DNA from: a virus
Reading direction: 5' to 3' (one strand)
Virus record (IMG/VR): IMGVR_UViG_3300011253_000687
Coordinates: 1 to 42,816 of that record
Length of the DNA: 42,816 nucleotides
How positions within the stretch are numbered: the first letter of the stretch is position 1; each line of letters begins with the position of its first letter. A program made the translations under genes and the position numbers. The notes beneath the pieces are model-generated. The model ran no database searches, was not told the DNA's origin, and saw only the letters and a list, made by a program, of their open reading frames with translations. Shown one piece after another: positions 1-42,816 of this stretch.

Positions 1-20
1 AGAAGCAGAAGCAGAAGCAG
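1..20. repeat. AGAAGC hexanucleotide tandem repeat at contig edge
   Basis: Three copies of the hexamer AGAAGC plus AG, followed at once by an AGA-rich run. In the reading frame of the first gene it encodes alternating Glu-Ala and then a Lys run, which fits a linker in the replication protein. The last six bases of the window are AAGCAG, which resembles this repeat. A repeat of this kind is a likely reason for an assembler to break or circularise the contig here. Confidence 0.8.
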
Positions 21-379
21 AGAAGAAGAAGGCTCGCAAGCGAGCGGCCACGCCTTTGGCGCGTCCCGATGATGTGGATGAGCAGGTCTGGAAAGACTGG
101 AGGGCGCACCGCCGGCGCAAGAGCGCCACGGTTAGCGTGACGGTGCTTGATGGTTTGCGTAAGCAGGCTGTGTTGGCCAAGATTTCGCTGCAGGAAGCAA
201 TGGTGATGCAGGTAGCCAACGGGTGGCAAGGTTTCCAGGCGGCCTGGGTTGAGCACCTTAAAAAGGATGAGCCGCCGAAGAACTACCCCAACGCGCCGGG
301 TGGGATCAGCGTCGACGTTGTCGAAGCTGCGCGCAGGACCGAAGAGCGCTGGCGTAAGCGGGCCGAGGAGGGCCAGTAG
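2..379 (+). CDS. Phage replication protein, C-terminal part (5' end outside window)
   Basis: The frame is open from base 2, so the coding sequence enters from outside; the TTG at 56 is not needed as a start. The visible 125 residues begin with a Glu-Ala/Lys linker, then LARPDDVDEQVWKDW and a predicted helical region rich in Trp and charged residues. This resembles the C-terminal domain of phage replication initiators that begin with a winged-helix domain (MAGFTKLH type). That N-terminal half is found at the other end of the window (42508-42816), so this is probably the same gene cut by contig linearisation. The stop TAG overlaps the next start. The assignment rests on recalled family similarity; no nuclease or helicase motif is visible. 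Confidence 0.72.
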   Translation, partial: EAEAEAEKKKARKRAATPLARPDDVDEQVWKDWRAHRRRKSATVSVTVLDGLRKQAVLAKISLQEAMVMQVANGWQGFQAAWVEHLKKDEPPKNYPNAPGGISVDVVEAARRTEERWRKRAEEGQ

Positions 380-732
380 TGACAAGCTCTACACCTGTTA
401 AGGAAACATTAAAGCAGCGAGCGTTAGGTTGGCTGCGTGACAACCCTGAAGCTCGGCGAATGTTTCGGCGATACGCCAGTCAAATGGCTGAACGCAACAT
501 CCGATTTGGGATGAAAGCATTAGTTGAGCGGGTGCGCTGGCAACATTTGTTGGATTATGACCAAAGTGACATTCACGGTTTTAAGATCAACAACAGTTAC
601 ACGGCATACATTGCTCGATGGCTAATTGTACACGACCCACGGTTGTCAAAGCTTGTTTGTTGTCGAAGCACGCCAGCCGCAAACAAGCCGGCGCGTGCAG
701 CAGTAGCAACGCCTGATGTTAACCCTTCTTGA
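379..732 (+). CDS. Small basic phage protein, function unknown
   Basis: A 117-residue protein starting at GTG 379, which overlaps the preceding TAG (TAGTG). A strong GAGGAGG ribosome site lies a few bases upstream, inside the preceding gene. The core has the pattern YDQSDIHGFKINNSYTAYIA followed by RWLIVHDPRLSKL. I have seen this N-N-x-Y-x-A-Y-x-A-R pattern in small phage proteins without known function, often near replication genes. The tail from about residue 95 is Ala/Pro rich and probably disordered. There are no cysteine clusters or membrane segments. Its place right after the replication protein, with translational coupling, suggests an early role. No function is assigned. Confidence 0.75.
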   Translation: MTSSTPVKETLKQRALGWLRDNPEARRMFRRYASQMAERNIRFGMKALVERVRWQHLLDYDQSDIHGFKINNSYTAYIARWLIVHDPRLSKLVCCRSTPAANKPARAAVATPDVNPS

Positions 733-740
733 GGATCTAA

Positions 741-1565
741 ATGAGTAAGAGCGCAGACGACAAGGCCGCTAGGTTTGCTGAAGCTAGAAAGATTAACGAA
801 GAACGGCCCAAAGTGCTGAGCCTAGGCGGCGGCGTTAACAGCACTGCATTATTGCTTGCTATGTGTCGCAAGCACATGCCACCAGACCTAGTGTTGTTTG
901 CAGACACTGGCGGCGAGCGGCCGGAAACATACCACCACGTCGAACATGTATGGCATTGGTGCGAAGAGCGCGAAATTGAGTTTCGCCTAGTGACAAACGG
1001 CGGACGTGGCCAAGGCGCCACGTTGGAGGAAAACTGCTTAAAACGCAAAGAGCTGCCGTCCTTGGCTTACGGGTTCAAAGGCTGTTCGGTTAAGTGGAAA
1101 CGACAGCCGATGGATCGATTTGTTCGCGAGTGGGAACCAGCTGTTGAGTGTTGGGCGACAGGTGGCAAGGTCATCCGGTATATTGGCATTGACGCTGGCG
1201 AATCCCATCGCGCAGTGCTGACCGAAGACGACAAGTTTGTCTATCAATACCCGCTAGTTGATTGGCAGATGGGTCGACAAGAATGCATCGAAGAAATCAA
1301 ATCCAAAGGTTGGCCGGTGCCACCAAAGTCTAGTTGTTTCTATTGTCCTGCGATGCGTCGTAGTGAAATTCTAAACTTGCAGCTGCAGCATCCAGACTTG
1401 TTAGACCGAGCAATAGCAATAGAAGCTAACGCAGAGACGCACACAGTTGCCGGCCTAGGACGCAATTGGCGGTGGGCTGACTTCATCAGGCAAGAGGATG
1501 CCCAAGGTAAGTTGTGGCCAGAAATAGAATCACCTTGCGCATGCATGGACGAATCCGATGAGTAA
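741..1565 (+). CDS. PP-loop ATPase, PAPS reductase-like phage protein
   Basis: A 274-residue protein with a GAGG ribosome site 8 bases before ATG 741. Residues 27-35 (SLGGGVNST) are a PP-loop, the pyrophosphate-binding motif of the adenine nucleotide alpha hydrolase superfamily; FADTGGERPETY follows, as in PAPS reductase relatives. Downstream are a GCSVKWKRQP segment and a paired-cysteine motif SSCFYCP (Cys199, Cys202), which could hold a metal or an iron-sulfur cluster. Canonical PAPS reductase uses an ECGLH-type C-terminus, which I do not see. It may therefore adenylate or thiolate another substrate, such as DNA or a nucleotide, rather than reduce PAPS. The 3' end overlaps the RuvC-like gene by 8 bases, so the two are co-translated. 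Confidence 0.82.
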   Translation: MSKSADDKAARFAEARKINEERPKVLSLGGGVNSTALLLAMCRKHMPPDLVLFADTGGERPETYHHVEHVWHWCEEREIEFRLVTNGGRGQGATLEENCLKRKELPSLAYGFKGCSVKWKRQPMDRFVREWEPAVECWATGGKVIRYIGIDAGESHRAVLTEDDKFVYQYPLVDWQMGRQECIEEIKSKGWPVPPKSSCFYCPAMRRSEILNLQLQHPDLLDRAIAIEANAETHTVAGLGRNWRWADFIRQEDAQGKLWPEIESPCACMDESDE

Positions 1566-2070
1566 CGTGCTTGGCATTGATCCAGGCATGACTACTGGAT
1601 GGGTTCTGTATGACGCAGAAAACCAATGGGTGCGACGATGCGGTCAATTCAGCGGTTATGAGCACGACATTCCTGAAGCTGTTCTATGGGATGCCGACGC
1701 TATTGTGATTGAGCGGCCTGTTGCTCACGGCGCTACGCGACCCCAAGTTGTAGAGTGTGCGTTTGTTGCTGGGCATTTGTGCGGACAAATTCGTGAGCTG
1801 GATCCGGTGTACGAAATAACTCGCCGCGACGTTTGCAAGATCCTCACGGATGCGTGCCATCTGCCGACCAAGGACCGAGTACGCAACGACGCTACTGCTT
1901 GGGCAGCGCTAAAAATGCTGCATGGTCCAGGGTGTGACCGTCGACCCCGGCGCCGTCAAGGCCAGATCGTTGAGGAGGGTGGCTGTATTGGCAACGTAAA
2001 GAGCCACGAGCGGGCAGCCTTAGCAGCGGCCGTAGCTTGGCATCTGCAGTGGAGCGCTACTGACGGCTAA
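1558..2070 (+). CDS. ruvC-like: RuvC-like Holliday junction resolvase
   Basis: A 170-residue protein of normal RuvC length. The N-terminus VLGIDPGMTTGW carries the first catalytic Asp (Asp8) of the RNase H fold; IVIERP carries the second acidic residue (Glu52). The C-terminal helix motif SHERAALAAAVAWH (His150, Glu151) sits where RuvC proteins have their last acidic residues, with Glu where Asp is usual. The expected role is resolving branched DNA during recombination-dependent replication or before packaging. The start overlaps the PP-loop gene (ATGAGTAA), indicating coupling. It ends a first cluster, as the next gene is 97 bases away. Confidence 0.85.
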   Translation: MSNVLGIDPGMTTGWVLYDAENQWVRRCGQFSGYEHDIPEAVLWDADAIVIERPVAHGATRPQVVECAFVAGHLCGQIRELDPVYEITRRDVCKILTDACHLPTKDRVRNDATAWAALKMLHGPGCDRRPRRRQGQIVEEGGCIGNVKSHERAALAAAVAWHLQWSATDG

Positions 2071-2103
2071 CTGTGGGTGTGTTGAAAAAAGTTTGAATGA
2101 GTG

Positions 2104-2131
2104 TTGATTGGTGCCGATAAGGTGCTACTGT
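2104..2131 (+). promoter_or_regulatory. Candidate sigma70-type promoter
   Basis: TTGATT (2104-2109), a 16-base spacer, then TACTGT (2126-2131) in the 97-base gap between the resolvase and the next gene. The -35 is good; the -10 matches only at the most conserved T, A and T positions. The placement before a run of small genes makes a promoter plausible, but this is pattern matching only. Confidence 0.3.
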
Positions 2132-2167
2132 TCTTGTGTCGGCGCAGAGCGCTGGCGGGAAAGTGCA

Positions 2168-2512
2168 ATGAAACAACACAAAGAAATCAGCGACCAAAAT
2201 ATCACCCACACCACCGAGATCCTTGGAGCCAAGATCATGACGGTCGGCGGCGACATCACCTTCTGGGCCGTTAAGCTCGCTCCTGAGCACATCGTTGGCG
2301 GCGGCACGGATGAGCTTTGCTACTGCGGCAACCTCAAGATCGAGGGTGGCATGGTTGCCTTCCTGGAAGCCGTGAACGCCTGGGCCGCTATGGACTGCCC
2401 GCTGCTTAGCGACATGCAGGAGACTTTCTACTCAGGCATGCGAAAGTGGGCCAAGGCATGCCACAGCGAGAACCTGTTCCTGCTGGAGCGAGATAAGGTC
2501 AAGGCAATCTAA
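2168..2512 (+). CDS. Hypothetical protein (114 aa)
   Basis: The start was set at ATG 2168, with a GCGGGA purine-rich site before it. A longer reading from 2108 would add a 20-residue leader lacking a ribosome site. The sequence begins MKQHKEISDQNITHTTEILG, continues with a mixed alpha/beta pattern including GGDITFWAVKLAPEHIVGGG, and ends in a Lys-rich helix. Three scattered cysteines do not form a recognisable metal site. It is first in a run of small genes that follows the candidate promoter. I do not recognise the family. Confidence 0.7.
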   Translation: MKQHKEISDQNITHTTEILGAKIMTVGGDITFWAVKLAPEHIVGGGTDELCYCGNLKIEGGMVAFLEAVNAWAAMDCPLLSDMQETFYSGMRKWAKACHSENLFLLERDKVKAI

Positions 2513-2514
2513 CC

Positions 2515-2772
2515 ATGATCAAAAAATCAGCAACTGAACAAATGGCGGCTCGATTGATCGAGTTGGATGGCAATGCCGACGAGCCGGGCATGATCTATTA
2601 CGTCGATCAAAACGCCGACGAGGTAGCAGCAGAATTTGGCTCTGAGTGTGCGCTGTTTGGCGATGCAGGCCCAGGCGCCGAGCAAAACGTTATCCGCATG
2701 CGCCAAGGTGTTTGCGATTTAGAGCGCGAAGCCAAGTTTCTGCGCGAGGCGTTTGGTTTAGGAGGCTACTAA
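2515..2772 (+). CDS. Hypothetical acidic protein (85 aa)
   Basis: An 85-residue acidic protein starting at ATG 2515, two bases after the previous stop. It is largely helical by composition, with ELDGNADEPGMIYYVDQNAD in the middle and a charged helix at the end. No family motif is recognised. The spacing implies translation from the same message as its neighbours, and its 3' end carries the GGAGG ribosome site of the next gene. Confidence 0.68.
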   Translation: MIKKSATEQMAARLIELDGNADEPGMIYYVDQNADEVAAEFGSECALFGDAGPGAEQNVIRMRQGVCDLEREAKFLREAFGLGGY

Positions 2773-2774
2773 CG

Positions 2775-3071
2775 ATGATGACAATTGAACAAGTGCTAGA
2801 TTTTGATGCTTTTGCAGACATCTTGCCCGCACCGCAAAAACTCAAGCGTGCGCCTCGCGCCACGTTTACGCTGCGCCTTGAATACCAAGGCGGCAGCAGC
2901 GAAGAAGAAGGGACCAAGCGTTATTTGTTACGCAAGTTTGCATGCGAAGTCCGCCGCGCCGAGTCTTCTGACAACGAGGGCTACCCTGTGCTGCGTATCG
3001 AAGTAGAGCGGTGCGACGGCACATGCGAAGGTAACCGCACTTTGGCCGAATGGCATCGAGACGAGGTATAA
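2775..3071 (+). CDS. Hypothetical protein (98 aa)
   Basis: The start is ATG 2775 because GGAGG at 2761-2765 lies 9 bases upstream. The longer in-frame reading from 2646 would run inside the previous gene. The protein begins MMTIEQVLDFDAFADILPA, then has an RATFTLRLEYQGG strand pattern and ends with a likely beta strand plus two Cys in a CDGTCEGN loop. It may be a small beta-rich fold. Function unknown. Confidence 0.68.
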   Translation: MMTIEQVLDFDAFADILPAPQKLKRAPRATFTLRLEYQGGSSEEEGTKRYLLRKFACEVRRAESSDNEGYPVLRIEVERCDGTCEGNRTLAEWHRDEV

Positions 3072-3073
3072 CG

Positions 3074-3265
3074 ATGGCTGATTGGAATTACTCAATTGAC
3101 TACCAGTTGTTGTCCAAGCCAAACGGTACGTTTGACGACGTGGCAACCATTTCAGGAATGATACCTGCTGCAGAAAACGTTGGGATGGTGCTGCTGATAG
3201 TGTGTCGGCAGCACAACATAAACATTCGAGACATAGTGCGCTTTGTGTGCGCACAGGGGAACTAA
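3074..3265 (+). CDS. Hypothetical protein (63 aa)
   Basis: ATG 3074 follows a GAGG site in the end of the previous gene, two bases after its stop. The 63-residue product begins MADWNYSIDYQLLSK and has one moderately hydrophobic helix (GMVLLIVC) followed by NINIRDIVRFV. That segment is too short and too interrupted to call a membrane anchor with confidence. The stop overlaps the next start (TAATG). Function unknown. Confidence 0.62.
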   Translation: MADWNYSIDYQLLSKPNGTFDDVATISGMIPAAENVGMVLLIVCRQHNINIRDIVRFVCAQGN

Positions 3266-3435
3266 TGATAAACGTACCGTTTGGAGTGGAGTTGGACTTA
3301 CCAAGTGTGAGTCGTCATATGCTGGATAGCGTTGACGAGGAACGTTGCGCATCGTGCAACGTTTTGCTTGATGTCGACGATGTCGACGAAGGCGAGGAGT
3401 GTTGCGAAGTTTGTCGGGACGAGGGTGGTTGGTAA
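3265..3435 (+). CDS. Small putative zinc-ribbon protein (56 aa)
   Basis: Starts at ATG 3265, overlapping the previous stop as TAATG, with AGGGGA upstream. The C-terminal half has two paired cysteines, CASC and CEVC, separated by an acidic stretch. This is the four-cysteine layout of a small zinc ribbon. Such proteins often bind nucleic acid or act as adaptors, but nothing else narrows the role. The stop again overlaps the next start by one base. Confidence 0.62.
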   Translation: MINVPFGVELDLPSVSRHMLDSVDEERCASCNVLLDVDDVDEGEECCEVCRDEGGW

Positions 3436-3569
3436 TGAATAATCAAAACTTGCAAGGCGGCCAAGGTCGCACTGACGAAGACATTTACGCATCAGCAGTG
3501 GTCTTGATGCATCTAATAGTGGCAGCGGCTTTGTCTATCATGACGGCCTTAATTGTTTGGTGGTGGTAG
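3435..3569 (+). CDS. Small single-pass membrane protein (44 aa)
   Basis: A short frame with ATG 3435 overlapping the previous stop (TAATG) and stop TAG at 3567. The N-terminal 18 residues are polar (MNNQNLQGGQGRTDEDIY). The rest is one hydrophobic segment, VVLMHLIVAAALSIMTALIV, ending in three Trp. The coupling and the clean amphiphilic layout support a real gene. It could be an early membrane protein altering the host envelope, or a small inhibitor; function unknown. Confidence 0.55.
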   Translation: MNNQNLQGGQGRTDEDIYASAVVLMHLIVAAALSIMTALIVWWW

Positions 3570-3571
3570 CT

Positions 3572-4429
3572 ATGACTGTTCGAACTACAAAAACAGCTAA
3601 AGAAAGTGGCCATTGGTATGCTCGCGACAAAGACGGGTTGCCAACGCAAATAGTCGACTTGATTGGCAAGAACGGAAAGCGCCGGCGCCCGACGTTAGCA
3701 GATGCACGCAGTCGTGATTGGGTGCCTGGAGTAACTACGTTGATGCGTGCTGCTGGTGTGCCTGAACAGCTAGTGCGATGGCGAGTGAACCAAGCAGTTC
3801 TAGCTGCATTGACTCTGCCGCGACTTAAAGACGAGACCGAAGAGGATTGGTTGGGTCGGTTGGATAAAGACATGAACGCGACAGCTAAGTCAGCTGCCGA
3901 GGAAGGCTCAGAAGTTCACAAAGCTCTAGAGCTGTTCTTTAACAAGTCGCAAACAAGCTTGCCGTTTGTTGACGTGAGTCAAGACGACGTGTTGCGCAAA
4001 TACAGCGGCAGATGCATTGCTGCATTTTTTGAGTTGGACGACGCTGGATTTGGTGACGAACTGTGGGAGCCAGAACGAACTGTGATTCACTCGTTAGGGT
4101 TCGGTACTCGCAGCGATTTGCATAGCTCAAAGGTTTGTTTGGATTGGAAGACGAAGGATGGCGATGCAATGCCAGATCGCATCTATGACGATCATGCAAT
4201 ACAGCTAGCCGCAACTCGTAAAGCATTAGAATACACCTGTGGCTACCCTGAAGGGTCGCAGCGCGCAGGTATTGTTTACGTCTCGCGTACCCATGATGTA
4301 GCCAAATGGGTCGAGGCAACGCCTGAGCAGCTTGACAAAGGCTGGAGTCTGTTCAGGCATCTAGTTGGCTACTGGTATGAAAAGACGCTGCACAAGCCAT
4401 CCTGGCGCGATGCAGGAGGGGAAGGTTAA
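3572..4429 (+). CDS. PD-(D/E)XK family exonuclease (Cas4/RecB-like)
   Basis: Start set at ATG 3572, two bases after the previous stop; the upstream in-frame GTG lacks a ribosome site and overlaps the small membrane gene. The 285-residue product has a GSEVHKALE motif (His116), typical of the RecB-like nuclease family. Then come GTRSDLH (Asp182), LDWKTKDG (Asp191 and Lys193, the D-x-K catalytic pair) and a QLAATRKAL helix equivalent to the Q-x-x-x-Y motif region. It probably degrades one DNA strand to supply single-stranded DNA. The next two genes encode ERF annealing protein and SSB, giving a complete phage recombination module. Confidence 0.82.
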   Translation: MTVRTTKTAKESGHWYARDKDGLPTQIVDLIGKNGKRRRPTLADARSRDWVPGVTTLMRAAGVPEQLVRWRVNQAVLAALTLPRLKDETEEDWLGRLDKDMNATAKSAAEEGSEVHKALELFFNKSQTSLPFVDVSQDDVLRKYSGRCIAAFFELDDAGFGDELWEPERTVIHSLGFGTRSDLHSSKVCLDWKTKDGDAMPDRIYDDHAIQLAATRKALEYTCGYPEGSQRAGIVYVSRTHDVAKWVEATPEQLDKGWSLFRHLVGYWYEKTLHKPSWRDAGGEG

Positions 4430-4433
4430 GACC

Positions 4434-5147
4434 ATGAAGAAACAAAACAGTTCGGACACATCCTGGGTTCCTGAAGAACCAATTTACGTTGGCAGAGATA
4501 TTCCACCGGAACCGTCGAACCCGCTCATTGTTGCTTTGGCGGCTTTCCATTTGGAGGTGGGCGTTATTGAAAAGTCTGCCCGAGCTCAGTTTGGTGAGTT
4601 TGCTGACTTAAGCACGGTGCTCAGCGCTGTGACGCCGGCGCTTTCGAGGCATGGGTTGGCTTTGGTGCAGACATTTGACGCCGAAGGCGACGAGGATGTT
4701 CTAGTGACTACGCTTTACCACGCTAGCGGCCGGGAGATTTCTAGTCGCGCTCGACTAGTTAAGGTTGAGGGGGCTGGAGGCCGGCAGAATCCACTGCACT
4801 TGTGGGGCGGGTCTGTCACATACGCGCGCAGATACACGGCGCTTGCGTTGCTAGGGTTAGCCGCTGGCATGGATGACGATGATGGTGACATCGCTGATCC
4901 TGTGGGAAAAGCTAAGAGTCAGCCAGTTAAGGCGCCTGCAAAAAAGCCGCGCAAACCAAAGGAAGTCAAACCGTTCGCTAGCGTTGCTGATGCCAACGAC
5001 GAATTAGGTAGCTGCACAACGCCGCTACAATTGTCAGTGTGGGTAGTGCGCATGAAGTGTAGCAGCCTGTCTGATGCAGACATGAGCGGACTGCGTGACA
5101 GCTACGCAGAGCACGTTGCGTTACTTAAAGAAAAGCAGGAGGCTTAA
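4434..5147 (+). CDS. erf-like: ERF-family single-strand DNA annealing protein
   Basis: The start is ATG 4434, with GGAGGGG upstream inside the preceding gene. The 237-residue protein has the ERF core: LIVALAAFHLEVG near the N-terminus, FADLSTVLSAVTPALSRHGL, and SVTYARRYTALALLGLAAG followed by an Asp-rich run (about residues 127-152), a signature of ERF proteins. A Lys/Pro-rich linker leads to a small helical C-terminal domain, possibly for protein contacts. It should anneal complementary single strands made by the upstream exonuclease. The gene ends with an AGGAGG that serves SSB. Confidence 0.9.
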   Translation: MKKQNSSDTSWVPEEPIYVGRDIPPEPSNPLIVALAAFHLEVGVIEKSARAQFGEFADLSTVLSAVTPALSRHGLALVQTFDAEGDEDVLVTTLYHASGREISSRARLVKVEGAGGRQNPLHLWGGSVTYARRYTALALLGLAAGMDDDDGDIADPVGKAKSQPVKAPAKKPRKPKEVKPFASVADANDELGSCTTPLQLSVWVVRMKCSSLSDADMSGLRDSYAEHVALLKEKQEA

Positions 5148-5150
5148 TCG

Positions 5151-5543
5151 ATGGTGAATTTTAACAAGGTTGTGTTAGCGGGTCACTTGACTCGCGATTG
5201 GGAGACCCGCACTAGCAAAGCAGGGACGCAGGTTGGTAAGACTGGAATTGCAGTCAATCGACGGAGCCGCGAAAGCGAAGAGACCATGTTTGTCGATTTG
5301 ATTGCGTTTGGACAAACGTCGGAAACTTTGTCGAAACACACGGGGAAAGGGCGCCCGCTACTTGTGGAAGGTAGGTTAAGTTTGTCACAGTGGGAGAGCA
5401 ACGACGGCACTAAGCGCAGCAAGCATGAGGTGATCGTCGAGAACTTCCAATTTGTTCGCAGCGAGGACGGCTATCGCGAATCTGTGCAGGCCGCTCGCGA
5501 AAACGAGCAGGCCGCTGTAGATGACGAAAACATTCCATTTTAA
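5151..5543 (+). CDS. ssb: Single-stranded DNA-binding protein
   Basis: A 130-residue OB-fold SSB. The opening MVNFNKVVLAGHLTRDWETR is the usual beta-1 strand pattern, followed by VGKTGIAVNRR, the MFVDLIAFGQTSE region and LLVEGRLSLSQWE. The C-terminal tip DDENIPF is the acidic tail that recruits partner proteins. It is preceded by AGGAGG and sits three bases after the ERF gene. It probably coats single-stranded DNA during replication and delivers it to ERF. Confidence 0.93.
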   Translation: MVNFNKVVLAGHLTRDWETRTSKAGTQVGKTGIAVNRRSRESEETMFVDLIAFGQTSETLSKHTGKGRPLLVEGRLSLSQWESNDGTKRSKHEVIVENFQFVRSEDGYRESVQAARENEQAAVDDENIPF

Positions 5544-5808
5544 CAACGATAAGCAGTGCAGTCGCGGTCACGACCTAGAGTTGGTTGGCCGCGACAAGGC
5601 GTCTGGTTTGTGCAATGCCTGTGCGGCTGGTCTGCGCAGGATACGCGCAAAGCAAGACAAGGGGCCAAACCACGCAAAGACAGCGAACTATCAAGCAATT
5701 GAGGCAATTCGCACAAACAACCTGCTTGAGCTCTACGACAAAAAGAACCGAGCAGAAACCGCGTGGGAACGAGACCACATACAAAGACAGATTGACGAAC
5801 TCAGATGA
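5521..5808 (+). CDS. Hypothetical protein with a CxxC-type metal site (95 aa)
   Basis: Starts at ATG 5521, inside the SSB tail region (23-base overlap), so translation is coupled. The first half has CSRGHDLELVGRDKASGLCN followed by ACAAG: a Cys-x3-His and a CNAC pair, the layout of a small zinc finger of the kind seen in HNH or zinc-ribbon proteins. The second half is a charged helix with no catalytic motif. It could be a nucleic-acid-binding accessory of the recombination module. The 3' end overlaps the DnaA-like gene by 4 bases (ATGA). Confidence 0.65.
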   Translation: MTKTFHFNNDKQCSRGHDLELVGRDKASGLCNACAAGLRRIRAKQDKGPNHAKTANYQAIEAIRTNNLLELYDKKNRAETAWERDHIQRQIDELR

Positions 5809-6170
5809 AAACTACTCCTCAGCAAGATCTACTTACCACGCCAAGTCTGGCTCACAGCGTTGCTGAATGCTGTGCTGTAACTTGGGATCAAATGGTTGGC
5901 ACCAGCAGAGTTGCCCGACACAGCACGCCTAGAAAGATCTTGGCCTATCTAATCCGCAAACGCACAAGCCTAACTCTGCAGGATATTGGCGACATGCTTG
6001 GCGGTCGCGATCATTCAACTGTGCTGTATTGGGTGCGCGCCATCGGACGTGACCGAGAGATCTCGCCAGTGATGAGCAACCTGATCGATACAATCGAGGC
6101 ACGAGCTAGCGATATTGCACAAACATCTAACGAAGAGTCGGCGCAACCTAATGGCAACTCGCAAGCGTAA
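5805..6170 (+). CDS. Stand-alone DnaA domain IV-like DNA-binding protein
   Basis: A 121-residue protein whose residues 43-90 match the C-terminal DNA-binding domain of DnaA: RKILAYLIRKRTSLTLQDIG, then MLGGRDHSTVLYWV, the DnaA signature helix (Gly66, Arg68, His70 and Thr72 are key positions). No ATPase domain is present, and the upstream genes do not supply one. It may bind DnaA-box-like sites at the phage origin, or compete with host DnaA. The start overlaps the previous stop. The C-terminal 30 residues are polar and probably disordered, and they overlap the terminase small subunit start. Confidence 0.85.
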   Translation: MKTTPQQDLLTTPSLAHSVAECCAVTWDQMVGTSRVARHSTPRKILAYLIRKRTSLTLQDIGDMLGGRDHSTVLYWVRAIGRDREISPVMSNLIDTIEARASDIAQTSNEESAQPNGNSQA

Positions 6171-6633
6171 GCCGGCCAAGGTAGTTGTTAAGGGGTCTCG
6201 GTCTCCTCGCAGGCTGTCGCTTGTTACTGGCCACGTCGACCCACTTTGCGAGTTTGTGGCTATGGGTGGGACTCTAGTCGATTACTGCAGGGTCAACCAA
6301 GTCAGCGCCCGGACTGTAAACGATTACTTGCTGCAACATGCAGAAGCCGCCGCCGCCTACGCGCGCGCCCGCGAGACACAAGCAGATCAAATTGCCTGCG
6401 ACATGCTACGGCTGGCAGACGCTTGCACTGAGGACGACGTTCAAAGCACTCGTGCAAAGATTGATACGCGCAAGTGGCTGCTATCTCGATGGCATCGCAA
6501 GTCGTATGGCGATCATCAAAAGGTAGAGCACGAAGGCCAGATGAATATCACAGTTGTCACTGGCGTACCACAATCCAAGAATCTGGAACGAGTAGCCGAA
6601 GAGGAGAGGAATAATGTCAGCCGAGACAAATAG
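6151..6633 (+). CDS. terS: Terminase small subunit
   Basis: The start is ATG 6151, inside the end of the DnaA-like gene; no strong ribosome site is seen, so coupling is likely. The 160-residue product has a basic N-terminus (MATRKRKPAKVVVKGSRSPR), a helix-turn-helix region around SARTVNDYLLQHAEAAAAYA, and the KIDTRKWLLSRWHRKSYGD motif. That R-K-W-x-x-x-x-x-x-P/R-K-x-Y-G-D ending is characteristic of this small terminase group. It recognises phage DNA and loads the large subunit, which lies one gene downstream. Confidence 0.85.
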   Translation: MATRKRKPAKVVVKGSRSPRRLSLVTGHVDPLCEFVAMGGTLVDYCRVNQVSARTVNDYLLQHAEAAAAYARARETQADQIACDMLRLADACTEDDVQSTRAKIDTRKWLLSRWHRKSYGDHQKVEHEGQMNITVVTGVPQSKNLERVAEEERNNVSRDK

Positions 6634-6901
6634 GATACAAGCTATCAAGGGTTGGAAAACAAAGGACATGGGTTGCGCAACTGTGCATGTGCTTAACGAC
6701 GATGGCGTCAGCACGCATGCTGTTGAGGTGCGCATGGTCATGGTGATAGCCTTGGATGCCAACGGTCTGTCTGTGAAGGGTAGCGATGGCTTGTCAATGA
6801 TCGAGACAGTTGAGGAAGACGCCACGGCTACAAACGAACAGATGATTGATGCTGTAGCTAATCGCCAGAAACGTATGCTCAAGCAGCATGTCGACAGTTA
6901 A
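6614..6901 (+). CDS. Hypothetical protein between the terminase genes (95 aa)
   Basis: Starts at ATG 6614, overlapping the terS end by 20 bases, with GAGGAGAGGA just upstream. The middle reads as beta strands (ATVHVLNDDG, VEVRMVMVIALDANG), and the end is a charged helix. It overlaps the large terminase start by 14 bases. Its position suggests a packaging accessory, but I recognise no family motif. Confidence 0.7.
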   Translation: MSAETNRIQAIKGWKTKDMGCATVHVLNDDGVSTHAVEVRMVMVIALDANGLSVKGSDGLSMIETVEEDATATNEQMIDAVANRQKRMLKQHVDS

Positions 6902-8213
6902 CCTTGGGTATGAACCGCGCCAGTGGCAACGCGAAGTGCACGAAGGATGCAAGCGTTTTAGTGTGCTGGCCTTGCACCGCCGCGCCGGCAAAACCAAATT
7001 AGGCGTAATGCAGTTGGTCGACCAAGCTTTGCGCTTTGCTGGTCCTCAAGGTCTGTTTTTTTACGTGGCGCCCGAGCTGAAGCAGGCTAAGGCAATCGCT
7101 TGGCGCGAGTTACAGGCTACGATTGATGGGTTAATCCGCACAGCTGCTGTGGATGTTCGCGAAGGTGACCTGTCAGTGACATTCAAAAACGGCGCTCAAA
7201 TCCGATTGTATGGCGCCGACAATCCCGATGCCATGCGTGGGGTCAGGCTTGATGGCGTGGTTCTAGACGAAGTCGCCCAGATGAAGCCTGAGGTGTGGCA
7301 CGAGATCGTGCAGCCGGCGCTTGCTGACAGGCTTGGGTGGGCACTGTTCATTGGCACGCCTAAGGGCTTAAACCTGTTCTCAGAGCTGTATTTCCGTGCG
7401 ACTGATCGCATGGTTGAGTCTGATCCTGACTGGTATGCTGCGCGCTACACGGTCGAAGACACCGAAGCGCTGAGGCCGGCCGAGGTGGAGCGGCTGCGTC
7501 GTGACATGGACGAGACAGCGTGGGCTCGCGAAATGCTGTGCGACTTCATGGCTAGCGGCGAAGACCAGCTAATATCACTGGCTGATGCGGAGGCATGCTC
7601 TAAGAGGCGCTACACGGGGCGTGAGGCAACGATTGCCAGCGCACCAGTGGTGCTGGGGGTCGATCCGGCTAGATTCGGTGACGATCGATCTGTCATTGTT
7701 AGAAGGCAAGGACTAGCCATGTTTGAACCAGTGGTGTTGCGTAATGTGGACAATATGACGTTGGCTGCACGCGTGGCCAGCGAGATTGATCGCTACGAAC
7801 CTGCAGCTGTGTTCATTGATAGTGGCGGGGGCGCCGGTGTTATCGATAGGCTGCGTCAGTTAGGTCACGATATCATTGAGGTGCCGTTTGGCGGCAAGCC
7901 CTTGCACCAGCAATACAAGAACCGACGCACTGAGATGTGGTGCGAGATGAGCTCTTGGATGAAGTCGGGCGGGTCAATTCCTAACATTCTGGCTCTAAAG
8001 AAAGAGCTGGCAACGCCTACCTACAGCTACGACAGCGCAGGCCGGAAGGTGCTAGAGTCTAAAGACCAAATCAAGAAGCGATTAGACGGAGCTGGTAGCC
8101 CAGATATTGCGGATGCGCTTGCGTTAACTTTGGCGGCGCCGGTTGCTAATGTTGAAAGACGAGTGCGTCGGCGCCGGCGTCAAGCGATAGTTGAGCACGA
8201 CCCATTCGAGTAA
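6888..8213 (+). CDS. terL: Terminase large subunit
   Basis: A 441-residue packaging motor with both expected domains. The ATPase part has Walker A LHRRAGKT (residues 29-36), a VAPELKQAK segment, and Walker B VVLDEVAQ with Asp127-Glu128. The RNase H-like nuclease part has GVDPARFGDDRSV (Asp259), FIDSGGGAGV and a final SPDIADALALT carrying the last acidic residue. The tail is Arg-rich (VRRRRRQ). The length is typical for the family. It cuts concatemeric DNA and pumps it through the portal, encoded two genes downstream. Confidence 0.95.
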   Translation: MSTVNLGYEPRQWQREVHEGCKRFSVLALHRRAGKTKLGVMQLVDQALRFAGPQGLFFYVAPELKQAKAIAWRELQATIDGLIRTAAVDVREGDLSVTFKNGAQIRLYGADNPDAMRGVRLDGVVLDEVAQMKPEVWHEIVQPALADRLGWALFIGTPKGLNLFSELYFRATDRMVESDPDWYAARYTVEDTEALRPAEVERLRRDMDETAWAREMLCDFMASGEDQLISLADAEACSKRRYTGREATIASAPVVLGVDPARFGDDRSVIVRRQGLAMFEPVVLRNVDNMTLAARVASEIDRYEPAAVFIDSGGGAGVIDRLRQLGHDIIEVPFGGKPLHQQYKNRRTEMWCEMSSWMKSGGSIPNILALKKELATPTYSYDSAGRKVLESKDQIKKRLDGAGSPDIADALALTLAAPVANVERRVRRRRRQAIVEHDPFE

Positions 8214-8225
8214 ACTGCAGCCTAG

Positions 8226-8257
8226 TCCTAGGGTCTGGTGACCAAAATGCTCTAGGA
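8226..8257 (+). promoter_or_regulatory. Possible hairpin overlapping the ribosome site of the GNAT gene
   Basis: TCCTAG (8226-8231) can pair with CTAGGA (8252-8257), and the interior contains GGTC/GACC around a 4-base loop. The right arm includes AGGA, the likely ribosome site for GTG 8266, so pairing would hide it. The gap is only 52 bases and the hairpin has an 8-base bulge, so this is tentative. Confidence 0.25.
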
Positions 8258-8265
8258 TCTATGTT

Positions 8266-8769
8266 GTGACGGTCTACCCAAACACTGCCGAGTTAATTCT
8301 ACGCCTAGGCGAGTTGAGCGATCTGCGTCGACAAGGCGTAGGCAGTTTGATGGTTGACCATTTCTGCGAAGTAGCTCGGGAGTCTGGTTGCCACAGCTTG
8401 AATCCTGATTGGGAACGTCTGCAGGTTCTTGAAGACGCCGAGCGACTTATTATTTGGGTGGCAGAGTACGTGTCACCTGATAGCGATAATAGCGAAGTGG
8501 TTGGCTACTGCTGCAGCGTTTTAGCAGAGCACATGCACAACAAGGATCAGTTGCAGCTAGTCAACAACGCAATCTTCGTCAGCCCAACTGTGCGGTCTAA
8601 GGGCGTTGGCGGGTTGTTGATGCGCGCAACAGAGGACAGCGCTGCTGAGTGGGCGGCTGATATGGTTTGGCACGCGCCGGCGCACAGCCGGTTAGATCGC
8701 ATATTGTCTAGCTCATCAGGGTACCGGCCTACTATTACAAGTTACGTTAAGAAGGAATCCAATGGTTGA
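8266..8769 (+). CDS. GNAT-family N-acetyltransferase-like protein
   Basis: The start is GTG 8266, about 7 bases after AGGA. The 167-residue protein contains NAIFVSPTVRSKGVGGLLM, the acetyl-CoA-binding motif A of GNAT enzymes (R/Q-x-x-G-x-G/A form, here RSKGVG), preceded by a beta strand (VVGYCCSVLAEH) as expected. A second similar stretch, RRQGVGSLMVDH, near the N-terminus may reflect a duplicated or degenerate fold. Acetyltransferase-like genes next to terminase and portal are known in related podoviruses, and their targets are unknown. Overlaps the next gene by 8 bases. Confidence 0.68.
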   Translation: MTVYPNTAELILRLGELSDLRRQGVGSLMVDHFCEVARESGCHSLNPDWERLQVLEDAERLIIWVAEYVSPDSDNSEVVGYCCSVLAEHMHNKDQLQLVNNAIFVSPTVRSKGVGGLLMRATEDSAAEWAADMVWHAPAHSRLDRILSSSSGYRPTITSYVKKESNG

Positions 8770-9070
8770 AACAGCAATAGCATATGGAATTTGGGCAGCA
8801 GCTGCAGCCGGCACTGCCAGCACTATCGTATCAACGCAAGATGCTAAAAAGGGACGCCGGCAAAGCGCTAGAGCTCAATCTGAAGTAGAGAGGCGGGCAT
8901 TGGCTGCGTCTAGGAAAGACGAGCAAAGACTAAAGAAGGAGCGCACAAGGCAAGAGGACATGTCAGGTATTGCGGCAATCAACAAACCTAAGACCGGTGC
9001 CAATCCAACTACGCGCACAACGCCTCAAGGCATAGGGCAGACCACTACAATGGGTGGTGGAGCGGCTTAA
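8762..9070 (+). CDS. Small Ala-rich membrane-associated protein before the portal
   Basis: A 102-residue protein starting at ATG 8762 with AAGGAATCC upstream. The N-terminus (AIAYGIWAAAAAGTASTIVS) is a small-residue hydrophobic segment. Next comes a long charged coiled-coil-like helix, and the end is a disordered Thr/Gly/Pro tail. Proteins of this layout commonly sit between the terminase and head-tail connector in podoviruses; their function is not established. It overlaps the portal start by one base. Confidence 0.65.
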   Translation: MVETAIAYGIWAAAAAGTASTIVSTQDAKKGRRQSARAQSEVERRALAASRKDEQRLKKERTRQEDMSGIAAINKPKTGANPTTRTTPQGIGQTTTMGGGAA

Positions 9071-10764
9071 TGGATAATCGGCCACTGATTTCTAAGCTGC
9101 GTAGTCGCAAGTCTCAGTTATGGAGTGAGCGTTCTAGTTGGGAGCCTCACTGGCGTGATTTAGCTGAGCATGTTTTGCCGCGCACTGGTCAGTGGGATCA
9201 TAACGATCGTAACCGTGGCGAAAAGAAGCACCGCAAGATCTACAACAGCACGGCAACTGGTGCTTTAGAAATTCTGGTTGCCGGCATGATGGCGGGCGCC
9301 ACTAGCCCAGCTAGGCCGTGGATGAGGTTGGCGACTCCTGACCCTGACTTAAACAATTACAAGCCAGTCGAAGAGTGGTTGTCCACAGCTTCTAAGCAGA
9401 TCCTGCGTGTGTTCAACCGCAGCAATACCTATAGAGCGTTGCCGCGTTACTACCAAGAGCTAGCGCTGTATGGCACTAGCGCTGGCATTGTAGTGCCGCA
9501 TCCTGAGCGTGTTATTCACCACTACCCTTTGACGGCTGGGCAGTATGCGCTTGGCAACAACTACGAAGAGGAGGTGAACACCTGTTACCGCGAATTCGAC
9601 ATGACAGTGTCGCAGCTGGTAGAGATGTTCGGCGAAGACAAAGTAAGCACATCAGTGCGCAATGCATTCCGCAACGGTCGCTATGACGACTGGCGAACGG
9701 TTATTCATGCAGTTGAGCCGCGAGTCGATCGTGACCCTAACAAAATGGACGGGCCTAACATGCCTTTCCGTAGCGTTTACTTTGAGTCAGGTGGCAAGGG
9801 GGCTAGCGGTCAACCAACAGACGTGTTGCTAGAGGAGGGCTTTCGAGAATTCCCGGTGTTAGCACCTAGGTGGTCTACTTGTGGTGGCGACATCTACGGC
9901 AGTAGTCCAGGCATGACGGCTCTAGGTGATATTAGAGCATTGCAATCCATGGCACGACGTTATGGCCAAGCAGTCGACTACAAGACTAAGCCACCAACTC
10001 AAGGCCCGGCCGCTTTGAAAGGCATGGAAATCGACAAGATGCCTGGAGGTCACACAGAGATACCGGGTGACAACCGAATCACTCCAGTATGGCAGACTGG
10101 ATTAGAGTTGCGCGAGCTAGCTGAATACATGCAACTGCATGAACAGCGTATTAACAGCCGGTTCTATGCGGATCTGTTCTTGATGTTAGCTAGTAGCACC
10201 AAAAGTATGACGGCTACGGAAGTAGCAGAAAGGCACGAGGAAAAACTAACGATGCTGGGTCCGACGCTCGAGCGCTTGCACAACGAGTTGCTGCAGCCTT
10301 TGGTCAACCTAACGTTTGATCACATGATGGACATGGGCATGTTTGAGCCCCCGCCTGAAGAGCTGCAAGACTCAGACTTAGAGGTCGAGTTTATTTCGAT
10401 GTTGGCGCAAGCTCAGCAAGCTGTTGGAGCTGCTCAGGATGACCGGTTCCAGGCTGTATTGCAAAGCTTGTCGTCGACACATCCCGAAGCCACTGACGTT
10501 TTGGACACAGATCAATATCTGCGTCAGTATGCCAACAAAATTGGCATGGATCCGCAAAGCCTGCGGTCGCCAGAAGAAGTTGCAGAGATGCGTCAGATGC
10601 GCGCTCAGCAGCAAAGTATGCAGCAGCAGGTCGAGGCATTGCAAGCTGCTGGAAGTGGCGCCAAAAGCATGGCTCAAGCTGACGCTATTGAAGCTGAAGC
10701 ACAGCAAATGACAGGATCTGACGACACACCAGAGGACGCATTTAGCGGATACGGAGGCGTTTGA
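9070..10764 (+). CDS. Portal protein (T7-like head-tail connector)
   Basis: A 564-residue protein matching the podovirus head-tail connector family. It opens with SKLRSRKSQLWSERSSWEPH and WRDLAEHVLPRTG, and later has VAGMMAGATSPARPWMRL, the family hallmark around residues 75-90. The C-terminus is Gln/Ala-rich and helical (MRQMRAQQQSMQQQVEALQA), then acidic. Twelve copies would form the DNA channel at one capsid vertex, contacting the terminase during packaging and the tail tubular proteins afterwards. The start overlaps the preceding stop (TAATG). Confidence 0.94.
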   Translation: MDNRPLISKLRSRKSQLWSERSSWEPHWRDLAEHVLPRTGQWDHNDRNRGEKKHRKIYNSTATGALEILVAGMMAGATSPARPWMRLATPDPDLNNYKPVEEWLSTASKQILRVFNRSNTYRALPRYYQELALYGTSAGIVVPHPERVIHHYPLTAGQYALGNNYEEEVNTCYREFDMTVSQLVEMFGEDKVSTSVRNAFRNGRYDDWRTVIHAVEPRVDRDPNKMDGPNMPFRSVYFESGGKGASGQPTDVLLEEGFREFPVLAPRWSTCGGDIYGSSPGMTALGDIRALQSMARRYGQAVDYKTKPPTQGPAALKGMEIDKMPGGHTEIPGDNRITPVWQTGLELRELAEYMQLHEQRINSRFYADLFLMLASSTKSMTATEVAERHEEKLTMLGPTLERLHNELLQPLVNLTFDHMMDMGMFEPPPEELQDSDLEVEFISMLAQAQQAVGAAQDDRFQAVLQSLSSTHPEATDVLDTDQYLRQYANKIGMDPQSLRSPEEVAEMRQMRAQQQSMQQQVEALQAAGSGAKSMAQADAIEAEAQQMTGSDDTPEDAFSGYGGV

Positions 10765-10770
10765 TAGCTG

Positions 10771-11217
10771 ATGGGTGGTCGCGATAGAGACAAGCCTAAG
10801 TGGCCTTACACTATACCGGTTTGGCGGCAGTGGATTGGCAGCTTGCTAGTGCCATTTGGTCGCTTGGGTGGCGTAGATTTAGTCACAACACCGCCAGAGC
10901 TTAATGATGCGCTGGTGTGGAATGGTGAAAGCTGGGTGCCGGGTCCAGGAGGCTCGGTCATTGCTCCAGTGCTGACCGGTTCTAACAGCAGCTCTACTGC
11001 AACACATATTGATCTAAAGATGGGAGCTGGCATTGCAGTGCAGCCAGGAGGCTTAGGCGTTCCCGTTGCCGCAACCATGACTGCGACAAGCGTTGCAGTG
11101 TCTTGGCTTATGGGCGCGTCTGGAGATCCGCCATCAACCTGGACTCTCAAACTTCACAAACGAACCGGCGAAGGCACTCTTAATGAGGTCGCCACTTTCA
11201 CAGTTAACACTCAGTAA
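10771..11217 (+). CDS. Putative virion-associated protein (148 aa)
   Basis: Starts at ATG 10771, six bases after the portal stop. The first 30 residues are basic and aromatic (KWPYTIPVWRQWIGSLLVPF). They are followed by TPPELNDALVWNGESWVPGP, a motif often found at oligomerisation or fibre junctions in phage structural proteins. The rest is Gly/Ser/Thr-rich beta (VAATMTATSVAVSWLMG). It is likely a minor virion or fibre-like protein. Exact role unknown. Confidence 0.58.
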   Translation: MGGRDRDKPKWPYTIPVWRQWIGSLLVPFGRLGGVDLVTTPPELNDALVWNGESWVPGPGGSVIAPVLTGSNSSSTATHIDLKMGAGIAVQPGGLGVPVAATMTATSVAVSWLMGASGDPPSTWTLKLHKRTGEGTLNEVATFTVNTQ

Positions 11218-11222
11218 TCATT

Positions 11223-11648
11223 ATGGCAGCAGGCAATTGGACATTCCCTAACGCGGCAAGAACTTCGTTGTTAGACGGCAGCTTTGATCTTGATACAGAC
11301 ACGTTCAAGATCGCGTTGTTTACTAGCTCGTGGGACGGGCCAGGAGCAACGACATACGGCACGACTAACGAGGTAGCGACAAACTACGGCTACACGCAGG
11401 GTGGTATTACTATCAACCAGTTAGTGCTAAGCGGCACCACGACTGTAAAGGTTGACAACTCTGTGTCGATTGTATGGACGGCGAGCGGCGGCGGTTCGAT
11501 CGTCGCACGCTATGCGGCCATCTATGAAAACGGCGGCAAGTTCCTGTGTTACTGCTTGCTGGATTCGTCTCCTGCAGATTTGACCGTTACGACCGGTAAT
11601 ACATTGACGATCACAATGGCCGACGCAGGAATTTTCACGCTCGCGTAA
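11223..11648 (+). CDS. Putative phage structural beta-sandwich protein (141 aa)
   Basis: Starts at ATG 11223. The pattern FDLDTDTFKIALFTSSWDG, then TYGTTNEVATNYGYTQGG, and later IVARYAAIYENGG is that of a widespread small phage protein that precedes fibre or minor tail genes. Length is normal for that group. It contains almost no charged helices and reads as a beta sandwich, suitable for a decoration or host-contact protein. The 3' end overlaps the next start by one base. Confidence 0.65.
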   Translation: MAAGNWTFPNAARTSLLDGSFDLDTDTFKIALFTSSWDGPGATTYGTTNEVATNYGYTQGGITINQLVLSGTTTVKVDNSVSIVWTASGGGSIVARYAAIYENGGKFLCYCLLDSSPADLTVTTGNTLTITMADAGIFTLA

Positions 11649-12043
11649 TGCCAACCCAACTAGTTACACATACCCCTGACGGCGTTGTTTGTGCTTCGCT
11701 GCAAGATGAAGTGCATGCCGGCAAAGCTATTGTCAACGGCGCCAATTGGGATGGGCCAGTAACTAATGAGGGTTGGTGCATATTTGATTTAGCTGAAGAC
11801 CCAGCGACCGTCCGTCAATCTGTTTGCCAAGCGATGTTGACTGCGTCCGACATCAGCAAGGCTTACGACTACTTCGCTGTGACTGACAGCCGCTTGCCTG
11901 CTAGTGCTCAAGCAAGTTTGGCGGCAACCGGTCGCGCATCGATCACGATAGATCAGCTGCTAGCTGCTACTGGCTTTGCGCCTGACTGGAGCGCTGGCCT
12001 TGTGCAATCAGTCGAGCAAGAACAAGGGACGTGGACTGAGTAA
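11648..12043 (+). CDS. Hypothetical protein in fibre-like cluster (131 aa)
   Basis: ATG 11648 overlaps the previous TAA (TAATG), and its own stop overlaps the next ATG in the same way, so this gene sits in a tightly coupled trio. The sequence is a mix of short strands and helices, with TNEGWCIFDLAEDPATVRQS in the middle. No domain is recognised. The context suggests a virion component. Confidence 0.6.
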   Translation: MPTQLVTHTPDGVVCASLQDEVHAGKAIVNGANWDGPVTNEGWCIFDLAEDPATVRQSVCQAMLTASDISKAYDYFAVTDSRLPASAQASLAATGRASITIDQLLAATGFAPDWSAGLVQSVEQEQGTWTE

Positions 12044-13545
12044 TGGCGACCGTCACTAAGACCGTTGGCGCTAGCGATTCCGCAGACTACGCGACTATAT
12101 CGCTTTGGTATAACGCTCGCCGATCGCAACCGTCATCAGGTGATACAGAAGTATGCGTTTTAGAGGACGGCGACCACGACTGGAACGGGTGGCAAGGTGG
12201 TTGGGCAGACGTAGACCTCACAGTTAAGTTCCAAGCACAAAACTCGCACGGCGGTGTTTGGGCTAACGGCGCACGCATTGTGCCGACTGGGCAGATGTCT
12301 TTTCCAAGCCGCGAAGACGACACAACAATCGAGTTTATCGATCTAGTGTTCGACTTTCCGGCGGCGTATCGACCGCTCTACTTGGGCACTTCTAGCACGA
12401 CCACGAGTAAGACAGTCAACGTCACGATGACGCGATGCTTGGCCTACAACGCATCTACGAATAGCCCGATTATTCGAAACGGAAACAATGCGCCGGGCGC
12501 AACCAACATCACCGCGACCAACTGCGTTTTGGAAAGTGAGGGCGCGCCGTGGTGTGACGTTCCGTATAGCAGCAGCACTCAAACTGACACCTATGTCGTG
12601 ATGACTGCTTGCACTGTTCGCGATGCTATTGTCACGTTGCAGCGGCACTCATCAAACAGCAGCACCAACAGCAGCGTTGTTACCAATGGTTGCCTGATCG
12701 CAATCGATGCCAGCATGAACGGCGGACAGATGGTTGCGCTAACCGCCAACAGCTATGCACGCGGCGGCTCAAGCGTCGATTGCATAACGACCGAAGCCGA
12801 GGCAACACACGACAACTGGGCCGACAACTCACGCACCAACGCGACGTATGGCGTCACGTTTAACATTGACGGCTCGGCGCCCGCATCCGGTGAAGTCTCT
12901 TGGGTCGGCGGCACCCCGCCAAAGTTGGATTTCAGCCTAGTCGAAAACGCGAACAACCTTGCAATTGGCTACGCCACAAATGCAACGATGCCGAGTGGCG
13001 ACATCGAGGGCAACGTTCGCCCTGCGTCGCCGGATGCTGGCGCGTATCAGTCTGCGACATCTGTTTCGTTGACACCTGGAGTTGGCTCGTTAACGACTAC
13101 TTCCCTTACACCATCAGTTAGCGTAGCCACCGTATTAACGCCAGGAGTGACTGCGCTATCGATGACGCCATCGGTCGCAACTGCTGTGGTCGCAACCAAC
13201 CTGACGCCAGGAGTTGCTGCTCTTGCAATTACTACGTTGGCGCCGTCTGCGGTTGCAACGTCTTCGGCGTTCTTAATTCCGGGAACCGTAGCGTTAAGCA
13301 CTACCCAGTTTGTTCCTGTAGTAGGCGTAGGGCACAGCTTGACACCGGGCCTTGCGCAACTAGTTATAGCTGGCGCAGAAAGTGATTTGATCCCTGTCGT
13401 AGTAGCTAGCACACCTCGTTCGATTATTACTCATGGCAGCTGGACTACGGCAACTGACTTTGTAGCAGGCGACGAGTGGGCTGTAACTATTTCTGGCGCG
13501 GCTGCCAATGCTCCCCAAATACGTGTGCAGCTAATTTTCGAGTAG
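12043..13545 (+). CDS. Putative tail-fibre or spike-like protein with beta-helix and PG repeats
   Basis: A 500-residue protein. Residues 1 to about 340 begin MATVTKTVGASDSADYATIS, an opening typical of right-handed beta-helix phage proteins. Repeated Asn/Thr/Cys-rich strands follow (NVTMTRCLAYNAS, NITATNCVLES, VVMTACTVRD), consistent with pectate-lyase-like coils. Residues 343 to about 455 consist of imperfect repeats built on LTPGV-x-x-L. The end (about residues 460-500) is a small beta domain. No catalytic triad could be identified. It may bind or digest surface polysaccharide, or decorate the virion. Confidence 0.65.
   Translation: MATVTKTVGASDSADYATISLWYNARRSQPSSGDTEVCVLEDGDHDWNGWQGGWADVDLTVKFQAQNSHGGVWANGARIVPTGQMSFPSREDDTTIEFIDLVFDFPAAYRPLYLGTSSTTTSKTVNVTMTRCLAYNASTNSPIIRNGNNAPGATNITATNCVLESEGAPWCDVPYSSSTQTDTYVVMTACTVRDAIVTLQRHSSNSSTNSSVVTNGCLIAIDASMNGGQMVALTANSYARGGSSVDCITTEAEATHDNWADNSRTNATYGVTFNIDGSAPASGEVSWVGGTPPKLDFSLVENANNLAIGYATNATMPSGDIEGNVRPASPDAGAYQSATSVSLTPGVGSLTTTSLTPSVSVATVLTPGVTALSMTPSVATAVVATNLTPGVAALAITTLAPSAVATSSAFLIPGTVALSTTQFVPVVGVGHSLTPGLAQLVIAGAESDLIPVVVASTPRSIITHGSWTTATDFVAGDEWAVTISGAAANAPQIRVQLIFE
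13069..13404 (+). repeat. Imperfect LTPGV/PSV protein repeats
   Basis: About five coding repeats of 20-24 residues, with starts LTPGVGSL, LTPGVTAL, LTPGVAAL, LIPGTVAL and LTPGLAQL, most followed by a T-x-x-x-P-S/V segment. The DNA is diverged between copies, so selection is at the protein level. Similar PG-turn beta repeats occur in many phage virion proteins. Confidence 0.75.
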
Positions 13546-13551
13546 TGACAC

Positions 13552-13767
13552 ATGAATCATGAAAACGGGTGGAGCACATACGAGAAAATGGTGCTGTCTG
13601 AAATCAAGAGGCTGTCTGAAATGCAAACAACAACACAAGCCAATCTAGTTAGGTTTGAATCACAACTTGCAGTGCTGCACGTCAAGCTAGGACTAGTGTC
13701 GGGGTTCTTTGGTTTAATGGGCGGCGCTATCCCAGTAGCAGCTGCAATTATCATGAAGCAACTATGA
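13552..13767 (+). CDS. Small membrane protein with N-terminal coiled coil, holin candidate (71 aa)
   Basis: ATG 13552 lies six bases after the fibre-like gene. Residues 1-45 are a polar heptad-like helix (LSEIKRLSEMQTTTQANLVR). Residues 46-68 are a hydrophobic segment (LGLVSGFFGLMGGAIPVAAA) followed by a Lys near the end. This coiled coil plus C-terminal anchor is the layout of XhlA-type and class III-like small phage membrane proteins. The position at the head of the small-membrane-protein cluster fits lysis. Confidence 0.6.
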   Translation: MNHENGWSTYEKMVLSEIKRLSEMQTTTQANLVRFESQLAVLHVKLGLVSGFFGLMGGAIPVAAAIIMKQL

Positions 13768-13774
13768 GCTAACC

Positions 13775-14260
13775 ATGGCAAACAAGGATGACTTTGAAGA
13801 CAACACCCCTAACAAGCAGACGTTCATCGTGAAAGACGAACGCGCAGCTCTGCGAATGAAACGCGAGGAGACTCGCGAAGCAGAGGCTAAGTATCGCGCT
13901 ATTGTGGCGCGAGAACGGGAGGCTGCGCGCGCAGCACAGCAGATGCGCCAGGAAGAGACAAAGCTAGAGCTAGCTAAGCTGCGACTTGGCCAAAGCGCGA
14001 GCGAGAAGGCCCGCACAAATATTGCATTGACTACGCCTGCACTACTAGTGCTGCTGATCGGTGGTTTTATAGTCATGCTTGGAGCGGGGGCAGTCCAAGA
14101 TGAACACGTCAGTGTGGCATCTGCCCTGCTGACCTTGGTCGCCGGATCCCTTATGCAAAACTTACGGTCCATTGTGTCTGAGGGTGCTGCCGAAGCTTCT
14201 GATGCCAATGGTAATGGCCATGATGAAAAGCCCAAACCCAAGCCAAAACCAAAAGCATGA
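13775..14260 (+). CDS. Membrane protein with long N-terminal helix and two TM segments, holin candidate
   Basis: A 161-residue protein starting at ATG 13775. Residues 20-90 are a highly charged helix (REAARAAQQMRQEETKLELA). Two hydrophobic stretches follow (LTTPALLVLLIGGFIVMLGA and VSVASALLTLVAGSLM), then a polar tail with a KPKPKPKPK ending. Two adjacent membrane segments with a cytoplasmic basic tail are compatible with a class II holin, although the long N-terminal helix is unusual. The stop overlaps the next start (ATGA). Confidence 0.6.
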   Translation: MANKDDFEDNTPNKQTFIVKDERAALRMKREETREAEAKYRAIVAREREAARAAQQMRQEETKLELAKLRLGQSASEKARTNIALTTPALLVLLIGGFIVMLGAGAVQDEHVSVASALLTLVAGSLMQNLRSIVSEGAAEASDANGNGHDEKPKPKPKPKA

Positions 14261-14370
14261 ACCAATACATGTCTGATGGTCTTGCGCTGATGGAACGCAT
14301 TGGCGGTTACGTGCTGCTGTTGGCCTTGATTGTCTGCGTCATCGAGTCTTTGATGCGAGTGAACCTATGA
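14257..14370 (+). CDS. Very small membrane protein (37 aa)
   Basis: ATG 14257 overlaps the previous TGA, and its own TGA at 14368 overlaps the next ATG, an unbroken chain of ATGA couplings that argues for a real gene. The product has a short polar start, MNQYMSDGLALMERIG, then GYVLLLALIVCVI as a single hydrophobic span and a short polar end. It could be a holin partner, antiholin or small spanin-like piece; nothing decides among these. Confidence 0.55.
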   Translation: MNQYMSDGLALMERIGGYVLLLALIVCVIESLMRVNL

Positions 14371-14591
14371 AAAAATTGATCCCTTTTGCAGCCCTTGCGC
14401 TGCTCTCAGGTTGTAGCGGCATATCTGTCGCTGGTGCCTATCTTGCTGCCGACCAAGCCACCTTCGATGCGATTGCGCCGGAGTATGAGCGTTACGTGCA
14501 GACCGATGAAAGCATGGACGAGGCTGGCAAGGCAGCGCGAATGCGAACCATCATGTCTTGGAAGATGCGCTTGGAGGCGCAAACGAAATGA
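14367..14591 (+). CDS. Small lipoprotein (74 aa), possible spanin component
   Basis: MKKLIPFAALALLSGC is a clear lipoprotein signal: two Lys, a hydrophobic core, and lipobox LSGC with Cys16 as the lipidated residue. The mature 58 residues begin with a small-residue stretch and then EYERYVQTDESMDEAGKAAR followed by MRTIMSWKMRLEA, a helical segment I recall from lipoproteins of other phages in this position. It would sit in the inner or outer membrane facing the periplasm. A spanin role is an inference from place and lipidation only. Coupled to both neighbours by ATGA overlaps. Confidence 0.7.
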   Translation: MKKLIPFAALALLSGCSGISVAGAYLAADQATFDAIAPEYERYVQTDESMDEAGKAARMRTIMSWKMRLEAQTK

Positions 14592-14872
14592 GTGACGAAA
14601 TTATGAGCGAAGTAGACACGCTGCTCGCATCAATGAAGCAGTCTGTTACCGATCCAGCCAAGCAGGAAATGCTACAAGCTGTGGCTGCCGACGCTGTTCG
14701 CATCACGTCGATGATGATGACAGACCCAGAAGCCGCTGCACGCGAGACTGCTCACGTCAAAGCAACGATGGCGAACCTTGGCAGTGCCGAGGCCAGCAAC
14801 ATTGCGATGATCTGGACGGACTGGGCCACTGGTATGGTCAGTCGCATTGTCACCAAAGTCATGCCAGTCTAA
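14588..14872 (+). CDS. Hypothetical helical protein (94 aa)
   Basis: Start set at ATG 14588, which overlaps the lipoprotein stop (ATGA). A longer reading from 14558 would overlap the lipoprotein further without benefit. The 94 residues are Met/Ala-rich and helical (MKQSVTDPAKQEMLQAVAAD). No signal peptide or membrane segment is seen. Proteins of this type follow the small lipoprotein in similar phages, but I know no function. Confidence 0.62.
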   Translation: MSDEIMSEVDTLLASMKQSVTDPAKQEMLQAVAADAVRITSMMMTDPEAAARETAHVKATMANLGSAEASNIAMIWTDWATGMVSRIVTKVMPV

Positions 14873-14875
14873 GCC

Positions 14876-16429
14876 ATGAGAAACTGCCTTCTGCTCTTTG
14901 CATGTGTTCTGGCAAGTTGTTCTGGCAAGGTCACAAAGCAGGAGGCGGTTTCAAATAGCCCAATTGTGCCAGCAGTGACTTCACCGCTTGGCACCAACAT
15001 CGATGCGCCGTCCTATTGGTCAACGCAATTGCCGTTCGTTGACTTGTTCAAATACAGCAAGCCATGGGTATCAGGCGACTCGGCAACATGGGACAACGGC
15101 AACCCCATTGCGACAGACGCCAACGGTTGGGTGACAGCAATAGCGCCGGGGCAAATTGTGCGGACCATCATGCTAGACGGCCAGCCTGTATCTACAGCAG
15201 GCCGTTACGTCATGACATGGGACGGATCAGGGACGTTCTCAGCAGCCGGTGGGTGTTCACTGGTCCCAGGAGAAACGTCGTCAAACAGAGCCGTGCTAGA
15301 TGTGACGGGCAAGGTGATGCTGTATTTCACAGACACCGACCCAGTGGACTACATGCGGAACATCCGCGTCGTCCAAGAAACCTACGAGTCTGTGCCACCA
15401 AGCGACATCTGGAACCCAGAGTTCCTAGCCAGTCTAGGTGACGAGTCCTGCATTCGGTTCATGGACATGTGCCGCACCAATGGTAGCACTGTAGCAACCT
15501 GGGCTGACCGGCCAAAGGTAGACGACTGCCGATACACATCCAGCAAAGGTATGCCATACGAGCTAGCAATCGAGATGGCTAACACTACTGGCAAGGACGC
15601 ATGGATCTGCGTGCCGCACTTGGCAACTGACGCTTTCGTCACCAGCCTTGCAGACATGGTGCGCGACAACCTGCACCCGTCGCTGAAGTGCTGCGTCGAA
15701 TACAGCAACGAAGTCTGGAACGGCATCTTTGACCAAGCTACCTACGCTGAGTCTATGGGCGTAGCGCAGAGCCTGGGCAGCAGCCCATTCCAGTCTCGAC
15801 TTCGATACTACTCGCGACGATCGGTCGAGATCTTCACGCTGTTCACTGATTCGTATGGGTCGGCTGATCGATTGGTGCGAGTCATAAGCTCCCAAGCAGC
15901 CAACGCCTGGACAGCCGAACAGGTGCTGAGTTTCGAAGACGCCTATCTGTCATGCGATGCACTGGCGATTGCGCCCTACTTTGGGCCATCGATTAACAGC
16001 GGAAACGTGGCGCAGTTTTTAAGCATGACGCCAGACGACCTGCTGGACTACGTCGAAGCCAACAGCATGAGCATTGCCACCACACGAATGGTAGACAACG
16101 CGGCAAAGGCCAACGCATACGGAGTGCCAATGATTGCCTACGAAGGCGGTCAACACATCGTCGGCTTTGTATCCGCAGCAGACAGAGACCAGATCACTAA
16201 CCTGATCAGTGAAGCCAACCGCAGTCCGCGCATGGAAGGCATCTACAATGGATACCTAGACTCGTGGAGACAATCGGGCGGTCAGCTATTCATGCACTAC
16301 ACTAAGTGCGGACCATTCTCCCAATACGGATGCTGGGGATCCATTGAATGGCAGGGGCAGCCCATGTCCCAGACTCCAAAGGCTCGCGCCCTGCATATCT
16401 TCCGTCAAAGCAATCCAAGGTGGTGGTGA
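14876..16429 (+). CDS. Lipoprotein glycoside hydrolase-like protein (TIM-barrel, clan GH-A type)
   Basis: A 517-residue protein with a lipoprotein signal: MRNCLLLFACVLASC, lipobox LASC, Cys15. Residues 40-170 form a beta domain. The rest reads as a TIM barrel resembling bacterial cellulose-binding/GH5-like proteins: CIRFMDMCRTNGS, then TWADRP, CVPHLATDAFV, and CVEYSNEVWNGIF with an Asn-Glu pair (Glu279) as in clan GH-A acid/base residues. PMIAYEGGQHIV (Glu423) sits where the nucleophile is expected. The phage-made enzyme would be membrane-anchored outside the cytoplasm. It follows the holin and lipoprotein candidates where an endolysin would normally be. Whether it attacks peptidoglycan, exopolysaccharide or capsule is unknown. 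Confidence 0.72.
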   Translation: MRNCLLLFACVLASCSGKVTKQEAVSNSPIVPAVTSPLGTNIDAPSYWSTQLPFVDLFKYSKPWVSGDSATWDNGNPIATDANGWVTAIAPGQIVRTIMLDGQPVSTAGRYVMTWDGSGTFSAAGGCSLVPGETSSNRAVLDVTGKVMLYFTDTDPVDYMRNIRVVQETYESVPPSDIWNPEFLASLGDESCIRFMDMCRTNGSTVATWADRPKVDDCRYTSSKGMPYELAIEMANTTGKDAWICVPHLATDAFVTSLADMVRDNLHPSLKCCVEYSNEVWNGIFDQATYAESMGVAQSLGSSPFQSRLRYYSRRSVEIFTLFTDSYGSADRLVRVISSQAANAWTAEQVLSFEDAYLSCDALAIAPYFGPSINSGNVAQFLSMTPDDLLDYVEANSMSIATTRMVDNAAKANAYGVPMIAYEGGQHIVGFVSAADRDQITNLISEANRSPRMEGIYNGYLDSWRQSGGQLFMHYTKCGPFSQYGCWGSIEWQGQPMSQTPKARALHIFRQSNPRWW

Positions 16430-16433
16430 TCTC

Positions 16434-16568
16434 ATGGCTTTTGTTTGGTTTGCAATTGGCGCGTTCTGCGGCGCCTTCATCATCACTTGCTGGGCGTTGT
16501 TGTCTATGCCTCGCCATTCTTTCAACCATCCTCGACACGATTCCAAAGCCAGTAAAGTGCGACGGTAG
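16434..16568 (+). CDS. Small N-anchored membrane protein (44 aa)
   Basis: ATG 16434 is four bases after the hydrolase stop, with a GGTGGTGAT site. The product starts MAFVWFAIGAFCGAFIITCW, a single N-terminal membrane span, and ends in a basic cytoplasmic-type tail (RHDSKASKVRR). Small phage proteins with this F-x-x-G-x-x-x-G-x-x layout are common and uncharacterised. It is the last gene of the presumed lysis region before a 108-base gap. Confidence 0.55.
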   Translation: MAFVWFAIGAFCGAFIITCWALLSMPRHSFNHPRHDSKASKVRR

Positions 16569-16603
16569 TGCAAACGTTTAATAGTCTGCACGACGCTTCA
16601 ACG

Positions 16604-16643
16604 AATGAGTTAACACTGCCGTTAGTAACAAGTTCTGCTCATT
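16604..16643. promoter_or_regulatory. Inverted repeat in the gap before the capsid cassette
   Basis: AATGAG (16604-16609) pairs with CTCATT (16638-16643), and further complementary TTA/TAA triplets lie inside. The gap 16569-16676 separates the lysis-like and capsid genes. I found no convincing -10/-35 pair and no U-tract terminator in it, so the repeat may be an operator or a processing hairpin, or may mean nothing. Confidence 0.25.
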
Positions 16644-16676
16644 TACCTGCGGGGCGTATTAAGCTAGCGTGCTGTC

Positions 16677-16967
16677 GTGATTGACCACGACAACTCAGAC
16701 GCAGAGATTATGCGTCGCGAAGCCCGACAGAAACGTCGAGACATTCGTAAGAGCGACTTGCGGTCACTTCTGCAAACAGAGTGGGGTCGCCGGCAATGGT
16801 GGCAGCACGATGTAGGCCCAGCATTATTGTCACCGCATATTGCAAACGACGCACAACGGTGCGCCCTTCGCGATCGTGCCGTAGACCTTTGGTATGAGGC
16901 TATGCAGATGTTCCCCGATCTTGTGTTGAAAGCACTACAGGAGCAACATGTCAGAACAGACGATTGA
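16677..16967 (+). CDS. Bbp19-like phage structural-cassette protein (96 aa)
   Basis: The start is GTG 16677 (MIDHDNSDAEIMRREARQKR). No strong ribosome site is visible, so the exact start is less certain. The core SDLRSLLQTEWGRRQWWQHD, followed later by ALRDRAVDLWYEAMQMFPDL, fits the small Bbp19-type family that precedes the scaffold gene in BPP-1-like phages: a short acidic start, a G-R-R-x-x-W segment, and a C-terminal helix. The function of that family is not known to me. It overlaps the scaffold start by 20 bases. Confidence 0.68.
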   Translation: MIDHDNSDAEIMRREARQKRRDIRKSDLRSLLQTEWGRRQWWQHDVGPALLSPHIANDAQRCALRDRAVDLWYEAMQMFPDLVLKALQEQHVRTDD

Positions 16968-17592
16968 TCTAGCCGCGCAAGCCGCCCCCGACAACGGTGG
17001 TAGCAGCGCCGCTGAAAGCCCGACCAGCCTTTTGGATACCGTGCCCTCGGAGGGCGCGACTACTGAGGCCGGTCAAGACACCTCGGCAACACCCGAAGGG
17101 TCGAACGAGCCCACACAGACAGACGCTAGCGCGTACACGTTTACCGCCCCAGAGGGCAGTAGCGTCGACGTAGAATCGTCACCTGTGCGAGCTTTAGGCG
17201 AAGCAGCGGCGCAACAGGGTCTCTCTAACGAGCAGGCTCAAAAAGTTCTCGACCAAGTTGGTCCTGCGTTTACGCAGCATTACCAGCAGGTTCATCAACA
17301 GATGATGGAGCAATGGGCCGAGGATACTAAGCAGCACCCCGAGATCGGCGGGGCCAAGTTGCAGCAGTCGCTTACCGAAGCCAAGCAGGCGTTCGCCACG
17401 TTCGATCCCGAAGGTCACGCGTTACAGGTGTTGACTGAATGGGGGCTCGTGAACCACCCAGCCATACTGGGATTTGCAAAGCGAGTCCGTGGAGCCATCA
17501 GCGACGGACGTTTCGTCGCTGGTCAAAGCCGGGACCAAGCGCCACCGAGCACTGCTCGCATGCACTTTCCTGGCAGTGATCTGAACGACTGA
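16948..17592 (+). CDS. Capsid scaffolding protein
   Basis: A 214-residue acidic protein with a long Ser/Thr/Glu-rich disordered start (residues 1-70). A helical Gln-rich middle follows (QGLSNEQAQKVLDQVGPAFT, HYQQVHQQMMEQWAED), then a short conserved end LVNHPAILGFAKRV before a basic tail. This composition, and its position directly before the major capsid gene, are those of podovirus scaffold proteins, which guide procapsid assembly and then leave. GGAG stands before ATG 16948. Confidence 0.82.
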   Translation: MSEQTIDLAAQAAPDNGGSSAAESPTSLLDTVPSEGATTEAGQDTSATPEGSNEPTQTDASAYTFTAPEGSSVDVESSPVRALGEAAAQQGLSNEQAQKVLDQVGPAFTQHYQQVHQQMMEQWAEDTKQHPEIGGAKLQQSLTEAKQAFATFDPEGHALQVLTEWGLVNHPAILGFAKRVRGAISDGRFVAGQSRDQAPPSTARMHFPGSDLND

Positions 17593-17606
17593 TTTAGGAG
17601 TAAGAG

Positions 17607-18647
17607 ATGAGTGTTTCAGCAACCAGCCACCCCACGATGGTGGACTATGTCAATCGCATTAATCGCGATGGCAAAATCGCAGACATCATTGAGCTGATCC
17701 GTAAGGAAAATGAGCTCGCCGATGTTATCCCCTGGGTTGAGTGTAACGACGGCGAAGGTCATAAGACTACCGTTCGTACCGGCCTACCAACTCCGACTTG
17801 GCGAAAGCTTTACGGTGGCGTCCAGCCAACCAAGAGCGAAACGCGTCAAATTCGCGACACAACTGGCATCATGCATGCCTACGCGGAGGTCGACGTTGAC
17901 TTAGTCGAAGCTAACGGAAATAGCGCTGCGTGGCTGCTTAGCGAGAACTCTGCGTTTGTTGCAGGTTTGACCGAAGAGTTTATGCAGACGTGGTTCTACG
18001 GCGACGAAGGCACTGAGCCTGAAGCGTTTACGGGGCTCTCAAGTCGCTACAACGTTGCAGAGCTACAGTCTAACGGAACGGCAACAGCTACTGTGGCTGA
18101 AAACAAGCGCAACGTTATTGCTGAAGGCACCAACACTGACACGTCAATGTGGCTGCTGGGCTTTGGTCCGCAGGCGCTGCACGGTCTCTATCCTAAGGGC
18201 TTTACCATGGGCCTAAAGGAAGACTACAAGGGCGTGGTAACGATTGAAGACGCAAGCTCGGACGGTTCAGCTGGCGGCCGCATGGAAGCGCACCGAACGC
18301 ACTACCGATGGGCTTGTGGTCTTAGCCTGCGCGACTGGCGAACCTGCGCGCGCGCTCAGGTTGACTACAGCGAACTTAAGGCTGCGCCTAGCAGTACGGA
18401 GATCGACCTCTACGACATCCTGTCAAAGATGATGGCTCGCACTCGACGAGGCATGACCGACAAGAAATGCATTGTTGTTAACGAAGGCATTATGGAGTTC
18501 CTGCGCTTGCAAGCAAAGGCTGGCACGGCAGCAAGCACGCTGACGCGCATGGATCTGGCTGGCCGCGAGGTCGACGCCATTAACGGCATCCCGGTGCTTC
18601 TGAGCGATTCGCTCACCACTTCCGAAACATCTGTAACCCGCACGTAA
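17607..18647 (+). CDS. Major capsid protein
   Basis: A 346-residue protein with a strong TTTAGGAGTAAGAG ribosome site before ATG 17607, as expected for the most abundant virion protein. It begins MSVSATSHPTMVDYVNRINR and has the ENELADVIPWVECNDGEGHK segment, then PTWRKLYGGVQPTKSET. This is the pattern of the BPP-1 (Bbp17-type) major capsid group, which is expected to adopt the HK97 fold. There is no N-terminal delta domain, in keeping with a separate scaffold protein upstream. Confidence 0.9.
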   Translation: MSVSATSHPTMVDYVNRINRDGKIADIIELIRKENELADVIPWVECNDGEGHKTTVRTGLPTPTWRKLYGGVQPTKSETRQIRDTTGIMHAYAEVDVDLVEANGNSAAWLLSENSAFVAGLTEEFMQTWFYGDEGTEPEAFTGLSSRYNVAELQSNGTATATVAENKRNVIAEGTNTDTSMWLLGFGPQALHGLYPKGFTMGLKEDYKGVVTIEDASSDGSAGGRMEAHRTHYRWACGLSLRDWRTCARAQVDYSELKAAPSSTEIDLYDILSKMMARTRRGMTDKKCIVVNEGIMEFLRLQAKAGTAASTLTRMDLAGREVDAINGIPVLLSDSLTTSETSVTRT

Positions 18648-18658
18648 GGAGAATACCC

Positions 18659-19132
18659 ATGATTCTAAGCGAATTTAGCAATTTTTGCGACGAAGAGGTG
18701 TTGGCCGTAACGGCTGGCACTGAGACTTTTGAAGGCAAGTCGCTTGATCTCGGTAGTGCTACGCCGGGCGACATCGGTGTTGGCGAGCCTCTCTACTTTG
18801 TAGTGCAGGCCGTTACTAACATCCGCAGCGCATCCGGCACGGGCACGCTGGAGATTCGACTGGTCACCGATGACCAAGTGACAATCGTGCCGGCTGACGC
18901 GGTTGATCACTACATGACGACTATCGCGACCACGACTTCTGCGACCAACGCGGGAGATTACTTGGCTGTCGTTCAGCTCCCGCTAGAGGGAACGGCATAC
19001 AAGGAGTTCTTGGGTGTGACGTGCAAGCCGGTTGGCCAAGCCTTGGCGGCAAGCACTAAGATCAACGCGTTCCTGACAAAGGCACCGCCGAAGATTCACG
19101 CATACGCTGACGGCGCTCCGGCACTCGGCTAA
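18659..19132 (+). CDS. Bbp16-like capsid-associated protein
   Basis: A 157-residue protein with TAAGGAG before ATG 18659, immediately after the capsid gene. It is beta-rich and begins MILSEFSNFCDEEVLAVTAG; later strands include PLYFVVQAVTNIRSASGTGT and the conserved-looking VVQLPLEGTAYKEFLGV. This fits the Bbp16 family, thought to decorate or stabilise the BPP-1-type capsid. It should be an abundant virion protein. Confidence 0.78.
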   Translation: MILSEFSNFCDEEVLAVTAGTETFEGKSLDLGSATPGDIGVGEPLYFVVQAVTNIRSASGTGTLEIRLVTDDQVTIVPADAVDHYMTTIATTTSATNAGDYLAVVQLPLEGTAYKEFLGVTCKPVGQALAASTKINAFLTKAPPKIHAYADGAPALG

Positions 19133-19135
19133 TCT

Positions 19136-19351
19136 GTGGAAGTAATCGCAACTAAGCGAGCGTGGCACCTTGGCCAGAGAATCTGGCCGGGGGCACGCGT
19201 CACGTTACGCAGAGGTTGCGATTTGCCCGAATGGGCACGACCGGTCGAGCTCCAGCAGCCGACCGCGCCGCCGGTAAAAACTCGCCGGCGCCGCAAACCT
19301 GCAACAGAAAGCGCAAAGGACAAACTGCCTGCATCCAATGCTGACCAATAG
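19136..19351 (+). CDS. Small basic protein after the capsid genes (71 aa)
   Basis: GTG 19136 lies three bases after the previous stop, and the ribosome site is weak. The sequence begins MEVIATKRAWHLGQRIWPGA, has a short beta segment, and ends in a Pro/Arg/Lys-rich tail (PPVKTRRRRKPATESAKDK). Small proteins with this folded start and basic tail are common between capsid and tail genes in such phages. It may bind DNA or be a head accessory. Function unknown. Confidence 0.58.
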   Translation: MEVIATKRAWHLGQRIWPGARVTLRRGCDLPEWARPVELQQPTAPPVKTRRRRKPATESAKDKLPASNADQ

Positions 19352-19412
19352 TTGAAGGCGCACACATGTAGATATCAGCGCGCTGGCTATTTGAACCCAC
19401 CTGAGAATCACT

Positions 19413-22400
19413 GTGACCGACTACACTATTGTCATTGAAGCTGGACAGTCCAACGCGTTGCCCGTTGGCGATATTCAAGGGTGGGAAGATCTGCACCCGT
19501 ATTTTGCGATTCGCTCGCCCAAGACTCTATCGTCGCAAATCCCGCAATACTCTCAGGGTGCTTACGACGACAGTTACACGATGTCGGGCACGTTTAAAGG
19601 TGGGCCGACAACTGACGAAAACAGCTCAGTAGTCAACGGCCAATGGCAGAAGGTGAACTGTCGCGGTGTTGCCGTTGAATCTTTGCGGTGCGCTGTGTTC
19701 TACAATCCTACCGCTGCGGGTTCAGTTCACGGCATTGTGGGCAACGTGGCTCGACCGACCACAGCTTTTCCTGGTCGGCACGAGATCGCTGCGTCTCCTG
19801 CGCCTACGCCTACCAAGTTTACAAGTAACTTTCGGCTGCAAGGCCCAATAGCCGACCCTGCGTCTGCAAACATAGACTCCATCTACCAGCCGATTTCAGG
19901 CGCACCGGTTTTCACCGTAGGTAGCATCGACGTGCCGACAAACGGCGACATTCTACGTGTATCTGGGACTGACTCTAGCGGATCGTGGACGCCTGCGTTT
20001 TACACCGCCACTTTGTGGGAAGTCACCGACGTATCAAGCGTGACCTTTAAGTTGAAATCTTACCCGGCAGGGGTGGCACTTACTCAAAATCAAGCTGGAA
20101 TTAGCCGCCCTGCGACAGGAGGTAGCATTGATTTAACGTTTAAGAACTACGGAGCATCAAGTGCATGGACACCTACTTACACGTTTACGCGCAGACGCAC
20201 TGGGACGACTCACACTGCAACTTACCCAAGAGCGCTAGCTGTTTTTGGTAGTGACGACGATCGTTACGTATCAAGCAATGTCACTCCGACATTAAACCCT
20301 CCGCCTGAAGCAGGCGAACAGTTTGACGTTACTTTGACAGCTGTAGTTGCTACCGCTAAGGCTGACCCTCTGCAGCTCAACACTTACTTGGGCGGCATTG
20401 TTAGCTATTCGACAAGGCAGACAAGCACGGTGCAGCTGGGTGGTGGATCTAGTAGCGGCATCTCGGTAACAAGCAAGGAGCGTCCGCTAAGGATTGGGCA
20501 ACCTTTTAAGCTTTCCAGTATTTCAGGTCGCGCCATTAACGGGCTAGCAGAGGGCACTACCTACTGGCCTGTTCGCAAATCAGGCGACAACGTGTTCTAC
20601 ATTTCTGCCACTCCTGGCGGCGCAGAGCTGGTGACTACTGCCGGTTCTATAGATGCCACGGCGACTCAAACTAATGTAGATGTATTTGGTGGGTCTCTGA
20701 CTGGTTTGCAAGTCCGCTGCACTAGCGGAGCAAACGTTGGTCAAACCAAGAACCTTAAGCACGTTAGCTACATTCCATATGCAGAAATCGTGCTAGAAGG
20801 CGTGGCAACCAAACTGCACTTTGACGGCTCGTGGGTTTCTGACGTGTCGGCCACAGATACGTTTGTAGTTGAACCGCCACCGGTTAGTGGAGAAGCGCGT
20901 GAGTTTAGTAAATATTGCAAGCTTCTACCGTGGTCACCTTTTGAGGGTCAAGCTCGCGGGCGCGGGCTAGCGGGACCAACTGATGTCACGATTGCCCACG
21001 GCGGTGGAGACTCAGCGGAAGTTAAGGCCGTAGGTCTCGCCACCTACTACGGTGCGCCGGTCACGCTTTACGCGACAGGTGGCACACTTCCTAACGGACT
21101 CGTCCCAGGCAAGCGTTACTTCGTGATCAAAGCTGACGGGACTACGGCCACACTCAGCGAGACTTACGGGGGCACGGCTATACTACAGACAGGGGCACCG
21201 GGCACTGGCACGTACCGCATGGAGATTGACGAGCAGTTTGACCGGGGCAACCCGTTCCCTCCAGGCTTCAACTATCCAGGGCACTACTCTCAACCTTCGC
21301 TATACCAGCCGTTCGGTGGTCCTTCAGTTAAGGGCTTCGAGGGGATCAGTGCTGGCCTTCAGCTGGCGCTGGACCTTCAACAGCACCATGGCAAAACCGT
21401 TCTCTACATCAACTGCGCGTTTAGCGGCGCGTCTATTGGCCAAAAGATTGTAGTACCAGGAACAACTGCTGACCAAGGGTTTGGGTGGTCCGATCCTAAG
21501 CAGCAGATTTCTTGGTCGCCGTCAGAAGACAACAGCTGCTTTCAGCGTTTCAAAGACGTTTTGGCCAGCGTCAAAGTTGCATTGGCAGAAGAGGGCAGCA
21601 CTGGAGAGGTAGCCGCAGTTGCTTGGGTGCAAGGTGAAGAAGACGCAACTTACGCAGACCTTTCAGAAAACTACGCAGCTAACCTGCGCAGATTAAAGAC
21701 TGCAATGCGGTCTGCTATCAAAGACGCAGGCATGTTCTCTAGCGATGCACAACGCATCAAGTTTTTGCAGCCTAAGATCAAACAGACCAACAGTGTGCAT
21801 GCTTATGCTTCGACTGTTAACGCTGCAATTCAGGAGACTGCGGAAGACGACGCCTATGCGCAATGGGTTGAGTCCGACGATCTCGACATGCTTAGCGACT
21901 CCTTAGTGTCTATTAGCACGGACAATTATCACTACAGCGGCAAAAGCATGGACACGCTTGGTCGCAGAATGTTTGACGCTTGGCAGAACTTCCAAAGCAG
22001 CGGCTACAGCGAAGTGCAAGTGTGCAACTTGGCTTTGGCTCACCTTGGAGACATCGGCAACATTACTGCCATCCGGCCAAGCGACGGCAGCCGGCAAGCA
22101 GATCTGTGCGCTAAATACTTCGATTTGTCTCTTAATGTAGTGCTGCAAAGGCACCCTTGGGATTTCAGTATTCGACGCAAGCAAATGACATCCGTCACTT
22201 GTGATCGGACTGAGTGGCAATACAGCTTCTACTTGCCTAGCGATTTTGTTGGCGTGTTGGCAGTGCTGCCAGAAAAGCCGTCCGACGATGTGAGTTGGAT
22301 GGGCCGCAAAACTTCCATTGAGTTTGCCATTGAGATGGACGGCAGCGGTCGCCGGCGCCTTTATTGCAATCAAGACAATGTAGTGTTGCGCTATCACGCC

Positions 22401-22673
22401 AAGGTCACAGACCCAAGCAAGTATAGTGAGATGTTCGTCCAGGCATTCTCATGGAATTTGGCAGCGATGTTGTCGGCGCCACTCATCAAAGGTGATGCAG
22501 GCATCGCAGCGGCGCAGCGAGCTCAACAGATGTTTGAGTTTATGCTGCAGCAAGCAGTTGGATTTGATGCGGTCAAGACTAGAGAGCGGCGGTTGGAAGA
22601 CACCACATTGGCAGAGTGGGACCGTCAGCGTGGCGAATCTTACGACTTCAACTCGTGGGAGGATTACCGTTGA
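19413..22673 (+). CDS. SGNH-type carbohydrate esterase fused to tail tubular protein A
   Basis: A 1086-residue protein starting at GTG 19413. The N-terminus IVIEAGQSNALPVGD has the GQSN block of sialate/xylan esterases (CE6-like), with Ser13 as likely nucleophile. About 600 residues of beta modules follow. Then the rest of the esterase appears: GLQLALDLQQHHGK, AAVAWVQGEEDA (about residue 738) and STDNYHYSG (Asp837, His840). From Gly864 (GYSEVQVCNLALAHLG) to the end is a complete tail tubular A domain of about 220 residues, the gatekeeper ring between portal and tail. The fusion would fix a deacetylase at the tail base, probably to strip acetyl groups from host polysaccharide. No stop separates the parts. 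Confidence 0.83.
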   Translation: MTDYTIVIEAGQSNALPVGDIQGWEDLHPYFAIRSPKTLSSQIPQYSQGAYDDSYTMSGTFKGGPTTDENSSVVNGQWQKVNCRGVAVESLRCAVFYNPTAAGSVHGIVGNVARPTTAFPGRHEIAASPAPTPTKFTSNFRLQGPIADPASANIDSIYQPISGAPVFTVGSIDVPTNGDILRVSGTDSSGSWTPAFYTATLWEVTDVSSVTFKLKSYPAGVALTQNQAGISRPATGGSIDLTFKNYGASSAWTPTYTFTRRRTGTTHTATYPRALAVFGSDDDRYVSSNVTPTLNPPPEAGEQFDVTLTAVVATAKADPLQLNTYLGGIVSYSTRQTSTVQLGGGSSSGISVTSKERPLRIGQPFKLSSISGRAINGLAEGTTYWPVRKSGDNVFYISATPGGAELVTTAGSIDATATQTNVDVFGGSLTGLQVRCTSGANVGQTKNLKHVSYIPYAEIVLEGVATKLHFDGSWVSDVSATDTFVVEPPPVSGEAREFSKYCKLLPWSPFEGQARGRGLAGPTDVTIAHGGGDSAEVKAVGLATYYGAPVTLYATGGTLPNGLVPGKRYFVIKADGTTATLSETYGGTAILQTGAPGTGTYRMEIDEQFDRGNPFPPGFNYPGHYSQPSLYQPFGGPSVKGFEGISAGLQLALDLQQHHGKTVLYINCAFSGASIGQKIVVPGTTADQGFGWSDPKQQISWSPSEDNSCFQRFKDVLASVKVALAEEGSTGEVAAVAWVQGEEDATYADLSENYAANLRRLKTAMRSAIKDAGMFSSDAQRIKFLQPKIKQTNSVHAYASTVNAAIQETAEDDAYAQWVESDDLDMLSDSLVSISTDNYHYSGKSMDTLGRRMFDAWQNFQSSGYSEVQVCNLALAHLGDIGNITAIRPSDGSRQADLCAKYFDLSLNVVLQRHPWDFSIRRKQMTSVTCDRTEWQYSFYLPSDFVGVLAVLPEKPSDDVSWMGRKTSIEFAIEMDGSGRRRLYCNQDNVVLRYHAKVTDPSKYSEMFVQAFSWNLAAMLSAPLIKGDAGIAAAQRAQQMFEFMLQQAVGFDAVKTRERRLEDTTLAEWDRQRGESYDFNSWEDYR

Positions 22674-25600
22674 GGTCTAATCAGGTTAGCTTTAGCGCCG
22701 GCGAAATTAGCCCAGAGATGCAAGGTCGTATTGATGCTCGTCAATACATCTATGGCTTGTCGAAGTGCAGCAACTTTATTATTCGCCCGCAAGGCATTGC
22801 CGACCGTCGAGTAGGTTTGCAGCATTGCGGCGCCGTCAATTCTCTCAGCGCTAAAACTCGACTTATTCCGTTCGTTTTCAGCGACAAGGAATCCTACGCA
22901 ATAGAGCTAGGTGGCGGCCAAGGCCGCATATGGAATAACGGCAGCCTAGTGCATTGGGCTATCCCTTGCGGAGAATCTGTCGCAAGCATCGATACTGCTG
23001 CATCACCCGACACTCTAACAACTGTAGAACGGCACGGTCTGGTTACTGGCGACACGGTGCAGTTTATTGGCAGCAACATGCTGGGCCTGACAGCCGGCAC
23101 AGGCTACACAGCTACAGTCATTGACGCGCGCACGTTCAGCATTGGAACTACGCTCACAGGCACGCTGTCAGGAACACTGCGCTGTTTCAAGACTGCCGAC
23201 ATGCCACCTGCGTTTCAAGGCACCGGCGCAAACATTGCTACTAGCACGTCATCGCCTACAATCACAACAAGTACGTCGCACGGCATTTCTAACGGTCAAC
23301 GAGTACGTTTGCAGAGCTCAGCGTCTTTGCCTGCGCAGCTGTCTTCTGGAGTCGATTACTATGCGCGCAACGTTACTTCAACCACACTTCAGCTAAGCCT
23401 GCAGCTGAATGGTCCCATTGAAACTTGGACAGGTGCTTGGCCAACATCGCCGACGCTTAAAGTATACCGTCGATACTTAGAAGGCGAAGTAGTGTTCTGG
23501 AACGGTGCCAGCGGCTCGGCACACGGCGTTTACCGAGCCGATCTAGACCACAACTCTACGAGTGCAGAGGTTGTGTACGCTCAGTTTAGGATATTGCCAC
23601 AAGGCGGCGTCTACACGTTTGATATTCCTTACAGTGACGCTGACCTGTTTGACGTTCACTACACGCAAAGCAACGACGTTATGACGTTGGTGCATCCAAG
23701 CTATGCACCGCGCGAATTAGCTCGCTATGGGTTAGCTCATTGGAGCACAAGCCCCGTGTCGTTTGACTCAAATATCGAAAGCCCCAGCGGCCTAGGTGCG
23801 GTAGTTACTCGCGGCGACGCGTTTATTATTTCGTTTGAGGAGCAAGGACCAAGTTTAGGCAACGGCAAGTATATTTCAGAGTTTCATTTAGAAGATCGGA
23901 GCAATGTAGCACTTGGCGTCACAAGCGAACCAACAGGAATTCATATCGGCATTGAGGTAGGCGACGTGGTCTACATTGAGTTTGTGTCGGCTACTAGTCT
24001 GCCAGGGCAGAACCCAAGCTTGAATTTCACAAGCTCTGCCAGCGACGGTTACTACCGAGTTGATAAAGCTAAGACTAACGCTAAGGGAAATCCTAAACTG
24101 CAGATTCGCCCATTAGGCGAAGGCGTCCTTACTACCGACAATGTTAATCGATACCCAAACCTAAAAGGTTGGGTGGCGCCTGCTGGCGCAGAGCAGATTA
24201 ACACTTACGTAGTGACGGCTGTAGATGATTTGGGCACCGAGTCAGCACCTAGTGCCGAGCTGCCAGTCGACAACGTAATAGAGGCTCTGGGATCGAAAAA
24301 CGTGTTGTCGTGGGATCCGGTGGTTGGCGCAGTCAGATATCGCGTCTACCGAGAGCTGTCAGGCTTGTTTGGGCTGATAGGAGAAACGGAAGACGAAACG
24401 TTTAAGGACGACGACAAGATTGTCGACATGAGTGAAACGCCACCAATCGTAGACAACAGTCTAGATGGTCGCTTCGGATATCCTCGTGCTGTCGGTTACT
24501 TCGAACAACGACGCTGCTTTGCCGGCACCAACGACAAGCCTCGCAACTTATACATGACCCGAAGCGGCACCGAGTCTGACTTGTCTTACTCATTGCCAAT
24601 TAAGGACAGTGATCGTGTGTCGCTAGCTTTAGCTGCGCGTCAGGCCGCAACAATTCGGCACATTGTTTCGATGCAAGACATGCTTCTGCTTACGCAGCAA
24701 GGCGAGTGGCGTTTGTTTGCAATTAACAGCGATGCGATTGGGCCAGAAACAGTTGCAGTTCGACAGCAAAGTCAAACAGGCGCCAACCAAGTTCAGCCGT
24801 TGGTAGTCAACAACGTAGTAGTTTACGGAGCTGCACGAGGCGGCCACATCCGACAGCTGTCGTTGAATACGCAAAGCGGCAGCTATTTAACCGGCGACTT
24901 AAGCTTGCGCGCTACGCATCTGTTTGACAATTTTGAGATTACAGACGCGACGTTTCAGCAGGCTCCTTACCCAATCATGTGGTGGGTGAGCAGCAGTGGC
25001 AAGCTGCTTGCCTGCACATACATTCCAGAAGAAGAGCTTGCAGGTTGGCATCAACACAGTAGCTCCGGCGCTACGTTTGAAAGTGTCTGCAGCGTGCCTG
25101 AAGGACAGCACGACACCGTATATGCCGTGGTTGTGCGAGGCGCATCGAGATCGATCGAACGCATGGTGCCTAATATTGAAGTCGACCTTGTTGATGGTGT
25201 TTATGTTGATGCCTCAGTGGTTCAAAATGGATACGGCTCAGAAGTCACGCGCGACAGCAGTTTGACTTTTGGCCAATCGGCAACCTACCAAGCTGGCGAT
25301 GTTGTGCGCGTTACGCTGACACAGCCGGCGCTTGCGGCGTCTAACGTTGGCGACTACATCCAGATGTCGCACGGGGGCGTCGTTTATGAGGCTGAGCTGC
25401 AAGCGGTAATCAGCGGAACAGTTGCAGACGTTCGGTTGTCGCAAACTTTGCCACAATCAGTCTACAGCTCGACCGTCACAACCTGGGGGCTGGCTAGCGC
25501 TGTCGTAAGCGGTCTAAGCCATCTAGATGGGTCAGTAGTCCAGATTGTGGCGGACGGCGTCTACGCGGGCACACAGACCGTCTCAGGGGGTGCTGTGCAA

Positions 25601-25942
25601 CTAGACAAGCCTGCCGCTCGGGTTGTCGTTGGGGTTGCCTACGATAGCGAGTTGCAGACGTTGCCTCAGGCTTACCAAGTGCAAGGCTACGGTCAGGGCA
25701 CAACTAAAAACGTGCGCGACGTTTGGATGAGAGTGTTAAAGACGGCCGGCTTACAAGTTGGGCCTGCGGCAGGAGCGCTAGTTCCGGTTGATAGTTTGAC
25801 TAGCAAAAGTTTAAGCACCGGCGAATACGAAACGTCAGTGCCATCAGAATGGACGCAAAACGGACAGATGCTGGTTAAGCAATCACTGCCCCTGCCGGCG
25901 ACCATTGTCAATCTTACGATGCTGACGGAGATGGGAGATTAA
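22670..25942 (+). CDS. Tail tubular protein B (nozzle)
   Basis: The start is set at TTG 22670, which overlaps the preceding TGA and has GGGAGGA six bases upstream. The longer in-frame reading from 22616 lies wholly inside the preceding gene. The 1090-residue product begins MRSNQVSFSAGEISPEMQGR and continues with CSNFIIRPQGIADRRVG, the classic tail tubular B opening. Later YVVTAVDDLGTESAPSAE is a fibronectin-type segment, and YPRAVGYFEQRRCFAGTNDK and MQDMLLLTQQGEWRLF are further family landmarks. T7 gp12 is shorter (about 794 residues); extra length here lies partly in inserted beta modules near residues 110-240. It forms the distal tube. Confidence 0.9.
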   Translation: MRSNQVSFSAGEISPEMQGRIDARQYIYGLSKCSNFIIRPQGIADRRVGLQHCGAVNSLSAKTRLIPFVFSDKESYAIELGGGQGRIWNNGSLVHWAIPCGESVASIDTAASPDTLTTVERHGLVTGDTVQFIGSNMLGLTAGTGYTATVIDARTFSIGTTLTGTLSGTLRCFKTADMPPAFQGTGANIATSTSSPTITTSTSHGISNGQRVRLQSSASLPAQLSSGVDYYARNVTSTTLQLSLQLNGPIETWTGAWPTSPTLKVYRRYLEGEVVFWNGASGSAHGVYRADLDHNSTSAEVVYAQFRILPQGGVYTFDIPYSDADLFDVHYTQSNDVMTLVHPSYAPRELARYGLAHWSTSPVSFDSNIESPSGLGAVVTRGDAFIISFEEQGPSLGNGKYISEFHLEDRSNVALGVTSEPTGIHIGIEVGDVVYIEFVSATSLPGQNPSLNFTSSASDGYYRVDKAKTNAKGNPKLQIRPLGEGVLTTDNVNRYPNLKGWVAPAGAEQINTYVVTAVDDLGTESAPSAELPVDNVIEALGSKNVLSWDPVVGAVRYRVYRELSGLFGLIGETEDETFKDDDKIVDMSETPPIVDNSLDGRFGYPRAVGYFEQRRCFAGTNDKPRNLYMTRSGTESDLSYSLPIKDSDRVSLALAARQAATIRHIVSMQDMLLLTQQGEWRLFAINSDAIGPETVAVRQQSQTGANQVQPLVVNNVVVYGAARGGHIRQLSLNTQSGSYLTGDLSLRATHLFDNFEITDATFQQAPYPIMWWVSSSGKLLACTYIPEEELAGWHQHSSSGATFESVCSVPEGQHDTVYAVVVRGASRSIERMVPNIEVDLVDGVYVDASVVQNGYGSEVTRDSSLTFGQSATYQAGDVVRVTLTQPALAASNVGDYIQMSHGGVVYEAELQAVISGTVADVRLSQTLPQSVYSSTVTTWGLASAVVSGLSHLDGSVVQIVADGVYAGTQTVSGGAVQLDKPAARVVVGVAYDSELQTLPQAYQVQGYGQGTTKNVRDVWMRVLKTAGLQVGPAAGALVPVDSLTSKSLSTGEYETSVPSEWTQNGQMLVKQSLPLPATIVNLTMLTEMGD

Positions 25943-25943
25943 T

Positions 25944-26786
25944 ATGGGTGGTATTCCTGGACCGTTTTCTCGAATGCGAGGTGCCCTGCCATCAAGCTTA
26001 ATGGCGCCGCCTCCAGTTCAGGGGGTGTACAACCATCTAGCCCAGCCTGCTTCAATGCTGTCCGCTCCTTCTGCACCACAACCGTTTGCAGCAGAGTATA
26101 CCCAGTCCGCGCTACTGTCCCCAATACAGCCCGCTTCTTCTGCACTACAACCGACTACACCACGGGGTATCGCAGCCCAATCGCAAGCATCGGCGGCCGC
26201 CGATAAAACGTTTGCTGGGTTGTCGCCCCAGGCAATGCAAAACATCGGCATGCACTCTGCAGCAGCTGGCGCCTTAGTTGGAGTTATTGGGGTTATTGGC
26301 CAGTCTATTGCGGGCAAAGAAAACCTGAAGGCTCAAACTAGAACTATTCAGCATGAAGCATTTTTGGCCAATCTAAATGCCCGAGCCAAAGAAAGAGAAG
26401 TGTCGGCCGCTAAAGATCAAGGCAGGCTAAACATTGCTCAAGTAAGCAGCCAAGCGGGGCAGATTAAAGCTAAGCAAGATACAAACGCTGCCGCTCGTGG
26501 CGTTGTTATTCGCGAAGGCAGCGCCGGTGAAGTAACCGCAACAACAGACATTGCCAAAGAAGTAGAAATGTTGGCCATCAATCGATCGTCCATAGAGCGG
26601 TCACTAGCTATTGGGCGTCAAGCTTTAAGTTTGCGCGGAGGCAGTTTGTTAGACCGGATTAGTGCAGGAAACTTGCGCCGAAGTGCTAGCAACATTCAGC
26701 CAGGGATATCTGGAGGAGCTCAATTCATATCGTCTATGGGTCAGTTTGCTGGCCAATACGCCAACTACCGTAAGAGCATAAACTAA
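25944..26786 (+). CDS. Internal virion protein B-like (T7 gp14 position)
   Basis: A 280-residue protein starting one base after the previous stop. Residues 1-90 are Pro/Ala/Ser-rich and disordered. A hydrophobic segment (AAAGALVGVIGVIGQSIAG, about residues 107-125) is followed by a long helix with NARAKEREVSAAKDQGRL and a conserved-looking GSAGEVTATTDIAKEVEMLA. The hydrophobic segment followed by helix is the layout of podovirus gp14-type ejection proteins, which enter the outer membrane at infection. The place between tail tube and larger ejection genes supports this. Confidence 0.78.
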   Translation: MGGIPGPFSRMRGALPSSLMAPPPVQGVYNHLAQPASMLSAPSAPQPFAAEYTQSALLSPIQPASSALQPTTPRGIAAQSQASAAADKTFAGLSPQAMQNIGMHSAAAGALVGVIGVIGQSIAGKENLKAQTRTIQHEAFLANLNARAKEREVSAAKDQGRLNIAQVSSQAGQIKAKQDTNAAARGVVIREGSAGEVTATTDIAKEVEMLAINRSSIERSLAIGRQALSLRGGSLLDRISAGNLRRSASNIQPGISGGAQFISSMGQFAGQYANYRKSIN

Positions 26787-28907
26787 ATGCGCGTTCCTAA
26801 ATTTTCGGCCGGAGGATTTGCAGGTGGCGGCAGTGGCTACACTTCTAAAGCAGTAAAGCAGGGACCAACGACAGGAGTGCAAGAAACCCTCCAAATGGGC
26901 GAAGCGTTGTCCCGATTTGGCAAAGGCGTTTCGGCTTTAAGTCAGCAGTATCAAAACGAGGTCGACGAAGCAGAAATACAGTCATCAGCTAATCTGTTTG
27001 ACGAATACTCTCGCAACGTTCTAGATCCTAAAAACGGTTTCAGAAGTAAGGTCGGTCGAGATGCCAAAGACGGATACGACCAAGAAGTCAAAGACTTAGA
27101 GGCTAAGCGGCAAGAGTTTGGCCAGCGATTAACCAACCAACGACAACGGGACATATACAACAAATACAGCCGCAACCGCGCCGATCGGACGCGTTACTTT
27201 ATTGACAACCATGCGTCTAAAGAGGTGCGCTCATTTAACATTGGTGAAAAGGAAGCAACGTTGTCTGGCAAAGTAGCAGACTACGTTGGCCTGTCGACAA
27301 TGGTTGATCGTGATAGCCAAGCAGAGCAAAGGTCGATGCTTGAAATTAAGCAGGCTGTTAACGACCTAGCAGACATGCAGGCCGTTGGTCCTGAAAAACG
27401 ACAGCAGATGCTAGACACTGCTGTTGGTGGGGCTCGTGAAATGACAGTGTCGAGCCTCATAGATCTAGGCCGATTGGGTGAAGCCGAAAAGGCGCTTGAT
27501 AGCAGTGAGTTCAATCAAATCAAAGAAGCGGGCTACCGCTCGCAACTTAAGGCTGCAATAAAGGAACAAGACCGAGCTGCAAAACTTGAGGCAAGTAATG
27601 AAAGAACTCGTCAACTAAGCAACGATCTGCAAGACATCGTTAACAGCACAGCAGACGATGATGAGACGATCGCCAACGAGATAGAGAACCTCGTAGGCAC
27701 GACAGACAAAGTGCAATACGGCACGCCTGCACAACGCGGTGTGGCAATCCGTCAACGCGTCCTAGAATACGTAGAGCGAGAGCAAAGAGCGGGACGTATG
27801 GACGCTGGCCAAGCCGCAAGCTTTCAGGCTCAGGCCGACAACCAAGTTCGTGTTATCCGCAATCGGTATCTAGAGGAAGGCAACGCAGCTTTTCAATCAG
27901 CCATGCAGCTTCTAAGAGAAGACGACGGCACTGTTTTAGAAATAGAACAGATGCCTAGTGAGCTGCAGTTACGGCTTGAAGAGTTCAGACAAGTAGACAA
28001 CGTGCAAGCGGCCATTAACGAAGTCCGGCAGCCACAGATAGACGCAGCCCAAGAAGCAATAGAAGCAATAGAAGCCGATCAAAAAAACCGACGAGAGCTC
28101 TTTGCGATGACTTTGCTAGAGCAGCTGTCCGTTGGAGGTCAGGTCAAGATAGACAAAACAGTAAGGCAGCAAGCCCAAGAATTAGGCTTAGACCTGAGCG
28201 CGTTTCCTCAAGACGTACCAACCAACTGGAAGACGATGACCCAGGATCAAATCCAAGGAAGCATTCTTGCGTTAGGAGTGACCAAGCCGACTACGTATGG
28301 TAGCTATCTGAGAAAGGGTCTGAGCCTTAAGAAAGGAGCTCTCGACAACAAACGCGCACAAGAGCAACGGGCAGTTGATGCGGTCATAGATCAAATAGCT
28401 ATTGGCGCTAATATTAATCTGAAATTCATGCGATCAACAAAAAGCCGCGACCGGTCAGATATTAATAAGCGGCTAGATCTAATGGAGACCTACAGCAATT
28501 TTAGGGCGCAGCTAGCCGACCCTCAATTCCTTGCACGTTTCAACTTAGGCGAGAACAGCACACCCAATGACTGGAAGTTAGCGGCACCATCTATACTTGA
28601 CATGATCAGCATCGAAACTGACCGTGGCGACGGAATGATCAATCCTGATGACCTGTCGGCAAACAGTAGTTACCGTCAGTTTGCAACGACAGAAGCTACA
28701 GGCAACCTGCCCTTTGTTCCTGTTGGACTGAGCGAGGCTTACAGCAAGTTCCGAATGCAGACACAGAGAATGACTTACCAGGGCGATTTGGAAGACTTGT
28801 CCAATCAGATTAGTGATGGATATGGTGCGACTGAGGATCAAAAGGCATTCGTGCAATACTTACGAGATGTAGGTTATGAGCCAATCAGGGGATCAAAAAA
28901 GAAATAA
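26787..28907 (+). CDS. Internal virion protein C-like (T7 gp15 position)
   Basis: A 706-residue, highly charged, helical protein. It starts MRVPKFSAGGFAGGGSG, then has VSALSQQYQNEVDEAEIQSS and long coiled-coil-like segments with many Gln, Glu, Lys and Arg. No enzyme motif is seen. By size and position it corresponds to gp15-type ejection proteins that build the periplasmic part of the DNA-delivery channel. It begins directly at the previous stop. Near its end, residues 595-602 (DWKLAAPS) are encoded by a 26-base sequence repeated exactly in the next gene. Confidence 0.75.
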   Translation: MRVPKFSAGGFAGGGSGYTSKAVKQGPTTGVQETLQMGEALSRFGKGVSALSQQYQNEVDEAEIQSSANLFDEYSRNVLDPKNGFRSKVGRDAKDGYDQEVKDLEAKRQEFGQRLTNQRQRDIYNKYSRNRADRTRYFIDNHASKEVRSFNIGEKEATLSGKVADYVGLSTMVDRDSQAEQRSMLEIKQAVNDLADMQAVGPEKRQQMLDTAVGGAREMTVSSLIDLGRLGEAEKALDSSEFNQIKEAGYRSQLKAAIKEQDRAAKLEASNERTRQLSNDLQDIVNSTADDDETIANEIENLVGTTDKVQYGTPAQRGVAIRQRVLEYVEREQRAGRMDAGQAASFQAQADNQVRVIRNRYLEEGNAAFQSAMQLLREDDGTVLEIEQMPSELQLRLEEFRQVDNVQAAINEVRQPQIDAAQEAIEAIEADQKNRRELFAMTLLEQLSVGGQVKIDKTVRQQAQELGLDLSAFPQDVPTNWKTMTQDQIQGSILALGVTKPTTYGSYLRKGLSLKKGALDNKRAQEQRAVDAVIDQIAIGANINLKFMRSTKSRDRSDINKRLDLMETYSNFRAQLADPQFLARFNLGENSTPNDWKLAAPSILDMISIETDRGDGMINPDDLSANSSYRQFATTEATGNLPFVPVGLSEAYSKFRMQTQRMTYQGDLEDLSNQISDGYGATEDQKAFVQYLRDVGYEPIRGSKKK
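28569..28594 (+). repeat. 26-base exact repeat, copy 1
   Basis: A 26-base stretch identical to 36750-36775, running from GACTGG to ATCTAT. It lies in the gp15-like gene and encodes DWKLAAPS in frame. Bases on either side differ between copies. A match this long is not expected by chance in a 43-kb sequence. Confidence 0.95.
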
Positions 28908-28910
28908 CAC

Positions 28911-31900
28911 ATGGTCGATTCTTTGATCCCTCCGCTCTTTCCTGACGAACAGCCGCAAGGTCCGCAAGGTCCGCAAGGTCCGCAAGGTCCGAAAAAAAAG
29001 CCTGATGCTGCAGCTGCGCAGATGCCGCCTGCGCAATTGCCAATAGGTAGTTCTGCGCTGGTTCCGTTTGAAGACGAGAGGCCAGTTATCCCGCAACGAT
29101 GGGCGCCGATCACTACGCAAGAAGAACGCGACAAAGCGTTTGTTCAGTCGTTTGCGTTTGCTTCACGTCACGATCCAGCAGTGCGCGCTGAGATCCGCAA
29201 AATTGGCAAGAAGCTAGAAGACTTTGGGGTTACTGAAATTGACATCCGCAATGACATGCCGACCTATCGGCGCATGTATCAAAGCGTGTTGGTCGACCGA
29301 GAGCGCCTGCGCAAGTTTTCGCCAATAACCTACAACATGTTAGCCGATCCTCGGTTTGCTGCAGTTGGCTGGGATCAGGTCGAAGAGCTAGGCGCTATCG
29401 AAGGGCTGATTGGCGATGTCAAAAAAGGGTGGTTGCTTAACCGGTTAGGCAAGGCAGCTTCATCGGCTGTGTATCGTGATTTGTCTCCAGAAGAATGGGA
29501 GCAGATCGCGCGTATGCAGAGTGAAATTGAAGATCTGCCAACGGCTGACATGCTGTTTATGTCGCCTGCCGGCACGCTGTTTGGTCAACTAACCGAAGGC
29601 GGTGTGTCGGCGTTAGGATACGGAGCAGCTGGGGCAGGAATCGGAGCAGGAGTCGGAGCTGTAGCTGGCGGCATTGGTGCTGTTCCGGGCGCTATAGCTG
29701 GGTTTGGCTACGGCGTCAAATCAGGATATCTGGCTAACTCGTTCATGGTCAACAGCGGCCTAGCTGCCGTCGACATGCACGACCGTGGTTACGACATGCG
29801 CCGTATTCGGGCTAGCATGATTGGCGTAGGCATTGGCAATATGGTGCTCGACTATGTTGGTGCAAAAGCAGTTGCAAAGCTGGCCAAGAATACTCGGGTA
29901 GGGGAGTTGATGCGCAAGGCTACAAGTCGCAATCCGTTGGACGCGATGACCATTGGAGACACTGGTAAGCAAATTGTCAAACACGTCACTGGGGCTGTTG
30001 TAACTGAGACGAGCACAGAAACTGGGCAAACCTGGAACGAGATGTTCTGGGAAAATTTAGCACGAGGTGACAAGGAATCTCGTTTTAGCGAAGGCGGCTG
30101 GGCAGCTGTTGGCCAAGAAACTTGGCAGACCATTTCAGAAGTAGCTCAGGGCATGACTGTGATTGGTGGCACTGCCGGTACATACCGAGCTGTGCGAATG
30201 CGACTAAGGGAAAAATCAACGGTCAAGCAAACGCAAGAGCTGCTTACAAAGATTGCAAGTGCTCCTGCAGAGTTGGCCAAAAGAGATCCAGACGAATTTC
30301 AGCGTTGGATGCAACAAGTGGTTAAAGACAGTGGCGCCGAGCTAGTCAAAATACCGCTCTACGCGTTGCGCGAAAAACTGAAGCAGGCAGGCATCTCAGA
30401 GAAAGATGCTAGAGAAATCATTTCGGAGATGGATCAAGCTGAAGAGCTTGAACAAATGCTTGGCGACACGGTCGATGTTGTCATTCCAATAGGCAAAGTA
30501 AAGACCGAACTAGCGACGCGTCCGGCTCTGTTTGAAGCGTTAAAACCGGCGATGCGTTTAGATGACGACCCGCTAAGTTTTGAAGAGTATCAGCAGCGAG
30601 AGGAGGCTGTTAAGAAAGCGCGCGGAGATGTTCGAAAAGCTGCTGGCATGACAGAGCAAGCAGAAGGCTTTGACGAAGAAGTCACGCCGGAAGAACAAGA
30701 GGCAATGGATCAGGCGATTACGCAGCACAACGACAAAGCGGATCGCGTGCGCAATGTTCGTCAAGCTGTGAGCGCTATGATTCGTGCAACTGGTTTGTCA
30801 GGTGCAGAGGCATCTATGGCGATTGAGATGCACATGAGCATGCTCCAGGCCCAGTATGCTATTGAGGTTGATCTAGGTCTTGAGTTTGACGAATACTTTG
30901 ACGCGATTGCTTATCAGGTAGTCAACACTGCATCGGGCCAGACTGCTGCTAGAGCTCTGCCGTCTATTGCTTTGAAACGTGCGGCTGCTGCAGATCCTGA
31001 CGCTGAACCAGCACCTGAGATCCCATCGGTTACCGCTGACACAAAGTTGCCTATCTTCGTCAAAAAAGAAGAGACCGCAGAAGAAGCGCAAAGTCGAATG
31101 TCTTCGGCGCTAGACGCTCGCGAGCGAGGTGTTCCTGGTCCAAAAGAGCCTCGTCGAGCCATGACAATGGGCGACATTGACACCGTCGATATAGCCGACG
31201 CGGTGCTAGCAAATTTAGACAATCAGATTGCAGCTAAAAAACCAAGCAACATAAGCCGGCCGGAATATCTTCGTCGTCGTGCTTCAGTGTTAGCGGCGCG
31301 CGATGCGGTGCGTCAGCGACGAGAAGAGCTAGGGGCACCACTTGTGACCCCTGTAAGAAGTGCCGAAAGCTTGGCAGCTTCTGCATCTGCAGAGACGCGA
31401 GCCGAAGTAGAGCAAGAAACCGATACGCCGTCAGTAGAGCAAGAGACCAGCACAGCTGAACAACCCAAAGCTACTTTAGATCCTGAAATTCAGCAGCGTC
31501 TTGACGCGATGTTGACTAACAACCTTCGCCAGTTTGACAGCGAAGGCCGGCTGCGATCGGTAGCCGCTGGCGTAACAGTCGACGACGCTCTGGCCGGTGC
31601 GTCGCCGGAACAGCGTGTGCTAGCGTTAGAGTATTTGGCAGGACGCGAAGCCGGAGCCGACCCAGAGCAGCTGACGCCAGAAGCCAAGCAAGAGGCGCAG
31701 GAAATTTCTGGCGAGCCGTTCACGCCGCCCGTCATCATGACGGTCGAATCGGACGAAGACGTTAACGTTTACGAGGAGCCAGAAGAAACAGCCGAAGCTG
31801 CGCCGGAAGAAGATGCGCCGCCAACAGAGTTGTTGGGTGACCCGCCGACTCCTGAGCAGCAGCAGACGCTGCAGAGCTTCTTGCCTGAGGAGATCCAGCC

Positions 31901-34900
31901 AAGCGAACCGGACGAGCGCACCTTAATGGCCGAAGAGCCTGTCAGCTTTGACGGGCTAAAGACGGACGAGCCAATCAAGACAGACGCTAACGGGCAATAT
32001 TACGAGCGGCAGTTCATGGGTCGCACGTATCGCGTGCCGGTGCTAGGCAAGAACAAGCGACACGAAAAGCTTAAGCTGGCAGCGCAGGCGTTGGAGAGCG
32101 GTGAGATTACCCGAGACCAATGGAATCAGATAGTCGATCTCTACTTGCCGTTGCGCCGATTTACGGCGGTGCCGCCGCTGCCTTCTGACGGTCGCGTTGT
32201 CGAGGCAATGAATCAGGCGAAGCAAGACGGCACCAATAAAAAGGATCAGATTGGGGGAGACACAGAGCTAGCAGACGGCGAGCGCACGGCTTCTCGCTTG
32301 GACATCCCTGCCTACCGAAACAAGGGCATATATGTTGTTTCAGTTCACAAGTTCAAAGGTGGCGCAAGCAGTGGACCTATTCAGGGCTACAACAAAACAA
32401 TTCGCCTGACAAACGTGGTGATGGGGCAAGGCGTCAAGAAGCACAAAGGCGCCGTCTCTGGCACCAGGGAATGGTTTAAGACTGCAAAGGGTAAGAGCAA
32501 GAACAGCTACGCAGTCCTCAACGGTAACTACGTCAAGGCAACCAACGAAGAGAACCGCGCGGCGGCCGTCGAGGTGTTTGACGACCCGGCCTACCGACAG
32601 GTCGGGATGAACCCAGAGCGACATGGCTATTGGTATGATCGCGAGAGTGGCGAGCCAATTATTGCCGCCGACGAGATTATCCAGATCGGCGAGCTTGTGC
32701 TGGCTAAGAACCCGACCTACGCGCCCAAGTCAGAGTTCCTCTACAGCGAAGAGGTAAACACCGAATCCGACGAATCGTCATACAGGATGCAGCATCGTCC
32801 ACCCGGACCAGACACCCACGGCGCCCCATTACATGACTTGACGGTAAGCTTCCCCGAGGATGTCTACAGCGAGAACGCGCAGCAGTTTTATGGTTCGGCT
32901 GGCGACGTTCTGCAGGGCAAGCTTTGGAAGCTTGTTCAGTCGTTACGCGGCAAGCCCGACGCTCCGGTGACAATATACCGGGCCGTGCCCAAGTCTGCTG
33001 CCGCCACTGAGATTAACCCCGGCGACTGGGTTTCTCTAGATCGAGCCTACGCAGAAATTCACGGCGAAGGGCCAATGAATGGCGATTACGTCATCATCGA
33101 GAAAGAAGTTAGAGCAGACGAAGTGTTCACTTCTGCCGACAGCATTGAGGAAGCAGGCTACTATCCGCAGCAGCAAACCGGAGAAGGCGACCTAGACGCT
33201 GACCAACTTGTGCTGGGGCAAGACGAAGACGAGGCGGCAGATCAAGCAGGGCTTAACCAGCTAAACGTGCAACGCACAGAACGCGCAAAAGGCACTAAAG
33301 CGACTTACGTTGCAGGCGAAAAAGATCGCATTGCAGAAGCAAAGCGCGAGGCAGTTAAAAAATCTAAGTCTGCAACAAGCGTGCTTAGTAATGACAAGAA
33401 AGGGCTAGACAACCAGCTAGCAGAGCTTGCAAAAAAGCTGCCTGAAAAAGGCACTGAGCCAGACAAGGAGCTACAGAAGCAAATCAAGGATCTGAAAAAA
33501 CAGATCAAGGCAGTTGAAGCCGCGTTAAAAAAACAAGAAGACCTTAAACAGGCTGCGCAAGATTTGCCTGAGACAGTGAGGCAGCACAAAATTGCTCACC
33601 CAAGATCAGACGGCTGGGCAATGCTTGTCTTTAAAGACTTCGATTCAAAGACAAACAATCCAACTTACGAAGCTATCCCATACACGTTTCACCGTGACAA
33701 AAACGACGAGCGTCTTGATCTAGGAACGCCAGAATATCTTAAGCAGGTAGACGTTCTTGCAGAACTCATGCGTGTTGAAGTTCTGGCAGTCTTTAACCGT
33801 GCGCAGGCCGGTGATGAAAACGCTAAAGCAATCATCAAAGAGGCGAGCTGGTATAGAGAGATGCGCGCTAGGTTGCGTCGAGAGTTTGGAGGACTTGGCG
33901 ACTTGTTTGCTGACTTGCTAGGTGCAACGTCTCCAAACACTCCTGTTCGCGAAAACTGGAAATACGCTGTTGATGTATTACGTCGTGCCACGAAGGGCGA
34001 CTTCGACAAGCTGATGCCTAAGTGGGAGGCTTGGGATAAGAACTTGCAACAGGAAGAAGCTACGTTTGCAGCGTGGATCGGTTCGCAGTTAGCAACCGGG
34101 ATGACAAAGAAATCGCTGCAAGATAGCGACGAATACAAATCGCGATTCAAGGCTGTAGCGGCGGCGCGCAAGCTGTCCAAAGCCATACTGCCGGTCAAAG
34201 AGACTGGCATGAAGTATGGGTTTAATGGGCATAACATTGTCCGAGGTTTGCTTGGTTTGTGGCGCACTGTCAAAGAAGCCAACCCAGACGTGGGCATCGG
34301 CACAACAGCCCCCAAAGCGGTGAACTTTAGTGGAAACCTAATAGGGTTCCGAGCTCGTGCAACAATTGATGTTTGGGCTGCTCGACTGCTTAACCGTCTT
34401 GCTGGATCTTTGCGCATTCCGTCCAGAGCTGAAAGCGGCGTGCCCGGTTCAATGTTGCCATCGGGAGAAACCAGAGGCGCATTTGGGTTTGGCCAAGATG
34501 TCTTTGCTAAAGCAGCAAAATTGATCAGTAGTGACAGTGCGATGAAAGCTGACCCTGTTTTGGCAGGAGTGCAAGACGACGACTTGCAGGCGATTGTCTG
34601 GTTCCTTGAAAAGGAACATTGGACTGTCAATAGCTGGACCAGTGTGGCCGGCGAAGGCGGTTCGTTTGAATACGAAGCCGATCTTACTGGCACCGCAGAC
34701 CAGCAGCGCGTTAAAGCATTGCGCAAATTAGCGGGCTCTACTGTGTCTGCTACTAATGAAGAAAAAGCAGAAGCTGAGCTAACGATTGCAGAAGCTAAAG
34801 AGGCAACTGCCAAATTGCGGGAAGAGCTAAAAAAGCTAGGAGGTGCCAAAGCTAAAGGGGCGCAAGCCAACAAGCTGCGCAATGAAATCAAAGACATCAA

Positions 34901-37900
34901 CAAGGCCGTAACTAGGGCTCGCGCCATAATCAAAAAGCCGTCGACAGAAGAGTTGCAGGAAACGCGCTTGCAGGCTCGTCGCGAGCTAGACGCAATGGTG
35001 CGCACTACTGACAGGTTTCAATTGGGTTTGTCGATGGCGCTAGAAGATTACGTGCCGACTGATGGTGATCAGCTGCACTTAGCCAACAGCGTGCGCAAGG
35101 CTGCGTTACAAGGCGACACAGATGCCAAAGTGTTAGCGTCTAAAGTTGCAAGCACAGAGGGCCGATACGGAGGCGTGGAGCGCAGCATTGACGCTGAGAT
35201 TGTCACGCGCGAAGGTTACGACTGGTCTAAGCTATGGTCAGAAGTTCTGACGCAGGGTCGAGACAATAACCAAGACAGCGTGTTTATGTCGCGCGTTCTG
35301 CGCACAGACGAAACCTACGACCCTCGGCGGCACCGCCCTGGCGTCGAGGTGTTCTTTAAGGAGATGGGGGACATCGACCAGCTACAAGGCATGCTGGCTG
35401 ACATGGCCAAGGAAGGGGTCGAGTTTTACACGGTAATTGTCGACGGACGCCGTGGCGAAGCTGAGCGCACTGGCGCCATGGGATCGGCAGTTGGCGTTCG
35501 ATTCCAGTTGGTGCCTGAGTTCAACCACCGCTACGGTCTCGACGAATTCAAATGGGACCAAATGACCGACGACGAGGTTGCTGCCGAAATTGACCGGCAA
35601 GCCTTAAAGATGGCCGAAGTCGCCGACCGAGTGTCTCAGTTAAGCGGGGTAACTTTTGCGGACCAGCTGTGGTATGCTACTGAGGTCGCTTTTGCGGGGC
35701 AATACAATGACAGACTACAACAGATCGCAGCTGGACAGCCTCAGGCGCAGCCTGGAGCACCTACAGAGCTTGGGCCGTGGAATGGACAGTCCATTCGCGA
35801 AGGGGTTGCAGGCGCAGATTTTGGAGATGGAGAGGGGACCGGAGAGGCGACAGCAGAGGACGGAACGAGCGAGCGTGTCGATGAAGGGCCGCCCGACGAC
35901 GACATCGAACTTGAGCTCTTCAGCGAAGAAATAGAGTCTGAGCCTCGCGATATTCCTGAAGATGCAATCGTAGCTCTGCATCGATTGAGCTCATACGACG
36001 CCTTGGCTGCCCTAGATCTTGGCGGCCTAGCTGTTCCTAGCATAGGCGTAACTAACGCCGACGATCCTTACACTGGGTTTGGTGAGGTCGTTCTAATTGG
36101 CACTCAAAATCTGGCCGACCCTGAAGCTGGAGTGCCGGTCTTCGGTAATGACGCGTGGACTCCGACCTTTCCTAAGGTTGTGAATGGATTTACAGGACCG
36201 GTTAACTGGACACCGACTGAAGATCTGAACGGTGAGCTAGTCAAACTGGGGATGAATCATCACCACGATCGCGGCGTGAGCCCTTCGATGCGCCAAGCGC
36301 GCAACCTAGTATATCGAAAAGATTGGGATGGATGGAAAGCTGCTGTTGCACGCACTTCCGAAGTTCGGATGAAATACTTGCTTGACCATAATCAAGCAGT
36401 GCCGTTGCGAAGTAGCCCGTTTTATGATGGCAATGTTTTGCGCGATCCACAGTTGGTGCGAGATATTCGCCATGGTGCAGTTATACGCCGTGACGAAGAA
36501 ACAGGTCGGTACATACCCCGCAGTCGACAAGAGATCTCGTCAGAAGTCTTTGCAGCTTTTGATCGCGAGATAGCGCGCTTTACAGAACTACTAAGCCCCA
36601 AAGCACAGCAAGATTTAAAGGATGCAATACAAAACGCTCCACCGCCAGTGCAAGAACCTGCTTGGTTAAGAAGGTTGGGAGCCAACCCACTTACGCCACA
36701 AATTTTGGAGCCGTTAGTAACCAAGGCTCAGACTACCTCGAATGTATCAGACTGGAAGTTAGCGGCACCATCTATGACTACCTTGGGTGTACAGGCGATG
36801 TACAAGTCAGATTTTAGAACATTGGAATCGATGTTTATGCTGACCCAAGATTACATCAAAATGGTCGGTGAAGATGGGCTTGTTTACCAAGGCGTTATTG
36901 ATCACGATTTAGAAGGCCCAGTTCGAAACATACAGAATGAGACGCCGGTTGATGGCAATGCTCTTAATAAGTTAATTGAGACTCAGAGTGACGACTTTTA
37001 TAGCTGGCTAAACAAGACGCTAGATGGTCTAGAGCCACCGCGCTCTAAGCAAGTCATCATGCCTGACGGGACTGCTAAACCATTCAATCTGGCAAACGTC
37101 GTCGAATCTATGACGATGCAGAACATCGAGAATGCTACGCAGTTTGGCGACCACTTCTCGATGGGCAGCGCAAGAGCTCAAAAGACTAAGATGCAATCGC
37201 TCCAAGATGTGCAGAGCGAGAGGTCTTTGTTGGGTGAGCTAAAAAACATCCAGGCTCATAGCGCGATGCAGCCAGATATTACCTCGTGGACGGAGCGCAT
37301 CTACGACGATTGGAAAAGCGCAATGCCTCGTCGTAGGCAGTTAAGCATGGCGCTAACAGATGAAATAAGAAGCGCAATCAACCGCGCTTTGAGCAAGCTT
37401 GTTGCTCTTAAGGAAGAGCCGACGACTGAGCAAGCAAAAGCAAAGATGCTGCCAGACCTTAAGCCTTTGTTTAGGGCGTTAGACGAAAAGCAAGTTCCTG
37501 TCTTTATAGGTGAGCTAGACGCTAATTATGGCGAGGGCTTCGATCCAAACTCTCCGCTGGCTAAAGGCATTGCTGCCGGCACCATTCCCAGTTCGTTAGG
37601 AGCTCAAGAAATCTTCAACCAAAAGAATTGGTGGCAACAGAGCATTGAATTGTCGCGCCGCCTTCGTGATGCCGCCGTGGCTTACATGGAGGCTAAGCCG
37701 CTGCGGTCTGTAAGCTTTGCCGAAATACCTGGGGCAATTGTTCCGAGAGACAGTGACGGCGTAAACGACTTGCTGGCCAGCAGACTGGAAGGGCAAGGAG
37801 TTCAAGTGTTGCGGGTTGAACCAGGAGCGACAGAAGAACTGCTATACGACTTCGCTGTAGAGATTGACAAACAACAACCAGACAATGATCGGGTGTTGTT

Positions 37901-40649
37901 TTCAGAAGAAGAAAACAACGACCCCAAGAAAAAGCGTGTCCGCCGTGGCAAGTATGTGCGGCGCCGTATTGGCACTCGCATCATGCGCACAATCGAGTTG
38001 ATGGAAGACTCTAACGAAAGCACGATCTATCACGAACTTGGGCACGTATTCTTCGACCTACGCCTAGACGCTTTGCGCCGTCAGCTAGATAACCCGAGCG
38101 GCCCGCAATCGACAGTGCTGCAAGAAACCATGCTTGCGTTTTTTGAAGCAATGGAAGTAGGCCCAGAAAACGGCACGCTTGCAGAGCGTCTTGCGGCCTG
38201 GGATGCAATGACTACTCAGGAGCAAGAGCCATACCATGAAGCTGTTGCCCGCAACTTTGAGGTTTACTTAGAAAACGGCCAAGCTCCTACCCGTCGCCAG
38301 AAGCGCATGTTCCAGCGGATTGCTGGCTGGATGCGCAAGGTATACAGCAACAACGTTCTACGGATTAATCAGATCTACCGAGAGTTGTATGGGCGCGATC
38401 TGTTCAAGATTAGTCCTAGAGTTCAAAGAGCGTTCGACAGCATGGTTGCTGCCGAAGAAGACATACAAAACGAGATCGACCGCATTAACACCCCAGACAT
38501 GCAAATGCCGTCAGAGACTCAGGCTTCTGACGATCGAGATGACGACGAAGAAAACGTCACAGTTCCTGCTGACGATCGCGACGATACTGAAGACGAGATG
38601 AGTGAAATGCGGGCAGAGGCTCGCGACGATGCTATTGATGAGCTGACGCGCGAACTGATGAGCGACGCAGAAATCCTTGAAGAGATTACTGGTCGAGCGA
38701 CTAGCGCAGTGCAATCGGAAGAGCGAAGAACTCGCAAATCGCTAAAGGATAAAGCGACAAAAGAGCTGTCAACAAAACGTGTGCATCGATTGCGTGAGTT
38801 CTTGCGCAGTGGCCGTCTGGTTGACAAGGACGGTAACGAAACAGACCAGCTAGATGACAATACCCGTCTAAATACTAAGCAACTGCGGCAGCTTATGCCG
38901 GAGATCAACTTGCGCGATCTTGGCGGCGCGTTGACATCGCCTGACGGCATGGACGTGCAGGCTGTTGCGGAGTTGTTTAACTACGAAAGCGCAACGGAGA
39001 TGGTTGAAGACTTGCGCAATAGCTTGACGTTGAAAGAGGAGATCGACGCTCAAGTTCAACAACAGATGTTGGATAAATATGGCAGCCTAGCAACTCCCGA
39101 AGCTGTGCGCCAATCGGTACAGAAAGCGATCTACAATGAAGCTAAGCAAGCCACCGTGCTTAAAGAGTTGGAGTCAGTAGCCGGCGTAGCTTTACCTCGG
39201 GACGTGACGTTGCAGGCCGTGCGGGATGTTGCTAGGCAGAAGTTATCAAAGACAAAGCTGCGAGACATGCAGCCAACGCAATTCCAAAACGATGCAATGC
39301 GGGCACGCCGTGAAGCGTTCCGGCAAATGCGTTTAGGCAACAGGAATAAAGCTGCGCAGGCGTTCAGAGCTGAGCTGCTATACAACGCAATGGTTCGCGA
39401 GGCTGCATTGCAACGTCGCAACGCAGAACAGCGCATTCGACGTATCGAGGACAACTTTGCGCGTGGCCGCGACGCACAGTTGGCTAAGACCCGAGATATG
39501 CGGTTCATCTATTTTGGCCGTGCGATGCTTAACGCGATCGGCCTTGGCACACAGCCAGAGGTAAGCCATCAGCAAATTGGTCAAGTAGCAGAATACGACC
39601 CTGAGTTTTACGCGGCTAACGCAGGTTTGATTACGGCGCTTGATTCGTTTGCGATCGACAATGTCCTTGACCTAACAGGCGAAAAGTTAACCGAAGCATT
39701 GGACCTAGTTGAAACGGCGTGGGACAGAGCCCGCACAAGTCGAACAATTACCATTGCCGGCAAGCGGATGGATCGCGAAGAGGTAGCCGCACGTTTGGTT
39801 GGCAATCTTAAAAATCTTGGCAAGGTCGACAGCAGCTTGTTTGAGGGCCAGATTGATGAAAAGACCCTAAAGATGTGGCGCTTTTCGCAAATGTGGGCGC
39901 AGATGAAACGCGGCGAGCAAGCAATGATGGTCCTAGATGGGGGCAAAGAAGGTGGTTTGTTTGCTCAAGCATTCTATGAGCCATTGCGCGAGGCTCTGGA
40001 CAAAAGCGACGTAGTCCTAGTCAAGTATTACGAAGACTTGCAAAATTTGATGGAGGAGGTCACGTCGCTCGAACAATCAGAGACGACCCCCAAAGAAATC
40101 GTAGCGCCAGAATTAGGCGGATACGTATTTGGCAAGACCCGAGAAGGTGGCAACGGCGCAGTTCATGAGATCGTTACGATGATTGCCAACCTTGGCAATC
40201 AAAGCAACGCCAACCGAATGATGGCCGGCTACAAGTGGTCTGAGCCTGATAGCAACGGCAATTACAGCATTGAGCCGGTCGTTAACTTTGTTAATAGGCT
40301 GCTGCGAGACAAGATCATTGGTCGTCAGGTGATCGATCTAGCACAAGGAGTCATGGACACGTTTGAGTCTATGAAGCCGGAATTCCAACGGTCATTGTTT
40401 GAGGTTGAAGGTCGCTACGTCAAAGAAGTTGAAGCGCGTCCGTTCACTCTAAACATTGACGGCAAAAACGTTCGGTTCGCTGGCGGCTATGTGCCGATGC
40501 GTTACGACCCGTTGCAAAGCAGAACTAGCAAAAAGCAAGAAGACGAAAAGAGGGCAAAGGCCCAGATGTTAAACTTGTCGAGCTCAGCTACAAAAGAACG
40601 CGTGGCGGGCACGGTCGCAGAGAAAGTAAGCCTGCGCCTCACACGTTAA
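28911..40649 (+). CDS. Giant polyvalent-type internal virion protein (3912 aa)
   Basis: An uninterrupted 11.7-kb frame. Visible order, by residue: 1-31 Pro-rich with four PQG repeats; 232-325 Gly/Ala-rich hydrophobic membrane region; about 1139-1281 a polyvalent-associated domain (GYWYDRESGEPIIAADEIIQ, ending FLYSEE); about 1290-1420 an ADP-ribosyltransferase-like domain (Arg1357, Ser1375, Glu1413); a coiled coil near 1500; about 1560-1900 a DNA-glycosylase-like domain (ATSPNTPVRENW at 1672, TIDVWAARLLNRLAG with Asp1820); about 2336 onward another polyvalent-associated domain (ALHRLSSYDALAALDLGGLA); a zinc peptidase with HELGH (3041-3045). The last 750 residues are helical. Its place after the gp14/gp15-like genes suggests ejection with the DNA. 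No transglycosylase motif of T7 gp16 type was recognised. Confidence 0.82.
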   Translation: MVDSLIPPLFPDEQPQGPQGPQGPQGPKKKPDAAAAQMPPAQLPIGSSALVPFEDERPVIPQRWAPITTQEERDKAFVQSFAFASRHDPAVRAEIRKIGKKLEDFGVTEIDIRNDMPTYRRMYQSVLVDRERLRKFSPITYNMLADPRFAAVGWDQVEELGAIEGLIGDVKKGWLLNRLGKAASSAVYRDLSPEEWEQIARMQSEIEDLPTADMLFMSPAGTLFGQLTEGGVSALGYGAAGAGIGAGVGAVAGGIGAVPGAIAGFGYGVKSGYLANSFMVNSGLAAVDMHDRGYDMRRIRASMIGVGIGNMVLDYVGAKAVAKLAKNTRVGELMRKATSRNPLDAMTIGDTGKQIVKHVTGAVVTETSTETGQTWNEMFWENLARGDKESRFSEGGWAAVGQETWQTISEVAQGMTVIGGTAGTYRAVRMRLREKSTVKQTQELLTKIASAPAELAKRDPDEFQRWMQQVVKDSGAELVKIPLYALREKLKQAGISEKDAREIISEMDQAEELEQMLGDTVDVVIPIGKVKTELATRPALFEALKPAMRLDDDPLSFEEYQQREEAVKKARGDVRKAAGMTEQAEGFDEEVTPEEQEAMDQAITQHNDKADRVRNVRQAVSAMIRATGLSGAEASMAIEMHMSMLQAQYAIEVDLGLEFDEYFDAIAYQVVNTASGQTAARALPSIALKRAAAADPDAEPAPEIPSVTADTKLPIFVKKEETAEEAQSRMSSALDARERGVPGPKEPRRAMTMGDIDTVDIADAVLANLDNQIAAKKPSNISRPEYLRRRASVLAARDAVRQRREELGAPLVTPVRSAESLAASASAETRAEVEQETDTPSVEQETSTAEQPKATLDPEIQQRLDAMLTNNLRQFDSEGRLRSVAAGVTVDDALAGASPEQRVLALEYLAGREAGADPEQLTPEAKQEAQEISGEPFTPPVIMTVESDEDVNVYEEPEETAEAAPEEDAPPTELLGDPPTPEQQQTLQSFLPEEIQPSEPDERTLMAEEPVSFDGLKTDEPIKTDANGQYYERQFMGRTYRVPVLGKNKRHEKLKLAAQALESGEITRDQWNQIVDLYLPLRRFTAVPPLPSDGRVVEAMNQAKQDGTNKKDQIGGDTELADGERTASRLDIPAYRNKGIYVVSVHKFKGGASSGPIQGYNKTIRLTNVVMGQGVKKHKGAVSGTREWFKTAKGKSKNSYAVLNGNYVKATNEENRAAAVEVFDDPAYRQVGMNPERHGYWYDRESGEPIIAADEIIQIGELVLAKNPTYAPKSEFLYSEEVNTESDESSYRMQHRPPGPDTHGAPLHDLTVSFPEDVYSENAQQFYGSAGDVLQGKLWKLVQSLRGKPDAPVTIYRAVPKSAAATEINPGDWVSLDRAYAEIHGEGPMNGDYVIIEKEVRADEVFTSADSIEEAGYYPQQQTGEGDLDADQLVLGQDEDEAADQAGLNQLNVQRTERAKGTKATYVAGEKDRIAEAKREAVKKSKSATSVLSNDKKGLDNQLAELAKKLPEKGTEPDKELQKQIKDLKKQIKAVEAALKKQEDLKQAAQDLPETVRQHKIAHPRSDGWAMLVFKDFDSKTNNPTYEAIPYTFHRDKNDERLDLGTPEYLKQVDVLAELMRVEVLAVFNRAQAGDENAKAIIKEASWYREMRARLRREFGGLGDLFADLLGATSPNTPVRENWKYAVDVLRRATKGDFDKLMPKWEAWDKNLQQEEATFAAWIGSQLATGMTKKSLQDSDEYKSRFKAVAAARKLSKAILPVKETGMKYGFNGHNIVRGLLGLWRTVKEANPDVGIGTTAPKAVNFSGNLIGFRARATIDVWAARLLNRLAGSLRIPSRAESGVPGSMLPSGETRGAFGFGQDVFAKAAKLISSDSAMKADPVLAGVQDDDLQAIVWFLEKEHWTVNSWTSVAGEGGSFEYEADLTGTADQQRVKALRKLAGSTVSATNEEKAEAELTIAEAKEATAKLREELKKLGGAKAKGAQANKLRNEIKDINKAVTRARAIIKKPSTEELQETRLQARRELDAMVRTTDRFQLGLSMALEDYVPTDGDQLHLANSVRKAALQGDTDAKVLASKVASTEGRYGGVERSIDAEIVTREGYDWSKLWSEVLTQGRDNNQDSVFMSRVLRTDETYDPRRHRPGVEVFFKEMGDIDQLQGMLADMAKEGVEFYTVIVDGRRGEAERTGAMGSAVGVRFQLVPEFNHRYGLDEFKWDQMTDDEVAAEIDRQALKMAEVADRVSQLSGVTFADQLWYATEVAFAGQYNDRLQQIAAGQPQAQPGAPTELGPWNGQSIREGVAGADFGDGEGTGEATAEDGTSERVDEGPPDDDIELELFSEEIESEPRDIPEDAIVALHRLSSYDALAALDLGGLAVPSIGVTNADDPYTGFGEVVLIGTQNLADPEAGVPVFGNDAWTPTFPKVVNGFTGPVNWTPTEDLNGELVKLGMNHHHDRGVSPSMRQARNLVYRKDWDGWKAAVARTSEVRMKYLLDHNQAVPLRSSPFYDGNVLRDPQLVRDIRHGAVIRRDEETGRYIPRSRQEISSEVFAAFDREIARFTELLSPKAQQDLKDAIQNAPPPVQEPAWLRRLGANPLTPQILEPLVTKAQTTSNVSDWKLAAPSMTTLGVQAMYKSDFRTLESMFMLTQDYIKMVGEDGLVYQGVIDHDLEGPVRNIQNETPVDGNALNKLIETQSDDFYSWLNKTLDGLEPPRSKQVIMPDGTAKPFNLANVVESMTMQNIENATQFGDHFSMGSARAQKTKMQSLQDVQSERSLLGELKNIQAHSAMQPDITSWTERIYDDWKSAMPRRRQLSMALTDEIRSAINRALSKLVALKEEPTTEQAKAKMLPDLKPLFRALDEKQVPVFIGELDANYGEGFDPNSPLAKGIAAGTIPSSLGAQEIFNQKNWWQQSIELSRRLRDAAVAYMEAKPLRSVSFAEIPGAIVPRDSDGVNDLLASRLEGQGVQVLRVEPGATEELLYDFAVEIDKQQPDNDRVLFSEEENNDPKKKRVRRGKYVRRRIGTRIMRTIELMEDSNESTIYHELGHVFFDLRLDALRRQLDNPSGPQSTVLQETMLAFFEAMEVGPENGTLAERLAAWDAMTTQEQEPYHEAVARNFEVYLENGQAPTRRQKRMFQRIAGWMRKVYSNNVLRINQIYRELYGRDLFKISPRVQRAFDSMVAAEEDIQNEIDRINTPDMQMPSETQASDDRDDDEENVTVPADDRDDTEDEMSEMRAEARDDAIDELTRELMSDAEILEEITGRATSAVQSEERRTRKSLKDKATKELSTKRVHRLREFLRSGRLVDKDGNETDQLDDNTRLNTKQLRQLMPEINLRDLGGALTSPDGMDVQAVAELFNYESATEMVEDLRNSLTLKEEIDAQVQQQMLDKYGSLATPEAVRQSVQKAIYNEAKQATVLKELESVAGVALPRDVTLQAVRDVARQKLSKTKLRDMQPTQFQNDAMRARREAFRQMRLGNRNKAAQAFRAELLYNAMVREAALQRRNAEQRIRRIEDNFARGRDAQLAKTRDMRFIYFGRAMLNAIGLGTQPEVSHQQIGQVAEYDPEFYAANAGLITALDSFAIDNVLDLTGEKLTEALDLVETAWDRARTSRTITIAGKRMDREEVAARLVGNLKNLGKVDSSLFEGQIDEKTLKMWRFSQMWAQMKRGEQAMMVLDGGKEGGLFAQAFYEPLREALDKSDVVLVKYYEDLQNLMEEVTSLEQSETTPKEIVAPELGGYVFGKTREGGNGAVHEIVTMIANLGNQSNANRMMAGYKWSEPDSNGNYSIEPVVNFVNRLLRDKIIGRQVIDLAQGVMDTFESMKPEFQRSLFEVEGRYVKEVEARPFTLNIDGKNVRFAGGYVPMRYDPLQSRTSKKQEDEKRAKAQMLNLSSSATKERVAGTVAEKVSLRLTR
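28953..28988 (+). repeat. Four tandem 9-base repeats (collagen-like PQG)
   Basis: CCGCAAGGT four times without mismatch, encoding Pro-Gln-Gly four times at residues 15-26 of the giant protein. The repeat is followed by CCG and eight A. The perfect DNA identity suggests recent expansion by slippage. Confidence 0.95.
28994..29040 (+). promoter_or_regulatory. Candidate -1 frameshift site (A AAA AAG plus hairpin)
   Basis: In the giant gene, codons AAA AAA AAG form the heptamer A AAA AAG at 28994-29000 in the phase used by dnaX slippery sites. After 9 bases a hairpin is possible: 29010-29021 with 29029-29040, containing a perfect 7-base stem (TGCGCAG/CTGCGCA), one mismatch and one G-U. A -1 shift would reach TGA at 29003 and give a 31-residue product. 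The elements are visible; function is inferred. Confidence 0.35.
36750..36775 (+). repeat. 26-base exact repeat, copy 2
   Basis: Identical to 28569-28594. Here it lies in the giant gene and again encodes DWKLAAPS (from residue 2614) in the same phase. Surrounding protein sequences in the two genes are otherwise not obviously similar. Confidence 0.95.
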
Positions 40650-42031
40650 TGGGAACGTTCCAAGAACACGTTCGCTACATTCACGTCGTGCCGGCGGTCA
40701 AAAAGGTCCGCGACTTGTTAGACGCGACAGACGTTTCTGATCAGTTTGACGAGACAAACAGACTGTCGCTTGGCCAAGCACTAAGACGGATGGACCCCGG
40801 TATATACGGTGGAAGTCCCAACAGCGTGCTCGACCTTTTAATGTATCGAGCTTCTAGCGGTAGCTTGCACCCCAACACAGCAATGCCGGGACCGTTTAGC
40901 AGAGCCATTGGCGCTTTGCGCAAACGTATGGGCAGCATCATTTTTACGTTCCACATTAGGAACGCAGCAGAAAACAACTTCGCGTTGATTGGTGCCCTGA
41001 CTACCCGCTTTGGAGTTAAGGCGCGGTATGTTGCCGCAGCGTGGAAAGCGCGCTACGCCGACTTGGAATACATCATGTCTAATAGTAATATGATGCATGG
41101 TCGGTTGCAAAAAGGTGCGCAGCAGATTGTGGCTGAAGACTTCACGCCTGCAATGCTGCGCGAAAAAATGAGCAACCGTGTAGGTTACTGGGCACCACGT
41201 TTTACGCAGCAAATCCTAGAAGGGATGCTGTGGAAAGCGGCGCACGATCAATGGCTAGCTGAAAGCCGGCCAGACGGCATTAGCGATAAAGAGGCTATTC
41301 GTCAGGCATCAACCTTTGCCGATAGAAAGGTGCGCTTGAATTTAGGTAGCGGTGACATTTTGGACGCTCCTGGTTACGAGGGCGCCTACGGTGAGCTAGG
41401 CCGCATGCTCACGCAATTTACTGGTTGGTTCGCCTACAAAAACAACATGGCCCAAGTTTCCTGGGCTCAGTTCCAGCAAGAAGCCGGCCTAGCTGGAGCT
41501 GGTCGATTTGCTTGGAACATGTTTAGCTTGTTCTACCTAGAGTTCATGTTTGGTGCAGCGCTGGCAGAGTGGCTGCGAGGCGAAGCTGAGGACGACGATG
41601 AAGAGTCGTGGGATGCTTTCCTGTTAGAATCAATGGTGCTGCAGCCTGCTCGAATGGCTATGGCTGGCGCCATTCCAATTGCTGGCGAGATGGTGGGCGG
41701 TGGATTTGAAAAGCTGCTAGGCTTGGCCATGCGTCAGATTGACGAAGATACAACCTTCGACGGAGGTCGAGGCGTAGAGTCTCCGCGCACTGGCGCGTTT
41801 GATTGGCTAGCGCGCAATGCCAACACAGCGCTTAAATTACTAGAAGGCGAGTTTAAGGGTGCCGAACTGCGAGCAGCAGTAGAGCTCACAGCTACGCTTC
41901 TTGGCCGAGACGCGGCTATGCTGCCGGCGTTTGCTGGCCGCCAAATTCAATATGGCACAGATCTGCTGACCGGAACGGCAGATCCTCAAGATGCCGAGGA
42001 CGTATTCCGGGGTTTGATTCAAGGCAAATAA
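40649..42031 (+). CDS. C-terminal ejection-protein segment as a separate gene (460 aa)
   Basis: ATG 40649 overlaps the stop of the giant gene (TAATG), so it is translated by coupling. The product opens MGTFQEHVRYIHVVPAVKKV, then has IIFTFHIRNAAENNFALIGA and TFADRKVRLNLGSGDILDAP. A likely membrane segment follows (WNMFSLFYLEFMFGAALAEW), then VLQPARMAMAGAIPIAGEMV. In related podoviruses I recall segments of this kind forming the C-terminal end of the giant protein itself; here they are in another frame. It probably acts with the giant protein in the ejected complex. Confidence 0.7.
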   Translation: MGTFQEHVRYIHVVPAVKKVRDLLDATDVSDQFDETNRLSLGQALRRMDPGIYGGSPNSVLDLLMYRASSGSLHPNTAMPGPFSRAIGALRKRMGSIIFTFHIRNAAENNFALIGALTTRFGVKARYVAAAWKARYADLEYIMSNSNMMHGRLQKGAQQIVAEDFTPAMLREKMSNRVGYWAPRFTQQILEGMLWKAAHDQWLAESRPDGISDKEAIRQASTFADRKVRLNLGSGDILDAPGYEGAYGELGRMLTQFTGWFAYKNNMAQVSWAQFQQEAGLAGAGRFAWNMFSLFYLEFMFGAALAEWLRGEAEDDDEESWDAFLLESMVLQPARMAMAGAIPIAGEMVGGGFEKLLGLAMRQIDEDTTFDGGRGVESPRTGAFDWLARNANTALKLLEGEFKGAELRAAVELTATLLGRDAAMLPAFAGRQIQYGTDLLTGTADPQDAEDVFRGLIQGK

Positions 42032-42044
42032 TTGAGGTAAAGCT

Positions 42045-42143
42045 ATGCACAAAAAGACGATGAAGAAGGCAGCAAAAAAAACAGTGAAGAAGGCAGCAAA
42101 GAAGATGGTTAAGAAAGCTGGGAAGAAAGGCAGCGGCTATTGA
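42045..42143 (+). CDS. Lysine/alanine-rich micro-protein (32 aa)
   Basis: ATG 42045 has a TTGAGGT ribosome site 6-9 bases upstream. The product MHKKTMKKAAKKTVKKAAKK continues as MVKKAGKKGSGY and is almost half lysine, with a repeated K-K-A-A-K-K unit like histone H1 tails. Such a peptide should bind DNA or other polyanions, or membranes. It is the last gene of the late region, after the ejection proteins, and could be a virion-packaged DNA condenser. The good ribosome site and clean periodicity argue that it is translated. Confidence 0.6.
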   Translation: MHKKTMKKAAKKTVKKAAKKMVKKAGKKGSGY

Positions 42144-42227
42144 TCTAGCCAATGAGTTGCTTACTTTAATGAGGCGAAAGCCAGTAGCGGGCGCGCGGCT
42201 AAAATCCCTTCCCTTTCCCGCTTCTAT

Positions 42228-42286
42228 AGCCAGCAACAGCGAGCCTGATCGCGCACCTGTTGCGTGCAGCGCTGCTGCTGGCTTTT
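42228..42286 (+). terminator. Terminator-like hairpin 1
   Basis: AGCCAGCAACAGCG (42228-42241) pairs with CGCTGCTGCTGGCT (42270-42283) with a single A-C mismatch. The loop is 28 bases, and the right arm runs into four T (42283-42286). The long loop and short T run make it weaker than the one downstream. Confidence 0.55.
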
Positions 42287-42328
42287 GCGTTATCTTACAT
42301 TGCGCACAGGCCGCATCACCTGTTGCGT
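42254..42328 (+). repeat. 12-base direct repeat pair
   Basis: CACCTGTTGCGT occurs at 42254-42265 and again at 42317-42328, 63 bases apart. One copy is in the loop of the first hairpin and the other just before the second. It could be a protein-binding site in the control region. Confidence 0.6.
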
Positions 42329-42329
42329 T

Positions 42330-42386
42330 AAAAGCCTTGCGCTAGGGACCAAAGAGGGGTTTCAAGTTAGCGCAAGGCTTTTTTTT
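42330..42386 (+). terminator. Strong rho-independent terminator
   Basis: AAAAGCCTTGCGCTA (42330-42344) and TAGCGCAAGGCTTTT (42368-42382) are perfectly complementary over 15 bases. The loop is 23 bases and eight T run to 42386. The A-rich left flank would let it work in both directions. It should stop late transcription before the replication gene. Confidence 0.9.
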
Positions 42387-42409
42387 GCCTACACCCACGA
42401 GCGGTGTTG

Positions 42410-42433
42410 GTTCGTAGACTGCTTGCTACGAAC
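42410..42433. promoter_or_regulatory. Perfect 8-base hairpin or operator dyad
   Basis: GTTCGTAG (42410-42417) and CTACGAAC (42426-42433) are exact inverted repeats around an 8-base spacer. No T run follows, so a terminator is unlikely. The distance between half-sites, about one and a half helical turns centre to centre, would suit a dimeric DNA-binding protein, or the element may act in RNA. Confidence 0.5.
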
Positions 42434-42443
42434 TCTCCGACCT

Positions 42444-42456
42444 TTTGCTAAGCAAA
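42444..42456. promoter_or_regulatory. Short dyad upstream of replication promoter
   Basis: TTTGCT, one A, then AGCAAA: a perfect 6-base inverted repeat with a single central base. It lies about 17 bases before the candidate -35 box, where an activator or repressor could bind. Confidence 0.35.
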
Positions 42457-42472
42457 GCGTGTGGATTGCATG

Positions 42473-42501
42473 TTGACTTTTCGTCGACCGTAGTATCGGA
42501 T
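42473..42501 (+). promoter_or_regulatory. Candidate promoter for the replication operon
   Basis: TTGACT (42473-42478) is a near-consensus -35. At a 17-base distance TCGGAT (42496-42501) is a poor -10, and TATCGG at 15 bases is an alternative. Transcription from either would begin very close to ATG 42508. The position between the terminator and the first replication gene makes a promoter likely even though the -10 is unclear. Confidence 0.4.
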
Positions 42502-42507
42502 CCAAGC

Positions 42508-42816
42508 ATGGCGGGATTTACAAAACTACATCAGGCGATACTGCATAGCAGCGTCTGGTCTGAGCCTCACCACGTTCGAGTGGTGTGGGTTAGCATGCTT
42601 GCAATGGCTAACGCTGACGGCGTTGTCGAGGCTAGCGTTAGCGGGTTGGCACGAGCTGCCAATGTTACTCTTGCTGAGTGCCGGGAGGCGCTCGAGCTCT
42701 TGATGGGACCAGACGACGAAAGTCGAGACGGCACATCTGGCGAGCGGGTGGCTCGCGTAGACGGTGGGTTTTACCTACTAAACTACTCAAACTACCGTGA
42801 TCGCCAGACTAAGCAG
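42508..42816 (+). CDS. Phage replication protein, N-terminal part (3' end outside window)
   Basis: ATG 42508 opens a frame of exactly 103 codons to the window end without a stop. The product MAGFTKLHQAILHSSVWSEP continues as RVVWVSMLAMANADGVVEAS and SVSGLARAANVTLAECREAL, a winged-helix domain. It then has MGPDDESRDGTSGERVARVD and the GGFYLLNYSNYRDRQTKQ strand. This is the well-known N-terminal domain of phage replication initiators that bind origin DNA. The C-terminal half is at 2-379. Joined end to start, the halves differ in frame, so bases are missing at the junction. Confidence 0.82.
   Translation, partial: MAGFTKLHQAILHSSVWSEPHHVRVVWVSMLAMANADGVVEASVSGLARAANVTLAECREALELLMGPDDESRDGTSGERVARVDGGFYLLNYSNYRDRQTKQ

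What the first reader, a model, noticed from the sequence alone, without database searches (positions are those of the whole stretch)
28911..40649. A 3912-residue virion polyprotein that looks like a delivered multi-enzyme toolkit
Over a quarter of the genome is one open frame. By eye it carries polyvalent-associated domains together with ADP-ribosyltransferase-like, DNA-glycosylase-like and zinc-peptidase modules, plus a membrane-active N-terminal region. Polyvalent proteins (described by Aravind and co-workers for phages and conjugative elements) are thought to be injected with DNA to block host defences. This arrangement, placed right after gp14/gp15-like ejection genes, is the strongest candidate for an undescribed system here.
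Basis: partly seen in the sequence, partly recalled or inferred. Interest (0 to 1): 0.85.

Follow-up and report, generated by a model that had tools for sequence, protein, structure and literature searches.

The report
Giant phage ejection protein, swappable enzymes
A quarter of this uncultivated phage's genome encodes one giant protein, probably injected into the bacterium with the DNA, in which a fixed delivery frame carries exchangeable enzyme-like modules; the general kind was described in 2017, but one two-part module is common in environmental phages and absent from every named phage genome searched.

Summary
The 3,912-residue frame is real. It is the giant ejection-region protein of a BPP-1/epsilon15-like podovirus: residues 3030-3898 and the next ORF (40649-42031) match Bordetella phage BPP-1 Bbp10 and relatives, in the same order after Bbp12- and Bbp11-like genes. 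In relatives the two ORFs are one protein. The kind is known: these are 'polyvalent proteins' (Iyer 2017), so it is not an undescribed system. The zinc peptidase motif is supported (41/42). The glycosylase reading is suggestive only. The membrane region is weak. New here: (1) a conserved N-terminal region and C-terminal core flank a cargo slot whose content changes independently of the core's phylogeny; (2) a two-domain cargo (1545-2240) recurs in about 400 candidate stretches of uncultivated viruses but in none of 50,697 named phage genomes; (3) its second domain has a PII-like fold with the two residues shared by SAM and SAM-AMP lyases, hence possibly an injected SAM/SAM-AMP lyase. Virion location and all enzyme activities are inferred.

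The parts
25944..26786 (+). Bbp12-like internal virion protein gene (V)
   Evidence: iterated HMM from this ORF hits BPP-1 bbp12 and the same position upstream of the giant gene in relatives; PHROG search by itself not significant
26787..28907 (+). Bbp11-like protein with transglycosylase/endolysin-like N-terminus (U)
   Evidence: phrog_10475 endolysin E 2e-10 over residues 1-234; HMM hits BPP-1 bbp11 and the ORF directly before the giant gene in relatives
28911..40649 (+). giant polyvalent-type protein, 3,912 aa
29301..30920 (+). residues 131-670: conserved N-terminal region A of the scaffold
   Evidence: tblastn/blastp to ctQRb9, ctEw122, zth2-2, L012; iterated HMM 'A' in 48 ORFs; relatives carry Pfam LPD22 at the N-terminus, not detected by Pfam in the window protein
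29610..29717 (+). residues 234-269: Gly-rich (34% Gly over 220-275), mildly hydrophobic stretch, possible membrane segment
   Evidence: Kyte-Doolittle peak 1.62; DUF6861 below cut-off at 236-274
32049..32777 (+). residues 1047-1289: module B, unknown function, floats between proteins
   Evidence: 33% to ctYwJ313, 32% to Roseobacter phage CRP-9; before C in L134/L141 and after D2 in L024/L030
32748..33188 (+). residues 1280-1426: module C, ADP-ribosyltransferase-like (R1357, S1375, E1414)
   Evidence: 306 confirmed hits in viral contigs; AF2 pLDDT 88.5; PDB matches almost only ART superfamily; R 46/46, S/T 45/46, E 46/46
33678..34760 (+). residues 1590-1950: module D1, DUF7178-related, helical; invariant K1802 and D1820, possible HhH-GPD glycosylase-like
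   Evidence: DUF7178 hit by 49 of 53 relatives, best 1.2e-6; K and D 35/35
34980..35630 (+). residues 2024-2240: module D2, ferredoxin/PII-like fold; E2090 at the end of the T-loop, Q2121 in the B-loop
   Evidence: AF2 of D1-D2 pLDDT 92.4, pTM 0.89; Foldseek lists phage SAM lyase 6znb (prob 1.00, TMt 0.53) among PII-like and HPPK folds; E 46/48, Q 47/48
35964..36185 (+). residues 2352-2425: PBECR5 (predicted RNase-fold domain), N-terminal part of the model only
   Evidence: Pfam PF18814 62.1 bits, cut-off 25, profile 15-90 of 239
36210..37979 (+). residues 2434-3023: no relative found
   Evidence: scan of viral contigs found none; an iterated search with residues 2600-3030 found only the window itself
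37998..38690 (+). residues 3030-3260: zincin-like metallopeptidase domain Z, HELGH at 38031-38045 (3041-3045), downstream E3110 and E3117
   Evidence: HExxH 41/42, E3110 and E3117 98%
38691..40646 (+). residues 3261-3912: C-terminal core F shared with BPP-1 Bbp10 (phrog_9880)
   Evidence: phrog_9880 E 8e-109; 25-29% to Bbp10, ctQRb9, DC33, zth2-2
40649..42031 (+). 460-aa ORF, C-terminal continuation W of the giant protein, split off by a TAATG overlap
   Evidence: phrog_9880 positions 1855-2227, E 2e-17; colinear with fused relatives with no residues missing; W lies in the same ORF as F in the relatives whose sequence extends that far

Best explanation
The gene encodes the giant ejection-type polyvalent protein of a BPP-1/epsilon15-like podovirus. 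A conserved frame (N-terminal region A, a zincin domain Z, and C-terminal core F plus W, here a separate ORF) is probably packaged in the head next to the Bbp11- and Bbp12-like proteins and leaves through the tail with the DNA. The middle is a cargo slot. In this phage it holds module B, an ADP-ribosyltransferase-like domain C, the D1-D2 pair, and a PBECR5 segment. After entry the cargo would act on host or defence factors before any phage gene is expressed, possibly after the zincin cuts it free. D2 may be a SAM or SAM-AMP lyase. Shown by computation: homology of the frame, synteny, module boundaries, exchange of cargo, conserved residues, predicted folds. Inferred: packaging, ejection, processing, every activity.
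For: Core homology to BPP-1 Bbp10 and relatives and identical gene order V-U-giant in relatives. Relatives' giants score for the polyvalent Pfam families LPD22, PBECR1, PBECR5 and ART-PolyVal. Cargo differs over a shared frame: L034 and L158 are 83% identical over 1,285 core residues and share nothing detectable upstream, where one carries D1-D2 and the other C; BPP-1 has 176 residues where L065 has about 1,096, between matching flanks. On the core tree the D1-D2 label needs 10 changes against 9.7 for shuffled labels, and strongly supported branches force at least 6. The same cargo occurs in unrelated giants with transglycosylase or glucosaminidase, InPase, NUDIX and ART-PolyVal domains. C. 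Z. D2: with PMC12255297.
Against: No protein evidence that this protein, or its relatives, is in virions or enters cells. No single fold match is significant on its own (C: best Foldseek E 0.29, Z 5.1; D2: SAM lyase E 0.12, Z 4.8). Loci were collected by their D or C modules, so the frequency of cargo types is biased and the change counts describe this sample only. The window protein sits on a long branch (1.81), at most 28% identical to any core in the tree, so its own frame is divergent. The L158 ORF is cut at its 5' end, so its full cargo is unknown.
Confidence: 0.72

Rival explanations
1. The protein is only a long structural part of the trans-envelope channel (like the large ejection protein gp16 of T7); the inserted domains are inactive remnants or spacers.
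For: Position among ejection genes. In podoviruses the large ejection protein is channel-forming and varies in size and domains (PMC8954989). The PBECR5 match covers only part of the model.
Against: Catalytic-type residues are conserved in modules that lie in very different proteins: R/[S,T]/E in C (46/46, 45/46, 46/46), HExxH in Z (41/42), K/D in D1 (35/35), E/Q in D2 (46/48, 47/48). Modules are exchanged as intact units.
Confidence: 0.2
2. The modules are enzymes that act inside the infected cell late (virion assembly or lysis), not on entry.
For: Late-gene position; zincin domains in polyvalent proteins may process during assembly (Iyer 2017).
Against: The fixed link to the ejection-gene cassette and the cases of transferred polyvalent-type proteins cited in Iyer 2017 (N4 vRNAP, TraC1) favour delivery.
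Confidence: 0.08
3. A separate question of anatomy: the two-ORF arrangement is a sequencing or assembly frameshift and the phage has one protein of about 4,370 residues.
For: Colinear with fused relatives with nothing missing; none of the other loci examined is split at this point.
Against: Exact TAATG stop-start overlap, typical of translational coupling; L045 shows another split of the same gene, at a different place.
Confidence: 0.4

Closest known systems
Polyvalent proteins of phages and conjugative elements (Iyer et al. 2017, PMC5512222)
   Same: Several unrelated enzyme-like domains in one chain, zincin hub domain, PBECR, late virion-gene neighbourhood, predicted injection with DNA
   Different: That paper's text does not mention glycosylase or Bordetella; D1-D2 is not among the Pfam families of the class; module C is not their H-Y-D ART family; a fixed frame with an exchangeable slot in one phage lineage is shown here
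Bordetella phage BPP-1 Bbp10 (phrog_9880) and relatives in Limnohabitans phage DC33, Caulobacter phage Jess A, ctQRb9
   Same: Core Z-F-W, gene order after Bbp12 and Bbp11 homologues, N-terminal region A
   Different: 2,039-3,209 residues and other cargo (PBECR1; ART-PolyVal); one ORF instead of two; core only about 25-29% identical to the window
SAM lyases (T3 gp0.3, Svi3-3) and SAM-AMP lyases (AcrIIIB4)
   Same: D2: beta-alpha-beta-beta-alpha-beta PII-like fold with Glu at the C-terminal end of the T-loop and Gln in the B-loop
   Different: No detectable sequence similarity; fused inside a giant protein; Foldseek also lists PII, HPPK and designed ferredoxin-like folds at similar scores
HhH-GPD DNA glycosylases (E. 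coli Nth)
   Same: D1: invariant K and D 18 residues apart, as K120/D138 of Nth; N residues at +3 and +7 from K also in Nth; D at the start of a predicted helix
   Different: No Pfam HhH-GPD match, no conserved G-V-G hairpin, profile comparison not above controls
ADP-ribosyltransferase superfamily, R-S-E class
   Same: C: R in the first strand, S/T in the second, E in the last strand; nearly all PDB matches are ART-fold proteins
   Different: Z at most 5.1; the family is annotated in phages as 'ParB C-terminal domain' (phrog_2579)

Membership tests
Polyvalent protein class (Iyer 2017) | two or more domains of unrelated biochemistry in one chain | tested here: met
   PBECR5 above Pfam cut-off, zincin HExxH...E, ART-like C; activities predicted only
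Polyvalent protein class (Iyer 2017) | encoded among late virion genes | tested here: met
   portal, capsid, tail, Bbp12- and Bbp11-like genes upstream on the same strand
Polyvalent protein class (Iyer 2017) | packaged and injected with the DNA | not testable with these tools
   needs virion proteomics and early infection
BPP-1 Bbp10 / phrog_9880 | homologous C-terminal core and same gene order | tested here: met
   phrog_9880 E 8e-109 and 2e-17; order V-U-giant
BPP-1 Bbp10 / phrog_9880 | core in one ORF | tested here: not met
   split at 40649; a difference in gene form, not a test that defines the family
ADP-ribosyltransferase superfamily (module C) | ART fold | tested here: inconclusive
   almost all VIA rows are ART-fold proteins, but best Z 5.1 and best Foldseek E 0.29
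ADP-ribosyltransferase superfamily (module C) | R-S-E (or H-Y-E/D) catalytic set in the expected strands | tested here: met
   R1357 46/46, S/T1375 45/46, E1414 46/46
ART-PolyVal (Tox-ART-HYD2 clade) | H-Y-D active site and Pfam PF18760 | tested here: not met
   no PF18760 match in the window protein or 46 members of C; R, not H, in strand 1; profile comparison null
HhH-GPD DNA glycosylase (module D1) | PF00730 match | tested here: not met
   none in the window nor among 53 members
HhH-GPD DNA glycosylase (module D1) | catalytic K and D with Nth spacing | tested here: met
   K1802 and D1820 35/35, 18 apart
HhH-GPD DNA glycosylase (module D1) | HhH-GPD fold | tested here: inconclusive
   D1 part barely tested in the D1-D2 fold search
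SAM/SAM-AMP lyase (module D2) | PII-like trimer fold | tested here: inconclusive
   6znb prob 1.00, TMt 0.53, Z 4.6-4.8 for SAM lyases, but other ferredoxin-like folds score alike
SAM/SAM-AMP lyase (module D2) | Glu at the end of the T-loop and Gln in the B-loop, the only residues kept between the two enzymes (PMC12255297) | tested here: met
   E2090 46/48, Q2121 47/48, placed by the model's strands
SAM/SAM-AMP lyase (module D2) | sequence-profile similarity | tested here: inconclusive
   null against T3-type lyases, but T3 lyase itself does not find Svi3-3 in the PDB by sequence
Zincin metallopeptidase (module Z) | HExxH and a downstream Glu | tested here: met
   41/42 HExxH; E3110 and E3117 98%
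PBECR5 | Pfam PF18814 above cut-off | tested here: met
   62.1 bits, cut-off 25
PBECR5 | complete domain with His and Ser/Thr active site | tested here: inconclusive
   only profile 15-90 of 239 matched; His in the segment, partner not placed
   best relations are Bbp12 and Bbp11; no significant PHROG match to T7-type ejection proteins, but T7 proteins were not compared directly

The most novel reading that the evidence does not exclude
D1-D2 is a virion-delivered defence-disabling cartridge: D2 destroys SAM or SAM-AMP (blocking BREX, SAM-dependent restriction or type III CRISPR signalling) while D1 acts on modified DNA, and phages exchange it as a unit within a standard ejection frame.
Probability: 0.22. 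Interest if true: 0.85.

Novelty: new variant of a known kind. Interest (0 to 1): 0.56.

Why it matters
It turns 'polyvalent protein' from a list of domain mixtures into an anatomy: within one podovirus lineage a fixed delivery frame carries replaceable payload, so payload boundaries are visible and each module can be expressed and tested. The D1-D2 payload is common in uncultivated phages, missing from all 50,697 named phage genomes searched, and makes a specific prediction (SAM/SAM-AMP lyase). If any module acts on entry, it would be counter-defence that works before phage gene expression.

Tried and rejected
(1) hhalign of D2 against T3-type SAM lyases: null; not decisive, since T3 lyase does not find Svi3-3 by sequence either. 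(2) hhalign of D1 against Nth alone and against 15 HhH-GPD proteins: the alignment falls on the D/helix segment but scores no better than unrelated control profiles; Z scored higher. (3) hhalign of C against ART-PolyVal: null. (4) PDB profile searches with C, D1, D2: nothing credible. HhH-GPD folds do not appear among the top PDB rows for the D1-D2 model, but that part was barely tested. (5) PADLOC: no match. (6) Region 2434-3023: no relatives. (7) Programmed -1 frameshift at 40649: no slippery heptamer seen in the sequence before the stop; rejected as the leading reading, not excluded. (8) A joint alignment of B and C for structure prediction misplaced the B rows and was dropped. (9) No protein-level evidence for virion location of a homologue was found in the papers read.

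Full report
OBSERVATION. The ORF is exactly as stated: 28911-40649 (+), 3,912 residues, no stop. The longest open run in 50 shuffles was 222 codons. The window is a whole IMG/VR virus record of 42,816 bases, classed linear. Terminase, portal, protease, capsid and tail genes lie upstream on the same strand. The portal is about 49% identical to Limnohabitans phage DC33, Bordetella phage BPP-1 and relatives, so this is a BPP-1/epsilon15-like podovirus.

WHAT IT IS. The C-terminal quarter matches phrog_9880 (E 8e-109) and BPP-1 Bbp10, ctQRb9, DC33, zth2-2, Jess A. The match continues in the next ORF, 40649-42031, with nothing missing; in every other relative that extends so far the C-terminal part is in one ORF with the core. 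The window therefore has a protein of about 4,370 residues cut in two by a TAATG overlap, which is either real translational coupling or a frameshift in the assembly. The two genes before it correspond to BPP-1 bbp12 and bbp11, and the order V-U-giant recurs in relatives. Pfam finds polyvalent-class domains in the relatives: LPD22 and PBECR1 in Bbp10; LPD22 and ART-PolyVal in ctQRb9, DC33 and ctEw122; PBECR5 and GNAT in Acinetobacter phage Ab9; LPD22 and RadC in L133. In the window protein itself only PBECR5 passes its cut-off.

MODULES. Region A (131-670) and core Z-F-W form the frame. Between them lie B (1047-1289), C (1280-1426), D1 (1590-1950), D2 (2024-2240), PBECR5 (2352-2425) and an orphan stretch (2434-3023, no relatives).

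C: a family with 306 confirmed hits in viral contigs. Its model (pLDDT 88.5) matches, weakly but almost exclusively, ADP-ribosyltransferase-superfamily structures (Vis, ExoS, Tpt1, cholera and pertussis subunits, ParT, PARP16, TreTu, VIP2, RES). R1357 (46/46), S/T1375 (45/46) and E1414 (46/46) sit in the strands expected for R-S-E. It is not the H-Y-D ART family named for polyvalent proteins.

Z: HExxH in 41 of 42, with two conserved downstream glutamates.

D1-D2: 412 of 443 candidate stretches in IMG/VR confirmed (some contigs are duplicates), 7 in bacterial or archaeal MAG contigs, none among 50,697 named phage genomes by tblastn with two different queries. One D2 without D1 occurs in a Caballeronia plasmid (E 3e-18). 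The D1-D2 model is confident (pLDDT 92.4, pTM 0.89).

D1 is related to Pfam DUF7178 (49 of 53 members). Its invariant K1802 and D1820 are 18 residues apart, as K120 and D138 in endonuclease III (role of these residues from general knowledge; sequence), and D1820 directly precedes a predicted helix; but no profile comparison exceeds controls. The glycosylase reading stays a lead.

D2 has a ferredoxin/PII-like fold. Foldseek lists phage SAM lyase with probability 1.00 and TMt 0.53, beside HPPK and PII proteins. [quoted passage not shown] D2 has E2090 (46/48) just at the start of strand 3 and Q2121 (47/48) between helix 2 and strand 4, with a 'QD' as in T3 lyase. I put SAM or SAM-AMP lyase at roughly 0.35-0.4 for D2 alone.

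EXCHANGE OF CARGO. HMM mapping over the collected loci gives A-D1-D2-Z, A-C-Z, A-C-E-Z, A-C-D1-D2-Z and A-Z-D1-D2-F-W. Close pairs show sharp boundaries: L034/L158, 83% identical over 1,285 core residues, nothing in common before; L001 (BPP-1)/L065, core 54%, 176 against about 1,096 residues between matching flanks; L014/L049, 67% core, different cargo directly before it. On a tree of 36 cores the D1-D2 label needs 10 changes against 9.7 in shuffles, and strongly supported branches force at least 6. The sample was drawn by D and C, so this shows repeated gain or loss, not rates. The same D1-D2 unit also lies in unrelated giants with transglycosylase or glucosaminidase, InPase, NUDIX and ART-PolyVal.

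HOW IT LIKELY WORKS. Podoviruses eject the core proteins held in the head to build the channel for DNA entry (PMC8954989 and the abstract of PMC11784390). Iyer et al. argue for injection of polyvalent proteins and suggest the zincin releases domains (PMC5512222). The most likely mechanism here is a packaged protein whose frame serves assembly and translocation and whose middle delivers enzymes that act at once on host proteins (C), a SAM-type metabolite or DNA (D1-D2) and RNA (PBECR5). Packaging, ejection, release and activity are inferred, not shown.

KNOWN OR NEW. The class is known, and membership is met on the testable features. New are the frame-and-slot anatomy in this lineage, the D1-D2 payload with no match in the named phage genomes searched, the R-S/T-E ART-like family hidden under the name 'ParB C-terminal domain', and the lyase hypothesis. 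'New variant of a known kind' is the fair label.

Noticed in passing
window 32748-33188; phrog_2579; NelitzaMV gp126 (L020:2483-2872): A phage family annotated 'ParB C-terminal domain' or 'ParB-like' in about 150 mycobacteriophage records looks like an R-[S/T]-E ADP-ribosyltransferase-like family by predicted fold and conserved residues.
   Followed up: partly
window 40640-40660: Giant gene split by a TAATG overlap where relatives have one protein; real coupling or assembly frameshift not decided. L045 shows another split of the same gene.
   Followed up: partly
L144/L146:1098-16286: A 5,063-residue ORF carrying module C (two HMM stretches).
   Followed up: no
L217:3692-4708 (Caballeronia sp. 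NK8 plasmid pNK81): A D2-like protein on its own in a bacterial replicon, with the E and Q residues kept.
   Followed up: partly
L031: The zincin domain lies before D1-D2 instead of after it, so the peptidase itself moves.
   Followed up: no
window 741-1565 and 8266-8769: A phosphoadenosine-phosphosulfate-reductase-like gene and a GNAT acetyltransferase-like gene near the packaging genes; BPP-1 also has a GNAT gene next to its terminase gene.
   Followed up: no
PQ492659.1 (Limnohabitans phage DC33): The record's taxonomy says Inoviridae, but the genome looks like a BPP-1-like podovirus.
   Followed up: no

Follow-up and report, generated by a model that had tools for sequence, protein, structure and literature searches.

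A DUF7178-related domain with a predicted HhH-GPD glycosylase fold in a giant, putatively ejected phage protein

In the Ogg2 glycosylase MjaOgg (3knt), the catalytic pair consists of Lys129 and Asp147, the base is sandwiched between His133 and Trp198, and the C-terminal Lys207 distinguishes 8-oxoG from G, according to excerpts of PMC5069365 and PMC3397491. The Schiff-base nucleophile of endonuclease III (EndoIII) is K120, as stated in an excerpt of PMC11754123. Among phages, excerpts of a Roseobacter-phage paper describe a separate pyrimidine-dimer glycosylase (PMC11288001), and those of a jumbo-phage paper describe T4 endonuclease V type enzymes (PMC7824862). Phage N4 sends in an enzyme, vRNAP, together with its DNA, and N4 gp50–52 are ejection proteins, as given in excerpts of PMC12633501. 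The word "glycosylase" is absent from the main texts of the polyvalent-protein paper (Iyer et al. 2017, PMC5512222) and of an ejection-protein review (PMC8954989). No mention of the Pfam family DUF7178 (PF23802) was found in the literature searched; subscription papers lay mostly outside that search, and a prior description is possible.

We analyzed the 42,816-base virus record IMGVR_UViG_3300011253_000687, hereafter called the window, which encodes a 3912-aa polyvalent-type protein that this short-tailed phage would probably inject along with its DNA. Residues about 1600–1925 of this protein probably constitute an HhH-GPD-superfamily DNA glycosylase domain related to DUF7178, which would perform bifunctional-type base excision after delivery with the genome. 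The initial annotation had placed a possible glycosylase domain at 33471–34611, corresponding to residues about 1521–1900, with Asp1820 as the catalytic residue. Its motif positions are right, since ATSPNTPV starts at residue 1672 and TIDVWAAR at residue 1818 of ORF 28911–40649, thereby placing the Asp at 1820; the motif starts are 146 residues apart, close to the proposed separation of about 145. A second residue of catalytic type, Lys1802, was absent from that annotation. The giant protein contains one loose Asp motif, which turns up in 5 of 2000 shuffles of its residues, and one match to a Lys-Asn-Asp-Arg pattern derived from E. coli Nth, which turns up in none of 2000 shuffles; both patterns were composed after the sequence was seen, so these counts are descriptive only and conservation provides the real test. 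A 438-aa antisense ORF at 33689–35005 was rejected as a gene and considered a mechanical ORF only. In the left arm, a PAPS-reductase-like ORF at 741–1565 contains 10 Cys in 274 aa and could be involved in sulphur or DNA modification chemistry.

Features of the giant protein and its surroundings in the window
Feature	Coordinates	Strand	Details
Four consecutive ORFs (280, 706, 3912 and 460 aa), 0 Cys in 5358 aa; proposed ejection-protein block	25944..42031	+	
Giant polyvalent-type protein, 3912 aa, 0 Cys, internal-virion (ejection protein) position	28911..40649	+	
phrog_2579 match ("ParB C-terminal domain"), residues 1286–1425	32766..33185	+	
Conserved glycosylase-like domain, residues 1585–1960 (extent aligned and modelled)	33663..34790	+	
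First to last residue aligned to MjaOgg 3knt, residues 1618–1918	33762..34664	+	179 aligned, rmsd 3.8, Z 9.1
N-terminal motifs common with DUF7178: WY (1647–1648) to ATSPNTPVREN (1672–1682)	33849..33956	+	
Lys1802, place of the Schiff-base lysine (K120 EndoIII, K129 MjaOgg)	34314..34316	+	
Asp1820, place of the catalytic aspartate (D138 EndoIII, D147 MjaOgg)	34368..34370	+	
Gln1893 to Trp1897 (QAIVW)	34587..34601	+	Trp aligned via DUF7178 to MjaOgg Trp198
Partner domain, residues 2010–2305	34938..35825	+	Accompanies the glycosylase domain
PBECR5 nuclease-like domain (Pfam PF18814), residues 2352–2425	35964..36185	+	E 9.4e-17
HELGH, residues 3041–3045, zincin-type metallopeptidase motif	38031..38045	+	

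A scan of IMG/VR with residues 1631–1980 returned 384 pattern matches, and at 381 of them a relative is encoded; an earlier viral scan with six rigid patterns had confirmed none, and the shifted query yielded the 381. The best 80 of these 381 relatives show 41–66% identity. In 44 of these 80 loci the domain-bearing ORF lies entirely within the locus, with lengths of 892 to 3898 aa (median 1832). A search of genome_contigs gave seven relatives, every one on a MAG contig. Alignment A1 comprises the window sequence and 50 relatives, with three short fragments and near-duplicates of more than 95% identity left out. No match was obtained by megablast of the window DNA against phages or by tblastn of residues 1521–1980 against phages and plasmids at E ≤1, and a viral-contig scan with E. 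coli Nth detected no relative. NCBIfam and PADLOC contained no family for the window domain, two stand-alone relatives or the partner domain.

The link to DUF7178 was established through intermediates. The window domain itself scores 22.2 bits against this family, under the curated cut-off of 27, and all 51 members of A1 match it at E up to 1. A bridging giant ORF of 2020 aa (L128) scores 35.3 bits, above the cut-off, and aligns with the window domain by BLASTP at E 2e-34 (33% over 280 columns); in the search that included this ORF, three of seven genomes have a match over the cut-off. Another relative, a 999-aa domain protein (L070), shows weak matches, at E 0.3–0.4, to mycobacteriophage proteins, two records of which are annotated "glycosylase". 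The matched protein is DroogsArmy gp83, which scores 246 bits against DUF7178. Matches to gp83 occur in 188 of 50,697 INPHARED phage records, and their annotations among the 60 rows listed are "hypothetical protein", "glycosylase", "DNA glycosylase", "N-glycosylase" and "N-glycosylase/DNA lyase", together with single odd ones such as "glycosyltransferase" and "portal protein". In IMG/VR, DUF7178 relatives occur in at least 583 stretches. Fifteen stand-alone proteins from the INPHARED gp83 matches form alignment A2, and 35 stand-alone IMG/VR proteins form A5, for which 48 of 85 loci were taken and sequences more than 90% identical were removed. Comparison of A1 with A2 by hhalign gave a probability of 95, with E 3.6e-8 for one pair.

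Several individual DUF7178-type genes are recorded here as separate observations. A 589-aa ORF in a MAG genome (L129, 724–2490) is of the DUF7178 type at 31.2 bits, above the cut-off, and carries STIDTH, which is nearer to the classic VDTH of HhH-GPD enzymes. The relative gp111 of Tunturiibacter phage Tunturi_3 (L092, 2950–3546) is annotated "portal protein", a probable misannotation. In Rhodobacteraceae phage LS06-2018-MD07 (L213), a very long "methyltransferase" CDS across the record start has a partial DUF7178-like match (E 2e-4). Thymidylate synthase genes lie near stand-alone DUF7178 genes in Celeribacter phage P12053L (L094, 745–1335) and Roseobacter phage SIO1 (L096, 2989–3579).

Conservation centers on the putative active site. 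Lys1802 and Asp1820 are each present in all 70 distinct domain sequences (81 including the window, minus 11 exact duplicates), a count that is biased for the Asp, because one seed pattern of the IMG/VR scan, ATIDVWAA, includes this residue. The 15 proteins of A2 were gathered by tblastn without an Asp-containing seed. Pooling A1, A2 and A5 gave an alignment of 101 rows (51, 15 and 35, with some near-duplicates shared between A2 and A5), in which W1647, Y1648, S1674, N1682, K1802, F1806, D1820, Q1893 and W1897 are identical throughout. Conservation of Asp1820 in homologues had been set beforehand as a check able to refute the glycosylase reading, and the residue proved invariant in both sets. 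Lys and Asp are 18 residues apart in all 51 rows of A1 and 17–21 residues apart in the remaining pooled rows.

The shared motifs WY, S(P)..N, K...F, (T)(I/V)D and QA..W follow the same order in the window domain and in DUF7178 proteins such as DroogsArmy gp83 and SIO1 gp9, with Lys and Asp invariant in both. In contrast to the window domain, which is embedded in a 3912-aa protein, the DUF7178 members are separate proteins, mostly of about 190–230 aa, and the stretch from N1682 to K1802 is about 79 residues longer in the window domain than in gp83. Sequence searches with the window domain did not retrieve glycosylases: PF00730 is not listed at E up to 10, the 16 chains matched by A1 among PDB sequences include no glycosylase, and hhalign of A1 against A3, an EndoIII/MutY alignment of 14 sequences, gave 0.2%. 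The Ogg-HhH family (PF22175) was found in none of the seven genomes behind loci L103–L109. Since the window sequence falls below the DUF7178 cut-off and no glycosylase is found by sequence, the window domain represents a divergent clade.

The AlphaFold2 model of the window domain, calculated from A1, has a pLDDT of 84.9 and a pTM of 0.81. In a VIA-align 2 comparison with 383 PDB chains, all four chains with Z ≥5 are DNA glycosylases: MjaOgg is the highest (see the table), followed by Pa-AGOG (6.0), D. radiodurans EndoIII-3 (5.9) and its double mutant (5.8), while the next chain is unrelated (Z 4.7); VIA-align re-ranks Foldseek's own matches and covers the families present there. Foldseek alone, run with the window model against the PDB, listed 44 rows with a best E of 1.2 and no glycosylase, all being chance matches. 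Against BFVD it gave four matches at E ≤0.001, all from uncultured phages, three named "uncharacterized protein" and one "inorganic pyrophosphatase domain-containing protein". According to the tool's own warning, Z values of 9–12 can occur by chance for helical models, and an independent structural test was therefore needed, for which the stand-alone relatives were used.

The model of a stand-alone relative from A5 has a pLDDT of 92.9. The helix-hairpin-helix is clear in this model, as a helix (107–114), a short turn and a second helix (117–127) whose first turn carries the Lys (118). Another helix begins directly after the Asp (135). The first 41 Foldseek rows for this model are glycosylases, with a probability of 1.00 for MjaOgg and no E below 0.001. 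VIA-align over 960 chains gave 73 with Z ≥8, and the 50 matches listed are all HhH-GPD-superfamily glycosylases or homologues, among them MjaOgg (Z 12.0), SsOgg (11.8), Tm1821 (11.5) and EndoIII 2abk (9.3). The A2 profile matched six chains among PDB sequences at E up to 10, four of which are 8-oxoguanine glycosylase/lyases of the Ogg2 type (E 0.089 to 0.51); in this alignment, the invariant Asp falls on the catalytic Asp and the invariant Trp on MjaOgg Trp198. A5 matched nine chains, two of them MjaOgg entries at E 1.3. These E-values are insignificant singly, and their weight lies in the agreement with the structural result. Against A3, hhalign gave 6.9% for A2, with Lys and Asp in register, and 1.5% for A5. 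The predicted fold is HhH-GPD-like in both the window (residues 1585–1960) and stand-alone models, so that the other check set beforehand, a fold unlike HhH-GPD, likewise failed to refute the glycosylase reading. Endonuclease III had been suggested for comparison; the nearest solved structures are the archaeal and bacterial 8-oxoguanine glycosylases (Ogg2 and then AGOG), more so than EndoIII. An HhH-GPD-type fold with a conserved active site is very probable for the window domain.

The HhH region of the window model is less complete, with only the second helix predicted (H217–223) and a pLDDT of 57 just beyond. This apparently reduced hairpin would be consistent with a non-catalytic module, in which the glycosylase fold serves to hold the incoming DNA within the ejection channel. 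The structural matches of the stand-alone model also include Mag2, a homologue of glycosylases that is said to sculpt abasic-site DNA and is not known to have glycosylase activity. However, binding alone would not require the active-site Lys and Asp, which never vary in the pooled alignment, and we regard a purely DNA-holding role as unlikely. Catalytic base excision is the likely function of the window domain.

MjaOgg is the top structural match of both the window and stand-alone models. The spacing of K1802 and D1820 in the window equals that of Lys129 and Asp147, and Trp1897 occupies the place of the base-stacking Trp198. The window domain differs from Ogg2 in being internal to a larger protein and so having no C-terminal lysine, in having Asn1805 in place of His133, with an alignment uncertainty of one residue (position 1805 is N in 45 and T in 6 of the 51 rows of A1), and in showing no significant sequence match to Ogg2. 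With Asn at the His133 place and no C-terminal Lys there, assignment of the window domain to Ogg2 was rejected; 8-oxoguanine specificity was rejected for lack of supporting evidence, and we propose no particular substrate. The resemblance to EndoIII (Nth) comprises the same Lys/Asp spacing of 18 and the score of 2abk with the stand-alone model. The catalytic aspartate of EndoIII, which we take to be D138, corresponds to an Asp at position 138 in the Nth sequence read. In contrast to EndoIII, residues 1585–1960 and the whole window protein contain no Cys, which makes an EndoIII-type 4Fe-4S cluster impossible, and only 7 of 31 positions across the motif are identical. Assignment to EndoIII was accordingly rejected.

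Phage thymine-hypermodification enzymes have been linked to the glycosylase fold. The domain might therefore be a base-modifying enzyme on a glycosylase-like scaffold, such as a transferase of thymine hypermodification, and not remove bases at all. However, the domain matched no hypermodification family, and five of the nine left-arm ORFs scanned matched a family (PAPS_reduct, just below its cut-off, ERF, SSB, Bac_DnaA_C and Sf6_terminase), none of them a known hypermodification enzyme. Furthermore, the Lys-Asp spacing is common to Ogg2 and EndoIII. A base-modifying function thus appears very improbable. Taken as a whole, the glycosylase reading of the initial annotation is partly supported, through the predicted fold, Asp1820 and the additional invariant Lys1802.

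The giant gene lies downstream of PHROGs matches to a terminase, a head-tail adaptor, a major head protein, two tail proteins and an endolysin-like ORF. In L070, the domain protein is preceded by the major head protein, two tail proteins and, immediately upstream, a 584-aa ORF, and it is followed by an internal virion protein and then tail fibres. Ten other window ORFs, hand-picked as likely genes, contain 63 Cys in 5386 aa, as compared with the cysteine-free block listed in the table. The domain-bearing ORFs of the best 80 relatives have 37 Cys in 161,201 aa, with 53 of the 80 devoid of any. T7 gp15 and gp16 and N4 gp50, gp51 and gp52 are likewise free of Cys. T7 gp14 has one Cys and the N4 major head protein (401 aa) has none, so that the absence of cysteine is not an exclusive sign of ejection; it might offer an easy marker of ejection proteins in podoviruses. 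The window protein resembles N4 vRNAP and T7 gp15/gp16 in being giant or large, cysteine-free and similarly placed in the gene order, but no sequence relation to them is shown, and what those proteins deliver is a polymerase, or channel and lysozyme activities, instead of a glycosylase.

The term "ejected" in the initial annotation is supported by gene position and the absence of cysteine, from which delivery is inferred. Stand-alone DUF7178 proteins lie outside the virion genes in the annotated phages examined, in keeping with a giant protein that is not ejected and a domain that acts inside the cell at the replication or packaging stage. In contrast, the giant gene follows the tail proteins, its counterpart in L070 adjoins an internal virion protein, and the ORF block is cysteine-free, which makes an intracellular role improbable. 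By position and composition, delivery of the giant protein with the genome is likely.

The partner domain was matched in 77 of the 87 loci searched (80 viral and 7 MAG), and it adjoins the glycosylase domain among the loci listed. Pfam gave no family for its first member and scattered weak matches among 33 members, and the PDB search produced four chance matches and no known fold. In combining PBECR5, a ParB-type match and a HEXXH motif, the giant protein resembles polyvalent proteins, as far as excerpts of PMC5512222 describe them; the absence of "glycosylase" from the main text of that paper marks a difference. According to the same excerpts, domains such as PBECR5 and HEXXH are tied to early host conflict. 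Their presence in the window protein and the conserved second domain that accompanies the glycosylase domain would suit an anti-host effector, which generates abasic sites or nicks in the host chromosome for take-over or nucleotide supply. The stand-alone relatives, by contrast, are found among small non-structural genes, near thymidylate synthase in two phages, and offer no pointer to host killing. We consider such an effector possible, yet rather doubtful.

For the preferred reading, base excision by a delivered enzyme, the following sequence of events can be envisaged. The giant protein would be stored in the virion and would enter the host with the DNA, like T7 gp15/16 and N4 vRNAP. The domain would flip a base into its pocket, where Trp1897 would stack on it; Asp1820 would then activate and Lys1802 form a Schiff base, giving glycosylase and AP-lyase activities. 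It would most likely act in the first minutes, before phage gene expression, at the site of DNA entry. The target might be damaged or defence-modified bases of the entering DNA, which is a guess, and host DNA is equally possible. We tentatively raise the idea, with considerable reservation, that the injected base-excision enzyme and its partner domain attack the host chromosome or defence-placed bases on the incoming DNA before phage genes are read, which would constitute a new class of counter-defence or take-over effector.

These findings propose a testable function for DUF7178, a Pfam family of unknown function, and place DNA base excision among the functions that may enter the host alongside phage genomes. 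If this is true, repair of DNA, removal of defence marks from it, or an attack on it would take place at the very start of infection.
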